Below are positions 1-64,000 of a DNA stretch of 64,000 nt, in pieces. The position numbers were made by a program, and so were the translations under genes. Numbering within the stretch: the stretch's first letter is position 1; each line of letters opens with the position of its first letter. The notes beneath the pieces were generated by a model. That model did not search any database. It had not been told where the DNA came from and saw only the letters and a program-made list of their open reading frames with translations. Source of the DNA: Nitzschia sp. pyKryTriq1 (taxonomy: Eukaryota > Bacillariophyta > Bacillariophyceae > Bacillariales > Bacillariaceae); NCBI GenBank assembly GCA_956465555.1, contig OY101130.1:1054001-1118000 (forward strand), read 5' to 3'.

Positions 1-147
1 AAAGTTTACGCCACAAGCGACGAAGACCTTGATACGGAGTAAAGTATATGGTTATAATATTATTGTGCTTAGTTATCTCTTTAGATTAAGAACTCTCCGA
101 CCTCTTTAGTTGTTTGATACGGCTCCTCGAAGAAGGTCGCTCTACTG

Positions 148-2067
148 TCATCCGCATACTCTTGTTGCCACGTTACAAGATAAGGGGACTTGGCACCCAT
201 TATTGGTATTGACCAAAGAATTAGGACAGCAGCGCTGGTCTTTGACGCCACATGGCTTGCACCTTCCTTCAAACGCTAATGCTGAACCATCGCCATTAAC
301 ATTGTAACAAGCCTGTGGTTGAGTCAAGACAGAATAATCAAAACATCCGTCCACGGTGGTACTGGTGCCCGTTGCCACTTCGTTGCCAATTATATCTTCA
401 GCACAACAAGGTTGGTCTGGTACGCCACACCTCCTGCATGTCCCGCCAATACATGAGAGTGGTTGCTCTCCGGTCATGATCACTATAAAATCTTTGCATG
501 TCGATTTGTCACAGCAGGCTTGACCCTCGTCACCGCAGTCGGTGGGGGATTGAGATGGCACTTGAGATGGTGTCTTGGAAGGTGCATTGGAAGGCACTCG
601 CGAGGGTGCGCAAGAAGGACGGGGAGTGGGAGACACAGTCGGGGATCCTTTTCCAGACCCTTTGCCCTTTCCAGATCCCTTGCCCGAATCCAAGCACGGG
701 TCCCGGATGCTTCCTTTACCTCCCTTTCCTTTACCCCCTGCCGACATTTCCATGGCCACGCTGCTGGAAGTCGGCAAGATGGCGGCGTTGGAGATTCCAA
801 CAAACTGTCCATTTTCCATGCCAGTTTCCTTGATGTTCTTTTCAATCGCCAAAAGAATGTTGCCGGCATCCAAAGAATCGTCGGCGTCGTCTTCTTCCAC
901 GAGACTGCGACGCTCGAGCACATTGACCTGCCCACGTCGTCCACCACCTCTGCTCTTTCGGGAAGATCGGCCTGGTGAGGATGATGACGAGGATGGTAGT
1001 GCCGAGTCGTACATAACCTGTAACTTTCGTCCTCGTGAAGGGTCACTGCTAGTGCTGCTGCTATCATCTTGTCCAAACGAAGAAGGATAGATAGAGGCAA
1101 AGGCCTTGCCCTCGGAGCAGCCATCGCAGGAGATGCGAGTCAAGAATGTTACCACCAATGCAGATTGATAATAATCATTAGTAGTAGTCTGACCGGTAGT
1201 TGTGGTGGTAGTGCCCCCGTCGTTGCTGCCCTTGGGAAATAGTTGTGGGTTGGGAAAGCTGACCAACACTTGATCGATCATGACAGCGTCAAACATCCAT
1301 CGTTCGTAGTCATCGGCACAACCCTTGGAAACGACATTGAAACCCATCGACACTGCCTTGGCAAGTTCGAATTGTTCCAGTTCCGTAGTCTTCCGAGTAT
1401 AGCCTGCCAAAATAAGTTCCAACTGTGGCTCGTTAATCTGCTTGATTTGGCCCGGTTCGCAGGAAGAAGAATAAGCTGCCTCGGCCGCGCTTGTATTCTT
1501 TTCATCAAATGCCTTGGAGAGAAGTCCGGCCATGAGAGGCACCAAGAAGAGAGCTCCACCCAGAATGACGGCAATCGCCATGCAGCGACGGTTGCACCAC
1601 CACTTGGAGAAAGAGTACTTGGTCGACAGCGCTCGTGGTGATCGAACTACTGCTGCTACCCATGATCGACTATTCTTTGCAGAGGGAGGTTTGATTGGAG
1701 TGTCATCGTCATCATCATCATCATCGTCGTCCTGGGCAGGGTATGCGTATTCTTTGTAACCAGCAGCAGTGGTGCTGTCCTCCAATACTGGAGCGTCGAC
1801 AAATTTCCCTGTCGAAACAAAGGGAGGATAATCATCAAACGATGACGACGCCTCTTGATGATCTTCATGGTGATACAAGTGTACCGGTGCTGCTTGCTCC
1901 TCGTGGCCAAAAATTCGATACGAGTTTCGGTCTTGCTGCTGCTGCTGCTGCTGAAGCTTCTTCAGATACTTCTTTTGTTGTTGTCGTTTTCGATCATCGT
2001 AGACCCTTTGCGGATCATGGAACCGAGAGTCGAATAATTCATCTTGCCAATGATGTTGGTCCTCCAT
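148..2067 (-). CDS. Single-pass membrane protein with cysteine-rich C-terminal repeats
   Basis: One open frame of 639 residues with an ATG start. The first ~160 residues are low complexity: a Gln run at about 39-45 and a ten-Asp run at about 113-122. A membrane segment follows at about 162-184, beginning after RRCM. The rest should lie outside the cytosol if the N-terminus is cytosolic, since no signal peptide is visible. The distal half has a Gly/Lys/Ser-rich stretch, then a Pro/Ser/Thr linker of the PS-x-x-PS type. It ends in three cysteine modules with related cores (CGDEGQACC, CGVPDQPCC, CGVKDQRCC) that probably form disulfides. Linkers and cysteine modules like these are common in diatom surface proteins. 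I do not recognise a named family and propose no activity. The gene is transcribed away from the kinase-like gene that starts at 3170. Confidence 0.75.
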   Translation of the reverse strand: MEDQHHWQDELFDSRFHDPQRVYDDRKRQQQKKYLKKLQQQQQQQDRNSYRIFGHEEQAAPVHLYHHEDHQEASSSFDDYPPFVSTGKFVDAPVLEDSTTAAGYKEYAYPAQDDDDDDDDDDTPIKPPSAKNSRSWVAAVVRSPRALSTKYSFSKWWCNRRCMAIAVILGGALFLVPLMAGLLSKAFDEKNTSAAEAAYSSSCEPGQIKQINEPQLELILAGYTRKTTELEQFELAKAVSMGFNVVSKGCADDYERWMFDAVMIDQVLVSFPNPQLFPKGSNDGGTTTTTTGQTTTNDYYQSALVVTFLTRISCDGCSEGKAFASIYPSSFGQDDSSSTSSDPSRGRKLQVMYDSALPSSSSSSPGRSSRKSRGGGRRGQVNVLERRSLVEEDDADDSLDAGNILLAIEKNIKETGMENGQFVGISNAAILPTSSSVAMEMSAGGKGKGGKGSIRDPCLDSGKGSGKGKGSGKGSPTVSPTPRPSCAPSRVPSNAPSKTPSQVPSQSPTDCGDEGQACCDKSTCKDFIVIMTGEQPLSCIGGTCRRCGVPDQPCCAEDIIGNEVATGTSTTVDGCFDYSVLTQPQACYNVNGDGSALAFEGRCKPCGVKDQRCCPNSLVNTNNGCQVPLSCNVATRVCG

Positions 2068-3169
2068 GGTTGATGCTTGATGCTCGTTGATGGTTCTAAT
2101 ATTACTATTTTATTTCTTCGAGTGCAACACAACTGAAAATGGGAAATGCTTCTTCTAAAATTCAAATCCTTTCTGCTACTGTAGTAGAGTACCAGGTACC
2201 AGTATAGTAGAGAGAGATAGGAGGCAGTGGTCGTCGAGAATGAGAAAGATGCGCTGATTGCCTGAGTACGGTACAAGTAGTAGTATCGCACAGGAAGTCC
2301 CAGTTTCAAATCATGGTGACGGTTGGAGGTTGCCAACTACTAATGTAAGGTATGTTTGAACAGCACATACAAAATAGTATTGCCTTGGCATCGGAACGGC
2401 TTTTCATGTATATGCCTTTTTGTATTTTTGGCTGCGATACAATATGTTTCGCAGGGTTACTTAGGAAATTTTGAAAAGCAATGAGTGTTTTTATCTACAT
2501 GACTGTAGAAATGATTTAAATTTTCCACTGTTCAGGCAGTCACGTGACATACGATATGACGTCATTTGAACGGACAAGAAAGCGCCCCAACTGCCTGCCC
2601 GCCCGCCCAAATTCTCATGCATTCATGCCGATGGTGATGATTCTCTTGTGGCGAAGTCCCAACAACTTTGCGTGGCGAAGCCCAAACAACCAATGAAAAC
2701 AAGACTACGAGCATGCGCACAAAAAAGAATGACATCATGCATTGTTAATCACTATTTATTGGAGAGTGAGCAAGGGGAACGCTACATATGTACCGGTATG
2801 CCACTACCTGGTGCAGTGCTTGTCCTTTGCCGGTACGCGAGTGGAGGAGCTAGCATAGCTACGAATATCTGCTTCCGAGGACGAGAGCCGAGAGCGCATA
2901 TGCAATAATTCATTCATTCATTGTTCATCGCATTCATTCCATCCATTCTGAATTAGCCAAGGCCTGCCTCTCTCGAGTTGAAACAACAAGAACACAGACT
3001 ACCAAGCGAAACTGTAAACATCCAAAAAGTGGCAACACCACCAACGAGGACGAACGACGAGGAAGCAAGATAGCAACAAGAAGCAAGCACCACTCACCTC
3101 TCTCCGCACCTACTAGTACTACTCTAGGCTAGCGGTAGGAAACATCAGCGTCCTCCACGTAAAAACGAC
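2068..3169. other. Intergenic region between divergent genes
   Basis: About 1.1 kb between the starts of two divergent genes, so it should hold both promoters. I see no convincing coding frame; a 86-codon frame at 2648-2908 has no features of a protein. A TACCGGTA palindrome lies at 2791-2798. Near 2590 there is a short run of CCGCC-type repeats, and near 2905 repeats of ATTC. No TATA box or other core element can be assigned with confidence. Confidence 0.5.
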
Positions 3170-5521
3170 ATGATCATGCCCTTTCAGAATACTTACGCGA
3201 ATTCCTCCTCGATGATTCGGTCCTTGTCCTCGCTTCGTCAGCGGCATCATCCTCCCCCTGCTGCTGCTGCTCGAGGAGGACCAAGTAGTACTAGTACTAG
3301 TACTACTAGTCAAGGTGCCGATGGTGGGGGGCATCCAACAAGAACATCAACATCAAAGACTAGTACTATCATCGCCCATAAGCCGATGGTGCGGATGATT
3401 CGCAGAAAACGAGTTTCGCGTCTATCCCGTTTCAGGAGCTACTACTACTTCTGGCCGAGGATCACCACGATGTTTCTTCTTGTTCTTCTTCTTGTTGTTG
3501 TATCGCTCCTCGTCGCTACTGCTGCTGGTGGTGGTGCCGTCTACTACTACTACTACTTGCTGGCGACTAGTACGCTTGCTACTACTACTACTCCTGGTGG
3601 TGGTAGCAGTGGTGGCGTTCTTCTTCTCCACCGTCCCACCACTCCTGTAGTTCAACTACCATCTTTGGTCTACTACCACAACGTTTACGACAATGATGAC
3701 AGGTGGCCGCCCCCCTACGGAAAGTCGTATATTCATCAAGAAGAAGAGCATGAGCATCATCATCATGGTCGTGCACTCCCCTCAGCCGCAGTAGACGAAG
3801 AAGGAGAAGAAACAGCAGCAGTACTAGTAGTACCCGAATCCACAAGTCTTCTTCGAGGAGGGGGTGCTACCGGTGGATCACCGGCGGAGCAAGAAGAATA
3901 TGATGATAAAGACGACGCGTACTATTCGTATTCCATTGTGTTTCCAAAGAAGCATCATTCGCAGCAGCAGTCTGGAGGAGAATCAAGAAGCACAACAAGA
4001 ACCTTTCGAACACCTTCGTCTTCTGTCCTCCAACGTTCGCCTAGCATGGTGACGATGAGAAGAGGCATGCCTGCTCGGGACTTCGGGGGTCTCGAGGATC
4101 TCACGGAGGACCGGACACCCGGGGCGGAACGGATCATTCAAGAAGGATCACCGCCGGATGAGGAAGATGAGAACGACGAGGACGAGGACCACGATGGCTG
4201 GATTCGGATTCCAGCGGAAGAACGCAAGGCTGCCGAGTATTTCTTGGATGATGACTTTCAGGAAGCAGTTCGGGCAACGAGGGAACACCTAGGACTGTCC
4301 TCGTCCTTCTCGCAGCAAGACAACAGTGAGGAAGAGGAAGGAGACGGCGATGATAAAGTCGTGCTGGAGAAGGACCCCCAGCACGACAGGAGTGAGGATG
4401 ACGAGGACGACGCGGATAATATGAATTGCCGAAAAGTGCAAGAGTATCGAATGGGTTTTCCGACGTGTAACGAGATGCATCAACTGGATCACTCCGGCGG
4501 TAACGTCTTGGCAAGTGGGTATGGCTATATAAATCATGGCTATTTTCGGGATGTATTCTCTATTAATCATCGTTACCGCGACGATGATCAGTATCACCAA
4601 GATGAGGACTCGTCCTCTGCGTCTTCCGACCACAACCAAGAAGATCATCATCATCATCATCATCACCACCACCAAGATCATGACCGACTCGCCATCAAAC
4701 AGATTCGATACGAGGATAGCAGTGCAGATATTGAGTATTATGAGTATGTCCGAGTGGATGCATACGTGGCTGAGAGATTGACAGCCAGTCCCCGGACGTT
4801 TGACATTTACGGATACTGTGGCTTGAGCATCCTGTCCGAGTTCTTTTATCATGGCGATATTGAAGCACGGGCCATGACGGATGAAAACGATGGATACATC
4901 AACCCAGCCGATTTGAATGACGAAGAAGACGTGGATCCGAAAAATGATCTCACGCCCGAACAAAAGTTGGTCTTGGGACTCGAAATGGCCGAAGGTCTGG
5001 CCGATCTGCATGGATATGCAAATGCATTGATCCTTCACTCGGATGTCCAAATGAGTCAGTTCCTCTTGAACCGCGATAAGACCATGCTCAAGCTGAATGA
5101 CTTCAATCGGGCCGAACTCCCTCTGTGGGATGAGGCTACAGGACAATACTGTCGATTCAGGGCCGGGAAGGGGCACGGGACTTGGCGGAGCCCCGAAGAA
5201 TATCAAGATGAACCCTTGACCGAAGCCATTGACGTCTGGTCTCTTGGAAACAACCTTTTCGCTCTTTTAACAGGTCTCAATCCACTCTTTGATATCAATG
5301 GAGGACCAATCAAGGAACGGATCATGGACGGCGAGACCGGATACATCGATCCGAGATACGCCACTAGAAGCAAGGCCGAAGGTGCCCTTGTGAGCGTCAT
5401 CAAGAAATGCTTCGAGTACTATGCCAAGGACCGAGCCACTATATTTGAGGTGGTCCAAGAGCTCCGCCAGGCCGTATCAGAACTTGGCATCTCCAGGGAC
5501 GCCGTACTGAAGGATTTATGA
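3170..5521 (+). CDS. Membrane-anchored divergent protein-kinase-like protein (gene A)
   Basis: A 783-residue single-exon gene. A Ser/Arg-rich N-terminus leads to a membrane segment at about 100-124, then a long Asp/Glu/His-rich region, then a kinase-fold domain. Kinase landmarks: INHGYFRDVF in place of the glycine loop; a lysine motif LAIKQ near residue 509, preceded by a nine-His insert; catalytic loop HSDVQMSQFLL near 623 (canonical HRDLKxxNxLL); metal-binding motif NDFN near 643 (canonical DFG); then GTWRSPEEY and DVWSLG. The two key Asp residues and the Lys are kept, while the catalytic-loop Lys and Asn are both Gln and the DFG Gly is Asn. This could be a pseudokinase or an unusual kinase. 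The 3' end is convergent with gene B, only 73 bases away. A nearly identical 5'-truncated copy lies at 9920-11893. Confidence 0.85.
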   Translation: MIMPFQNTYANSSSMIRSLSSLRQRHHPPPAAAARGGPSSTSTSTTSQGADGGGHPTRTSTSKTSTIIAHKPMVRMIRRKRVSRLSRFRSYYYFWPRITTMFLLVLLLVVVSLLVATAAGGGAVYYYYYLLATSTLATTTTPGGGSSGGVLLLHRPTTPVVQLPSLVYYHNVYDNDDRWPPPYGKSYIHQEEEHEHHHHGRALPSAAVDEEGEETAAVLVVPESTSLLRGGGATGGSPAEQEEYDDKDDAYYSYSIVFPKKHHSQQQSGGESRSTTRTFRTPSSSVLQRSPSMVTMRRGMPARDFGGLEDLTEDRTPGAERIIQEGSPPDEEDENDEDEDHDGWIRIPAEERKAAEYFLDDDFQEAVRATREHLGLSSSFSQQDNSEEEEGDGDDKVVLEKDPQHDRSEDDEDDADNMNCRKVQEYRMGFPTCNEMHQLDHSGGNVLASGYGYINHGYFRDVFSINHRYRDDDQYHQDEDSSSASSDHNQEDHHHHHHHHHQDHDRLAIKQIRYEDSSADIEYYEYVRVDAYVAERLTASPRTFDIYGYCGLSILSEFFYHGDIEARAMTDENDGYINPADLNDEEDVDPKNDLTPEQKLVLGLEMAEGLADLHGYANALILHSDVQMSQFLLNRDKTMLKLNDFNRAELPLWDEATGQYCRFRAGKGHGTWRSPEEYQDEPLTEAIDVWSLGNNLFALLTGLNPLFDINGGPIKERIMDGETGYIDPRYATRSKAEGALVSVIKKCFEYYAKDRATIFEVVQELRQAVSELGISRDAVLKDL

Positions 5522-5594
5522 GGTAAAGGAATGGCAATTTTGTACTAGATCAACCCCTGATAGAGTAGGCCACTCGTAGATTCCCGGATAAAAA

Positions 5595-7551
5595 TTAAAG
5601 TTGTTGAAGAATGTCCTTCCTTGATGCACCGAGCTCTTGTTCCATTTCGACAACAGCTTTGCTCAATTCCTCCACAAGCTCAAACATGGTAGGACGATTA
5701 ACCGGATTGTACTCGAAACATTTTTGAATGAGGATAGCCATGACTCGTTCTGGCTTGTGAAGTAGATACTTTGGATCGATGTATCCAGTCTTGCCCTTGA
5801 CAATTTGTTTGTCGGGCCTGGGCTGTCCTTTTTCGGAAGGAATCGGCTCGACGCCCGTCAGCAACGCATACATGTTGTTGCCAAACGACCAAACATCAAT
5901 CTTGTCTGACAGTGCATCATTCCGGTACTCTTCGGGAGATCTCCAGTTTATATGCCCTGCGAGGAATGAAACATCATCAAAACGTTAGAGGAAGAACAAG
6001 TAGTGAATGATGATTATCATCTATCTATCCGAAGCATCGTCCAACCGACTTCATTGCGTCGTCCAGCACATACCTTGTCCATTTCGATGTTGACAATACG
6101 ACTGATGCCCCTCGTCCCAGAGAATAAACTCGGCACGATTAAAGTCATTCAATTTCAACATTGTCTTGTCTTGATTCAAGAGAAATTGACCCATTTGCAC
6201 ATCACTATGAAGAATCATTCCATTTTTATATCCATGGAGGATGGCAAGACCTTGCGCCATTTCCAAGGCCAATACCAGCTTTTGTTGGGGTGTTAGAATC
6301 GTATCGGCAGCAGCAATATCATCTACTCCTTCTTCGACTTCTTGTTCGTCGTCCGCCATGGCACGGTCTCCAATGTCTCCATGATAGAAAAACTCGGAAA
6401 GGATACTGAGTCCACAAAATCCATAGATATCAAAGGTTCGTGGATTCGAAGAGAGACGTTCTGCTATCAACGCATCCATTCTCACATACTCAAAGAGTTC
6501 CGTATCGGCGGTACCACTCTTACTAAAGAGAATTTCCTTGATGGCCATCTTTTCTTTTTTGTTGGAATCATGATGTTCTTGCCCAGTAGCAGCAGCAGCA
6601 GCATCAGCAGAAGCAGCAGAAGCATCAGTGTAGGAATGTTCCATGCCAAAGACTTCACGAAACGTCCCATGATTGATGTAGGTAAAGTCGGTTTCGTACG
6701 TTTTGCCAATCCCTGCATAATCCAATTGATGAAAATCGTTGCAATTGGGAAAGGCCAATCGATGTTCGGCGACCCGTCGACACGTCGTCTCTTCGTCTTC
6801 GAGTGGATTAACTCCATTGTATGCGGCTCTTCGTCCTCGCTCGGTATCATCATCAAAGGCATAATACGCGACATAATCTTCATCGACTTCGTCTAACCAA
6901 TCTTCTTCTTCTTCTCCTTCTTCCTCTAGTTCCTCTTCTTCCGCATTTAACATTTCGGAAAAGGAAGCGTATCGAATTTTTACTACTAGAGGAATCATCA
7001 TCATGTCTTCATCGTCCAAGTCTTGTTCTTGTTGTTGTTCTTGTTGTTGTTGTTCTTGTTTGCGATCCTCCAAAAAGTCAGCAAGATCCAAGCCACCATA
7101 GTCACGAGTAATATCGAAAGGTGGCGATGGTGGTGATGGTAGATGTTCTTCTTCCTCTTTCTGATGATGAAGGTCGGCACTCTCGTCACCACTTTCGCTG
7201 TACTCCTCTTCATCGTCTCCCACTGGTTGCCATACCTCAATCCTGGGAGGTAACTGAAGAGTAGTAGTACTGTATTGTTTGGAGGTAGCAGCAGCCGCAG
7301 CAGCAGCAGCAGCAGCAGCAATAGTAGTAGTAGTAGTAGCAGCAGTATCCCAAAATACCATGGGAAAGAATACTGTTTTCTCATTAATATTGCCGCTGAT
7401 TTGTCCGGATGATTCCATCGTCGTCGATAAGTGTTGTTGCTGTTGTTGTTGTCGCTTGCGAAGCGAAGAAGTGGAGGAGGCTTCCGGTTGTTGTTGTTGG
7501 TGGTGGTGGTGATGGTGTTGGTGGAGTGAGGCGGTGGTGATTCTTCGCCGA

Positions 7552-7582
<31 letters not shown>

Positions 7583-8135
7583 TTTCCTGGTGCTGTTGGC
7601 TACTAATACTAATACTACCACTAGTATCCTCTGCAGCGATTTTGATTGGTTTGTTGTAAGTATAGTCCGACAGTACTCGTTGCATCCCTCGGGAGGACCT
7701 TGTTGTACTCGCATTATCCCCCTCCTCCTCACCCTTTCCTGCCCAAAGAAGAAGAAGGAGAACTAGAGCTCCAACAAGCAGTAGTATCAGCAACGCTCCA
7801 GCAGCGAAAAGAATAAGGACGCCGAGACGAGTTTGAAGAAACGACTGCTGCCTCCAAGCAGATGTTCGTCCTTTTATACGCCGGCGGCGAGGAGGAGGAG
7901 GAGTCTTCCAGCGAGAAGTCGTAGTATTTACTTCTTCTTGCTCTTGCACTTGCACTTGCACTTGTGGCTGTTTTTGCAGTTGCCGTTTTCGGGGCCCTAA
8001 TATTACTCCGCTACTACTAGATAAGGGAGCAGGAGGATTGGGATTGCGGCGTGCTGCTGGAGCACCACCACCACTACCACTACTACCACCACCACCACCA
8101 CCGACCGTGAACCCAGAAGCCGTGTCCGTTCTCAT
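5595..8135 (-). CDS. Membrane-anchored divergent protein-kinase-like protein, two exons (gene B)
   Basis: Exon 1 is 8135-6074 and exon 2 is 5956-5595, with a 117-base intron (donor GTATGT, acceptor GCAG). Splicing restores the frame and gives 807 residues. The N-terminus is Gly/Ala/Pro-rich, then a membrane segment at about 102-133, then long Gln, His, Ala and Asp/Glu tracts, then the kinase-fold domain. It shows INHGTFREVF, MAIKEI, catalytic loop HSDVQMGQFLL and NDFN, the same altered residues as gene A. The intron falls between the DFN-equivalent and the WRSPEEY motif. In this copy the residues before WRSPEEY are GHIN, where the other family members have GHG. That is two adjacent base changes relative to the duplicate, 11 bases into exon 2. 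The single-exon reading ends in a short spurious tail in the intron. The gene is convergent with gene A. Confidence 0.85.
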
Positions 8136-8676
8136 GTTTTGTTACGTACGGACGTACGTTGATGATGGGATGGGATGGGATGGGATGGGATGGGACAAAC
8201 AATACGACGGTGCTGATGGTACTGTCTGCAATGACCAGGTATAGTGCAGACTTTTATTTTTACACTGATGCTGGCAGCATGAAGTTATGCGGCAACTCAC
8301 CTCACCTCAACTCACCAATACTCGAGACACGCATGTCCTTCTTCCCATATTATGCCATGCGCATAATATCATCGTCGATCTTCAAAGTGACGCGCGTTGT
8401 TGTTGGTTCTTGCTTGGGTTGGAAGCATTTTTATATGGAGTGGACGGCTTTCATGTGAATGTATGCCGGCGTTCATCATATAGAACAACCAGTGCTGAAG
8501 GATAATCATAACAACTTCAACGGCTCGAGAAAACGGGTCATGCGGCGCTCGTACTGTATGACATCTCGTGACTGGCTGCCTGACTCAAGACGGGAGTCGT
8601 CAGTCGTCCCTTCCTCGCCTCGCTCTTTACCTAGCAATGGCAGCCAGACTCTACTACTAGTACTCTCTACTAGTAG
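8136..8676. other. 5' flank of gene B, duplicated
   Basis: Upstream region of gene B up to the right edge of the first duplicated unit. It contains a GGATG pentamer repeat at about 8166-8194, also present upstream of gene B' near 14509-14536. No separate gene is supported. Homology with the second unit stops at 8676, in a CTACTAGTAG-type sequence. Confidence 0.6.
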
Positions 8677-9919
8677 TCGCTACCCCGAGCGGCATCCTCT
8701 ATGGCCACCTCCGCGACTTCCTCCTTCCTGCCAATCAACTTCACCGGTATTGGCCCGCTTATTACTGCCACACTAAGTCTCATCTCTACATACGACGCCC
8801 TCTTCATCCCGGCAGGACCCCCAACTACTCTCAATATTCTCGCCAAGCCAACGGCGAATTCTCCCTCGGCATTCCGCTCTCCACATGGTCCCCAGGGCCT
8901 GGACATCATCCCGTCTCCGCACAGCCCTCTAACCCCACTCTTACCCGATGGTACATCGACTACTCCCCTTCCTTCTATGTTCCCTCTCCTACTCCTCCCC
9001 CGAGTACTACCTTTACCCAATATATCAACTCTCTACCAATTTGGATATCTCAATTACTCCAAGAAATACACTTCCATCAAACTCCATTTTATATATTCGA
9101 GTACCTACACTCCAGCCGTTCGCCACAATGCCCATGGCAGATTCTAATCGTCTCAGACGGGTCCGCCAAAGATGACTCCATGTCCTACGGATGGAAAATA
9201 GTGGCACCCGACGAAACTCCCCTCGCTCAAGCCCGCGGCCCAGCATGTGGCCCAGCCGGATCCTTCCGCGCCGAAGGATACGGCCAACTTTCTTCCCTTC
9301 TCTTCCTCCATCATCTCCTACTATACACGCAAAACACCGACGCATGGACCACCAAAATCGTCACCGATAGCCTCAGCCTCATCCAGCGCGTTCTACAGCG
9401 CCTCGAGTATAAAGCCCCATTTCCAAACTCCACTCTTGACCCCGAATGGGACATCGTTGAACAAATCGTCTCAACTCTGCAACAAACGCAACAAATCATT
9501 CCCATCTTCGATACCAGTTCCAAACCAGTGAAGAAACCCAAATCACGCTTCAATCCCCGACTCCACCGATCTCCTACCCGCCGCAAACGCAAAACTCTTC
9601 CAATTGCAGCCAATCCCCGCGCTCGCATAACTAACTATTTCAACCACGAACCTCCCACCACATCCACACCGGCGTTGGACGTGCCAATACGCCCACCTCC
9701 ATGGCCTGACCCTGCTTCCGGGACATAGCGTCCCTATTTCCCCTTCCTCGACTATCAACTCCACTTTACAACCCTCCAGCCTGATCTCAACACACTACAT
9801 ACAAACAATTTCCCGGGTTCACGCCCAACTGCCCTCAGCCCGCGGGGTGTCCTAGACCGCCAGGGTGAGTACGCGAATATTCAGAGCGCAGTCATAAACT
9901 AGATATTTATTCGATTCGA
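8677..9919 (+). mobile_element. Retroelement fragment with RNase H domain at the duplication junction
   Basis: This 1243-base stretch is absent from the outer edges of both duplicated units. A single plus-strand frame is open from about 8661 to the stop at 9728, with no credible start, so it is the 3' part of a larger coding region. It carries RNase H-type motifs: SDGSAKDD near 9162, FRAEGYG near 9266 and TDSLSLI near 9363. These give the expected Asp, Glu and Asp acidic residues, and the motifs are followed by a basic, Pro-rich tail. This fits the C-terminal end of a retrotransposon polyprotein, most likely of the non-LTR type, but no reverse-transcriptase motif is left to decide. No poly(A) tail or target-site duplication is visible. 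It may be filler DNA captured during duplication or an older insertion cut by it. Confidence 0.7.
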
Positions 9920-11893
9920 TACTACTACTTGCTGGCGACTAGTACGCTTGCTACTACTACTACTCCTGGTGGTGGTAGCAGTGGTGGCGTTCTTCTTCTC
10001 CACCGTCCCACCACTCCTGTAGTTCAACTACCATCTTTGGTCTACTACCACAACGTTTACGACAATGATGACAGGTGGCCGCCCCCCTACGGAAAGTCGT
10101 ATATTCATCAAGAAGAAGAGCATGAGCATCATCATCATGGTCGTGCACTCCCCTCAGCCGCAGTAGACGAAGAAGGAGAAGAAACAGCAGCAGTACTAGT
10201 AGTACCCGAATCCACAAGTCTTCTTCGAGGAGGGGGTGCTACCGGTGGATCACCGGCGGAGCAAGAAGAATATGATGATAAAGACGACGCGTACTATTCG
10301 TATTCCATTGTGTTTCCAAAGAAGCATCATTCGCAGCAGCAGTCTGGAGGAGAATCAAGAAGCACAACAAGAACCTTTCGAACACCTTCGTCTTCTGTCC
10401 TCCAACGTTCGCCTAGCATGGTGACGATGAGAAGAGGCATGCCTGCTCGGGACTTCGGGGGTCTCGAGGATCTCACGGAGGACCGGACACCCGGGGCGGA
10501 ACGGATCATTCAAGAAGGATCACCGCCGGATGAGGAAGATGAGAACGACGAGGACGAGGACCACGATGGCTGGATTCGGATTCCAGCGGAAGAACGCAAG
10601 GCTGCCGAGTATTTCTTGGATGATGACTTTCAGGAAGCAGTTCGGGCAACGAGGGAACACCTAGGACTGTCCTCGTCCTTCTCGCAGCAAGACAACAGTG
10701 AGGAAGAGGAAGGAGACGGCGATGATAAAGTCGTGCTGGAGAAGGACCACCAGCACGACAGGAGTGAGGATGACGAGGACGACGCGGATAATATGAATTG
10801 CCGAAAAGTGCAAGAGTATCGAATGGGTTTTCCGACGTGTAACGAGATGCATCAACTGGATCACTCCGGCGGTAACGTCTTGGCAAGTGGGTATGGCTAT
10901 ATAAATCATGGCTATTTTCGGGATGTATTCTCTATTAATCATCGTTACCGCGACGATGATCAGTATCACCAAGATGAGGACTCGTCCTCTGCGTCTTCCG
11001 ACCACAACCAAGAAGATCATCATCATCATCATCATCACCACCACCAAGATCATGACCGACTCGCCATCAAACAGATTCGATACGAGGATAGCAGTGCAGA
11101 TATTGAGTATTATGAGTATGTCCGAGTGGATGCATACGTGGCTGAGAGATTGACAGCCAGTCCCCGGACGTTTGACATTTACGGATACTGTGGCTTGAGC
11201 ATCCTGTCCGAGTTCTTTTATCATGGCGATATTGAAGCACGGGCCATGACGGATGAAAACGATGGATACATCAACCCAGCCGATTTGAATGACGAAGAAG
11301 ACGTGGATCCGAAAAATGATCTCACGCCCGAACAAAAGTTGGTCTTGGGACTCGAAATGGCCGAAGGTTTGGCCGATCTGCATGGATATGCAAATGCATT
11401 GATCCTTCACTCGGATGTCCAAATGAGTCAGTTCCTCTTGAACCGCGATAAGACCATGCTCAAGCTGAATGACTTCAATCGGGCCGAACTCCCTCTGTGG
11501 GATGAGGCTACAGGACAATACTGTCGATTCAGGGCCGGGAAGGGGCACGGGACTTGGCGGAGCCCCGAAGAATATCAAGATGAACCCTTGACCGAAGCCA
11601 TTGACGTCTGGTCTCTTGGAAACAACCTTTTCGCTCTTTTAACAGGTCTCAATCCACTCTTTGATATCAATGGAGGACCAATCAAGGAACGGATCATGGA
11701 CGGCGAGACCGGATACATCGATCCGAGATACGCCACTAGAAGCAAGGCCGAAGGTGCCCTTGTGAGCGTCATCAAGAAATGCTTCGAGTACTATGCCAAG
11801 GACCGAGCCACTATATTTGAGGTGGTCCAAGAGCTCCGCCAGGCCGTATCAGAACTTGGCATCTCCAGGGACGCCGTACTGAAGGATTTATGA
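9920..11893 (+). pseudogene. 5'-truncated copy of kinase-like gene A (gene A')
   Basis: The frame matches gene A from about residue 127 to its C-terminus, with only one amino-acid change noticed (Pro to His in the acidic region near 10748). It lacks the start codon, the N-terminus and the membrane segment. Upstream the frame runs back into retroelement sequence to a stop near 9866 with no ATG. The first internal ATG precedes VTMRRG near 10418. The kinase-fold region is complete, including LAIKQ, HSDVQMSQFLL, NDFN and WRSPEEY. It is either a very young pseudogene or, if transcribed from the inserted DNA, would give a soluble form. It is convergent with gene B' with the same 73-base gap as the parent pair. 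Confidence 0.8.
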
Positions 11894-11966
11894 GGTAAAG
11901 GAATGGCAATTTTGTACTAGATCAACCCCTGATAGAGTAGGCCACTCGTAGATTCCCGGATAAAAA

Positions 11967-14477
11967 TTAAAGTTGTTGAAGAATGTCCTTCCTTGATGCA
12001 CCGAGCTCTTGTTCCATTTCGACAACAGCTTTGCTCAATTCCTCCACAAGCTCAAACATGGTAGGACGATTAACCGGATTGTACTCGAAACATTTTTGAA
12101 TGAGGATAGCCATGACTCGTTCTGGCTTGTGAAGTAGATACTTTGGATCGATGTATCCAGTCTTGCCCTTGACAATTTGTTTGTCGGGCCTGGGCTGTCC
12201 TTTTTCGGAAGGAATCGGCTCGACGCCCGTCAGCAACGCATACATGTTGTTGCCAAACGACCAAACATCAATCTTGTCTGACAGTGCATCATTCCGGTAC
12301 TCTTCGGGAGATCTCCAGTTTCCATGCCCTGCGAGGAATGAAACATCATCAAAACGTTAGAGGAAGAACAAGTAGTGAATGATGATTATCATCTATCTAT
12401 CCGAAGCATCGTCCAACCGACTTCATTGCGTCGTCCAGCACATACCTTGTCCATTTCGATGTTGACAATACGACTGATGCCCCTCGTCCCAGAGAATAAA
12501 CTCGGCACGATTAAAGTCATTCAATTTCAACATTGTCTTGTCTTGATTCAAGAGAAATTGACCCATTTGCACATCACTATGAAGAATCATTCCATTTTTA
12601 TATCCATGGAGGATGGCAAGACCTTGCGCCATTTCCAAGGCCAATACCAGCTTTTGTTGGGGTGTTAGAATCGTATCGGCAGCAGCAATATCATCTACTC
12701 CTTCTTCGACTTCTTGTTCCTCGTCCGCCATGGCACGGTCTCCAATGTCTCCATGATAGAAAAACTCGGAAAGGATACTGAGTCCACAAAATCCATAGAT
12801 ATCAAAGGTTCGTGGATTCGAAGAGAGACGTTCTGCTATCAACGCATCCATTCTCACATACTCAAAGAGTTCCGTATCGGCGGTACCACTCTTACTAAAG
12901 AGAATTTCCTTGATGGCCATCTTTTCTTTTTTGTTGGAATCATGATGTTCTTGCCCAGTAGCAGCAGCAGCAGCATCAGCAGAAGCAGCAGAAGCATCAG
13001 TGTAGGAATGTTCCATGCCAAAGACTTCACGAAACGTCCCATGATTGATGTAGGTAAAGTCGGTTTCGTACGTTTTGCCAATCCCTGCATAATCCAATTG
13101 ATGAAAATCGTTGCAATTGGGAAAGGCCAATCGATGTTCGGCGACCCGTCGACACGTCGTCTCTTCGTCTTCGAGTGGATTAACTCCATTGTATGCGGCT
13201 CTTCGTCCTCGCTCGGTATCATCATCAAAGGCATAATACGCGACATAATCTTCATCGACTTCGTCTAACCAATCTTCTTCTTCTTCTCCTTCTTCCTCTA
13301 GTTCCTCTTCTTCCGCATTTAACATTTCGGAAAAGGAAGCGTATCGAATTTTTACTACTAGAGGAATCATCATCATGTCTTCATCGTCCAAGTCTTGTTC
13401 TTGTTGTTGTTCTTGTTGTTGTTGTTCTTGTTTGCGATCCTCCAAAAAGTCAGCAAGATCCAAGCCACCATAGTCACGAGTAATATCGAAAGGTGATGGT
13501 GGTGGTGGTGATGGTAGATGTTCTTCTTCCTCTTTCTGATGATGAAGGTCACCACTCTCGTCACCACTTTCGCTGTACTCCTCTTCATCGTCTCCCACTT
13601 GTTGCCATACCTCAATCCTGGGAGGTAACTGAAGAAGAGTAGTAGTACTGTATTGTTTGGAAGTAGCAGCAGCCGCAACAGCAGCAGCAGCAATAGTAGT
13701 AGTAGTAGTAGTATCCCAAAATACCATGGGAAAGAATACTGTTTTTTCATTAATATTGCCGCTGATTTGTCCGGATGATTCCATCGTCGTCGACAAGTGT
13801 TGTTGTTGTTGTTGTTGTTGTTGTCGCTTGCGAAGCGAGGAAGTGGAGGAGGCTTCCGGTTGTTGTTGTCGGTGATGTTGTTGGTGGAGTGAGGCGGTGG
13901 TGATTCTTCGCCGATGTTGCTGTTGCTGTTGCTTTTCCTGGTGCTGTTGGCTACTAATACTACTAATACTACTACTAGTATCCTCTGCAGCGATTTTGAT
14001 TGGTTTGTTGTAAGTATAGTCCGACAGTACTCGTTGCATCCCTCGGGAGGACCTTGTTGTACTCGCATTATCCCCCTCCTCCTCACCCTTTCCTGCCCAA
14101 AAAAGAAGAAGAAGAACCAGAGCTCCAACAAGCAGTAGTATCAGCAACGCTCCAGCAGCGAAAAGAATAAGGACGCCGAGACGAGTTTGAAGAAACGACT
14201 GCTGCCTCCAAGCAGATGTTCGTCCTTTTATACGCCGGCGGCGAGGAGGAGGAGGAGTCTTCCAGCGAGAAGTCGTAGTATTCACTTCTTGCTCTTGCAC
14301 TTGCACTTGTGGCTGTTTTTGCAGTTGCCGTTTTCGGGGCCCTAATATTACTCCGCTATTACTAGATATGGGAGCAGGAGGATTGGGATTGCGGCGTGCT
14401 GCTGGAGCACCACCACCACCACCACTATCACCACCACCACCACCGACCGTGAACCCAGAAGCCGTGTCCATTCTCAT
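11967..14477 (-). CDS. Membrane-anchored divergent protein-kinase-like protein, two exons (gene B')
   Basis: Duplicate of gene B. Exon 1 is 14477-12446 and exon 2 is 12328-11967, with a 117-base intron and the same splice sites; the product is 797 residues. Membrane segment, acidic and Gln/His-rich linker and kinase-fold domain are all intact. It carries the same altered motifs (HSDVQMGQFLL, NDFN) but has GHGNWRSPEEY where gene B has GHIN. The copies differ chiefly in lengths of Gln, His, Ala and Asn-coding triplet runs and a few substitutions in the N-terminal half, so the kinase-fold part is the more conserved. The promoter flank was duplicated with it, so it is probably expressed like gene B. 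Confidence 0.85.
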
Positions 14478-15113
14478 GTTTTGTTACGTACGGACGTACG
14501 TTGATGATGGGATGGGATGGGATGGGATGGGATGGGACAAACAATACGACGGTGCTGATGGTACTGTCTGCAATGACCAGGTATAGTGCAGACTTTTATT
14601 TTTACACTGATGCTGGCAGCATGAAGTTATGCGGCAACTCACCTCAACTCAACTCACCAATACTCGAGACACGCATGTGTCCTTCCCATAATAATATGCC
14701 ATGCGCATAATAATATCATCGTCGATCTTCAAAGTGACGCGCGTTGTTGTTGGTTCTTGCTTGGGTTGGAAGCATTTTTATATGGAGTGGACGGCTTTCA
14801 TGTGAATGTATGCCGGCGTTCATCATATAGAACAACCAGTGCTGAAGGATAATTATAACAACTTCAACGGCTCCAGAAAACGGGTCATGCGGCGCTCGTA
14901 CTGTATGACATCTCGTGACTGGCTGCCTGACTCAAGACGGGAGTCGTCAGTCGTCCCTTCCTCGCCTCGCTCTTTACGTAGAGCAATGGCAGCCAGACTC
15001 TACTAGTACTCTCTACTAGTAGAGTAGTCTACCGTCCCCACCCATACTAAAGAGGTATCCTACCGGTATGTATCTACTACTAGTATGAAAGCCAAGAATG
15101 CTTTTTTTTACTA

Positions 15114-17597
15114 CTATAGTTGCTGAAGTACCGATTGCCGTGAGATCCCCCCCTTTCTTTCGACTAGTTCCGATACGGCTTCTTGAAGATACTGGACAAC
15201 GTCAAAGATCGTTGGCCGGTCCTCGGGGGCATACTCAAAACATCGTTGGATGATTTTCACGAGAGCACTTTCTTCTGGACTTCGCTCCATGTACCGAGGA
15301 TCGATAAAGGTAGTCTCTCCTTGGATCACACGTTTCCATATCCTCCTAGTACTACTACCATGCTTTCTTCTTCCCCCCGCCGTCTTGTTGTTGTTGTTGT
15401 TCAGTTCATAGAACGGCCTCAGACCTGTCAACAGACCAACCAAATTGTTCCCCAAAGACCATACATCAATGGCTTCCGTCAATGGCTCATCCTTGTATTC
15501 TTCGGGTGATCTCCAATCGCCATGACCATGTCCATTTTCATATCGACAATATTCCTGCCTTTTATCATTCCAAAGAGGAAATTCGGCCCGATTGAAATCA
15601 TTCAACTTGAGTCTTGTACGATCTTGGTTCAGTAAAAATTGACTCAGTTGGACATCGTCATGAATTATCAGACCATGACTATATCCATGCAAATCCGCCA
15701 ATCCTTCGGCCATTTCCAATGCCAAGACTAACTTTTGAGTTGCCGTCAAATTATTTTGAGAATGGACGACATCATCGACATCATCATGATCATGTTGTTG
15801 TGGTTGTTCCTGCTCATCATGTAAATCTTGTTTTGGTCGGATGCGCCCATGATCCTTATTGTTTTTGTTGTTACTATTTCCTCGTCCAAGAATCGAACGC
15901 TGTTCGATATCGCCGTGATGAAAGTATTCGGACAAAATACTCAATCCACAATATCCATAGATATCGTAGATTCGAGGACTGGCAGTCAATCGTTCCGCCA
16001 CAACAGCATCCATGCGGACAAATTCCAAGTTTTGCATATCGGAATCCTCGTCCAATGTGCTGGCTCCAATGTCTTTGAATATAATTTCTTTCATGGCGAC
16101 CTTGTCGAAACCACCATTACTCGTCGTAGAGCGGTAACGATGTGTGTAGGAAAAGACTTGTCGATAGCCACCATGGTTGATGAATGAAAAGTCACCTGCT
16201 GCGCTTCCATCAGCACTATCACCACCACCACCACTATCACCACCACCATCGGGAGAAACATGCATTTGATGAAATTCATTGCAATTGGAAAAGGCCAAAC
16301 GATGCTCGGAAATCCTTCGACAATCGGAATTATTGTCGTCGACGGCTTGTCCTCGCACCCAATCGTCATCGAAGGCGTAATATTCATCTTGTCCACCATT
16401 AGTAATAGGGGTGGCTTGTTCTTCCTCTTGATCCTCCTTATCGTCACTCGAATCTCTACTACCAACAATAGTAGCAGTAGTAGAATCCTCCTCCTCTCGA
16501 ATTACTCGTGGGCTACCCGGAACAAGATCGAAAGAAAATTGAAGACCTCCGTAGTCGGGAGAATGAGGAGACCATGAAGAAAAAGATTCTTCTGCATCAT
16601 CATCATCCTTGGAGGACGAAGACGACGACTCGTCCTCCTCCTTCTTTTGCTGGTTCTTGATTTTTGCTTGGTCTGCTTGTTCTTGTTCTTGTTCTTGTTC
16701 TTCGTCATTGGCGACCATCACCAGGGATGGTGGAAGGAATAAGTTCGACGCTGGTGGTGCTGGTGGAGTATCGGGGTGATCCCCACCAAAGACTATTTCG
16801 AATAATTCCTCGTTCGTGACGATATCACTATTGCTTGCCAAAGTGGTGCCCCGAAGACTTGTTGTTCCAACAGTGCCGACGTTGAAAAAGTGGATTTGCT
16901 GCATACTACTAGAGGACGACGAGTCCACATCGATGATGGCTTCGACAACGCCCCCGTCACGTTGATGTTGGTGATTATTCGGGGGTACTACTACCACCTG
17001 CTGCTGCTCCATCATTGGCGGATTGAAAAAGGCCACCTGGTGGTGATCATGGTAGTGCTGCCCAGAATGTTCTTCCAGGTTGCTGTCGTGTTCTGACAAT
17101 ACGAGGTACATTCGAAGCGTACATAAAAATTGGAGAGTCACAAACAAACAAACGCTTCCAACAACCCATCGAACCTGCCGTATTCTTCTCGACGAAGAGG
17201 AGTGTCGGGGGACGGCGGAAAGCAACCATCGATAGTAACAATACTTCTTGCAGTAGTAGTATGGAGATTCGTCGATTGAGGAATAAGCCGCCACTGTTCG
17301 AGCGTCTACGAGTATTTGACTGACCCGATCGATGTCACTGGGACGACGACGATGCCCTCCTTCTTTTGTTCCCAGCAACACAGCCGAACTGCATTCTCGA
17401 TGCAGGACGCCGGCAGTTCTTCTGCGTCTACTACTAGTACTCCGCCTTGTTGTACTACTAGTACTAGCAACATCCACCATCTCCGGGGCTTCTCTGGCAA
17501 GTGTCATTACCATGGTACATTCGTTCGATGGATCTGCTTTATTCAGAAAGGAATACCATGCCGAATAATGGGGCAAGATCTTCTTGGAGGATGACAT
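15114..17597 (-). CDS. Membrane-anchored divergent protein-kinase-like protein (gene C)
   Basis: An 827-residue single-exon member of the same family as genes A and B but clearly diverged, so it predates the tandem duplication. The membrane segment is at about 139-165, preceded by an Arg/Ser-rich N-terminus, and an acidic Ser/Gln-rich linker follows. The kinase fold shows INHGGYRQVF, VAMKEI, catalytic loop HDDVQLSQFLL near 646, NDFN near 664, GHGDWRSPEEY and DVWSLG. It therefore shares the Lys-to-Gln, Asn-to-Gln and DFG-to-DFN changes and differs in HDD against HSD. It has no intron where B has one. Its 5' end and promoter are duplicated at 20563 onward, where only the first few codons survive. 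Confidence 0.85.
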   Translation of the reverse strand: MSSSKKILPHYSAWYSFLNKADPSNECTMVMTLAREAPEMVDVASTSSTTRRSTSSRRRRTAGVLHRECSSAVLLGTKEGGHRRRPSDIDRVSQILVDARTVAAYSSIDESPYYYCKKYCYYRWLLSAVPRHSSSSRRIRQVRWVVGSVCLFVTLQFLCTLRMYLVLSEHDSNLEEHSGQHYHDHHQVAFFNPPMMEQQQVVVVPPNNHQHQRDGGVVEAIIDVDSSSSSSMQQIHFFNVGTVGTTSLRGTTLASNSDIVTNEELFEIVFGGDHPDTPPAPPASNLFLPPSLVMVANDEEQEQEQEQADQAKIKNQQKKEEDESSSSSSKDDDDAEESFSSWSPHSPDYGGLQFSFDLVPGSPRVIREEEDSTTATIVGSRDSSDDKEDQEEEQATPITNGGQDEYYAFDDDWVRGQAVDDNNSDCRRISEHRLAFSNCNEFHQMHVSPDGGGDSGGGGDSADGSAAGDFSFINHGGYRQVFSYTHRYRSTTSNGGFDKVAMKEIIFKDIGASTLDEDSDMQNLEFVRMDAVVAERLTASPRIYDIYGYCGLSILSEYFHHGDIEQRSILGRGNSNNKNNKDHGRIRPKQDLHDEQEQPQQHDHDDVDDVVHSQNNLTATQKLVLALEMAEGLADLHGYSHGLIIHDDVQLSQFLLNQDRTRLKLNDFNRAEFPLWNDKRQEYCRYENGHGHGDWRSPEEYKDEPLTEAIDVWSLGNNLVGLLTGLRPFYELNNNNNKTAGGRRKHGSSTRRIWKRVIQGETTFIDPRYMERSPEESALVKIIQRCFEYAPEDRPTIFDVVQYLQEAVSELVERKGGISRQSVLQQL

Positions 17598-17928
17598 TGG
17601 ATGGAGCGGGCGCGGAGTGGGTGATGCTGTGAGTTTCGTTGTTTTGGTTTCTCACACGAAAATTGTGAGCCAAACGGATGGCTTATGTATTTGGTCGTGT
17701 TGGCATCTTGTGTGCAAGTTCTGTTAGACTACTTGTACTGTCCGCCGCCCGTACGATCTTTAAGAAGAATGAATCATCATCATCATCATCTTCGACCCAT
17801 CTGACTTATTCAATTCACGAACGGGACAGAAAGTGAAACGCAAGAACGACGAGCATACCGTACCTGGTACTTGTACCGTTATCCTTGCTTGCATAATATT
17901 CGTACCACATAGGATCCTCGATATTATT
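17598..17928. promoter_or_regulatory. Shared divergent promoter region of gene C and the GFA pseudogene
   Basis: About 330 bases between the start of gene C and the relic start of the GFA pseudogene. The same sequence, with changes, lies at about 20578-20947 upstream of the intact GFA gene. Conserved blocks include a stretch containing TTTCTCACACGAAAATTG and one containing TTCACGAACGGGACAG. Conservation across both copies makes these blocks candidate promoter elements. A GTACC/GGTAC-rich patch lies near 17860-17880. Confidence 0.5.
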
Positions 17929-18575
17929 ATGATGATCCTTTGCCCGCCGCGCCCTGGCTGCTAAAAGAACTGCGCTAGTGTTCTGGAAAATATGGATTCC
18001 ATATTTCGGCCATTATTTCCGAAAATATGGAAGGAAATATGGAAAAAATATGGAAATATTAACACGTGTTCTACCGTGTTAAATATTTAACACGTCAGGA
18101 ATCCGTAGTAAATATTTACTAGTAAACCCACGCGGTAAATATGTAAGACGGTAGAAACACGTCATAAATATTTAAGACGGTAGAAACACACGATAAAAGT
18201 TAAGTACCAGACCAAGTAGGATGCTACGTAGTTCCATATTTTTTCCATATTCGGGCCTCGTGACTTCCATATTTTCCAGAACACTAAACTGCGCTATTAT
18301 TACTAATATTGCCAAAGAATTTTAAATTTGGCGCCCATTGTATTACCTGCTGTGGAAAGGTTGACGAGGTCGACATTGAAACTCTGGAAAAAGCACCACC
18401 AATCCGCATGGTCTGTTGCTGCTGCTGGGACTGTTCTCGAGGATATTATGAATCACCGCCCGATCGACTGGCCATTGAAAAGGGATTGCCTCCCTCTATG
18501 CACTCGTGGATGTATGAACCTATATTGTATACTTCGTGGTGTATTCTTCTCTTTGTTGAACGGATCATCATAGAA
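17929..18575 (+). pseudogene. Broken GFA-domain gene copy interrupted by a MITE
   Basis: A decayed copy of the gene at 20948-22222. The relic start (ATGATGATCCTT at 17929) matches that gene's first codons. A large part of the 5' coding sequence is then missing, a MITE sits at 17976-18286, and exon 1 resumes at about 18308. The surviving stretch reads FKFGAHC to EKGLPP, with small insertions that spoil both zinc-ligand clusters: CTCG has become CITCCG, and CYCSDC has become CCCCWDC. The splice donor that ends exon 1 in the intact gene is changed, and exons 2 and 3 are absent. The residual 98-codon frame is not a gene. Confidence 0.85.
17976..18286. mobile_element. hAT-type MITE with terminal inverted repeats and 8-base target duplication
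   Basis: A 311-base AT-rich element with inverted ends: TAGTGTTCTGGAAAATATGG at the left and its reverse complement at the right. It is flanked on both sides by AACTGCGC (17968-17975 and 18287-18294). The TAGTG terminus fits the hAT end consensus (YARNG) and the 8-base duplication is the hAT size. Subterminal repeats of the GGAAATATGG and AAATATTT kind fill much of the element. It has no coding capacity, so it would have needed a transposase supplied elsewhere. It sits inside the relic coding sequence of the GFA pseudogene and is absent from the intact copy. Confidence 0.9.
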
Positions 18576-18615
18576 TGGAAAAACGACCTCTCTGCGCGAC
18601 TCTAGGTAATCTTTT

Positions 18616-19755
18616 TCATATCCACCCGACGGCATAAAAGCTGACACCAGCCCCGAACAGCATCACTGATCCAACCAAGTAGCGTTCCGTCTCTTTGCTG
18701 ATTAATTTCTTGTCTCTTAGCGTCACGAACAATGTTCCGTAAGAAGCACATGCCGCACTTGCAATCGACGCATAAAAAAACAATGCTAGCTGTCCGACTC
18801 CAGCCACGGCAAATCGTCCGTCTAAGCAATCTTGTATGAACTGCTCCCTGATGGGTAAATCAACACCAGCAGCACCAAGAAGAGGGTTATTGGCGATGTT
18901 ATTGGCGATGATTCGCCACAACGTCAAGAGGTAAAGCGGGAGGGCCATACAGATGGGGGCGACATATGCCACCGTATCAAGAAACGCGTTGTCGTGGGAG
19001 CTAGAGTCGATCTTGTTGCGTACTCTCCGGGAATAGATGACTTCTGAAGCGTGCAAGACGGTGTCGGTGTCAAATACAAATCCTCCTATGCATAAGCTCA
19101 AAAGGGCCGCAGTACTGATAAGTGGGGTCTGCACAAGAAACTCGGGAAAGAATGGACTAGTCCACCATCCAAGATAGGAGAGAAACATAGATGAAAAGGC
19201 GGATCCAATGAAACCATTTCTAGCCGCTCGGTCGTTTTTCCTGTACTTCAACGCCATCGGAATTGAGGAGTAGCTCTGAAGAAAGGAACAAAGGATGAAA
19301 ACTGTTGTGTATGCATTGAGGAAGTCCGGAACCTCCATGAACCCGAACACTAGACCAGTCCCAATAATCGTGAAGCTGGAGAGAACGTATCCGACAGAGG
19401 CAATTTTATGACCGTGGCCAAAGTCTTCCTTGGTGATTAGACGTTGCTTCCAGATCGAAGTCGACAGAGACTCATGGACTGATGCTTGTTCTGATGCACG
19501 TTCGTGGATTGTGTTGAAGATGCCGCCTCGCATGTGCCGTGGATCCGGATTCTCCTCATCTCCGCTTGATGGGTGAGGAGACTTGACTAAAAAATCAAGG
19601 TTTGTCTGCTCCCGAGCGGAATTCGAGGGTAATCTACTAGCTACGGGCTTCAGTGCCTTGTTCTTGAAGGATGAGCCTGCAAAATCTGATTTAAACCCTG
19701 TGACCGACAAACATCCCGGCAATAACGAGAATAGTATCCACATCGTCCTCATCAT
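18616..19755 (-). CDS. Multi-pass membrane protein, possibly plastid-targeted
   Basis: A 379-residue protein from one open frame. The first ~19 residues form a signal-peptide-like segment (cleavage plausible after SVTG) followed by Phe, as in diatom plastid presequences (ASAFAP-type). The next ~95 residues are hydrophilic, Ser/Lys/Arg-containing and transit-peptide-like. From about residue 118 there are roughly seven hydrophobic segments with short loops, including GYVLSSFTIIGTG and the C-terminal SVMLFGAGVSFYAVG. I do not recognise the family. Transport or a thylakoid/envelope role is possible but not shown. The gene lies between the two copies of the duplicated kinase/GFA segment and was not itself duplicated here. 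Confidence 0.7.
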   Translation of the reverse strand: MMRTMWILFSLLPGCLSVTGFKSDFAGSSFKNKALKPVASRLPSNSAREQTNLDFLVKSPHPSSGDEENPDPRHMRGGIFNTIHERASEQASVHESLSTSIWKQRLITKEDFGHGHKIASVGYVLSSFTIIGTGLVFGFMEVPDFLNAYTTVFILCSFLQSYSSIPMALKYRKNDRAARNGFIGSAFSSMFLSYLGWWTSPFFPEFLVQTPLISTAALLSLCIGGFVFDTDTVLHASEVIYSRRVRNKIDSSSHDNAFLDTVAYVAPICMALPLYLLTLWRIIANNIANNPLLGAAGVDLPIREQFIQDCLDGRFAVAGVGQLALFFYASIASAACASYGTLFVTLRDKKLISKETERYLVGSVMLFGAGVSFYAVGWI

Positions 19756-20154
19756 CTCTGACTAGTACACGTTGGAACAAGGATGTCGTGATAATTTGCT
19801 ACCAGTAGTAGTAGGACACTACTACCTCTAGCCTGGTCGAGTAAATGGAACTAACACTGTTTCCTCATCGCGAAACAATATCCAATCTTGTAAGATGGTA
19901 TCGTATGATGGCCGCAATCTCGACCATAACAAGAATTATTTGGCCATTCGAAACGCGTGCATACTCCGCCCACCGCGGAGAAAATCGCGGCGTAATTTTA
20001 CATCAGTCGTATTAGGATACCCACAAGACTTGGTAATTTTCAAGATCAAACAAATAAAACAGGAGCGGATGACGACGACTATTGTTATTTTCTGTATCAC
20101 AGTTTTCAATTTTGAGTTATCGAGGCCAAGTCAGTTGGACTTTTGACTTTTAAA
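19756..20154. other. Intergenic region
   Basis: About 400 bases between the start of the multi-pass protein and the start of the truncated secretory gene. An 83-codon frame at 19895-20146 has no protein-like features. The CTACTAGT and GTAGTAGTAGG words common in this genome occur near 19760-19815. Nothing else is supported. Confidence 0.4.
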
Positions 20155-20574
20155 ATGACCATGATGCTTCGTCTCGTCAAGATTACAGCGCTAACCTTTA
20201 CTATTTTCGCCTCGTCCTCCAGTCACGGCTTCTTTGCGGCTGCGGCGGCCGATGGTCATGCTGATGGAGAAAAGTGTGTCACGGGCGAGGGGGAGTTTGT
20301 CTTTCGCTCTATCATTCCATCTCAATTCAAACTCAACAGTTGCTTGGACGAAGAAGGGAGTGCTTCTGGGTTCGTTACTTCAGGTATGCTTAAAGACGAC
20401 CCGACCGATGTTTTCGTTTACAAAGTCCATTGTATGCATTTTGTGAAAGATAGCGAAGTCTACCTGGGAACCAACATTGAAAAATTGAGTCCTACTCAGA
20501 TCGAGTATCAGGAACGGACTTTTCACGAGGTGTACAGCGCTGTGGAGGAAGATGGCTCTAATCTTGGAGGATGA
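20155..20574 (+). pseudogene. 3'-truncated secreted-protein gene ending in duplicated DNA
   Basis: ATG at 20155 opens a frame with a clear signal peptide (hydrophobic core ending near SSHGFFAAAAADG) and then about 110 residues of ordinary, non-repetitive protein containing several Cys. The frame stops at 20574 just after it enters the left edge of the segment duplicated from 17.6 kb: its last few codons (SNLGG) are the antisense of the gene C start region. The most economical reading is that the 3' half of a secreted-protein gene was lost when the segment was joined here. The product as it stands would be about 139 residues. Family not recognised. Confidence 0.6.
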
Positions 20575-21532
20575 CATTGAATGGAACGGAGTGGGTGTGA
20601 GTTTCGGTATTTGGTTTCTCACACGAAAATTGTTGGCCAAACGCGGAGGGCTTATATAATTGGTCGTGTTGGCATCTTGTGCGAGTATTATACTTTCCGC
20701 CAAACGAATTGATCTGGAATCTTCGACCCGTTTGACCATTTCAATTCACGAACGGGACAGAAAAAGTGAAACGCGATACAGTCTCACGCGGAGTTCGGGT
20801 TTAGAAGAATAATCATCATCAACACCACCATCATACCACCATCATCATCGATCTTCCAGCACGACAAAGAACAATGAGAACACGAGAACCTTTCCAAACA
20901 AACGCTTACGACAGACTGAAGTTCGTACCGACCGGTAGCGAGCATCGATGACGATCCTTTTCCCGCGGCCCTGCCTCGCTCACAAAACTAACAAATCAAG
21001 AACAAGAAATAATGATAGAATGAGAACTCGTCGTCACGGCACCAACCTTCTTCTACTTCTTTTGTGGTGGTGCAGAGTCAAATGCACGAATTCATGGCGT
21101 TTCCCCTTTGTACAACGTTTCAACAAAACCACAACTGCTACTACTACTAGTACCTGCAAAGCAGGAAATCCGACAAAAGCTACCATACAAACCCCCGTCC
21201 CCGCACCACCAATACTACACAACCACCACAAAACAGAAGACGATACTACTATGAATGCTAAAAGAGCTGCTGCTGCTACTACTACCACTACTGCCAAAGA
21301 AGTTTTCAAATTTGGCGCCCGTTGTACCTGTGGAAAGGTCGAGGTCGCCATTGAAACTCTGGAAAAAGCGCCACCGGTCCGCATGGTCTGTTACTGCTCG
21401 GACTGTCGAGGATATTATGAATCACTCGATCGACTGGCCATTGAAAAGGGATTGCCTCCCTCTGCAATCTTGGATGTAAGTACAAATATATTGTATAGAT
21501 TGTATGTTCTTTTTCAAAGGATCATTGAATCG
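20563..21532 (+). repeat. Segmental duplication of the kinase/GFA promoter region (copy 2)
   Basis: Matches about 17583-18575 in the same orientation, after allowing for the MITE and an internal deletion in the other copy. It starts with the reverse complement of the first six codons of gene C (ATGTCATCCTCCAAG, read on the minus strand from 20577) and runs through the divergent promoter into GFA exon 1 and intron 1. Confidence 0.85.
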
Positions 21533-22222
21533 GGTTCTCATAATGTTTATTATTGCTTTCTGCTTGCTGTGGTGTGTTGCCCTTGCTCTTGTCGAAACCA
21601 CCACCACCACACCACCACCACACCACCACCATCAGCAATGGGGAGGCGTCGATTGGACCGCCATGTATCCACGCGATATAACGATTCTCAAAGGAAAGGA
21701 CAACCTCAAGACGACTGCCATTCGTCCCAGTTCAAGCATTCGTCAAGTTTATGCATCCTGCTGCCATACGCCCATGTTTCGATTCGGAGGCATGTCAGTG
21801 GTAAGTCAGAACTCGTTTCCCCGTCTTGCCAAAAAAAAAACCCTCACCAGGAAGCAAACCGACGACCGTGGTCAACTCAACATCATTCTTGCTTTTTTAC
21901 AATATAGTTGATGAATTCCAACTTGATTCCAAACGGTATCCAAGCCAAACTTCCCATTGAATATCGCATCATCGGCCGCAACGCTTGGAAGGAAGAACAA
22001 GGCGGCAAGACCGAGCAGCCGCTGCCACCAGCAGGCGAAGTTACGACTAGTACTAAAAAACCATCAATGAGCTGGTCGGTACCCTTTCGTTGGTTTTGGA
22101 ACATGCCATCTCGTGTTCGTCCCGAGTTGATGCAGCCCATGCCGTTTGATGTTCCCTCTGTGGAAGATGTCAAGGCGGGAAAAGTCGAAGTCTTGAAGGG
22201 ATTTCAACCCGGATCGAAATAA
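20948..22222 (+). CDS. GFA/CENP-V-family zinc-binding protein, three exons
   Basis: Exons 20948-21475, 21636-21800 and 21908-22222, all phase 0, with introns of 160 and 107 bases (GTAAGT donors; CAG and TAG acceptors). The product is 335 residues. The GFA fold (glutathione-dependent formaldehyde-activating enzyme/CENP-V type) is shown by FGARCTCGKV, then VRMVCYCSDC, then ASCCHTP in exon 2: the CxC, CxCxxC and C zinc-ligand pattern. About 115 residues precede the domain, Arg/Thr-rich with a hydrophobic stretch near 33-42, possibly a targeting sequence. The C-terminal part, Trp/Pro-rich from exon 3, is an extension whose role I cannot name. The family includes enzymes and structural zinc proteins, so substrate is unknown. 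The upstream region is duplicated from gene C's 5' flank. Confidence 0.85.
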
Positions 22223-22851
22223 TCAAACAGCACCAGCACCGCCGGAGGAGAACGAAGACCGAGAGATCGACCCTACTATTACTACATCATCATCATCTGC
22301 ATGGATTTCCATTTATCAATGACTCGATCATCCGTCTCTCCATGCGCACAAGGATTAGGAGGAACGAGTCGTCGTCGATGTGTGTTATTTGGAAACACCA
22401 CATACGTATCAAAGTAAAAGAACAAAAGAAAGACAGCACAATGGACTGTCGTATTATTATTATTATTATTATTATTATTCTCTCTATTCCTCACAATGCT
22501 TTTGGCACACGCGTCTTTTCGTTCGCGCCAAAAATGGTGCTTATTTAGTTTTTCTCAACCCGCACGAAGTACGTCAGTCTGAAGGCGAATCATCGCATCG
22601 CTCGGCGAATCATCGTGATGGGATCTTTCTTCGGACACATATCCCTTCCTCGTCGATCCGATCACCAAACTCGAAGAACACAGAACTCAACCAACATTCA
22701 CATCGGATCACCGCACCACCATCCGACCATGATCCTTGCCAAAAGCAATTCTCGACATCGTCATTATTATTACTTCATATTGTAAGGAGTGACCGACCAC
22801 AGAACAACGCGGTAAAAAGAAAGCGCCGCTGCAGCAGCTCGTACCAGCAGT
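22223..22851. other. Intergenic region
   Basis: About 630 bases between same-strand genes. An ATT triplet repeat spans about 22452-22479. Frames of 60-200 codons here overlap the next gene or are low complexity and are not supported. The 5' flank of the flavoprotein gene must lie here. Confidence 0.4.
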
Positions 22852-23097
22852 ATGGAGAATTCCCGACTTCGACAGCAACAGGCGGCAGCAGCAGGAGTTC
22901 CATCCAACTCGATTATTGTTTGTCTACTCGCTGCTCTCGGCGCCATATCTCTTATTTCGTTATTATCCGATACAGCAAGTCATAATACTGTTCATGGATG
23001 GAGCCTTTCAACAGTGCCCACACATCGATCATCTCGAATGAATAGCATTCATCGTCGCCCACTTTCTCCCCTTCCTCTCCTCCAAGCGAGTAGTACA

Positions 23098-23129
<32 letters not shown>

Positions 23130-24962
23130 CGACGACGAGAGTTTCTTCGAGTATGATCTTGCCGTGGTGGGTGGCGGAGTGGTAGGAGTCCAAGCGGCCT
23201 TGGTAGCCGCTTCGGGATTTTATTCCAAACGTGTGTGTTTGATTGATGCTCCCCGAGAGGCCGGTGTCCTCATGGCCGGTGATGGGGAAGACTTGAGTAT
23301 TGGAGCTCCGACGGGGTTGTTTTCCAAAGCACTACGAGATACTAGCAAACGAATCAAGGTATCCACCTTGCGAGGAATGGGATTGCGGGAAGACAGGTAT
23401 GTTGTTGATGGTACTGGAATATACAGAGCAAAAGTGACTCAAAGGCAAAATTGATCGCCATATACTGATTGACTGACTCTCCTCTTCTCCTTCCTCGGGC
23501 GTCATGATAATATGATCGTGTCCTGTAATACCATTGCTGCTGCAGCATCTGGAACGAAATTATTAATTCCTGCGTCGATTTGGCATCGTCAAACGCCCAA
23601 GACATTCGAAGACAAATGGAAGAAAATGGAGTCGATTATATTGAAGGCCTAGCCTCCTTTCCGGATCATGATTCAGATGATCACGGTGGTGATACTCATT
23701 CTCTACGTGTTGTCAAACGAAATGTCGACGGGACGGACGAACAGGTCAGGATTGTGACGAGTGACAAGATTCTAGTCGCCACTGGATCGACTCCCTTTCG
23801 ACAATCGGGAATTCCTTTTGATGGCAAGCGTATTTTTGACTCGGACTCGATCAATCAATTGGATTTCTTACCCAAATCGATTGCGATTACTGGAAGTGGC
23901 ATTATTGCAGTAGAATTTGCCAAGATTTTTCGCAATTTGGGAGTCGATGTGACCATGATCATTCGAGACAAGTCGCCTCGAAATGCCTTGATGAAAATTG
24001 GATTGGACAAAGACGTGGCGGCCACTTTGGTAGCCGATATGGTCCGAAGTGGGATCAAGATTGAACGGAATGCTCAAGTGGGGGCCTTCATCATGGACGA
24101 TAAGAATCCACGTGCCCCCATTACCATATCGATCGAGGCCAAGGGAGGGGGTCCGCGACCGGCGGGAGCACCGGAAGAGATTCGTGTCAATTGTTACTTG
24201 GCAGCTGTGGGACGAAAACCAAATACATCCAAACTCAACTTGGAGGCCGCTGGAATCGATGTGGATGAATATGGTGGAATCGTCGTGGACTCTCGTTTGT
24301 GTACCAACGCGAAAGGGGACAACGTCTTTGCCGCCGGTGATGTACTGGGGCGTCCCTTTCTAGCGTCTACAGGTACCGCCCAAGGCATTGCCAGCATCAA
24401 CTCCATGTTTAGTCGCTCGGAACAACCCATGTGTGATGCAGATGACCCTACGTGTGTGGAAAGTGGTGCGAGCCAAGCGGGGGCTTCCTTCGATCCAGCC
24501 TCCTTGGCGGCCAATCCATTTGCCGTACCCAGTGGGATCTGGAGTACTCCTGAAGCTGCTTACTTTGGCCTATCCCTACAGCAAGCTCAAGAAGTTGGTA
24601 TTGATGCAGGCGAGGGCATTGCCTTGTATTCCGAGTGTCTACGAGGTCGAGTCTTTAGTCCCAATGGGCTGTTGAAGATTGTCTTTGAGAAGCCTGCCGG
24701 TCGCATCTTGGGAGTCCACATTTGTGGCGATGACGCCTGCGAGCTCATTCATTACGGTATGGAACTTGTGAATGGACGTCGTACCGTCCAGGATCTTACC
24801 ACTCGTCTCTTTGCAGCAGTGACCTTTCATGAAATGTACCGATTGGCGGCCGAAGATGGGATCGATCCGGCCCTCGGACGAAAACGCCGTGCGGCTGCCG
24901 GAAAAGCTCTCGCGAAACGAAATCGCATCCAACAAGCCAAAGCAAGCAGCAGTATCATGTAG
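22852..24962 (+). CDS. Pyridine-nucleotide oxidoreductase, soluble-transhydrogenase-like, two exons
   Basis: Exon 1 is 22852-23396 and exon 2 is 23546-24962, with a 149-base intron (donor GTATGT, acceptor GCAG); 653 residues. A hydrophobic segment near 22-40 suggests a signal anchor or organelle presequence. The body is of the glutathione reductase/dihydrolipoyl dehydrogenase fold: FAD motif VVGGGVVG near 106, VATGS, NAD(P) motif ITGSGIIAVEFAK, and FAADGV-like AAGDV, with a dimerisation domain ending in HEMYRLAAEDG. At the usual redox-disulfide site it reads SIGAPTGLFSKALRD, aligning with GTIPSKALR of bacterial SthA, and has no Cys pair. It therefore should not reduce disulfides. By family resemblance it may move hydride between NADH and NADPH. 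An alternative is a diverged flavoprotein of other substrate. Confidence 0.85.
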
Positions 24963-25015
24963 GAATCTAGCATATAAACAAAACACAGCTAGCAACCATT
25001 CTATTAGTGACCGTA

Positions 25016-25759
25016 TCACCCATCTGCGGGAATCTCATGTGTTAGTTTGCCTTGCGCATTCTTCCATAGCAGTTGAATGATACCCGTGACTGTCGACGGA
25101 ATCGTGATGCTGGGGCTAGTAGTGAGACTATTGCTGGAACTACTATTGGCAACGAATCGAGAACACTCTTCCAAAAGTTCACTGGTAGTTGGTGCCAAGG
25201 TCAGACCATCAATGCCTTGCAAGGCATGCCGTAAATTCTCCAATTTGGTCGTATCCATATCTTCGACAATCAGAACCGTGGCCAAATCCGAAAATAGATT
25301 AGAATGACTTATAAACCCATTGCCAGTATTCGACTGCTTGTTCAAAACTTCGGCCACAGCCATGGTTACGGCCAAACGTTGCGAGACATTCGCATATCCA
25401 GTCAAATGGAGACGACGTGGGAAAGTGGAAAACGGATTTTTCGTTTCGTCGTCGTTGCGGTTGTGATGAGCAGAAGAAGTTGGAGAGGACGAGAATAAGC
25501 GAAAGGAAGGGAGACGTCGCTGTTGATCGGTGTGCAAGTCCAGGACTTGCTGAAAGCCGAGTTGCAGGGGCAAAAATGCTGCTGTGTTACTGCCAGCACC
25601 AGCAAGTCCTCGCGGATGACTCGTCTTGCACCAAAAAGAAGATAGCGACAATGCTCCTCGAGGTATCTTCATCACTGGAAAAGGTTGGTTTGCTAGTTCA
25701 TATTGTGAGAGGAGTCGATGCATGCCATTTGCGAAGAGCTTCCTTATACGAAGCGCCAT
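25016..25759 (-). CDS. Hypothetical protein, likely organelle-targeted
   Basis: A 247-residue frame with an ATG start. The first ~90 residues are rich in Arg, Ser, Leu and Phe with few acidic residues (RIRKLFANG, RRLPSFRLFSSS), like a mitochondrial presequence. The rest is a compact alpha/beta-looking region (LHLTGYANVSQRLAVTMAVAE ... LATVLIVEDMDTTKLENL) with a Ser-rich loop near 207-217. I do not recognise the family. It is convergent with the flavoprotein gene, whose stop lies 53 bases away. Confidence 0.6.
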   Translation of the reverse strand: MALRIRKLFANGMHRLLSQYELANQPFPVMKIPRGALSLSSFWCKTSHPRGLAGAGSNTAAFLPLQLGFQQVLDLHTDQQRRLPSFRLFSSSPTSSAHHNRNDDETKNPFSTFPRRLHLTGYANVSQRLAVTMAVAEVLNKQSNTGNGFISHSNLFSDLATVLIVEDMDTTKLENLRHALQGIDGLTLAPTTSELLEECSRFVANSSSSNSLTTSPSITIPSTVTGIIQLLWKNAQGKLTHEIPADG

Positions 25760-26787
25760 CGTTGAAGGATTGATGGGGTTTCCCGAAGCGGATGGAGGCT
25801 CCGAATTAGGCTTCTGAAGTTTCTTGCAAGGATGTTCTCCGCAGGTTCTCCGGTGGAAGTTTCCAGAAGTTTCTATGCCCGATTATTGGAAGATCCCGCA
25901 ACTTCTGAATGCTGACGGAAGGACAGACATCTTCTCCGAGACTGTCTGGGTTTTCCTACTGACGCGTACATGGCCTCCCACGTAGAAGCCGGATGTTCTG
26001 GATGTTCTTCCGCAGGTTCCAGGAAGCTCCTCCAAGAAAATCCGCTCAAATCAGAAAGCCAGAAACTTCAGAACCCTACTCCGAATCCCTTTTGGAGTTT
26101 CTAGTTCTCGAACCCCTTACGCCTGTCCTTCTCTACGGTGTGGCAGTTGTGGTGTGTCAGAACGTGCTTTTAGTATTGATTGGGCGTGACCGTGGCTCCT
26201 TTGACCCAAGCGACCTGAGAGATCGCCCGATTTGTATTAGCACGAGAAGTTTTGGATCCAGCGAAATGTGCAGTCGGGATTGACGCCGGCCAAGCTTGGA
26301 AGCAGCTTATGGTATCTTCAATCCTGAATAGTTTTCATTTGCTGATCTTGTGAAATCGACCATGTGTAAAGCACGCGCGCACGGAACCGTCCTGTTCCTC
26401 AGAAAGCCACCATGACGGTCACGCTTCACACCATCACTGTATCATTACACAAAAATCACATCTCCGGCGTTTATATTAAAAAACGGTGCGATACCTGTAC
26501 CGGTACTTGTATCGAGACCGGCATAATAGCTCAGTAGGTCGACACATCTCTTGTCACTATATTACGCATTAGACTTAGACAACAAGAAGTTGCAGTGCAT
26601 CGGTCAGTCGGTCAACAAAGACCATCACTCGCTAGGAAAACGGGGAAATACAAAAAGAAGCTGCTTTTGGAAGAACAAAAGGAGAAAAGCCCAAATATAC
26701 ATATCCCAAAATCATATATATTCGTAATATATATGTATTGACGATTGAAAACGATCTGTTTTGGTGAATATCGAGAGACACATCAAC
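25760..26787. other. Intergenic region with faint repeats
   Basis: About 1 kb without a supportable gene. At about 25827-25857 and 25992-26030 two related blocks share GGATGTTCT and CCGCAGGTTC. Between and after them the words CAGAAGTTTC and GAAACTTC recur. This could be the remnant of an old transposon or of a gene family, but no coding frame survives. A TACCGGTA palindrome is at 26498-26505, about 280 bases before the next start codon. Confidence 0.4.
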
Positions 26788-29700
26788 ATGGCGACTTTTC
26801 CCAATATGAATGATACTGATAAGATTCCTCGGGCTCGCAGCGCGGACGATGAGGAGGTATCCAGACCACTACAAGCACCCTTTCGGGGTCCCATCGGTAT
26901 TCGAAATAATGCTGACGATGAAGCAGAAAACTCCTCCACAACAAGAACATCGCCTTCCGAGGAGCAAACCACGTCAGATGCAGTGGATGATGATGGCGAT
27001 GGTGATGGTGCAGCAGGGGCAGGATCCATATCGGAACAAACCCAACATCAACCCCCGCCCCCAAGTTCTCAACGACCCGTGATCGAGGCCGTTCCTTCAA
27101 ATGAAACCAGGAGCTCTGCAGTATCATCCAATACTGGTTCTCGAGACTGCTATTCCTCTTCTCAATCGAAACCCAGCACCACCGCCAACAAGCCGCCACC
27201 TCCAAGTTATTCCGTCCTGCCGGGAGCTGTGGCGGTCCCTGGAATGAATAATACAAGTAACCCAACGGAACAAAACAGTGTTGAGAATCAAAATACAGAC
27301 GACGACTCTTCCAGTCATGCAGCGAATACTTCGGTCGGTGCCCATTCCATTCGAACATCTCTAATATCTACTCCAGCATGGTCCAAAGAAGAGGATTCCT
27401 CCTCGGCTCAACAAAACAGTGCTGGAAGCTACATATCATCAAACCAGCAGATACAAGTTCCTACCAGTACCCAATTGGCATTAGGGCCACAACGACATGC
27501 TCCATCGTCTACCACTAGACCATCACCGCTTGCCAGCGTCACTTCACCCACAGCCACTTCCGCCTCTGCCCAAATAAGAAGACAACCATCCCCAGAGCAT
27601 GCCCCTATAGTCGCCCAGTTGTGTCTTGATGAAGATGAAATTGCCAATCGAATCCAGAAGCAAATTGAACAACGACTTCAATTAGAAGTCAAAAATCGGT
27701 TGGAGAGTGAACGGAATCGCCATATAGCCGTGGACGCAGTCCTCATGGATGAATCCGTGGACGAGGATAGCAACTACAACCATGATGACTCCAACATTTC
27801 TGGTACCTCGAATACCATTCTGGGACTTTCCAAATCCACCTTTTGGTGTTCCATGGCAGTTTTACTAGTCATTCTTGCCGGTGTGGGCGTCGCTGTCGGA
27901 CTACTCTTGACGGGCGGAGAGGATGACGGCACCGATGTGCCTACTACTAGTATAGTAGATCCACCCACGACTACCAGCAGCCCCACGGCCAAGGCACCTA
28001 CTCTTTCACCCACTCGATATACTACTCCCGCATTTGACAAGCTTCTGGCTCTGATTGGAAACGAGATTTCGGACGACATTGATATCTTGAGAAACCCCGA
28101 GACGACTCAATATCAAGCTCTCGATTGGCTTGCCAATGTCGATGAGTGGAATCACGCATTATTGGAACAAAGTAGTGGTGTATCACCATCGACTCAAGTA
28201 TTGGTGGAACGATTTGCCCTGGCGCATTTCTATCTATCGACGAATGGTCCGCTTCTTTGGAGCAATCAATATAATTTCCTGTCAGCCAATACGTCGGTGT
28301 GTGAGTGGATGGATCCTGCGACAGGACTTGGCGTGGCATGCGATATCAATAATCTCTTTGTCGAGCGACTCGAGTTGCGTAAGTAATACTTCTCCTCCTC
28401 TACTCTTTCGCTCTTGGATCGGTCTAACAAAAAGCTTTGCTTTGCTTTGACTTGACTTGTTGCTTACAATTCTTTGTCTGGCAGCCGAATCGGGAATTCA
28501 AGGCTCGATCCCCTCCGAGATGGCGCTACTGGATAGCCTCGAGCAGCTGACCTTGAGTGGCAACGTAGTATTGGGCAGGATACCGTCTGAAATCTATCAA
28601 ATGTCGAATCTGATAGTGTTGGAGTTGGAAGATTGTGCGTTGACAGGGACCATTGCCACGGAGATTGCACAGCTGAGAAAGCTACAGGCATTGGGCCTGG
28701 ACCACAATTCATTCTTTGGAGCCATTCCGACCGAGCTCGGTACTCTCACCGCACTCACTCGACTACACGTCAACGAAAATGATATCAAGGGATCCATTCC
28801 TACGCAAATCGGGGCGCTGCGGAGACTGACTATGTTCGATGTCCAAGGAAATGGCATGACGGGCTCAATTCCCACCGAGTTGGGTCAATGTTCAGCCATG
28901 GTCTATCTCTACCTGGAACAAAACAGATTGAAAGGGTCGCTTCCGACTGAATTGGGCCGGTTGACAAAGTTGAATCATTTGTTTCTTAATGAAAATCTAC
29001 TGAGTGGAACCATCCCGACCGAACTCCAACTTCTCACGAAATTGGAATTTTTGTCGTTGAATGGGAACAACTTTGTGGGCAGCTTGGACGAAATCTTTTG
29101 CTCCGGTGTTGGTGCAACAACACCAACAACACTGGTGGATGGTGAACTCTGGGCCGACTGTCTGGGCGATATTCCAGAAGTCTTCTGCAGTTGCTGTTCC
29201 TATTGCTGCAATGCTCAGCTCATTTGTGAACAAGTGGAATTGCCACCCGAAAGTCTCCCTCCAAACGTAAACAATAATACGGTCGAGTTCCTGGAGCTCG
29301 TGGACATCATTGGTCCACTCGTATCGAATGATTTGAATGTCTTTCTTGATCCAGATACCGCCCAATACAAAGCTATGGATTGGCTGGCCAATGTTGACGA
29401 ATACGATGTGTCTAACTTTCCGACTCAAGTCATGCTGGAGAGGTATGCGCTAGCTGTTTTGTATTTTGAGACCAAAGGGCCCACTCTTTGGACCTCGCAA
29501 GTCTCCTTTCTTGGAAACAGTTCTGTTTGCGAGTGGCAAAATAGTGACAATACAGGCGTCTCTTGCGACGAACAAGGGATATACGTGACAACGATTGATT
29601 TTGGTACGTAACGAGATGAACGTTGGAGCAGTCTTGCTTTTGTTGAAGCTACAAATATGGTAGAAACAACCTCACCATGCGCCTGTTCCGTCTCTCTTTT

Positions 29701-31005
29701 GGAAGAGTCGTCGGGACTACAAGGCAACATTCCAAGTGAGATCGGACTCTTGTCAAGTCTCCAATCTATTTTCTTGGATGCCAACGAGTTGTTTGGTTCG
29801 ATTCCTATAGAAGTCTTTCACCTTGTGAACTTGGAACTACTTTCAGTGGGCGACTGCTTCTTGGTGGGATCTCTTCCTACTGAGATTGGAAACCTCGTCA
29901 ATCTTGTCGTAAGTTATACATCCATCCATCCATCCATCAATAGCGCGTCCCTCTTTGAGTATTACGATCTGATCGCTCATCCCTGCTCTTCTTCTTGATC
30001 TGTTTACAGGGTCTTGCCCTCTTTGGAAATAATTTGAGAGGTACCGTACCCACGGAGATTGGCCGTTTGTCATCCTTGACCCAATTCTTGTTGCGTTTGA
30101 ATCAATTTGATGGGCCTCTACCGACCGAGCTTGGAACCATGTCGCTTCTTCGCGACCTCGATGTGGAAGGCAACGACTTGACGGGTACAATTCCGACAGA
30201 GATTGGCGCCTTGACACTCCTGGAATCACTCTACTTGGAACGCAATGCGTTTACTGGCTTTTTACCATCGGAACTGGGCAGCTTGACCGGATTGCAAATA
30301 TTCTACGTCCACGAAAACCAGCTGAGTGGCCCACTGCCATCACCGCTCGGTCAATGGATTTCGATCCAGCAATTTTCTGCCTACAGCAACCAATTCATCG
30401 GCCCTTTCCCATCTACACTCGGTCAGCTGTCATCCTTGGAGTTTCTCTACCTGAATGAGAATGCATTCTCGGGACAGATTCCTTCCGAGATGGGAAACCT
30501 AACGGTTGTTCTTTCTCGATTGATTCTCAATGGGAATCGTCTGGATGGTTCTCTACCGACGGAACTTGGCCAGTTGACCGCCCTCGAACAACTCCACTTG
30601 CACGAGAACGAATTCACAGGCCAGCTTCCCAGTGAGCTCGGTCAGCTGAGTCGACTCTCTCAATTGTATCTCTACAGCAACTCGTTTCAAGGGACAGTCC
30701 CTCCATCTTTTGACGCCATGACGAATTTGGAGATTGTGTATATGGAGTCGAACAATCTCACTGGGAATGTCAATGCCATCTTTTGCCAGTACGGTCGTGC
30801 GATTCCCATTGAGAGTTTATGGATGGATTGCTTATTGTCGGATGCCGCCAACCCGGATGATTCCACTACTACTACGAATACCACGAGTAGTCATCCTGAA
30901 GTCTTTTGTTCGTGTTGTCACTACTGTTGTAAAGATGGTTTTGGATGCGAAGAAGTACTCCGCGTCAATTCCACTTTGGCTTCGCCGGGTGGAGGCGGTG
31001 GTTAA
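26788..31005 (+). CDS. LRR receptor-like membrane protein with two ectodomain modules, four exons
   Basis: Exons 26788-28378, 28485-29603, 29706-29908 and 30010-31005; introns of 106, 102 and 101 bases. The ATG at 26788 is chosen over upstream non-ATG codons. 1302 residues. A Ser/Pro/Gln-rich cytosolic half ends in a charged helix (RIQKQIEQRLQLE) and a membrane segment at about 350-376. After a Pro/Thr linker come two tandem modules. Each has a capping region (QYxAxDWLANVDE ... VxERxAL, then SVCEW), then LRRs of the IPTELGxLxxL type (about 8, then about 12), then FCSCCxYCC. Introns 1 and 2 lie at matching positions at the cap/LRR border of the two modules. No kinase domain is present, so signalling would need partners. 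Function is probably surface recognition or adhesion, inferred from the fold. Confidence 0.85.
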
Positions 31006-31763
31006 TAATCATTGAACGATCTACTATCTACTAGCAGAGCCACTAGTAGTCGCTACTACTTTAGATACTGTAGGGTACGTTGGGGTCCTTTTGGTCGGCG
31101 GACGAAGACGTTTTGACTGCTCCGACCGAACATATGTTCCATCTCCTGTTTCCTGTTTTTATGGGTGGACGGCCAGATGAAATTATGCAGGTTTTTGGAA
31201 AAGGAGCAACAAAAAATCTCGCACGCATCAGCTTCCGAGTTCCGATAGCTGTTTTGGCGCGCTACAGTATTTTGGTAAGATCCCGTACCGGCATGTACGC
31301 GTGTAGCGTGACCGTCTTGCGTGATGTACGTTTTCGCGGGCTTTTTGGCTTCTCTCATGATATGATGTTGCACGCTGTATGTATCCGGGTTGTTGAGGGT
31401 CGTGCGGTGCGGTTTGTGACCGCCATTATATTTTGATCCTTGCGTTTTGTGTGCTTCTCTCTTCTCGCTATCTCTTCTTTGGTTTCCGAAGTTTTTTCTT
31501 CACAAGTAAAGACGAATCATCAAAAAGCAAGCAGGAGACGTCTTTGCTTTGCTTGATGATTCATCATTCGAACGACTGCCTTTGTCGTCCAACTTGAATC
31601 ACATCAAAAAATCCATCTGTCTCGCTACTAGTTCCAAGAACAAGAGCGCAGCAGCACGAGTAATACTACTTCTTGATCATATCATTGAGACCATACTAGC
31701 TACTTGTAGCTACTGGTAGAGACCTCATCCAGGAAATTGCCCATCGATCATCAATCATCAATC
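31006..31763. other. Intergenic region between LRR genes
   Basis: About 760 bases. A 118-codon frame at 31080-31436 starts with a non-ATG codon and shows no domain, so it is not called. CTACTA/TAGTAG-rich words occur just after the stop (31020-31065). A GAATCATCA/TGATGATTC inverted pair lies near 31513 and 31555. The promoter of the next LRR gene should be here. Confidence 0.4.
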
Positions 31764-33266
31764 ATGCCACCACGGACAAAGGATGAAGAAGCGCCTCCCC
31801 CGGCCCGACCGCCGGTCCGGACCATGACCCCGGCCGCTTCTTCTTTTGCTCAATACTATGCCAGTAACAACAGTCATATCAACAGCAACAGCAACAGCAA
31901 CAACGATGAGGACAACAGTACCATCGCGACTGCAGATATTCCTCCGCCCCCCGAATTGCGAAGTCGAGAACAAGGAGCCCCGCCCCTCGTCCCAGTCTCC
32001 TCGTCTTCCTTGCGAGCCAACAGCAACAATCGAACTGAAAACAACAATACTACTACTACTTCTACTACTTCTACTTCAACTACAATGTTACCACCAACAC
32101 CCACAACGCCCAACAAGAACAACAACAGAGTCGTCCTACCACCGGTAACGGTGCCATCCAGTAATACAAATCATGATTCTGCCGCTGCTGCTGCTGCTGC
32201 TGATGGTATGATGAGTGAGAATCAGTTTCAAGTCAAGGCCTACATGGCCGCCCTAGGGACACAAGAGAATATCAACGTTCCTCGGATTGCTCCCGGGGCC
32301 ATTCCGGTACACGGAGGAGTGTCCTCCTCGGGTAGGATACTGCCTTCGAATTCTGCTTCGTCATCAGCATCAGCATCAGCAGCATTCCCTAATAGTACCA
32401 CTCAGCATCATCCTATTGTTCATGCCGAGTGGGACAATGTTGGTGAACCTAGTGAACGAGACGAGGATGATTATTATTATAATGATGATGATCATCATCA
32501 TCATCATCAACACCACCACACGACTCCTCCTCTCGTGGCACAATTGGCTCCCGATGAGGCCGACGTCGAAGCTCGATTGGCCGAACGATTAGAACGTCAG
32601 ATTACCGAACAATGGCAAGAACGATTAAAGCAAGAAGTGGAAGCTCAACTCTCGACGCAACGGCGGCAGCAACAGCAGCAACAGCAGCAGATCACTGTCG
32701 TGGCCGAAGCGGTCGTATTGTCTAGTACGCCGGCTACTACTACCCGTAATACGACGGCCAGAACATCTAGTACAACTACTACCAGTGCTGGTGGTGGTGG
32801 TGGTGGTGGCGGCAATACATCGACTAGGAATTCCTCCTCCTCCTCCTCTTTCAAGAAAAAGAAGCCCAATACTACCAGCAAATCTTCTTCTCCTTGCAAC
32901 AACAACAAGAAGAAGAAGAAGAATAGTGTTCATGTTGATGATGATGATGATGACGATGACCGAAAGAACCATAATTTCAAAATTTGTGGTTTGCCAAGAC
33001 GGACTTGGGGATTCCTATTGCTCATGATTATGGTCTTTTTGGCGGGTGCCGCCGTGGGAGTGGTCTTTTATTTGAGAAGTCAAGCAGAAGCAGCACAACA
33101 ACAACAAGAACAAGAACAAGAAGACGACAAGAACTCATCAGCGGGATCTCCTGCTCCAACACCCAGTCCTACCTTGTTGCGAGGTACTCCTTCCCCGACA
33201 CGCAATGAAAATTTGGAGTTGCTTCGAAAAGAACTGGAACCTTGGATTTTCCTTCCAGCACAACCG

Positions 33267-33301
<35 letters not shown>

Positions 33302-34517
33302 CGAGGAGGAGGAACAGGAGCAGAAGCAGGAGCCACTCGACGATCCTTCCAGTCCTCAATCACTTGCCCTTCAATGGCTCTCCAAAGATCCCATTGGCAT
33401 GATGATTTCCACCAGCACCAGCTCCACCAACAGTCGTCCGACCGCTGTGGCCTTGGAACGCTATGTTTTGGCTGTCTTGTACTTTTCCACCCAAGGACCT
33501 ACTCGATGGAATCACAATGTTGCAAATGGAAGCGGACAATCCTTTCCATTCTTGACGCAAGCCAGTGTCTGCGACTGGAATTCGGGACCTTGGGACGAAG
33601 ATGCTTTTGGCGTGTACTGCCATGAAGAAGGTGGAGGAGAAGGAGAAGGAGGAGCTAATACTACAGGCAACAATGTTGGAAGAGTACAATCTTTCTTCTT
33701 GAGGCAAGTGGGTTTGGAGGGTACGATTCCCTGGGAGTTGAGTCTATTGTCCAGTTTGGAATTTGTCGAACTGGACCAAAACTCACTCCAAGGGACCATC
33801 CCCATGGAACTATCCCAACTGACTACTCTTCAAGGACTTTGGCTCTCGTCCAACTTTTTGACCGGTCCCCTGCCTTCCATCCTGTCACCGACCATGGAAA
33901 GTATGGACTTTGCCAGAAACGCCTTGACAGGAACCCTTCCGACAGAATGGGGATCGAATATGCCTCTCCTGTATTGGTTGGCGATTGGAGTTAACGAGAT
34001 TGAAGGCTCTTTACCCAGCACCTGGCAAGGCTTGGGATCTCTCGAATATTTAGATTTGGAATCGAATCAAATTGGTGGTACACTCCCTCCTGCCTATGGG
34101 ACACAATGGCGGAATGCCCGTTCCCTCTTTTTCGAAAAGAATCAACTCACCGGTCCTCTCCCTACCGAACTCGGTCGACTGGTCAATCTGTTGGATTTAC
34201 TACTCTATGACAATGCCTTTACGGGGACCGTTCCTACCGAAATGGCAGGTCTATCCAATCTGACATCCTTTGCCTTTGATGCCAATGAATTGACGGGATT
34301 GGTGGATTCGATCTTTTGTAGTAGTAGTAGTAGTAGTACTACAACCAGTACAAGAGATTGGGAACTTTTACGAGGGGATTGCCTTGCCGCCGATAGTAGT
34401 GGTGGTGGTAATTTTACTGGTGGTACATGGCAACTGCAGCCGGCTATCCAATGTACGTGTTGTACCGCTTGCTGTACGGGGGATGGAATCTATTGCGAAG
34501 ATAATAATGCCTTTTGA
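31764..34517 (+). CDS. LRR receptor-like membrane protein, intronless
   Basis: 917 residues from the ATG at 31764. It has the same plan as the preceding gene with one ectodomain module. There is a long Ser/Thr/Asn-rich cytosolic part with an AERLERQITEQWQERLKQE helix, a Lys/Asp-rich stretch, and a membrane segment at about 411-438. A Pro/Thr linker and an Asn run follow, then the cap (LALQWLSKDPIG ... ALERYVLA ... SVCDW) and about eight LRRs (GTIPMELSQL type). The C-terminal Cys cluster is CTCCTACC. The frame runs straight through the cap/LRR border where both modules of the neighbour have an intron. Triplet repeats coding Asn, Gln, Ser and Thr are abundant. Likely a sensing or adhesion protein; ligand unknown. 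Confidence 0.85.
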
Positions 34518-34744
34518 TGGATACATAATATAATTATCATTATATTTATCATCATCATTGGAAGGGTGGTGGGAATGTCAAAACTCTCTACTCTACTACT
34601 CTACTCGAGTAGTAGAGTAGTACTCTAGCTAGGTAGCGGTAGAGCCGTGCTCAAAGCTCATGACGCGATCCCCGCCAATTCAAACGTGATGAAGAAAGAA
34701 AAGAACGCAATCTACCACTCTCTAGCACTACTCTGTTGTTGTTG

Positions 34745-34776
<32 letters not shown>

Positions 34777-35158
34777 AGTGGTAGTGGTAGTGGTAGTGGT
34801 AGTGGTAGTGGTAGTGGTAGTGGTAGTGGTAGTGGTAGTGGTAGTGGTAGTGGTAGTGGTAGTGGTAGTGGTAGTGGTAGTGGTAGAGAGTAGAGAGTAG
34901 TGGTAGTAGTATAGTGTAGCTATCTCTACTACTCGTAAAGAGGAGTACACGTAGTCTGCTGAGGTAGTCTAGTAGAGTGGTCTTCCGCACCCTGTTTTTG
35001 GGGGGGTCCCACCAAATCTCGGTTGTATTGGCGGAGCTACTCGTACATCCCCCAAATAACACTATCCATGATGACTGATGAGGAGAAAGGGCATACTATC
35101 AGCAGTCATTTTTGGGCAATGCGACATGAATAATTATTGGCATGCAGCTGATTTTCTG
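34518..35158. other. Intergenic region with microsatellites and a palindrome
   Basis: Directly after the LRR stop. A near-palindrome of CTACTC/GAGTAG words spans about 34587-34628. It is followed by the microsatellite described separately. The frames read here (99 and 116 codons) are translations of the repeat and not genes. Confidence 0.5.
34734..34885. repeat. Compound microsatellite (GTT)n, (GGT)n, (GGTAGT)n
   Basis: GTT repeats from about 34734 pass through a short GGT run into about 18 copies of the hexamer GGTAGT. It lies about 220 bases after the LRR gene stop. Confidence 0.95.
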
Positions 35159-36417
35159 AGAGTCTTGGGGAATAACGTGGATTCCTGCAGACTCCACCTC
35201 TCTCACGCGCGCCTTGTTCTCCGCACCTCCACGTGGAATACCTCATCTCCATAAGCTATCTACAAGTCCGTATATCCTTATGTACTTGGTCTATGACAGA
35301 GCGTGTGATCCCCGATTTGCCGTTATTTTCGAGTAAATTTCGAATTACTGGCTCATCGGGGAAGTGCTCGCCCGTACCCTTGGTGTGGGTGGGTGGGAAA
35401 GCTTTTACTCTACTATCTATTCCACTGATCTCGATGCTCGAATTGCGACGATTTGCAGAATTGTGAGCTCTCGGCTCGTTTGCAGATCGATCTCGAATGA
35501 TCCTGCGATCACTCTTTCGATTGCTCGCCGTCCTCACTCATCTCTGCAGCCTGCGCCATTTCTTCCGCCCATCTACCAATCAGATTCATTTGATGGCGTC
35601 ATCATTACTCCGTCTGTCAGGCGTGCGCCTTCCATCAGAAGCTCCTTCTGCCTCCGTCTGGCCGGCTGTCGAGTCAGAGTCTTGGGGAATAACGTGGATT
35701 CCTGCAGACTCCACCTCTCTCACGCGCGCCTTGTTCTCCGCACCTCCACGTGGAATACCTCATCTCCATAAGCTATCTACAAGTCCGTATATCCTTATGT
35801 ACTTGGTCTATGACAGAGCGTGTGATCCCCGATTTGCCGTTATTTTCGAGTAAATTTCGAATTACTGGGTAGAGTTCTTGCCGTCGGATGCCGTGTTTTG
35901 CAAAATGGCTTGAATGAGCTGTTCCGCCATGACTGCGATCCATGGCCAATTTTCTGGATCAATGGCTGTTTGATCGTTACTCGCAACCTTGGCGTGAACC
36001 GGTCGTCGGGACTTTTCATCATTGGCGGGACGCTCCTAACAAACGAACGAGTTCCAACCCGCCAACGATTTTTTGTATACACTTACTTACGTGTGAACTG
36101 ATACGGTTTCTGTACTTGTTTGCTACTGTAGTAAAGTAAAAGCTTTTACTCTACTATCTATTCCACTGATCTCGATGCTCGAATTGCGACGATTTGCAGA
36201 ATTGTGAGCTCTCGGCTCGTTTGCAGATCGATCTCGAATGATCCTGCGATCACTCTTTCGATTGCTCGCCGTCCTCACTCATCTCTGCAGCCTGCGCCAT
36301 TTCTTCCGCCCATCTACCAATCAGATTCATTTGATGGCGTCATCATTACTCCGTCTGTCAGGCGTGCGCCTTCCATCAGAAGCTCCTTCTGCCTCCGTCT
36401 GGCCGGCTGTCGAGTCA
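35159..36417. repeat. Interspersed direct-repeat array A1-B1-A2-B2
   Basis: Block A (193 bases) occurs at 35159-35351 and 35676-35868. Block B (279 bases) occurs at 35398-35676 and 36139-36417. Copies look identical or nearly so by eye. B1 runs directly into A2, while the A-to-B spacers differ entirely: 46 bases in the first case, 270 in the second. The order A, spacer, B, A, spacer, B is not that of a plain LTR element, and I see no transposon gene. The 70-110 codon frames inside B look incidental. Confidence 0.85.
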
Positions 36418-36774
36418 AATTCCATCAGAATGCGCGCATGTATGCATCAGGCATCGATCGATCAGACTCACGCACGAACGAACGATCTTCTTATTCGCAT
36501 CATCTTTTTTCGCCATGTGATATGGCGGTGACTGGTAACATATAAAATAATATCACACATATCGCACATACGTGAAGAAAAGAGACACAGCTCGTTGATA
36601 CGATCAACTACCTCTCTACAGTATTATCTCGTAGCTGCTTCGTCGTCTTCCTTGAGTTGTCTAATATTCTCACTAATACGGCATCAGAGCGATAGTTGTA
36701 GAGAATAAGACGAAGAAGACGCAAAGAACAGTTTCTCCCTCCCAAAATAACAGACACAAGAACCAATAAACAAC
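36418..36774. other. Intergenic region upstream of the truncated receptor-like gene
   Basis: About 360 bases from the end of the repeat array to the start codon at 36775, presumably the promoter. No gene or specific element is recognised. Confidence 0.4.
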
Positions 36775-37257
36775 ATGAGCGATCACTCGGACGATGATGA
36801 GGATACTATCGAGGGCAGCAGCTTGGGCGCCGATGATGATCTTGATGAGGATGATCCTCAACCACCGACAATGATGATGGGTGTTGTGGCCAGCATTAAT
36901 AAGAGTGCTGTGCAAGGCGGCAGCGGTGGCACGATCATCATGGAGGCTTCCGATGAAGGAGATGTTGCTTCGGCCGTGTCTTCACTTTCGGCTGGCCCAC
37001 ACACTGGTATCAGCGGTGATAGCTTTTCGCAACATGCAACTTTGGAAGCTACAAATGCGAATAGTACTTCTTCCAAAGATCACAATGCCAATAGTATTAC
37101 TCATCATCGAACACCACCACCTCCTTTTCGGCTGGCAGCGCCTCAAGTGTTGGATGAAGATGATTCAGATTTCGAACTTGAAGAAGATCAACAGCCCAGC
37201 AGTCAATTCATCAAGGACTGGGAAGACGATCAAGGTCTACCCCAACTTACTTCTTCC

Positions 37258-37290
<33 letters not shown>

Positions 37291-37884
37291 AACCAAGCCA
37301 CTCGGGCCGCTTATATGAGTGGCAGCCAAGACTTGTTTGAACTGCTGAAGGATTCTTCTAATAATAATACTTCTTCCCATCATCGTCGACCGACTACCGT
37401 GCGGCGACCCAATCAACGACTGAGCCAAGCTTGGGGAGACTTGATGCATGGATCGAACGTAAAAAAATTCCAAGCATCCTCTTCGTCCGTCAACTTTAAC
37501 AACAACAGCAGCAACGACAATATTAACAATATGAGTGGTAGCAATCATCCTTCTCGAGGCAGTTTTGCGGATTTGGAACTTCCGTTATCACAACAACAAC
37601 AACAACAACAAGATGAATCCAACATTGCAGCTTCCAAGATTTTACAGCGCATGAAACAGGGTATCATGGTGGGCTCGACCGCCTTGAACATTTCCGAATA
37701 TCATGATGCGAGTACACGGACGGGAAGTGGTCGACCCAAGTATGGAGCGGATACTCAAAGACAGCAGCAAGAGCAAGACAAATTCTACCGTCGGATTCTC
37801 AATATCATCGTGGGAATTATTTGCCTGTTGGTCATTACCCTGGTGGCAGTGGTCCTGGTGTTGCTCCTTCAAAATCAAAATTAA
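36775..37884 (+). CDS. Receptor-like protein N-terminus and membrane anchor only
   Basis: 369 residues. The N-terminal ~335 are Ser/Asn/Gln/Asp-rich and cytosolic in character, followed by a membrane segment at about 340-365 (LNIIVGIICLLVITLVAVVLVLLL). A TAA stop comes four residues later. The same frame then stays open for 45 codons after the stop (37885-38019, TAG at 38020), giving a Ser/Thr/Pro linker with TSPTTSP and SVAPTTTSLP. That is the usual linker on the outer face of diatom LRR receptors, like the two genes upstream. The gene looks like a receptor cut back to its tail and anchor, with a nonsense codon at the membrane exit. It could act as a tail-anchored protein or be a decaying receptor. 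Confidence 0.7.
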
Positions 37885-38022
37885 AATCAAAACAATACAA
37901 ACGACAGTACTGCTAGTGCAAGCGACGACTCGGTCCCAAAAGGAACTTCGCCCACCACATCTCCCATTGCTACTAATTTTCCTTCCGTAGCGCCCACCAC
38001 TACCAGTCTGCCTGGATTGTAG
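37885..38022 (+). other. In-frame extension after the stop codon
   Basis: 45 sense codons in frame with the preceding gene, rich in Asn, Ser, Thr and Pro, closed by a TAG. The composition matches an ectodomain linker, so it was probably coding before the TAA at 37882 arose, or is read if that stop is bypassed. Confidence 0.6.
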
Positions 38023-38177
38023 TAAACATAGCGCCTTCCGTCCATATTTGTGTGATTGTTTGACTACTACTACTAGCAGACTAGCTAGCCAGCCAGCCAG
38101 CCAGCTAGTAGTGCGAAGAGGTAAACAAGTACGGTGGTAACTAGTCTACTTTACTTTTCGATGACAAATAATTGAGG

Positions 38178-39820
38178 TTACCGAAAGTTCCGTTGCGGCT
38201 GAAGAGCAGCAAGATAAATTGCCAAATGATCTTCTGGGGTGAGTGTTGCTTGAAGCTGCTGGTGCGGGGGGAGTCTCCCTGTTTGTTGCTGTTCGAGCAG
38301 CCGCTGCTGGGCTTGTTCCCAAGTGGCTTGAGGTGAACGATAATAGGAGGATCTTCCAAACAGCGCCGACGGAATCGCGGAGTCCAGCAGACTTCCTTGT
38401 ACCGCACCAGCTGCTGCTACTGCTGCTGCTGCTTGAGATTGCTGTTGGTGGCCAGCAGGAAATGCTCGTGCGACAGCTGAATGAAGGATGGAACCACCAT
38501 ATTCATGCTGTTCACCAGTGTCGTGGATGGTGTTGCCCGGTGAGGATCTAGGTAAGGACAGCAAGGCGGTCTGTCGGAGGATGTGATCATTATGATAGTA
38601 GGAAGGGGCTAAAAAGTAGTGCGGAGCGAGGAAGGATGACATCAGTCTTTGACGATCAAAAGACGAGGAGGGGAGGAGGGTTTGATTGCTAACCCCCGCA
38701 CCTTCCACCAAGGACAACCAGTGCTGAACAAGATTCTCATCGCCAGCAGACGAGGATAATCCAAGTTCTCCTCCTCCGTGGCCATGATGTGGAAAGGGGA
38801 GGGGATAACCAGAAGAGAGGATAGGCAGGTCGTCACCACCACGAGCGGTGGATTGTTCCGGCACCAGTCTTCCACGTTTGGTCGGTGTGCTTTCCTCCTC
38901 GTCGCCTCCTCCTCGTTTTTGTTTATTCTTGTTCAGCGTTGTTGAAGCTCGTTCGATACTTCTCATCTGATGACGGAAGCTTTGCTTGGTTTTCTCGATA
39001 GCCACATCATCGTCCACCTCACGATAGGAAGGAGGGGCGGTCGAATTCGCAGGGATATTAGGCGGCCGTTCCAGGAACCGCCCACCTCGAGCCTTGATCA
39101 TTTGAACAATGGTACGCGCCAAAACAATCTTTTCATCTGGAAAATGCGAAATTCTTTGTCCTGTTTCTGCCGTTTGCCCCCCCAGGCCGCAAGACTTCTT
39201 CAAGACTGCCAGAACCAGATTACGATAGCTAACGTTACCAGGATATTCGTTGGGGCCAGTGCCTATATAGCAATATACGCAACAGCGATATAGGGAATGA
39301 GATCAGCGAGGATGGTGGTGCTGAATAGCTAGCTAGAACTGATGGCCCACACAGCATCAACCAAACAACATGGAACTACCGGGGAGTATACTACCACTCC
39401 ATCATGCTTACCTCGCCCGAGCAATACGTCATGTTCTCGAAGGTCTGCGCCATAAATCATGCCATCATCCTGCTGCTCGTCGTTGTGCTCGACACCATCG
39501 TCCATCACCACCACATCAGGAAGACCAGCAGCAGGAGCTGCTCCCATGTCGTTGTTGTTCTCCATCGACGATCCAGCAGCAGACCTACTAGTACTAGAAT
39601 CATCCTTGGTATCATCGTCCGTCTGTTCTTCGAGGACAGCACCACCATTGTTTTTCACGCTACTACTAGGAGGGAGACCATCGGGACGAGCCGCTGCTGC
39701 CCCCGTGGCGTTCGATACATGCAGTACCTGATGCTGCTCATCCTGGCGCGTCGGCTCGATCGTCTTATCCTCGGTCAATTCCTCCCCGCTGTCGTCAAGC
39801 GATGATGGTCCTTTGGACAT
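38178..39820 (-). CDS. DUF6824-domain protein, two exons
   Basis: Exon 1 is 39820-39412 and exon 2 is 39262-38178, with a 149-base intron (donor GTAAGC, acceptor TATAG); 497 residues. Splicing joins EHDVLLGRG to TGPNEYPGNVSYRNLV, giving the DVLLGRGxGxNxxxGNxxFR-type core found in many diatom proteins with DUF6824. The C-terminal part of the domain follows: ARTIVQMIKARGGRFLERP and VAIEKTKQSFRHQMR. The N-terminal 120 residues are acidic and Ser-rich. After the domain there are a basic stretch with TPTKRGR and a long Gln/His/Ser-rich tail. The family is generally nuclear and has been suggested to be regulatory, but its activity is not established. The intron splits the conserved GRG motif. Confidence 0.85.
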
Positions 39821-41313
39821 TCTTCTTGCAGAGTCGTCGTGGTCGGTGGATATACTACTCTACCGGTAGCTGCTCTACTCTCTACTCTACTAGTAATGTA
39901 TTGAGGAAACTCTTCACTCTTTCCTTTTTCCTTTGCGAAAATATCGTCTAAAATATCATCGATATATTATTGCGGCTTCGTTTTTTCATGTGCTTTTTAC
40001 TAGGTGCACGCGAACTGTTGCCTGTACGACTCGAACCCGTTATACCGGTAGTAATATAACGTAGTCAGTAGTCTACGTGCGTTCTTTTATTTCGGAAAAA
40101 TAGGGACTCCGTCCGTGTCCTTAGTACACATTTGCGGAAGAACTCGGACGCAGAATAAAAAACGGGTGGTGTGCGCATTCTTCGCCCAATCATAATAGGT
40201 ACTCGTAAGCTACTTGACGTGCGTGCATTCTTCCACAGAACAACGCAGGCTGATTGGGATTTTTAGTCGCCGTCATCAATAGCCGCTATTCTTAGTGACA
40301 TTGAAGTTCCACTTAGTTGCATCTTGGTTCTCCCTCCGCTTACTAACTGCATTATTTGTGCGCATATTATTTGAGAAGGCCGCTTGACAAGAAGTAGTGT
40401 TTAATAGCACTTCAACATGGGCATGAATGAACTGAATCGACAACAGATAGTGCATGGCGATGGCCGGCATGGAAACAACAACTTCTTACTGTATGTACAT
40501 GATTTAATCATAGGTCTTCATATTTAAGGAGACAAGAAGTATCTTGTCAACAACTGACTTCCTTCGCTTCAAGCCCGCCAGGCGCGCGGAAAATATTGGC
40601 TTATGTATTACTGTATTTCGTTGTTGTATGTGTTATTGTTTAAAGATCGTTCGTACCTACCGGTATAAGTGGGACCGGTATGTGATTCTACGGTAGCGCG
40701 CGCCAGTACTTGTAAACGGCTTATTACCACCTCCGGCCCGGCGGACTCTCTCTATGCGTAGTACTAGATTGTCCCGTACAAGAAGTAGAGTCGTCTTCGA
40801 AGGTTTCTTGCTTGTTGAACGTGGGAAAGGAGAAATTAAAAAGGTAGCGTAATACCACCGTATTAGCAGAGAATACCATATTATGGTCAACGTCATTCCT
40901 AGTAGCTAGAGTACCTCCATTTTGATTTCTGTATTTTCAATTTCCACCATTCTCGTTGCATCGATTGTCTTTCTTCTCTTGCTGTGCATAATCCTTTGAC
41001 AAGATGAACTTTTGATCGATCGAATATAAGTCAAAAGCACGTCGGTGAATGAATGATGATGCATGGATCGATGGCTGGCCTTGTACCGGGTACATAATAT
41101 CATCTTCTTCTCATCTTTTTGAGCAGAACGCAGGGACGGTAGGTGTGGCTCGAAGAATCAACTGCTCACAGTACTTATTTTCTTTCGTCTACTACTACTA
41201 GTAGTAGTATATCGTAAAGCAGAGTGCCAGAATATTCACAAAAAGTATTACTTCCTACAGACAGTACTACCGGTAGTAGTATTACATCATATTATTGCCT
41301 TCTTTGCTATTCG
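39821..41313. other. Long intergenic region
   Basis: About 1.5 kb between two minus-strand genes. Frames of 60-80 codons here have no features. It is rich in palindromic words: TACCGGTA at 39861-39868, 40043-40050, 40658-40665 and 41268-41275, and an ACTACTACTAGTAGTAGT palindrome near 41191-41208. The promoter of the DUF6824 gene lies at the left end and the 3' flank of the kinase gene at the right. Confidence 0.5.
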
Positions 41314-43533
41314 CTAATCCTTTTGGAGAACGAGTAGTTCATATTCCTTTTGTTTGCAGCAAGGATCGAAGAGCATGGAGTTGACTCGAAAGAGACATTT
41401 TTCCTTGTCATAGATGACTTTGGATTTGCGGCGTCGATGGCTGAGTGATTGAATCGAAATGTGGGGAAAGTTTTCGACAATGTACTTTTTGAGTGTATCC
41501 TCCATGTCCATCATGCTGGGTCGTTGCCGATAGTCATAATGCCAAGCACGGTAAATCAATTGGTACAGGGTATCGGGCAATCGAAGTTTGGCAAGGTTGG
41601 GGCGTCGGTACGGTGGGCCCCACACTTGGGCAAACATGGTTTCAAAGTCGGTATGTTGGGCGAATGCGGGTTGCAAGCTCAATATTTCGTAGCACAAGAT
41701 GGCAAAGGAATAAACGTCCGCTTTTTCGTTGTACGGTCGCTTATGAGCGACTTCGGGGGCCACTGTTATGGATACATGATAGAAAACAAAACGTAGAGGA
41801 GTGAGTTGTTAGTCGTCGTCATAATATAGTGATGGATCACTCCAGCTACTAGCTTCGGTAGTAGTAGCTAGTAGAGCAGCCACGCCGGAGTTATCCCAAT
41901 ACATGTATCAGTGGTACTTACTGTAACGTGGCGATCCACACATGCCCGTGAATTTGTACACGGAATTGGGTGTCCGATTGGGCATTTCCTTGGCCATGCC
42001 AAAATCAAAAATCTTGATATCTCCTCGAACATCAAAACCTACATTCTCTGGTTTGATATCCCGATGGATCAAATTGTTTTGTCGGTGCAAGTAGTTGAGA
42101 GCCGAACTGAGATGGTAGGCTTGAACGATACGATCGGAAAGGGATCCCGCCTTGGCAATCTTTTGATGTCGAAAGGGAATCAGACGACTTTTCAAATGTT
42201 TGAAAATGTTCTTGCTGTCCTTATTTTCAGAGACTCGCCATACTTGCATTCGTTGTCCCAAGGTTTCATACAAGCGGTCCAAAACCAAAAAGAAATCCGG
42301 CTGGAATCGATCGCCCGCTTTGATGGCTCGGAGTTTGATAATATTGGGATGTTCCAAGACGGAAAGAATTTTGGCCTCCAAGACGAGATCGGCAATGCCT
42401 TGGACCAACTGTTTCTTTTTCGATGTGGCAGCAGTAGCACCAGTTTCGTCTTGTAGTTGTTGTTGTTGTTGTTCTTCGTCTTCTTCTTCTCCTTCTAGTT
42501 GGACAATTTCTGGACTGAGTTTCTTGATGGCATATCGGGCATGCCCTTCGTTCCGAAAGGCATGTGCTGCCATGAATTTCCGGCTCTCCAAATCCCCCGC
42601 GGGAACTTCTTCATCCGCCACATCAGGATTATCACGAGGCAGCACGCTGTTGTCAAACGATCGTCGACGCAAGTGCTGTTGGATGATGTTGCTGCTGCTG
42701 CTGCTCCTGCTTTGTTGTTCACTATTACCACCAGCAGCAGCACCACCCCCACCACCACCACCCTCCAACAAATTAAAACCACGAACTTCATTGACAGTCC
42801 CAAAACAACCCTTGCCCAAGACTTCACCATAGACAATTTCCGAGTGTAAAAAGTGTGGAAAGTTGTTGGTCATGTCGAGCAATTTGGATTGCGATTCTTC
42901 AAAGCCCTTTTGATAGACCTTGCGGGCCAAGTCACAGGCTTTTTGTATATTCTTCTTCTTCTTCTTCTTGGTAGTACTGCTCGTACTGCTAATATTCGGT
43001 TTGGCGAGTGCTGATGCTGTTGCTGATGATGGTGGTCCTTCTTCTTCCTCCTCATCCTCCTCCTCCAGTTGCTGTAAATCATGCTGAGTCAAGTGCTGAC
43101 TTTGATGCAAGGATTTGTTATTGATATTATTAGCATTGTTGTTGTCTTGCTCACCACCAGACAAGATGAGTCCTTGTTGTGCTGGAACGAGATACTCTTC
43201 GCCCACTTCATCGTGATTATTGTCCTCGTAGTAGTAGCCGTAATCATTATTATCATCATTGCCTCCTCCTCCTCCTCCTACGGTCATAATACTATCGACA
43301 TCGCCATCGCCATCGCCATCGCCATCGCCATCGACATGATGGGTCTCTGACAACGGATACTCGTCGTCTTCCTGGTCTTGTTCTTCTTCATCTTTGATGA
43401 CTGAACCATCAGCTTCGCCGCCGCCATTATTATTGTCCATGGAAGAAGTGGGCGCGGTGGTGCTGGTCGTGGCCGTGGTCGTGGCCTCTTCCAACAAATG
43501 GGCATCCGCAGCATCCGTATCGGTGGCTCCCAT
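41314..43533 (-). CDS. Ser/Thr protein kinase, two exons
   Basis: Exon 1 is 43533-41922 and exon 2 is 41762-41314, with a 159-base intron (donor GTAAGT, acceptor ACAG); 686 residues from the ATG at 43533. The first ~220 residues are low complexity (Thr, Asn, Asp/Glu and a Lys run). The kinase domain is canonical: LGKGCFGTV, a Gly/Ser/Gln-rich insert, YAIKKL, HRDIKPEN, FDFGMAKE, YMAPE (the Met codon spans the intron), then KADVYSFAILCYEIL and RQRPSM. All catalytic residues are present, unlike the family at 3-17 kb. The closing ~50 residues are basic and then aliphatic. Substrate unknown. Low-complexity inserts within the N-lobe are typical here and may be tolerated loops. Confidence 0.88.
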
Positions 43534-44479
43534 CTTGGTATACAAATAGTGTTGTTATTCTCGTACAGTATCAGTATCCGTATTGTATGATGGTGGTGGC
43601 TTTTTGTGCACTAATACTCGTTCACTTGGTAACTATTTGTACCGGTGCTGATCACCAACGCATGCGATACAGTATGTGGAAGAAGGAATGAATGGAGAGG
43701 ACAGAACCAAAGTTCTGCACCATCGAATATAATGAATGGCGGCGCGGTTGGCGATGCCGATCGATTTTTTGTTCCTTTTGTTCCGTATCTATGTACTACG
43801 TGTACCGTAGTACCGGTAGTACTGTTGGGCCCCAACAACTTCAAATACAATGTCACTCACATTATTGGCGCCCAATAAATAAGTGAATTTTCTTGCTTGT
43901 TGATAGCATGTGCGCCTCTTTTGGTCCTTCATCTATCTTCGCCATTTTTGATTCGTGATCGGCTTGTTCTCCGGACAGAAAGATCGCCACGCTCGGTCGT
44001 ATAATCCAATTTCACATTCCATAAGTAATAAGACGTCATTATCTCCGTCTATACGACATGACAGGCCGCCGGCCACTCCAACAACTCCACATCATTCGCC
44101 GCCGCCGCCGCCCTGACGATGATGTCATTGGTGATTCGTTTGCGTACGTACGTGACGTTTTATTCGAGGCAGTCGACCACTGACGTTGCTCGCTCCGCCC
44201 CCCGAACTAAAAGCCATCAAAGCGAAGCTTCGCACCGACCCATCAGCAGATCTCCAAAACATAGAGCAAACCCACGACGGCGATGATGCGCGATGATGCA
44301 TGATGATGACTCAAGATCGATGACGATGCTGTGCGATCGATGGATCGAGAAGAATCCATGATCCTTTCTCGACGCGCCGCCAATTTATACACTACCACCA
44401 TACTATTACTTGATTCTCCACATCATTAATCTTCTCTCATCTTTCCATAATATTCATCATCACCACCACCATCATCATC
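43534..44479. promoter_or_regulatory. Divergent promoter region
   Basis: About 950 bases between the kinase start and the thylakoid-lumen gene start. A TACCGGTA palindrome at 43811-43818 lies within a larger near-palindrome of GTAGTACCGGTAGTAC. GATGATG and ATCATC words and GATCGATGGATCGA occur near 44280-44350. No core promoter element can be named. Short frames near 43600-43880 are not supported. Confidence 0.4.
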
Positions 44480-45109
44480 ATGACTAATTTCTTCTCCACG
44501 AGGACTGCTGTAGTCTGCGCTGCCGCAGCCGTCTTGGCCGGTTCTTCATCACCAGGCGCGAATGCTTGGTCCATCAGCGGCAGCGGCGGCGGCGGCATCA
44601 GCAGCGGAAATGCTGTCGGTCGTCGTCAAGCCTTTGCTGGCATTTTGGGTGCCGCCGGAGCCGCGGCTGCCGTTGTTCTGGCGGCACCACAAGAAGCCAA
44701 CGCGGCGGCCGCCAAGACGGGTGCCGCGTCTCCTTTCACCGGAGACTACGATGATCCCAACCATCCCGATTGTCTCCGACAAGTCAAGGTCGTGGGTGCT
44801 CCCCTCCGTGGAGACGGCACCCGATCGGCCTATCCCGTCATTGAAATTACAGGATATGATGGAAAGAGTGGTGGAGGCGGAGCTTGTACGGATCGTCCCA
44901 CACGGGCCGATTTGTGGAAGATTGAAGGAACCGTCAAATCGACGACGGATGCCGTCATTGACTTTTCCCCCAAGGGTGGACCGGCCAAATTGACGGCCAA
45001 GTATGAAGATGGTGGAATTGTATTTCCCGATGGCAACAAGTGGACCAAGTCGCTGCTACCTACCAACTCGCGCCGTCCTGCCGACATGACGACGCTCAAG
45101 AGTGAATAA
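44480..45109 (+). CDS. Thylakoid-lumen protein with twin-arginine presequence
   Basis: 209 residues. The presequence has three parts: a signal peptide (residues ~1-29, ending GANA before Trp, a diatom plastid-type junction); a short Gly/Ser-rich transit region; and a second hydrophobic stretch introduced by GRRQAF and closing with EANA. The last is the form of a twin-arginine (Tat) lumen-targeting signal. The mature part, about 130 residues, begins near AAAKTGAASPF. It holds DDPNHPDCLRQVKVVG, ACTDRP, WKIEGTV, IDFSPKGGPAKL and FPDGNKWTK. The pattern looks like a conserved small lumen protein of algae rather than a known photosystem subunit. Two Cys in the mature part could form a disulfide. 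Role unknown, probably in photosynthesis or its upkeep. Confidence 0.8.
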   Translation: MTNFFSTRTAVVCAAAAVLAGSSSPGANAWSISGSGGGGISSGNAVGRRQAFAGILGAAGAAAAVVLAAPQEANAAAAKTGAASPFTGDYDDPNHPDCLRQVKVVGAPLRGDGTRSAYPVIEITGYDGKSGGGGACTDRPTRADLWKIEGTVKSTTDAVIDFSPKGGPAKLTAKYEDGGIVFPDGNKWTKSLLPTNSRRPADMTTLKSE

Positions 45110-45563
45110 AGAATGAATAAACAAGTAATCAAAAACATGCACGAGTATACCAAGTACTGGTGCTAGTACTTCTTCTTCTGCTGCTGCTGTGGAGTAATAC
45201 GGAGTACCGGCAGTACTTGGAGCATCATGCCTAATAGCTTCTTCTCAACTAAGTCACCACGATACAGCATGCTAATCTGAATATAGTACTAGTACTATAT
45301 TATGATGCGGCGTTTTTGGGAATGAAACTTCTATCATTTTCTAGTAGTAGACTACACATCTTGTTCTTGCTTCTTGTTGGCTTCACCCTTTACCACTACT
45401 CTCGTCCTACTACTTGGAGAGATGCAGATAGGTAGACAGTACTCTACTAGAGAGGCTGCATCCATTCCACCAAGAAGAAGCAACGACATGATAATGTCTC
45501 CGCTTTTACAAAGAAAAGCAGTAGTAGACTAGAGAGGTATGATACATTGAAGGTTGCGGGGTG
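45110..45563. other. Intergenic region
   Basis: About 450 bases. CTACTA/TAGTAG words recur (45165, 45285, 45345, 45440, 45525), as in other flanks of this window. No gene is supported. Confidence 0.4.
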
Positions 45564-46600
45564 ATGCTCTCTACTACGGTAGGAACGAGGACACCGCATC
45601 AGCGGGTCTTACGACGAGCGAGAAGTCACGATTTTCATTTGCACGAGGTCTCAAAAGATCTGGTGCGAGCTTTTGCGCGCGCCTGCAATCAACAGTCAGT
45701 CCCATCACGACCCATTGATGGCACAAGGCACAACATCGCACATCGCACCTACTCTTTCCGCCACTCTCACAAAATCAAAAAACACAACAGAGACCAAACG
45801 AAGAATAAGGTGGGGGCGACAATGAGAAGCGGACTACCTATGGTAACAAGGGACCAACAATCCTGTGGTTACGAATATGGATCCAAGAGTCTGGAGGATC
45901 GGATCAAAGCCTTTGAACAGGCTGCCGCAGATGCTACTGATGCCCATAAAATCTCGTCGTCTGTCAGCAGCAAGAGCAGCGACCGGATCAAGTACGACTT
46001 TTGCAATGGTCTCCAACACGATTTGATTGATACACGCGCCGCCCTTCGCATTCTATGCTCATGTTCATGTTGTGCGTCCACCACTCAATCTTATCACACT
46101 ACAACATTTGGGGAACTTTTTCATTTTACCGAAGGCCGAATCGCCAATTTGAATCGAATTCTACAGAATCTCAAGAGCCAAGGCGAAATTCATTTTGAGC
46201 CGGAATGCTTTTTCATGGGAGTACATGACCAAGAAGCCATCGAGTTACTGGACGGTTTTTGGAAAGAAGAGTATAAAGTGGACGAGACGAGTGCTTTTCG
46301 CCCTTTCTTGTCTTACTACTTGAAACATGTAGCCCATGAAGATCGAAGAGGGCGAAGCTATGTGGCAGAAATTTGAAAACTCTCCACGAGTCCCACTGCT
46401 CATCATGTTCGAAGCGGGTCGAATCCAGAGATCGAATCACCATTCGAGGAAAAGTCTTTCACATGAAATGTATCTCGTGTGTGGTTTGTGGCGCCAGTCT
46501 TCGGCAGAAGGCCGATTATCTGTCCTTTGATGGGCAGGTTTGTTGCAGCTCGACTTGTGTACGGCAATACGACGCTTCTCATGTGAGACAAAAGCGATGA
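45564..46600 (+). CDS. Costars-LIM protein with a reading-frame break
   Basis: An upstream frame from the ATG at 45564 to a stop at 46374 (about 270 residues) contains a Costars-like domain (TFGELFHF ... NRILQNLKSQGEIHFE ... FMGVHDQEAIELL), the actin-binding fold also found in ABRA proteins. A second frame, open from 46340 to 46600, encodes a LIM zinc domain: HCSSC, HMKCISCVVC and CCSSTC give the C-x2-C, H-x2-C, C-x2-C spacing. The two domains lie immediately next to each other but in different frames. The shift falls around GCAGAAATTTGAAA near 46363-46375, where one base fewer than needed is present in an A run. No intron of plausible size fits. This may be a real mutation or a base-calling error. 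The true start may be a later ATG, e.g. 45822. A cytoskeletal role is inferred from the domains. Confidence 0.7.
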
Positions 46601-46825
46601 TGCTGCTGCTGCTGCTGCTAGTAGTAGTATTATTGAAAAGAACAAAATATGAACTTCTTGCTATATTATAAGATGCTGCAAATTAAAAACTGAACAATCG
46701 CAGCAGCAGGTGGAGCTTGAAAAGCGGTACCAGATGATATAGCCAAGAAAATTCTCACCAACATGCAATCGACGTCACACAACGCGACACCATTCAAAAG
46801 AGAACTAAAAAAATGCCCTTGGCCC

Positions 46826-49022
46826 TCAAGCTTCTTCCGTTTCGACTTCCTTGGCAGGAGCTTCATCTACCGCAGACTCCTTTTCGGGTTCTTCGGCTTC
46901 GGCTTCTGCTTCGGCCTCGTCCTCATCCCCTTCGTCTACACCGCGAAGGTGTCTCTTGGCCTCGGCATCGCCGCTGTATTCTCCCTGCGGGTAAGCGTTG
47001 GGATGGAATGTCAAATCGATACCGGGTTTAATGAATTCGCGATTGTAGGAAATTTCCAAATCTTCGGGCAAGACTTTATTCAAGATCATGGCAATGACAG
47101 TGCCGACGCAGTATCCGGTCGACAAGAAGATGGAAATTCCATTCCGGACACCCTTCACAGCATCGTTACAATCTTCACAAGTCCAGAAATGGGCCGTGTA
47201 GGGAGAGGCACGCATATCTTGAAAGGCAAAGGGCCAAACAGTCACACCGACCCCAATCGCCAAGGACATGGCCAAAATGAATTTGTTGCGACGGGAATGC
47301 AAATCGATATTACCCGTCAAGGCCACTCCACTCGCCAAGACATTGGCAAACAAAAAGATGGTCATCCCACCCAAGACGGCATCGGGAATGGCCGTAATGA
47401 GACCTGCGACCTTGCCAAAGATGCCCAAGATCATGAGCCAAACGCCGGCGGCATATCCGGCGCGACGAGAGGCACATTTGGTCAAGGAAATGACACCATT
47501 GTTTTGCGAAAAGGTCGTATTGGGCATGGAGGTACAGAGGGCAGCGAGAATGGAACAGAAACCGTCGGAAGTCAAACCTCCTTGAATCGACGTTTCATAT
47601 TCCTCTCCAGATGTCTTGAGTTGAGAAGCCTCAAAGACGGCTGGAATGTAAAGTAAAAAGAAACAAGACGTAGTAGCAGAAGCAGTAGAGGGAGAATGAG
47701 TCAGTGTATTGTTCTTGGTTTGTTCGACCAAAGGATTCATTCATCGATCGATCGATCACATGTAAACTTACCAGTCAAGTCTCCGACCGTTTCCACAGTG
47801 GTTACCAAGTAGGCAATGAGCATGGGAAAAACGGCGGGTCCATAAAAGCCAATGGGGAAGGTTTCGGTCCACAAAAAGTTGAAGGTATCGGCATCCTTAA
47901 AGTTTTGATTGTTCAAATAGGGAGCACCGTTGTATTCACTCAATCCGGCCACCATGTATCCAAACATGAGTGCAATAAAGACGTTGCAGTTCTTCATAAA
48001 GACGGAACCGAACAATTCCAAAAAGACCAAAAAGGCCAGGACGGAAAAGCCCAAACCAATGTATTCGGGAGCTCCATAAAACAAGGGTTCGCCATTATAA
48101 GTGGCACAGGCGGGTCCTGGAATGGGGGACAATCCGGGCAAATCGACGGCTTGGACATGGGTCTTCCATCCCATTTCGGCACAAACGACACCTCCTCCCC
48201 AGTACTTCATTCCAGTGCCGACCAAGGCGACACCAATGAGAATGACTGTGATCGAAGTGACGAGGGGAGGAAACATAGACTTGATCCGTTCGACCTTCAT
48301 GAAGGAAATGGCGAGTTCCAACAAGCAACAGACCATGGACGTGCCGAGCAACTTTCCGTAGGCGACGGTACCTTCAATCCCTTCCGATTTCATTTGGTTA
48401 ATGGCGATTTCGAAGATAGGCAAAAAGGTAAAGGACGTTCCCATGACGGACAGTAGACCACTTCCGACGTAGAGTGGACGTTTCAAGAACTTGTCGGAGA
48501 AGGGAATCTGCGTCTTGGAGACGTTGACCAAGGTACAAAGTCCGGACGTGATGAGCGAGGCGGAAATGGCATACTGTTCGAGCGGAGGGCAAAAGGGAAA
48601 TCCGCACACGGCAAAGCGAAAGACGACCAGCGGGGGAGTGATCAAACCTCCCACCATGGCAAAGCAGTGCTGGAGGCCCATGAGTATGGAGAGAAGGATG
48701 GGGATGGGCTCATCTAGTAGTACAGTAAAAGAAGTAGTCGTCGTTGTTGTGGTAGTGGTAGTTGACAGCAGAGCAGGTAGACGAAATGAGTGAGAGAGAT
48801 CACGAGGATGGTCAGTGTTGGTCAACGAGAGCAGTATAAGTGTCGATCAGTGGATCAAAGAAGAAAGAGAGCCGTTTTCACTCCACTCCACTCCACTCCA
48901 CACTCACCTTTCGCGTAAAAGTTGAGCTTGGCATCGGACTTGCGCCAGGGCAACTGCGGCATGCACATGTGCGTGTAGTTGTAGCGCTCGCCATCGCCAA
49001 CCCAAGTGTCTTTCCATCCCAT
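46826..49022 (-). CDS. Xanthine/uric-acid-type nucleobase permease (NCS2), three exons
   Basis: Exons 49022-48908, 48713-47772 and 47640-46826, with introns of 194 and 131 bases. Frames join cleanly into 623 residues. Exon 1 encodes a short soluble N-terminus (MGWKDTW to FYAK). Exon 2 starts the membrane part (GLQHCFAMVGGLITPP). The NCS2 signature is in exon 3 (SQNNGVISLTKCASRRAGY). The Gln-x-Gly element and overall spacing are closest to the fungal UapA/UapC uric acid-xanthine branch. About 12-14 membrane segments are expected for the family. The C-terminus is a long acidic tail (EAEAEAEAEEPEKE), probably cytosolic. Likely function is proton-coupled uptake of purine bases as nitrogen source; substrate specificity is inferred. 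Confidence 0.9.
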
Positions 49023-49962
49023 GATGGTAGTGGTGGTGGTGGTTGAAGTAAGAAGAAAGAAAGAAAGAAAGAAAGAAGGCGATGCCAAAAAAGCAACACA
49101 AAGAAGAAAATATGGGGGAAAAAACCGCGGGGCCGACGCCGCCGACGACGGCGACGAGACCCGACAAAAGATTTTCTCCTGTTTCCTGTACCGGTGATGG
49201 CGTTCGTTAGTTGCGAGATCCTGTACTAAAGAACGAATTTTGATTTTCAACTGATGACTGTCCGGTTGGTGTCAACTTCAAATGAAATTTTCGGAAGTTT
49301 CATTTTCATTTTATTGGCGCCGCCAGCTGGCGCGGTTCTTTCTGTAGAGTATACTGTGGTACAACTTCTACGGTAGGCAATGTTCATTGGGAATTTTTCA
49401 ATCGACACAAGGCTTATATGAGAAGCTGTACCATTTCGTTAAGTATTTTTGGGAGGCATAGGTTTTATTGATTTAACTTCGTGGAATCTAGCTCAGGATT
49501 ATGTCACGCCAGCTAGCTGCCTCCCAAAATAGAACGGAAGCAGAACACGGAGCGATGCCCAAACAAGGACTGGTACTGGTACACGCCGGTACAGAACAAG
49601 GAAGAAGCTGACAACCCTTCGCCTTGATGCGACATCAGACAGACACACCAACAGCAGCTTACACGCAGCACGGTTGGGTGGGCTTCGCCTAGCGCACGCT
49701 CGCGCGCTCGGAGAGGTGCCCTTCTGCTGTTTTGTCTCATCGCGAACACGGAACTTCAGCGTTAGAACACTCTCGAACGCTGCGCGAATGATGTTCAAGC
49801 AAGAGAAGAAAAAAAAATCTTTTTGACCGGGCAGAAAAAGGAACATAAACCATATTCTTTTGCCGATGGCGTTCATCGATTCTTCTCAAACAACAACAAA
49901 AACAACAACAAAAACAAAAACAACTACAACTACAACGACTAATAACTACAACTACAACTACC
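49023..49962. promoter_or_regulatory. Divergent promoter region
   Basis: About 940 bases between the permease start and the deaminase-fold gene start. Just upstream of the permease is an AAGAAAG repeat (about 49050-49075). GGTACTGGTAC and CCGGTAC words occur near 49571-49590, and ACAACAACAA and ACTACAACTACAAC tracts precede the deaminase ATG (49890-49960). Frames here are not supported. Confidence 0.4.
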
Positions 49963-50760
49963 ATGTCTACAGACAATGATGGAGGAGTAGTCATTGACAG
50001 TGCCAATCAAAAGCCAGAATTGACTGCCACTCCGGAACAAATCAAGAAAATGTACGCCATCATTGAAGATGAAATCTTGCCCAAAACCAGAGAGGGCGTC
50101 AAAGATGGCAACAAGGTCTTTGGAGCCGCCATTCTTTCCTCCATTCCAAGTTTGCAGTGTCAAATTGCTACCACCAATGCGGAAACGGAATGTCCCATTT
50201 TTCATGGCGAAGTACACTGTATTTTCCAATGGTCGCAACAAACTCCTGCGGCCGAACGAGGGCCGTTGGCGCAATCGTCCATTTTTTTGAGTACCCATGA
50301 ACCCTGCTGTATGTGCATTTCCAGTATCTTGTGGGCTGGATTCAATACCCTCTATTACTTCTTTCCGTATTCCGTCACCACGGCGCAAGGGTACGTTATT
50401 TTAGTACTGCTAATGTTGATATTCTAGACTGGATGGTCGTAGTCGGGGAACTCTCTCTTTTGCTCACATCTTCTTGACATTTCATTTTTCTCTCTTTTAC
50501 ATCCAATATATATGTACAGAATTCCTCATGATATTCAAACCATGCATGAATTGTGGGGTGTGCCGACGTATCGCAAACAAAACAAGTACTTGTCGAGTTG
50601 TTGTTTGATGGATTTGGTCGAGGCCTTGCCCGATGGCGACGCCGACAAGGCGGAGCTGATAGAAACCCAACAACGACTGCTCAAAGCCTATGATGAACTG
50701 GCCAATCAATATCATACGGAAAAGAAAGATAATAAAAGCAACAGTCTCGTGTTGGGATAA
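49963..50760 (+). CDS. Cytidine-deaminase-fold protein, two exons
   Basis: Exon 1 is 49963-50390 and exon 2 is 50520-50760, with a 129-base intron (donor GTACGT, acceptor ACAG); 222 residues. The zinc site is visible: HGEVHC supplies a His and the catalytic Glu in the H-x-E pattern, and THEPCCMC supplies the PCxxC ligands. Between them is an ordinary strand-helix spacing. The protein is about the size of small CMP/guanine/tRNA-adenosine deaminase-like enzymes. The C-terminal ~80 residues are charged and helical. No target peptide is evident. Substrate (nucleoside, nucleotide, base or RNA) cannot be told from the sequence. It is divergently arranged with the purine permease, so a role in nucleobase salvage is possible but is only inferred. 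Confidence 0.85.
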
Positions 50761-51356
<596 letters not shown>

Positions 51357-52304
51357 TCACGACTTCTTGTTGTTGTTCAAGACGTTGGCCAAGTCGCTGG
51401 GACTCAAAGTTAATCGAAATGGGACCGATTCCACACCTGGTTTGGGAGACTTGCTCGTCGATTCCAAAAAGAATCGCCACGGTTCCAAATTGTCGTATCG
51501 ATGCAATATTTCCACGACGGCTTGTAAATGCATCAAGTAATCGAGCTCGGTCTCGTGCCGACACAGACGTCGATTGCCAAAGGCTACGGGTAGAACCGTC
51601 ACATAGACAGATGGGGTGGCGGTGGTGGTGGTGGTGGTGGTGGAGGTAGCCGAAGAATAATAGCCTCGCCGTTCAAAATCCACATCGAGTGGTACTCCCC
51701 ATTTCGAAACGAGCAAGTCTCGCAGGGCATATCCATCAAAGTCGTCTAGTAGGGGAGGTTGTTGCAGTTCTTTTTCACTAACTTCGCCCTTGGAGAATTG
51801 ACTCGTTTTTGTTCTTTGGATCGAAGCCGCCGCCGCTTGAAAGGCTTGCAAGGAAATGATTCGTTCGTCGTCGTCGCTGATGCTGGATGATGAGGCGGCA
51901 TTCTTGGAATAGGCCCCCATCACTCCTTGCTCCATATTTGTTGGTGTACGATCACTTTGTTGTTGTCGCTGCTGCTGCTGCTGCTGCTCTCGTCGTGCTT
52001 TGATCAGTTTTCGTTCACTGGGACCATATGTGCTAAATTCAATCACTTCTTCCCACAAATCGCCCAACCAGTTGTTCCATCTTCTCGTCGTGCTACTAGA
52101 ACAATGCTGGTAAAAATAATGAGTACATGTAGTACGACGACGGACGATGATCGATCGTGACGAGAATGGCATTGGTGCTGGTGGCATTAGCAGCACAAAG
52201 GATTGGGAAACATAATAACGATGATCGGCGCAGAGGAGCACGAAAATAAGTAGTACTGCCACGACGCCGACCGAGGATGGGAAATGACGAACAACAAGAA
52301 CCAT
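51357..52304 (-). CDS. DUF3067 protein, probably plastid-targeted
   Basis: 315 residues. The N-terminus is a signal peptide with core VGVVAVLLIFVLLC, followed by SQSF, a diatom plastid-type junction with Phe at +1, and a basic, Ser/Arg-rich transit stretch. A Gln/Arg run lies at about 107-118. The conserved region is at about 187-290: DFDGYALRDLLVSKWG, PLDVDFERRGYY, a Thr-rich insert, YVTVLPVAFG and RHETELDYLMHLQAVVEIL. These match the DUF3067 family, which is known mainly from cyanobacteria and plastid-bearing eukaryotes and has no proven function. It is convergent with the deaminase-fold gene. Confidence 0.85.
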   Translation of the reverse strand: MVLVVRHFPSSVGVVAVLLIFVLLCADHRYYVSQSFVLLMPPAPMPFSSRSIIVRRRTTCTHYFYQHCSSSTTRRWNNWLGDLWEEVIEFSTYGPSERKLIKARREQQQQQQRQQQSDRTPTNMEQGVMGAYSKNAASSSSISDDDERIISLQAFQAAAASIQRTKTSQFSKGEVSEKELQQPPLLDDFDGYALRDLLVSKWGVPLDVDFERRGYYSSATSTTTTTTTATPSVYVTVLPVAFGNRRLCRHETELDYLMHLQAVVEILHRYDNLEPWRFFLESTSKSPKPGVESVPFRLTLSPSDLANVLNNNKKS

Positions 52305-53076
52305 GCCGTAGTAACTACTGCTGGCTATATATATATATATGCTAGTAGTACCTCAAATCAATGAGGCCGACGTGCGTTACTATCAGGTAATACTCTAGTA
52401 GAGGAGCAGGCTTTCCCCTGCATGATGCATTGAATGAAGTGTATTTGGGTTCGATGAAAGCTCATGGCATCACAAGTAATAATAGTCGTTTGTCGAAACT
52501 CGAAACATCAAAATTCATATCCACCATATCCACAAACGTCATCGGACGTACCGGTACCGCGCGTGCGTGGGTGCGGGTATCGAATGGTTCGACCTTGGTT
52601 CGACTACCTCGTTTTGATGAAGACTTGAAAAATAAATCGACTGTCGTCCGTTAGCATTGTGAGTCGGCGTGCGCGGTACAAACACGCGCTGACGTTCTAA
52701 GTAACCTTAATGTCGGCACGTGCCGGCTTTATGCTTTTCATCAGAGCCGAAGGCTGGTAATATCCTTCTGACTCTTTTTTACTCATATTTTGCCCATGCG
52801 TATTTATTCGTCGACGACTTTATACGTGTGCCGCTTCAGACTTTTAGTAATAAGATGGACGATGATGAAAAAGGCGGCTCACTCCATACCCCACCCGAAA
52901 CCACCCAAAACCACCCAAACAACACCAATCACAACCATCAATAGGAATGGTCCCTTGTTGAGATCGATAGAAAGCGTATTCATAGCCCCTTTGGATAATC
53001 TCCAGGAGCCAGCCAACCGCATCCAACCGTCGATCGAGAAGAATCATATCAAGCACAAAATCCCCATACTTGTACC
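52305..53076. promoter_or_regulatory. Divergent promoter region
   Basis: About 770 bases between the DUF3067 gene and the single-pass protein. A TA dinucleotide run lies near 52327-52340 and a TACCGGTA palindrome at 52549-52556. A 74-codon frame at 52430-52654 is not supported. ACCACCCAAAACCACCC direct repeats lie near 52900. Confidence 0.4.
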
Positions 53077-54597
53077 ATGGCTCCCAGAGGAACTGCAAAG
53101 TATCAAAGCAGCCGGTGGCTGCAACAAAATAATATCAATATGAACACCAAAAAGACGGACTCTCCTTCCATGATGCCATCTACAGAGCCTTCCAAGAGTC
53201 CGACACAGGCTCCAGTCATCATCACGGCCTCTCCCATTACGCCTGCTCCATCCTCGGCTCCAACTCGTCTTCCCTACCTTCACGATGCTTCCTCCCGCAT
53301 CGTGGGGACGTTGGATTCGTTTTTGGTCTCTCTTTACAGTCCTGAAATATCACTCCAAGTGCAAGAATCGACCCTGACGGACATTTTGAACTTGGCGTTG
53401 TGCAGTATTTCGGGCGTCCAACTGGTCACGACCGAATTGGAACCGGTTCCGGCCTGTGGTACAATAAGTGGTGGCCATCAAGGGCAAGGGCAAGAGCAAG
53501 GACAGCGAAGGGCACTGGCAGAGTATGACAATGAAAATACCGACAACGATGAGCATGCGATGGTAGTGTGGAATGTGCCTCTAGCACAAGCCACTTGGCA
53601 ATGGTTGGAGTATTTGGAGGATGGGAGGATGTCGCTTTCTTTGTTGAATTCCACAACTAACACCACCACGCTTGAATATGTGCAATGGAATCTGACCTAC
53701 CGTGTGTTGCAATTTGGAACTACCAGTAGTACTGCCACGGCCATGCCACACATGTTACAAGAATTGTGGAATCAAAGTATTACCAGTGGACGTTTGGATA
53801 CTGCGTTGCAAAACGAGTGGCCGCATACTACTACCGCCACTGCTACTAGTTTGATCGGAAATGAATGGGAAAGTTTCAAGGCAACTGCCATCAGCAGCGC
53901 CGACGCCAACAACCACAGTCCCATGTTGTGGGAAGTCCCGGCACGGTCGGTCGAGGTGTTGAGATGGCTCGGAGTCGCGATGTGCGTTTGGATGGTATTA
54001 TCCGTGGCTTTGGTTACGGTCCTGGCTCGTCGGCATCGTCAACATAAAGCAATGGCGGAAGAATCTTCTGTTGAAATTCTATTTTCGACTCGTCCAAGAG
54101 AAGAAGAAGAAGAAGAAGAAAAGGAACCAAGTGATGGCCCTTTGTATGGAGCGGCAGCAGCACCTCAAGAAGGTCTTCCTTCTCTCGAACCGACTTCGTC
54201 TCGGGGCTTGGAATTCATGCTCCGTCAATCCCGCAATTTTGTTCAGGACAACCCTCACATGCAACGGGTACCAAAGTCGGCAAGAGGAGGAGGAACAACA
54301 ACAAATTCAATATCGCCGTCAGTCCTACTCTTGCAGTCCTTCGATGACATTTACGACAATGATGACGATTTTGTTGTGACTGGTATCACTTCTACTACTA
54401 GTAGTAATGGAAGAAGTGTTTCTCGTCGATCACTCTCTCCACGAAGTTCTGTCCGTCAACGATATATTGATCGGCTCTCACAAAACAACCACAGCAGCAC
54501 CTATTCTGCTACCACAACTCCGAGCCGTGATGGTGAGCCCTCCTTGTTGTTTCACTTGAACGTTGAGGAGGACCAAGAACATGATATTGCATTCTAG
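53077..54597 (+). CDS. Single-pass membrane protein of unknown family
   Basis: 506 residues from one frame. The N-terminal ~65 residues are a Ser/Pro/Thr linker (PSTEPSKSPTQAP type). Then comes a folded-looking region at about 66-290 (FLVSLYSPEISLQVQ, LCSISGVQ with several Asn-x-Thr sites). A membrane segment at about 297-318 follows (LGVAMCVWMVLSVALVTVLA), then a 190-residue tail that starts basic (RRHRQH) and includes a Glu run, Ser/Arg-rich repeats and an acidic end. The tail is likely cytosolic by the positive-inside rule, which would make the N-terminal part external. No signal peptide is present in this frame and an in-frame stop lies at 52996, so a missing upstream exon is possible. 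Family not recognised. Confidence 0.7.
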   Translation: MAPRGTAKYQSSRWLQQNNINMNTKKTDSPSMMPSTEPSKSPTQAPVIITASPITPAPSSAPTRLPYLHDASSRIVGTLDSFLVSLYSPEISLQVQESTLTDILNLALCSISGVQLVTTELEPVPACGTISGGHQGQGQEQGQRRALAEYDNENTDNDEHAMVVWNVPLAQATWQWLEYLEDGRMSLSLLNSTTNTTTLEYVQWNLTYRVLQFGTTSSTATAMPHMLQELWNQSITSGRLDTALQNEWPHTTTATATSLIGNEWESFKATAISSADANNHSPMLWEVPARSVEVLRWLGVAMCVWMVLSVALVTVLARRHRQHKAMAEESSVEILFSTRPREEEEEEEKEPSDGPLYGAAAAPQEGLPSLEPTSSRGLEFMLRQSRNFVQDNPHMQRVPKSARGGGTTTNSISPSVLLLQSFDDIYDNDDDFVVTGITSTTSSNGRSVSRRSLSPRSSVRQRYIDRLSQNNHSSTYSATTTPSRDGEPSLLFHLNVEEDQEHDIAF

Positions 54598-54711
54598 CTA
54601 GTAGCTACTACTACTAGAAATAGAGTCCAAGTCCCTACTACTACTACTACTTGTAGGGAAATGTTGCACAAGATGCAGTCTCTACTATAGCTGTGTAGTG
54701 TAATGTTGTTG

Positions 54712-57700
54712 CTATCCCTGTGATCGTTTCGATCGGTCAAACCAATGCAAAGGATTCGACAGGTTTGAACGGACAGAAAAGTCCAATCCTCTATTCGATG
54801 ATCGAGCCGATGAACACAATGATCGATCCGATCCATCAATTGATGAGGGTGCGCTGGGCGACGATGGATTTCCTTTCCATCTTTCTTGGTAGGCCGGTGA
54901 AAACAAGCTGCCTGAACTGAATGCATACCTGAGCACCTCCTTCACGCCTTCGACGGTACATGGTTTTGGAAGATATCCAATGGCACCCGTTTCGAGACAT
55001 GTCTGTCGGAACGTATCTGACACGTGGGCAGTCACGAAAATAATCTTGGCTAGCGCATGTTCTCCGTCTTTGGGTACACGCTTGTTGATTTCTTGACAGG
55101 CTTCAATGCCATCCATCTTGGGCATTTGCATATCCATCAATACGAGATCGAACGCTTCTTTTGACTCTCTTTCGACAGCTTGGACGCCATTGCTGGCAAT
55201 TTGGATTGAGTGAATTCCAAGCCGATTCAGGATACGGGTCAGCACCTTTTGATTCACCAAATTGTCTTCGGCAATCAGAATACGAAGGTCCTCCCAGCCG
55301 GCCTTGATAGGAACCACAGCAGCTTTGTACCTTCGCCTACCACCCTCATGAAGCAAGGCGTGTGCCAACTGACCAAGTTTGTTCACTAGCACCGAAGGAA
55401 ACGTTTCGACGAGAGAACGCCAGTGCTTTTTGGTCATACGTTCAACAGAGAATTTGGGACCAAATGTCGCCAAGCAAGCGGGGAACCTGGCAGCCAGTAG
55501 CTCATATGTCTCAATTTCACAAAGGTCTTCGTGAGCAAGACAAACATAGGCGCCGGCTTGTGAGGTTGGGCTAAAGGGGGGACTTGATAAATTCATTGCC
55601 AAATTCAAGTCTCTCATAGTGTTGAAATGAGCGTATTGGACATTGAAATGATTGAATATAGCCTGGACTCTTTCCGTTTTGGGATCGTTGGCATCGGCAA
55701 TAAAGAGGATGATGGATCGGTCGAGTTTCGAAGAGAGGTGTTGAGCGTCCACTGGTCGATCCGTTTTCTTGAATGGGAAATCTACAGTGAATTCGGTCCA
55801 ACTTCCAACTTCACTCGCGACGGCTATTTGGCCTCCCATGGCATCGACTAGCTTTTTCGTAATGGCTAGCCCGAGACCTGTACCTCCCGTCGCATTGCTG
55901 AGACCAGTCTCGGTTTGGCGAAAGGGTTCAAAGATTTTTCCAAAGTCCGCCTCTTCAATACCCTTGCCAAAGTCCTTGACGGAAAACCGAATAATCCTGG
56001 CATCCTCGACAATCGACACACCAAATTCCACCTTCCCTTCTTCACTGCTAAATTTAATCGCGTTTCCAAGCAAGTTGTAGAGAATCTGCTGAATACGGCG
56101 ACTATCCGAATGAATGACTTCGGGCAGTAAAGGATCGTAGTTGGTTATGACATTCAATTTCTTGTCCACTGTCACGGCGCTTGTTTGAATGAGATGAATG
56201 ACTGCATTGAGAGTTTCTTGAAGATTGATCTTTTGTATCAGAACTTGAGCGTTTCCACTTTCCAATTTGGAATCTACAGTATAGAACAAGAACAAAAAGA
56301 TTGGAAGTGAGTGATGCATCAGAGTGAGATGATGATTATCCTGTACTCGTAGTAGATACAGTAGATCGAGGCTCGTTTGACTGGATCGATCCAACGTCTG
56401 GCATCGACGCCTGACGACTCGATCGATCGAACTAAAGTACTTACAGTCGAGAACGTCATCGACAATCTGCCGCAGTAGCTTTCCACTCGAGACTATCATT
56501 TCCATAGATTCTTGTTGCATGGCATTGAGTTCCGTCTCTTCCAATAAACTAGAGAGACCAATGATACAATTGAGTGGGGTTCGAATCTCATGAGACATAC
56601 AGGCGAAGTGTTGCAGCTGCATGGCCGAGGCGGACGCAATCTTGTGGTTCGCTTGTTCCAGGTCTTTGTTCAAAGCCTCGAGACGACTCGTCCGTTCCTT
56701 GACCTTGAGTTCGACCTTGAGTGCCACGTCTAATTGTTCGGCGGTCGGACGTTCCTTAGGATCATGTTGAAAACAATCGTCCATGAGCTTGGCCACCCTG
56801 GCGGGGCAGTGGAGAGGGATTAGAGGCCGTTTTCGAATGTGGGGATCGCAAATCTGTCGGACGACTTCTTCGTACGCTTCTCCAGCATACGGGGGTCGAC
56901 CGGAATAGATTTCGTACATGACCATTCCATAGGCGTAAATGTCGGATGCGGCCGAGTTGACAGATTCTCCCAACAAGAGCTCCGGGCTCATCCAGTAGGG
57001 AGTACCGACGGCACCAATTTGCTTCTTTCCCGAAAGACCAAAGTCGGTTACCTTGGCACAAAAGTTGGTATCAATCAAAACATTTTGAGCCTTGAGATCA
57101 CCATGGATGACTTGAGGAGTGGCCGAATGTAAAAAACGCAATCCTTGTGCCACATCTTGAAGAATGGCCAGTATTTGTTCGGGTTTGAGAACAATCGAGT
57201 CGTCTTGGAGTACATCATAGAGCGATCCATGGGTCATGTATTCCATCACCAACATGGGTTCATCGCGTCTGGTAGGCATGACGGCGCCCATGACGGTCGT
57301 AATGCAGGGATGTCGAAGTCGAGCAAGTTGTCGAATCTCATTGACGAATTCCGCCTTGAGACGTGCTTGGACATCGTTCTCACTCTGTTGGCAGCAGATC
57401 CAAGAGTGGACGAAGCGTTGAAGACCATTTTGACTTTTGAGGGCTTGTTCTTCGGCCAGTTTGCGTGCCTGTTCGGACAAGTGTTGTTGGAGTTTGGCAG
57501 GGGCCAAGCTTTTCATGCCCGGATGGAAGGAGCGCATTCCAGCTTCCATATCTTCGTTCGTTAATAATTGTTGTTCACCACCGGCGCCGTCATCATACGT
57601 TGAGGTCGTCTTGGAAATATCAAAAAGAGTGTTGCGAGTATCGGCAACGGGTTTGTCGGAGGATGACGATGAGGATGGAATGACTCGTTTCACGGCCACG

Positions 57701-59613
57701 CTGGTACCACGGTACTCTGCCAAAAGGACCAGTCCAAAGGTTCCTCGTCCAATCACGCGAGGCGGGTTCTCGAATTCGAGTTCGGAAGGTTTGACAATCC
57801 ACAACGAGTCTGACTGACGTCGTTTGTGTTCAATATAAAAGTGGACCACCACTCCGACGACCAATAGGACGGGTAAGATGATACTCGGCAAGAAGATGGC
57901 CAAACTGACACATCGATCGCCCATTACTTGTATCGAGTCGACGCACACGAGTTCATAGGGTGCCTCACAAGGACGACAGACACATTGATATCCCTCTTTG
58001 CATTCGAGACCAACATCCTCACATCCCACATCGACTTGTTCTTTGGTTTTGCGATTGTATCCGACCGGACAGGAGATTGCATCATACAATTCGGTCGATC
58101 GGATACATCTCCACGTTTTGGTATCCGGTTCCATGCTGATAAAGCCGGTCGCTTCTTGCATACTTCGTAATTGCATATAACTCAAGGACGTGGTCCATCC
58201 GGCATATTTACCGTCAGTCGTGGCACGATACGCAGCAGCCACCACGGCATGGGTCGCACTGCATTTAATCGGACCATCATAGTAGAGAGTGGAAAGATCC
58301 ATTTCATTGCAAACCTCCGTTCCATTCACGGCAATACATTCTTCCAAGGCTTGTCCGACTTTGGCAAAATCGGCCACAGACAGCATCGCCCGTTGGACTT
58401 CATTACTGACTTGGGGATTGACATGAGTCAAACCTGCCACATTCCATTCGGCATACAAATCCGTCGAGGATTGAAAAGGAAAGGGAACTCCGTCGATTTC
58501 CAAGCCCGGTTTGGGATCCAATATTTTAAATCGAGTGACATTGACGGGAAGTCCATCCCTCGCGTCAATGCTTCGTTCCAATTGATCCGTCCGAACAAAT
58601 CCGACATCAAACTCTCCTTCCAACAATCCCTGCACGACCAATCCTTGATCGCTCGTAAAGACGAGTTGTTTGGGATCATTTAAATAATGCATCCCCGCAT
58701 CGACCATTTCTTTGAATTGCATTTGACCACTCCCCAATCCCGAAATGGACGCAGCCGCCACCACTTGATCTTGCAAGTCCAAGATGGTATTGATGTCGTC
58801 CCGTTCGGCCAAGGTGGCAATGACGCCGCCAAACTTTTTCAAATCGTACACATTCCCCCCGACCTTTCGTCGACTGACTTGACTCACCAACGAATGCGCT
58901 TCATATTCACTTTCGATACAAGAAAAGGCGGACGGATTGACGTAGATGAAATCCACACCCTGACTTTCCGTTTCACTAAAGAGTGTCACAAAATCCAAAG
59001 GTTTCATTTGAAATTGAATGGGAGGATCGAATCGCTTTCCGGCCGTTTCCGTCAAGTAGTCGCTAAAGGTCGCATTGAATTCGGCAATCGCGTCGTCAAA
59101 GCCTCGAATCGCCAAGACACCAATCGTATACACATGCTGAATACTGTTGCTGATGCTCATCGTGCTGGCGCTGCTGTTGTTCTTGTTCTTGTCGGAGGAT
59201 GATGATGATGAGGGATCCCACGGGATGGGAATTTGACAGAACGTCCCATCTTCTACGAATTGCACCAAATCTCGATCATTCGTCTTTTGTTGTTGCTGAG
59301 TTTGCTGATGTTGATGCCGAGTTTTTTTATTTTCTTTCGCCGATAAAAGATCGGCCGGAGCAGTATTACTTCTTATTGCACTTGTACTTGTACTTGTGCT
59401 CTTACTTCTTGTTGCAGTACGAGTAGCAGCAGTACTTGAAGTATCGATGGTGCTTGCACTACCTGTACTTACAACAACCAACCAGAGGGTGATGGTGGCA
59501 AAGAAGAAATACCGGTAGCAACTTCTAGCAGCACTACTTCCTCTCGGAGGAATCATCATCATCGTCGTCGTCGTCATCGTCATCGTCATCGTCGTCGTCG
59601 TCACCATCGTCAT
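54712..59613 (-). CDS. Hybrid receptor: PhnD-like ectodomain, TM, TKL kinase, histidine kinase, receiver
   Basis: Exon 1 is 59613-56445 and exon 2 is 56273-54712; 1576 residues. The 171-base intron (GTAAGT...GTAG) is a multiple of three without stops, so the unspliced frame also reads through; splicing restores VLDYSKLESG. A signal peptide lies near 31-50. A periplasmic-binding-like domain of PhnD type (IGVLAIRGFDDA ... VDFIYVNPSAFSC ... GLLEGEFDVGFVRTDQ) spans about 165-420. A Cys-rich stretch (CKEGYQCVCRPC) precedes the TM at 567-592. The TKL-type kinase has GRGTFGLV, VAVKRV, HGDLKAQN and TDFGLS. The histidine kinase has SHEIRTPLN near 1007, NLLGNAIKFS, DFGKGIE and GGTGLGL. A degenerate receiver follows, then an intact one (AEDN, MDMQMP, the phospho-acceptor near 1435, Lys in YLPKP). 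It should sense a small ligand outside and signal through both kinase types. Confidence 0.92.
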   Translation of the reverse strand: MTMVTTTTMTMTMTTTTMMMIPPRGSSAARSCYRYFFFATITLWLVVVSTGSASTIDTSSTAATRTATRSKSTSTSTSAIRSNTAPADLLSAKENKKTRHQHQQTQQQQKTNDRDLVQFVEDGTFCQIPIPWDPSSSSSSDKNKNNSSASTMSISNSIQHVYTIGVLAIRGFDDAIAEFNATFSDYLTETAGKRFDPPIQFQMKPLDFVTLFSETESQGVDFIYVNPSAFSCIESEYEAHSLVSQVSRRKVGGNVYDLKKFGGVIATLAERDDINTILDLQDQVVAAASISGLGSGQMQFKEMVDAGMHYLNDPKQLVFTSDQGLVVQGLLEGEFDVGFVRTDQLERSIDARDGLPVNVTRFKILDPKPGLEIDGVPFPFQSSTDLYAEWNVAGLTHVNPQVSNEVQRAMLSVADFAKVGQALEECIAVNGTEVCNEMDLSTLYYDGPIKCSATHAVVAAAYRATTDGKYAGWTTSLSYMQLRSMQEATGFISMEPDTKTWRCIRSTELYDAISCPVGYNRKTKEQVDVGCEDVGLECKEGYQCVCRPCEAPYELVCVDSIQVMGDRCVSLAIFLPSIILPVLLVVGVVVHFYIEHKRRQSDSLWIVKPSELEFENPPRVIGRGTFGLVLLAEYRGTSVAVKRVIPSSSSSSDKPVADTRNTLFDISKTTSTYDDGAGGEQQLLTNEDMEAGMRSFHPGMKSLAPAKLQQHLSEQARKLAEEQALKSQNGLQRFVHSWICCQQSENDVQARLKAEFVNEIRQLARLRHPCITTVMGAVMPTRRDEPMLVMEYMTHGSLYDVLQDDSIVLKPEQILAILQDVAQGLRFLHSATPQVIHGDLKAQNVLIDTNFCAKVTDFGLSGKKQIGAVGTPYWMSPELLLGESVNSAASDIYAYGMVMYEIYSGRPPYAGEAYEEVVRQICDPHIRKRPLIPLHCPARVAKLMDDCFQHDPKERPTAEQLDVALKVELKVKERTSRLEALNKDLEQANHKIASASAMQLQHFACMSHEIRTPLNCIIGLSSLLEETELNAMQQESMEMIVSSGKLLRQIVDDVLDCKYFSSIDRVVRRRCQTLDRSSQTSLDLLYLLRVQDNHHLTLMHHSLPIFLFLFYTVDSKLESGNAQVLIQKINLQETLNAVIHLIQTSAVTVDKKLNVITNYDPLLPEVIHSDSRRIQQILYNLLGNAIKFSSEEGKVEFGVSIVEDARIIRFSVKDFGKGIEEADFGKIFEPFRQTETGLSNATGGTGLGLAITKKLVDAMGGQIAVASEVGSWTEFTVDFPFKKTDRPVDAQHLSSKLDRSIILFIADANDPKTERVQAIFNHFNVQYAHFNTMRDLNLAMNLSSPPFSPTSQAGAYVCLAHEDLCEIETYELLAARFPACLATFGPKFSVERMTKKHWRSLVETFPSVLVNKLGQLAHALLHEGGRRRYKAAVVPIKAGWEDLRILIAEDNLVNQKVLTRILNRLGIHSIQIASNGVQAVERESKEAFDLVLMDMQMPKMDGIEACQEINKRVPKDGEHALAKIIFVTAHVSDTFRQTCLETGAIGYLPKPCTVEGVKEVLRYAFSSGSLFSPAYQERWKGNPSSPSAPSSIDGSDRSLCSSARSSNRGLDFSVRSNLSNPLHWFDRSKRSQG
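56274..56444 (-). other. In-frame intron of the hybrid receptor
   Basis: Lies between the H-box/dimerisation helix and the ATPase domain of the histidine kinase. Length 171, no stop in frame. Donor GTAAGT after GTTCTCGACT; acceptor TACTGTAG. Retention would insert 57 residues in the linker. The spliced junction fits the HisKA consensus, so this is an intron. Confidence 0.88.
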
Positions 59614-60865
59614 CCTGTCTTGTTATGTTTTGCTATGCTATGCTATACTATGCTTTGTTGGTGTGGTGATAGATGGATATAGATATGCTATCCTATGGCC
59701 TATGGTGCGGATGTTGGATGATGTTGGATGTTGGATGATGTTGGATGGACAATATTATGTTCTCTGCGCTACTGTACTATGCCGGGTTTGTTTTCGGGCT
59801 AATTCAAAGAATACGTACAAAAAAGCGCTCTTTTATTGTCTTCGTTCTTGTTGATACATACAGCAATGAGAAAGCAAGCGAGCCAAAGCTAGCAGCTCCT
59901 CAGCTCGGCGAAACTTTTGTCTAGTTGCAGATGCGAACCCGAAGAGGACGACCAAATAGATAAGCAAATTTGGCGGGACATTAAATGAAATGGAATTCTG
60001 AAATTCGTCGATTCGAAATAATATATAATGAACTTCAACTTGAATAATGAACTTCCTTTTTAATTAAAAGTCCGAATGAATGCAGTACTGTAGATGAAAT
60101 TGGTGGTACAAACACTACGGAGTCTACAGGTACCAGGTACAATAGTACCACCGATACCGGGCCGGGGTACGTTGGTACAAGTGTGTACCGCCCCGGTAGG
60201 CGCAGAAGTAGGGAGTGGGTTCGTAGCGCACAAGTTGTACCCGTATCATAACTCATAACCCGACGGATTTCGGACACGCGCGGAGAAAAACCAAAGCACG
60301 GACGCAGGAGGGACTTCAGTACGCGATCCACGTACAGACGATGGCATCAGAGTGAGGGACGAAAAAAGGGGGGGGGCGTCTTCTAAAGGGGGGCGCCTTC
60401 TACCCCATAAGTCATACCATACTACAGTACGTAAGGCCGGCGGACAGACGAACAAGAAACGAGAACAAACAGACGCCACGCCATCACCTTTTCTCGCTCT
60501 CGCACCTCATTCTTATTTCTTTCGATTGCTTTCTTTGCGTTTTTTTTATAGCGTTGCAATAGTCGTCGCGTCGGTTGACTTTGTACATCATTACCACTCC
60601 CGACAAGCAAGCATAGATCTATCTTGATCCAAAGACGACCTTGCAAAACATACACAACATAACACAACACAACACAACACAACACAACACAACATAAAAC
60701 AACATAAGACCATCGCTCTACTGTACCGGTGCAGAGAGTCAGTCAGTCAGTCAGTCAGTCAGAGTCATTCATTTATTCATTCTTCCTCCTTGACGACGAT
60801 TCCCCAGGTTCGTCGTTCTTCGTTCACCCCGGCTACGCACACGTACAGTAAAGGAGAGAAAGATC
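59614..60865. promoter_or_regulatory. Divergent promoter region with simple repeats
   Basis: About 1.25 kb between the hybrid receptor and the dioxygenase gene. It has TGCTATGCTA repeats near 59634, TTGGATGATG repeats near 59720, and a GTACC/GGTAC-rich patch at about 60127-60200. A GGGGGG-rich stretch lies near 60367-60400, ACACA pentamer repeats (AACAC) at about 60657-60695, and a CAGT repeat near 60738-60762. No supported gene. Confidence 0.5.
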
Positions 60866-63049
60866 ATGATGATGATGGTGGTGATGATGAACAAGGTATT
60901 CTCATCATCATCGTCGTCATCGTCATCCTCATCATTAACTGCTGGTTCATCATCATGCCGTCGTCGTTACGTTTTTTGGCTCGTCGTTGCTGCAGCGTTG
61001 ATGGCGACGACGAGGCCAACAAGTCCAACAACAACTCTGGCATTTTCCGTCGTTTCGCCACTCGTCGCGCATCGTCCCCATCACATCATCATCACCCACA
61101 AAAATTTCTCATTTCGCCTCTCTTCCACCCCAACTACAACTACAACAACATCTAGTAGCACTCGCCACGATGTGCTGGAAGAACAACCCCCGGAATCCTC
61201 ATCTCACACTTACACTCACACTCACACTCACACTCACACTCACACTCACACTCACACCCACCACTCTCCCAAAACATCTAACACCCGCATTCGATTAGTC
61301 AAATCGAAATCAGAATGGCTCCCTCCTCCTCGTCCAACAACAACAACAACAACATTAACAGCAAGAACAACAACAACATCAGCTACTACTACTGCTACTA
61401 CTATCAAAGAACGTCGTCGTCCACCAGAACAGCAGCAGCAGCAGCAAGTTGTTGCTGTTGTTGCACCACCACCACCACCACCAGCAGCAGTGCTGGAATT
61501 AACACCTCTTTCTCCCAACCCTCTCCTCTTCACCTCGGCAGAACACACACCGTTGTTGACATCTCAAGAATGTCAAACACTGTCCGAATGGTGTCGCAAG
61601 AACAACAACAACAACAACCACCAGCAGCAGCGTGGTGATAATACTATGGCCGAATTATTGTCCAATTCTAGTAGTAGCGAGGAGGAGGAGGAGGAGGAGG
61701 AAGGTTTGCGACTATTGAAACGACTGCAACGAATCATTCATCATTCGGTTTTGGGAATCGCAGAAGAGGACGACAAGAACTACGTCGTTCCAAGATTTCT
61801 TCATTATCAACAACAACAACAAGGACAAGGACAAGAGCAGCAGCAAGAACAACAAACATGGAAGAATGATGATGAGTCGTCGGGCGAAGAAAAAGAAAAA
61901 GGAGAAAGAACTACAACAACAACAACTACTACTAGTATGATGATTTCGTCAGTTGATCAACTTGTTCCGGATGGACTTCATTTGGATACCAACAATAACA
62001 AACACTTTCGACACTGGTAAGTTTATATTCAAGCGGTAGTGGTCAAGAAAACCACTCAATCGCCCCCCCCCCCCCCCCCCCCGCCTTCGCTCGCTCGCTC
62101 TGCCGCAATACTACTACTAGCTAGAAGAAGAACAAGATCTTGATGGTGTATAAATTGTCGACTCGACTCGACTCGAGTGGAATGGAATGGAATGGATGAA
62201 TGAATACTTGGTTGCGAATTGCTTGCTTGCTTGCTTTTTTTGGTGGATTGGACTCGAAGTATATACATCATCATTCATCATGATGCTGATCATGGATTTT
62301 TGTTGTTTCATCATTCATTCTTGGGGCACTTCTTTTCCCCCCACCACAGGACGATTTTGATGTATTTGGATGCACCTCCCACGGCTTTCAGTGGTGGTGC
62401 CACGACATTTCCATTGGCGGAACGCTACTATAATGATGATGGCAATCCTCAGGAGAGGAGCACTTCCACTGCAGCAGCAGCAGCAGCAGAAACTGGTGAA
62501 AACGAGGATTTTGCTTGTCAGGCGGCCCGAGAGCTGGCATTGAAGGAAAACATTCATCATACTCGAATCTCCAAAGACGAAACTCATTTAAAACTTGGAA
62601 GAACCATTGAACAAGCTGCCTTGGATCTCTACTACCATCATCAGGATGATAATAGCCACGGTCATGATCGTAGTCATGGTCATGATCGTGGTCATGGTCA
62701 TGATCGTGGTCGTGGCATTCGAGTCCTTCCCCGTCAAGGCCACATTTGTCTCTTTTCCGGACTGTTGCACGATGGATATCCCAATCCACTCTCCTTTCAT
62801 GCGGGAGAATCCATCTTGACCGAAGGTGCTACCAAGAATGTCTTGACGTTTTTCTATGAAGTTCCAGTGGAAAATTTTTCGAGTTTGGCCGAGTTTGGAG
62901 ATCAAGTACGGCAACGAGAAGAAGCCTTTTTGAAATTTCATGGATTCAGCAAAATGTGGAACATCGAGAACGAGGATGATGATGAAGCTAAAGCAGAAAA
63001 CAATGCCGAAAAAGAAGAAGTTGCAGCTGCAAGAACAACCAGCAGATGA
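60866..63049 (+). CDS. Prolyl 4-hydroxylase-like 2-oxoglutarate/Fe(II) dioxygenase, two exons
   Basis: Exon 1 is 60866-62016 and exon 2 is 62350-63049, with a 333-base intron (GTAAGT...CACAG); 616 residues. A hydrophobic segment near 36-55 follows a Ser-rich start, consistent with a signal anchor. Long Thr, His-Thr, Gln, Asn and Glu tracts fill exon 1. Catalytic motifs: the iron ligands His and Asp in DGLHLDT near 374, the strand HWTILMYLDAP across the intron, GGATTFP, and the distal His in LSFHAGESI. The partner basic residue may be the Lys in TKNVLTFFYE. Between GGATTFP and the distal His there is a His-rich run of six-residue repeats (SHGHDR type). Family members hydroxylate prolines in secreted proteins. 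Diatom cell-wall proteins are possible substrates, but this is inferred. Many starting Met codons make the exact start uncertain. Confidence 0.87.
62063..62082. repeat. Twenty-base poly-C tract in the intron
   Basis: An uninterrupted run of about 20 C within the intron of the dioxygenase gene. Its length may not be exact in assembly. Confidence 0.9.
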
Positions 63050-64000
63050 CGAAGATCGAGGATTGATGATCCATCTATATTATTTTTTGTGAGCCATTGT
63101 TATGTGCCTCCTCTTGTACTAGCTACTACTTGTAGTTTGTAGTAGTACTACAAAAGTAGTAGTGCCCAGATATTCGCATAGCAGCCAGCAATGCTAGCCA
63201 CCAGAACTCTGAAGAAGTCAAAACTACTACTATCGTCGTGCCAGTAGGTATCAATCGATCGATCTCTGGTGGTGCTGCTACTTCTAGCGTTCGTTATTAG
63301 AATAAGGACGATGCTCTCTCTGTCTCGGCTACAAGTACCGGTACTCTTATTGCTACAATTTTGTAGGCTGCTTTTGTAATAATAGTGGTAGTGATTTGTG
63401 ATGGTAGTAGTCGTAGAGGTCCGAAACCTCGCGCCCGCCGCCGTACAGACAGACTTGCTCCGCACTCCGCACTGTACCTGTACGTACATATTTGTACGTG
63501 CAGTACGTGTCTGGTACGAATAGCCACGTCATGAGAAGAACATCGACCCGCGATAACTGACTGCGAAAAAGGTTGAACACGATATCCCGTGTAGATGTAT
63601 TTCAAAGAGGATATTGAATCACTACTACTCTACGCAAGGATCTAAGTTACCGTGGATATTGGATCGACACGAAATTGGAGCAGGACACAAAATGTTGAAA
63701 GCAGCGATAGATACAACCTTGCTAGATTGTTTTCGTTTCATTTTCAAGATGAACATCCTCCACCAACGAGAACAACACAAACACAAACCAGTACAAAACA
63801 TCCTACTAGAATCACCACATCATCATATCGGCGTTCCATCTGCCTTTTTCGAGCTAATAGTAGTACATAGCTATTACGCTCTTGCATTATGGCGAGCCGA
63901 GAGCAGCATAGACGATCACGACGACGCGTGTCCTCGTCAGTCGTCAGCGTTAACATGAGAATTCTTTTGTGGACGGTTCCTCAGAGCTTCTATTGAATTG
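63050..64000. other. Intergenic region at the right edge
   Basis: About 950 bases without a supportable gene. Just after the dioxygenase stop is a TAGTAG/CTACTA palindromic patch (63120-63160), and a TACCGGTA palindrome is at 63336-63343. A 114-codon frame at 63614-63958 starts with a non-ATG codon and shows no domain. Confidence 0.4.

Follow-up and report, generated by a model that had tools for sequence, protein, structure and literature searches.

The window analysed here is a stretch of 64,000 nucleotides of the diatom Nitzschia sp. pyKryTriq1 (GCA_956465555.1, contig OY101130.1, positions 1,054,001 to 1,118,000), and its positions 54712-59613 hold a genuine multi-domain gene that encodes a single chain on the minus strand. 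The reading frame is 1633 codons long unspliced and gives 1576 aa once an intron is excised. The features are as follows:

54712..59613 (-), whole gene, 1633-codon open frame, spliced product 1576 aa
56445..59613 (-), exon 1, start codon through the initial part of HisKA
56274..56444 (-), in-frame GT-AG intron of 171 nt, at the same position in relatives
54712..56273 (-), exon 2, remaining HisKA, HATPase, two receivers (one putative) and stop codon
59452..59508 (-), hydrophobic N-terminal stretch, aa 36-54 (hydropathy scan), likely a signal peptide
58369..59073 (-), PhnD-class binding domain, aa 181-415 (PF12974), with SISG at aa 289-292, Gln323 and RTDQLE at aa 341-346
57910..58107 (-), Cys-rich stalk, conserved Cys 503-568
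57844..57900 (-), single transmembrane segment (TM), aa 572-590 (hydropathy scan)
56728..57780 (-), tyrosine-kinase-like (TKL) protein kinase, aa ~612-962, with G622/G624, K642, E759, D839, N844 and D857 intact
56590..56751 (-), linker from Arg955 to His1008, exactly 53 residues
56446..56616 (-), HisKA, aa 1000-1056, phospho-acceptor His1008, running on into exon 2
55768..56106 (-), HATPase_c, unspliced aa 1170-1282
55348..55716 (-), putative degenerate receiver-like domain, canonical acceptor Asp absent
54937..55281 (-), intact receiver, unspliced aa 1445-1559, acceptor Asp1494 (spliced 1437)

The domain order is thus hydrophobic N-terminus, PhnD-class domain, Cys-rich stalk, TM, TKL, linker, HisKA, HATPase, putative degenerate receiver and intact receiver. 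A Pfam scan of the full protein gave matches above the curated cut-offs to Phosphonate-bd (aa 181-415, E 4.9e-13), PK_Tyr_Ser-Thr (aa 746-962, E 3.7e-49), HisKA (aa 1000-1056, E 2.1e-14), HATPase_c (aa 1170-1282, E 1.5e-25) and Response_reg (aa 1445-1559, E 1.1e-24), the last two in unspliced numbering, and no guanylate cyclase (PF00211), GAF or AAA domain at E 0.01. A binding-protein ectodomain, one TM and a kinase-type domain stand ahead of the output, which is the layout of receptor cyclases.

The intron (56444-56274) contains no stop codon and interrupts HisKA. Its excision converts DDVLD[CK...TVD]SKLESG into DDVLDYSKLESG, matching homologues that include P0005 (Nitzschia) and P0008 (Cylindrotheca). 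Both bear identifiers of MMETSP, which we take to be a transcriptome project and to mark them as transcript-derived, and both have the spliced form DDVLDYSK. Read-through into the intron ('DDVLDCK...') begins at the identical residue in eight sequences, including P0002, a copy almost identical to the window gene. The intron is therefore considered real and old, since transcript-derived homologues are spliced and eight sequences enter it at the same residue. A preliminary description, made from the letters of this DNA, had proposed a single-protein receptor at 54712..59613; the domain order it gave stands, and the minus strand and the intron had been overlooked. Transcripts encoding separate proteins, which it had raised as a possibility, were not seen, and the transcript-derived relatives P0005 and P0008 span all domains.

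Two readings were discarded on account of the intron. Because it is in frame, the length of the open frame cannot be taken as the length of the protein, and 'PhnD-TKL-HisKA without ATPase' is not an architecture of its own, as the frames concerned (P0006, P0012, P0013, P0017, P0020 and P0021) enter the conserved intron.

Elsewhere in the window, 3548-8676 and 9920-15022 form a 5.1-kb direct duplication (98% identical), the first copy of which covers most of the kinase-bearing open reading frame 3170-5521. Other open reading frames (protein kinases, two leucine-rich-repeat, one DUF3067) lie at 15114-17597 (-), 41908-43545 (-), 28457-29611 (+), 31737-34517 (+) and 51357-52304 (-), and the window contains no Rfam or tRNA matches.

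Ectodomain, kinase and phosphorelay modules

A phmmer comparison of the ectodomain with PDB sequences gave chance matches only (best E 0.14), so it was aligned with its bacterial kin instead, and pocket residues were located through profile and sequence alignment. The structure model matches XAC2383, ArrX, PtxB, PhnD and AioX, in agreement with the earlier placement in the binding-protein class, and predicts the two-lobed fold of the PhnD/PtxB/AioX class. The paired Ser of the class are kept (Ser289 and Ser291), and the pocket His (AioX His192) is replaced by Gln323; of the 38 diatom ectodomains aligned, 37 have Gln at this position. The bacterial kin are stand-alone binding proteins, adjoined by a histidine kinase at 26 of 44 loci and by a chemoreceptor at 16 of 44 (two of the 46 bacterial loci, L099 and L100, were excluded as short partial matches), and are sensor subunits. 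Among NCBIfam models the TtrS sensor kinase comes closest, with a score far below its cut-off. These partners, the TtrS model and the Gln in the pocket weaken the earlier guess of ligand and nutrient, and phosphonate nutrient sensing was rejected as the default reading because a conserved Gln takes the place of the pocket His.

Genes for a Ser/Thr-type protein kinase, a PhnD-class binding protein and a histidine kinase stand in a row on one cyanobacterial contig (L064:1596-8682). This single case has all three receptor modules of the diatom protein as neighbours.

In the kinase, an N-lobe and a low-complexity insert precede the Pfam match at 746-962. Both loop glycines, K642, E759, D839, N844 and the DFG Asp (D857) are present, and by these residues and its relatives the domain is of the TKL type; the closest match among kinases of solved structure, compared by sequence, is plant CTR1 (E 5.6e-36), followed by Roco4 (PDB sequences). 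Among TKL-histidine kinase (TKL-HK) proteins DFG is retained in 33 of 36. In the remaining three, P0008, P0009 and P0011, which together form one clade, Asn replaces the DFG Asp, and the HisKA, HATPase and receiver residues are still intact. This clade indicates that a TKL domain can persist without normal kinase chemistry. The strict DFG pattern is matched by 121 of 138 cyclase kinases, the other 17 lying outside the pattern and not being judged; in an alignment of 42 cyclase-set kinase rows, P0057 has Ala in place of the DFG Asp, and gaps fall at catalytic sites of P0056 and P0059.

The output module is a hybrid histidine kinase in which H1008, N1127, D1157, G1159, G1189, D1437, T1471 and K1493 (spliced numbering) are all present. 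The preliminary description had read the catalytic residues of the TKL kinase as full and the histidine kinase as complete, and both readings hold, the latter through HisKA, the ATPase N and G boxes and the residues of the second receiver (REC2). Its further statement, that a eukaryotic kinase and a two-component relay are united under a single sensor, agrees with the Pfam scan, which finds all modules in one chain. Of its two receivers, the intact one is recovered by Pfam and the degenerate one by model fold, not by profile. Between HATPase and REC2 there is no Pfam match, and a profile comparison of this region with REC2 was not significant (hhalign probability 0.9%). In its AlphaFold2 model (pLDDT 87.7) strands alternate with helices; a Foldseek search with the model returned many receivers at marginal E, just six matches were at E 0.001 or better, and lysine decarboxylase occupied the first two rows. 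With moderate confidence, the modelled domain is assigned as a degenerate receiver.

Relatives, trees and the rest of the genome

Relatives were gathered with the full protein (best 120 of 333), the TKL-HK part of P0052 (best 120 of 4396) and the P0061 ectodomain (best 120 of 150), and 269 proteins or gene pieces were sorted by purpose-built profiles. These comprise 25 PhnD-TKL-HK, 67 PhnD-TKL-cyclase, two PhnD-HK without TKL, 11 TKL-HK with another ectodomain, 71 TKL-cyclase with another ectodomain, 48 HK alone and 45 with no recognised output. The window gene is thus one branch of a larger family, as judged by these profiles, in which the ectodomain-TM-TKL unit more often ends in a guanylate cyclase. 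The 25 PhnD-TKL-HK rows are the window gene, P0002 and 23 others at 40-74% identity; the whole order occurs in at least 14 other sequences, two of them transcript-derived, and a shortened version in at least nine more. Chance assembly is excluded by these 23 sequences, 14 of which are complete from PhnD to Response_reg (among the matches listed).

PhnD-TKL-HK sequences with an organism name come from Nitzschia, Cylindrotheca, Seminavis and an unnamed Bacillariaceae (among the matches listed), all of which we take to be raphid pennate diatoms, and the PhnD-TKL-cyclase form occurs also in Attheya and Rhizosolenia (again among the matches listed), presumably centric genera. As this range rests on sequences with an organism name, it is a lower bound. 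Alternative ectodomains on TKL-HK are FG-GAP (P0052, P0053 and P0122), with weak binding-protein matches below the cut-off in P0124 and P0126; those on TKL-cyclases are ANF, other binding proteins, and ANF combined with a seven-helix class C receptor.

Several unusual combinations were observed. An ANF-type ectodomain, a seven-helix class C core, TKL and guanylate cyclase are joined in one chain in P0155, P0189 and P0190 (Pfam check on P0155 and P0190), and P0219 combines a PhnD ectodomain with a class C core. In P0061 and P0063 a PhnD ectodomain and TM sit directly on a different HK-REC-REC, without TKL. A PF00233 phosphodiesterase-type domain is also present on the PhnD-TKL-cyclases P0060, P0236, P0244 and P0245 (precomputed table).

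TKL trees were built from 174 and 173 of the 207 rows with a kinase match, and an ectodomain tree, rooted at the midpoint, from 90 of 136 rows (output known, match spanning at least 300 aa). All come from quick searches, unrooted as computed, with SH-aLRT as the sole measure of support, and the long branches P0201, P0065, P0258 and P0058 (ectodomain tree) and P0049, P0025 and P0249 (TKL tree) were retained. In the TKL tree of 174 rows the output label changes a single time (branch 99). With the 173 kinase-only rows it still changes once (99), and the ectodomain label changes 13 times. The TKL lineage therefore tracks the output, and ectodomains have moved among lineages. TKL-HK proteins with FG-GAP or other ectodomains nest within the PhnD-TKL-HK group, beside P0014. 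In the ectodomain tree HK-output rows fall among cyclase-output rows, with two changes over three labels; the branch separating the cyclase rows is supported at just 65, and which way the change ran depends on where the root is placed. The TKL-less P0061 and P0063 ectodomains cluster with 14 PhnD-TKL-HK rows (95).

The assembly to which the window belongs (40.65 Mb, 20 contigs) contains ten PF12974 matches: the window's, one on contig C15 and four on C1, each of the last with a counterpart on C3. The C15 gene and the four C1 genes were translated (two of the five as two frames each, read as exons) and all are PhnD-TM-TKL-cyclase; the C3 counterparts have cyclase matches at corresponding places. 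The four C1 genes lie within about 173 kb (G000 C1:4436000-4609300), with counterparts on the matching part of C3, and in their ectodomains G-I-x-D takes the place of the S-I-S-G of the window gene.

When the 29 HisKA loci were searched together with flanks of about 1.5 kb at both ends, TKL was detected at one, the window's. The genome also has 45 receiver matches and a candidate exon for a free HPt protein on C14 (L044:1486-1731, motif HVIKGAASNLM), which by its sequence is a likely phosphorelay partner. Candidate partners thus exist in both classes.

Signal transmission and its alternatives

In 34 of 36 TKL-HK proteins the phospho-His lies exactly 53 residues after the Arg that ends the kinase. 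The exceptions are P0015, with 28 extra residues just ahead of HisKA that are perhaps an unspliced intron, and P0010, whose gene model is without the H-box; a first pattern put six TKL-HK proteins off 53, and a second reading settled all but P0015. In TKL-cyclases the stretch between the corresponding Arg and the cyclase motif is 59-76 residues long in 102 of 107 measured proteins and 91-98 in five, where an earlier Arg-Pro was perhaps picked up (107 of the 138 proteins were measurable). A 17-residue spacing in the N-terminal part of the kinase is found in 27 of 32 HK and 128 of 132 cyclase proteins, regardless of output. Because that spacing is also nearly constant, the fixed linker is suggestive at most, in a comparison that covered TKL-HK and TKL-cyclase proteins.

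On balance it is probable that the gene encodes a single-pass receptor in which ectodomain, TM and TKL are joined to a hybrid histidine kinase, and that the TKL domain is an in-cis transmitter with an added, tuning catalysis. A small ligand would close the clamshell ectodomain within a dimer, and closure would be relayed via the Cys-rich stalk and TM to a TKL dimer. The signal would continue into the HisKA bundle along an unbroken helix running through the 53-residue linker, and autophosphorylation of His1008 would thereby be switched. Phosphate would then pass from His1008 to Asp1437 (spliced) of the last receiver, to a free HPt protein and on to response regulators, with the degenerate receiver probably structural or regulatory. 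The TKL domain would serve mainly as in-cis transmitter, and in most lineages it probably acts as a functional kinase too, either tuning the relay or modifying substrates of its own. Animal receptor cyclases provide a known case in which a kinase-homology domain serves as an in-cis transmitter.

Control of the histidine kinase by TKL in cis would fit both the constant linker length and a kinase tree sorted by output, although such a tree is equally expected from descent of one TKL-HK cassette without co-adaptation. The existence of the TKL-free PhnD-HK proteins P0061 and P0063 means that TKL is not required for a PhnD ectodomain to reach a histidine kinase. Transmission combined with tuning is favoured over a catalytic cascade or separate outputs because of the DFG-loss clade together with the DFG kept in 33 of 36 proteins; this same retention would argue, against a view of TKL as transmitter only, that catalysis also matters.

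A catalytic cascade, in cis or in trans, strikes us as rather unlikely. The TKL domain would here phosphorylate Ser/Thr in the HK module or a MAPK-type target, with the receiver gating TKL, an arrangement that may be likened to plant ethylene-receptor histidine kinases controlling CTR1, fused into one protein. It gains from the intact K642, E759, D839, N844 and D857, from the frequency of DFG (33 of 36) and from CTR1 being the best solved sequence relative (E 5.6e-36), but P0008, P0009 and P0011 keep their HisKA, HATPase and receiver residues without the DFG Asp, and a flexible target would need no constant linker length. That TKL and the histidine kinase form two independent outputs, each with its own targets and no cross-talk, seems improbable. 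The 53-residue linker and the output-sorted kinase tree suggest, but do not prove, coupling, against two points in favour of independence: both enzymes appear complete by their residues, and related ectodomains also occur on TKL plus cyclase and on HK without TKL.

An artefact of the gene model, with two genes joined or the HK part translated apart, is very hard to credit. The frame includes an unspliced intron, so that its length alone proves nothing, but the whole order recurs in at least 14 other sequences (two transcript-derived), the intron position is conserved, and exact splicing restores the conserved HisKA motif.

Beyond the in-cis transmitter reading of this one gene, we propose tentatively, as a quite conceivable generalisation, that the family is a combinatorial system in which TKL is the standard transmitter, the sensors are interchangeable (PhnD-class, ANF, FG-GAP, other binding proteins and class C), the outputs are cGMP or phosphorelay, and coupling is by a rigid helix of fixed length. 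If so, the signal from related ectodomains could emerge either as a second messenger or as His-Asp phosphotransfer.

Comparison with known systems

To our knowledge, the sensing of dissolved signals by diatoms is poorly known, and the family described here is a concrete receptor set that joins a bacterial-type sensor to cGMP and to phosphorelay signalling, with a eukaryotic kinase domain as the link between binding protein and histidine kinase. As far as the accessible parts of the sources extend, a diatom sex pheromone induces a bifunctional, probably transmembrane cyclase/phosphodiesterase (PMC4726125), 45 receptor-type cyclase genes of Seminavis shifted in expression under bacterial-signal compounds (PMC7296067), and a review of eukaryotic histidine kinases names diatom ethylene-receptor, CHASE and phytochrome types and not PhnD-TKL-HK (PMC6944256). 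In the literature searched, partly accessible and with subscription papers and preprints outside its scope, no published description of the PhnD-TKL-HK order was found.

Receptor cyclases that contain kinase-type domains are already known. The PhnD type of diatom receptor-type guanylate cyclases has an ectodomain, Cys-rich stalk, single TM and TKL homologous to those of the window gene, at 34-62% identity in the matched parts (among the matches listed, in which Seminavis records bear the cyclase name). These cyclases end in a PF00211 output after a variable linker, whereas the window gene ends in HisKA-HATPase-REC-REC. The phosphonate/phosphite proteins PhnD, PtxB and HtxB are transport subunits; the window ectodomain is 8-15% identical to them in structural alignments and is without their pocket His.

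In plants, the histidine kinase receptor ETR1 and the TKL kinase CTR1 act together, ethylene receptors signalling through CTR1. ETR1-CTR1 is a pair of proteins with a different sensor, whereas the window gene encodes one chain, and CTR1 is the best PDB sequence match to its TKL domain. In the AioX-AioS and ArrX systems a binding protein sharing this fold probably passes its signal to a histidine kinase, according to the accessible part of one account (PMC5908839); these are separate bacterial proteins, whereas the window ectodomain is fused and has Gln323 in place of the pocket His.

The preliminary description noted the merger of a eukaryotic kinase with a two-component relay. The two are indeed in one chain here, but it missed a fungal precedent: in the part of the source available, the hybrids Chk1 of Candida and Mak2 of fission yeast likewise hold a Ser/Thr-type kinase and HK-REC in one protein (PMC9069115), and Mak3 is also counted among such hybrids. 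In Chk1 and Mak2, as that part describes them, the kinase is far N-terminal and AAA and GAF domains precede the histidine kinase (PMC9069115), whereas the window protein shows neither of these domains by Pfam at E 0.01 and has an ectodomain and a TM.
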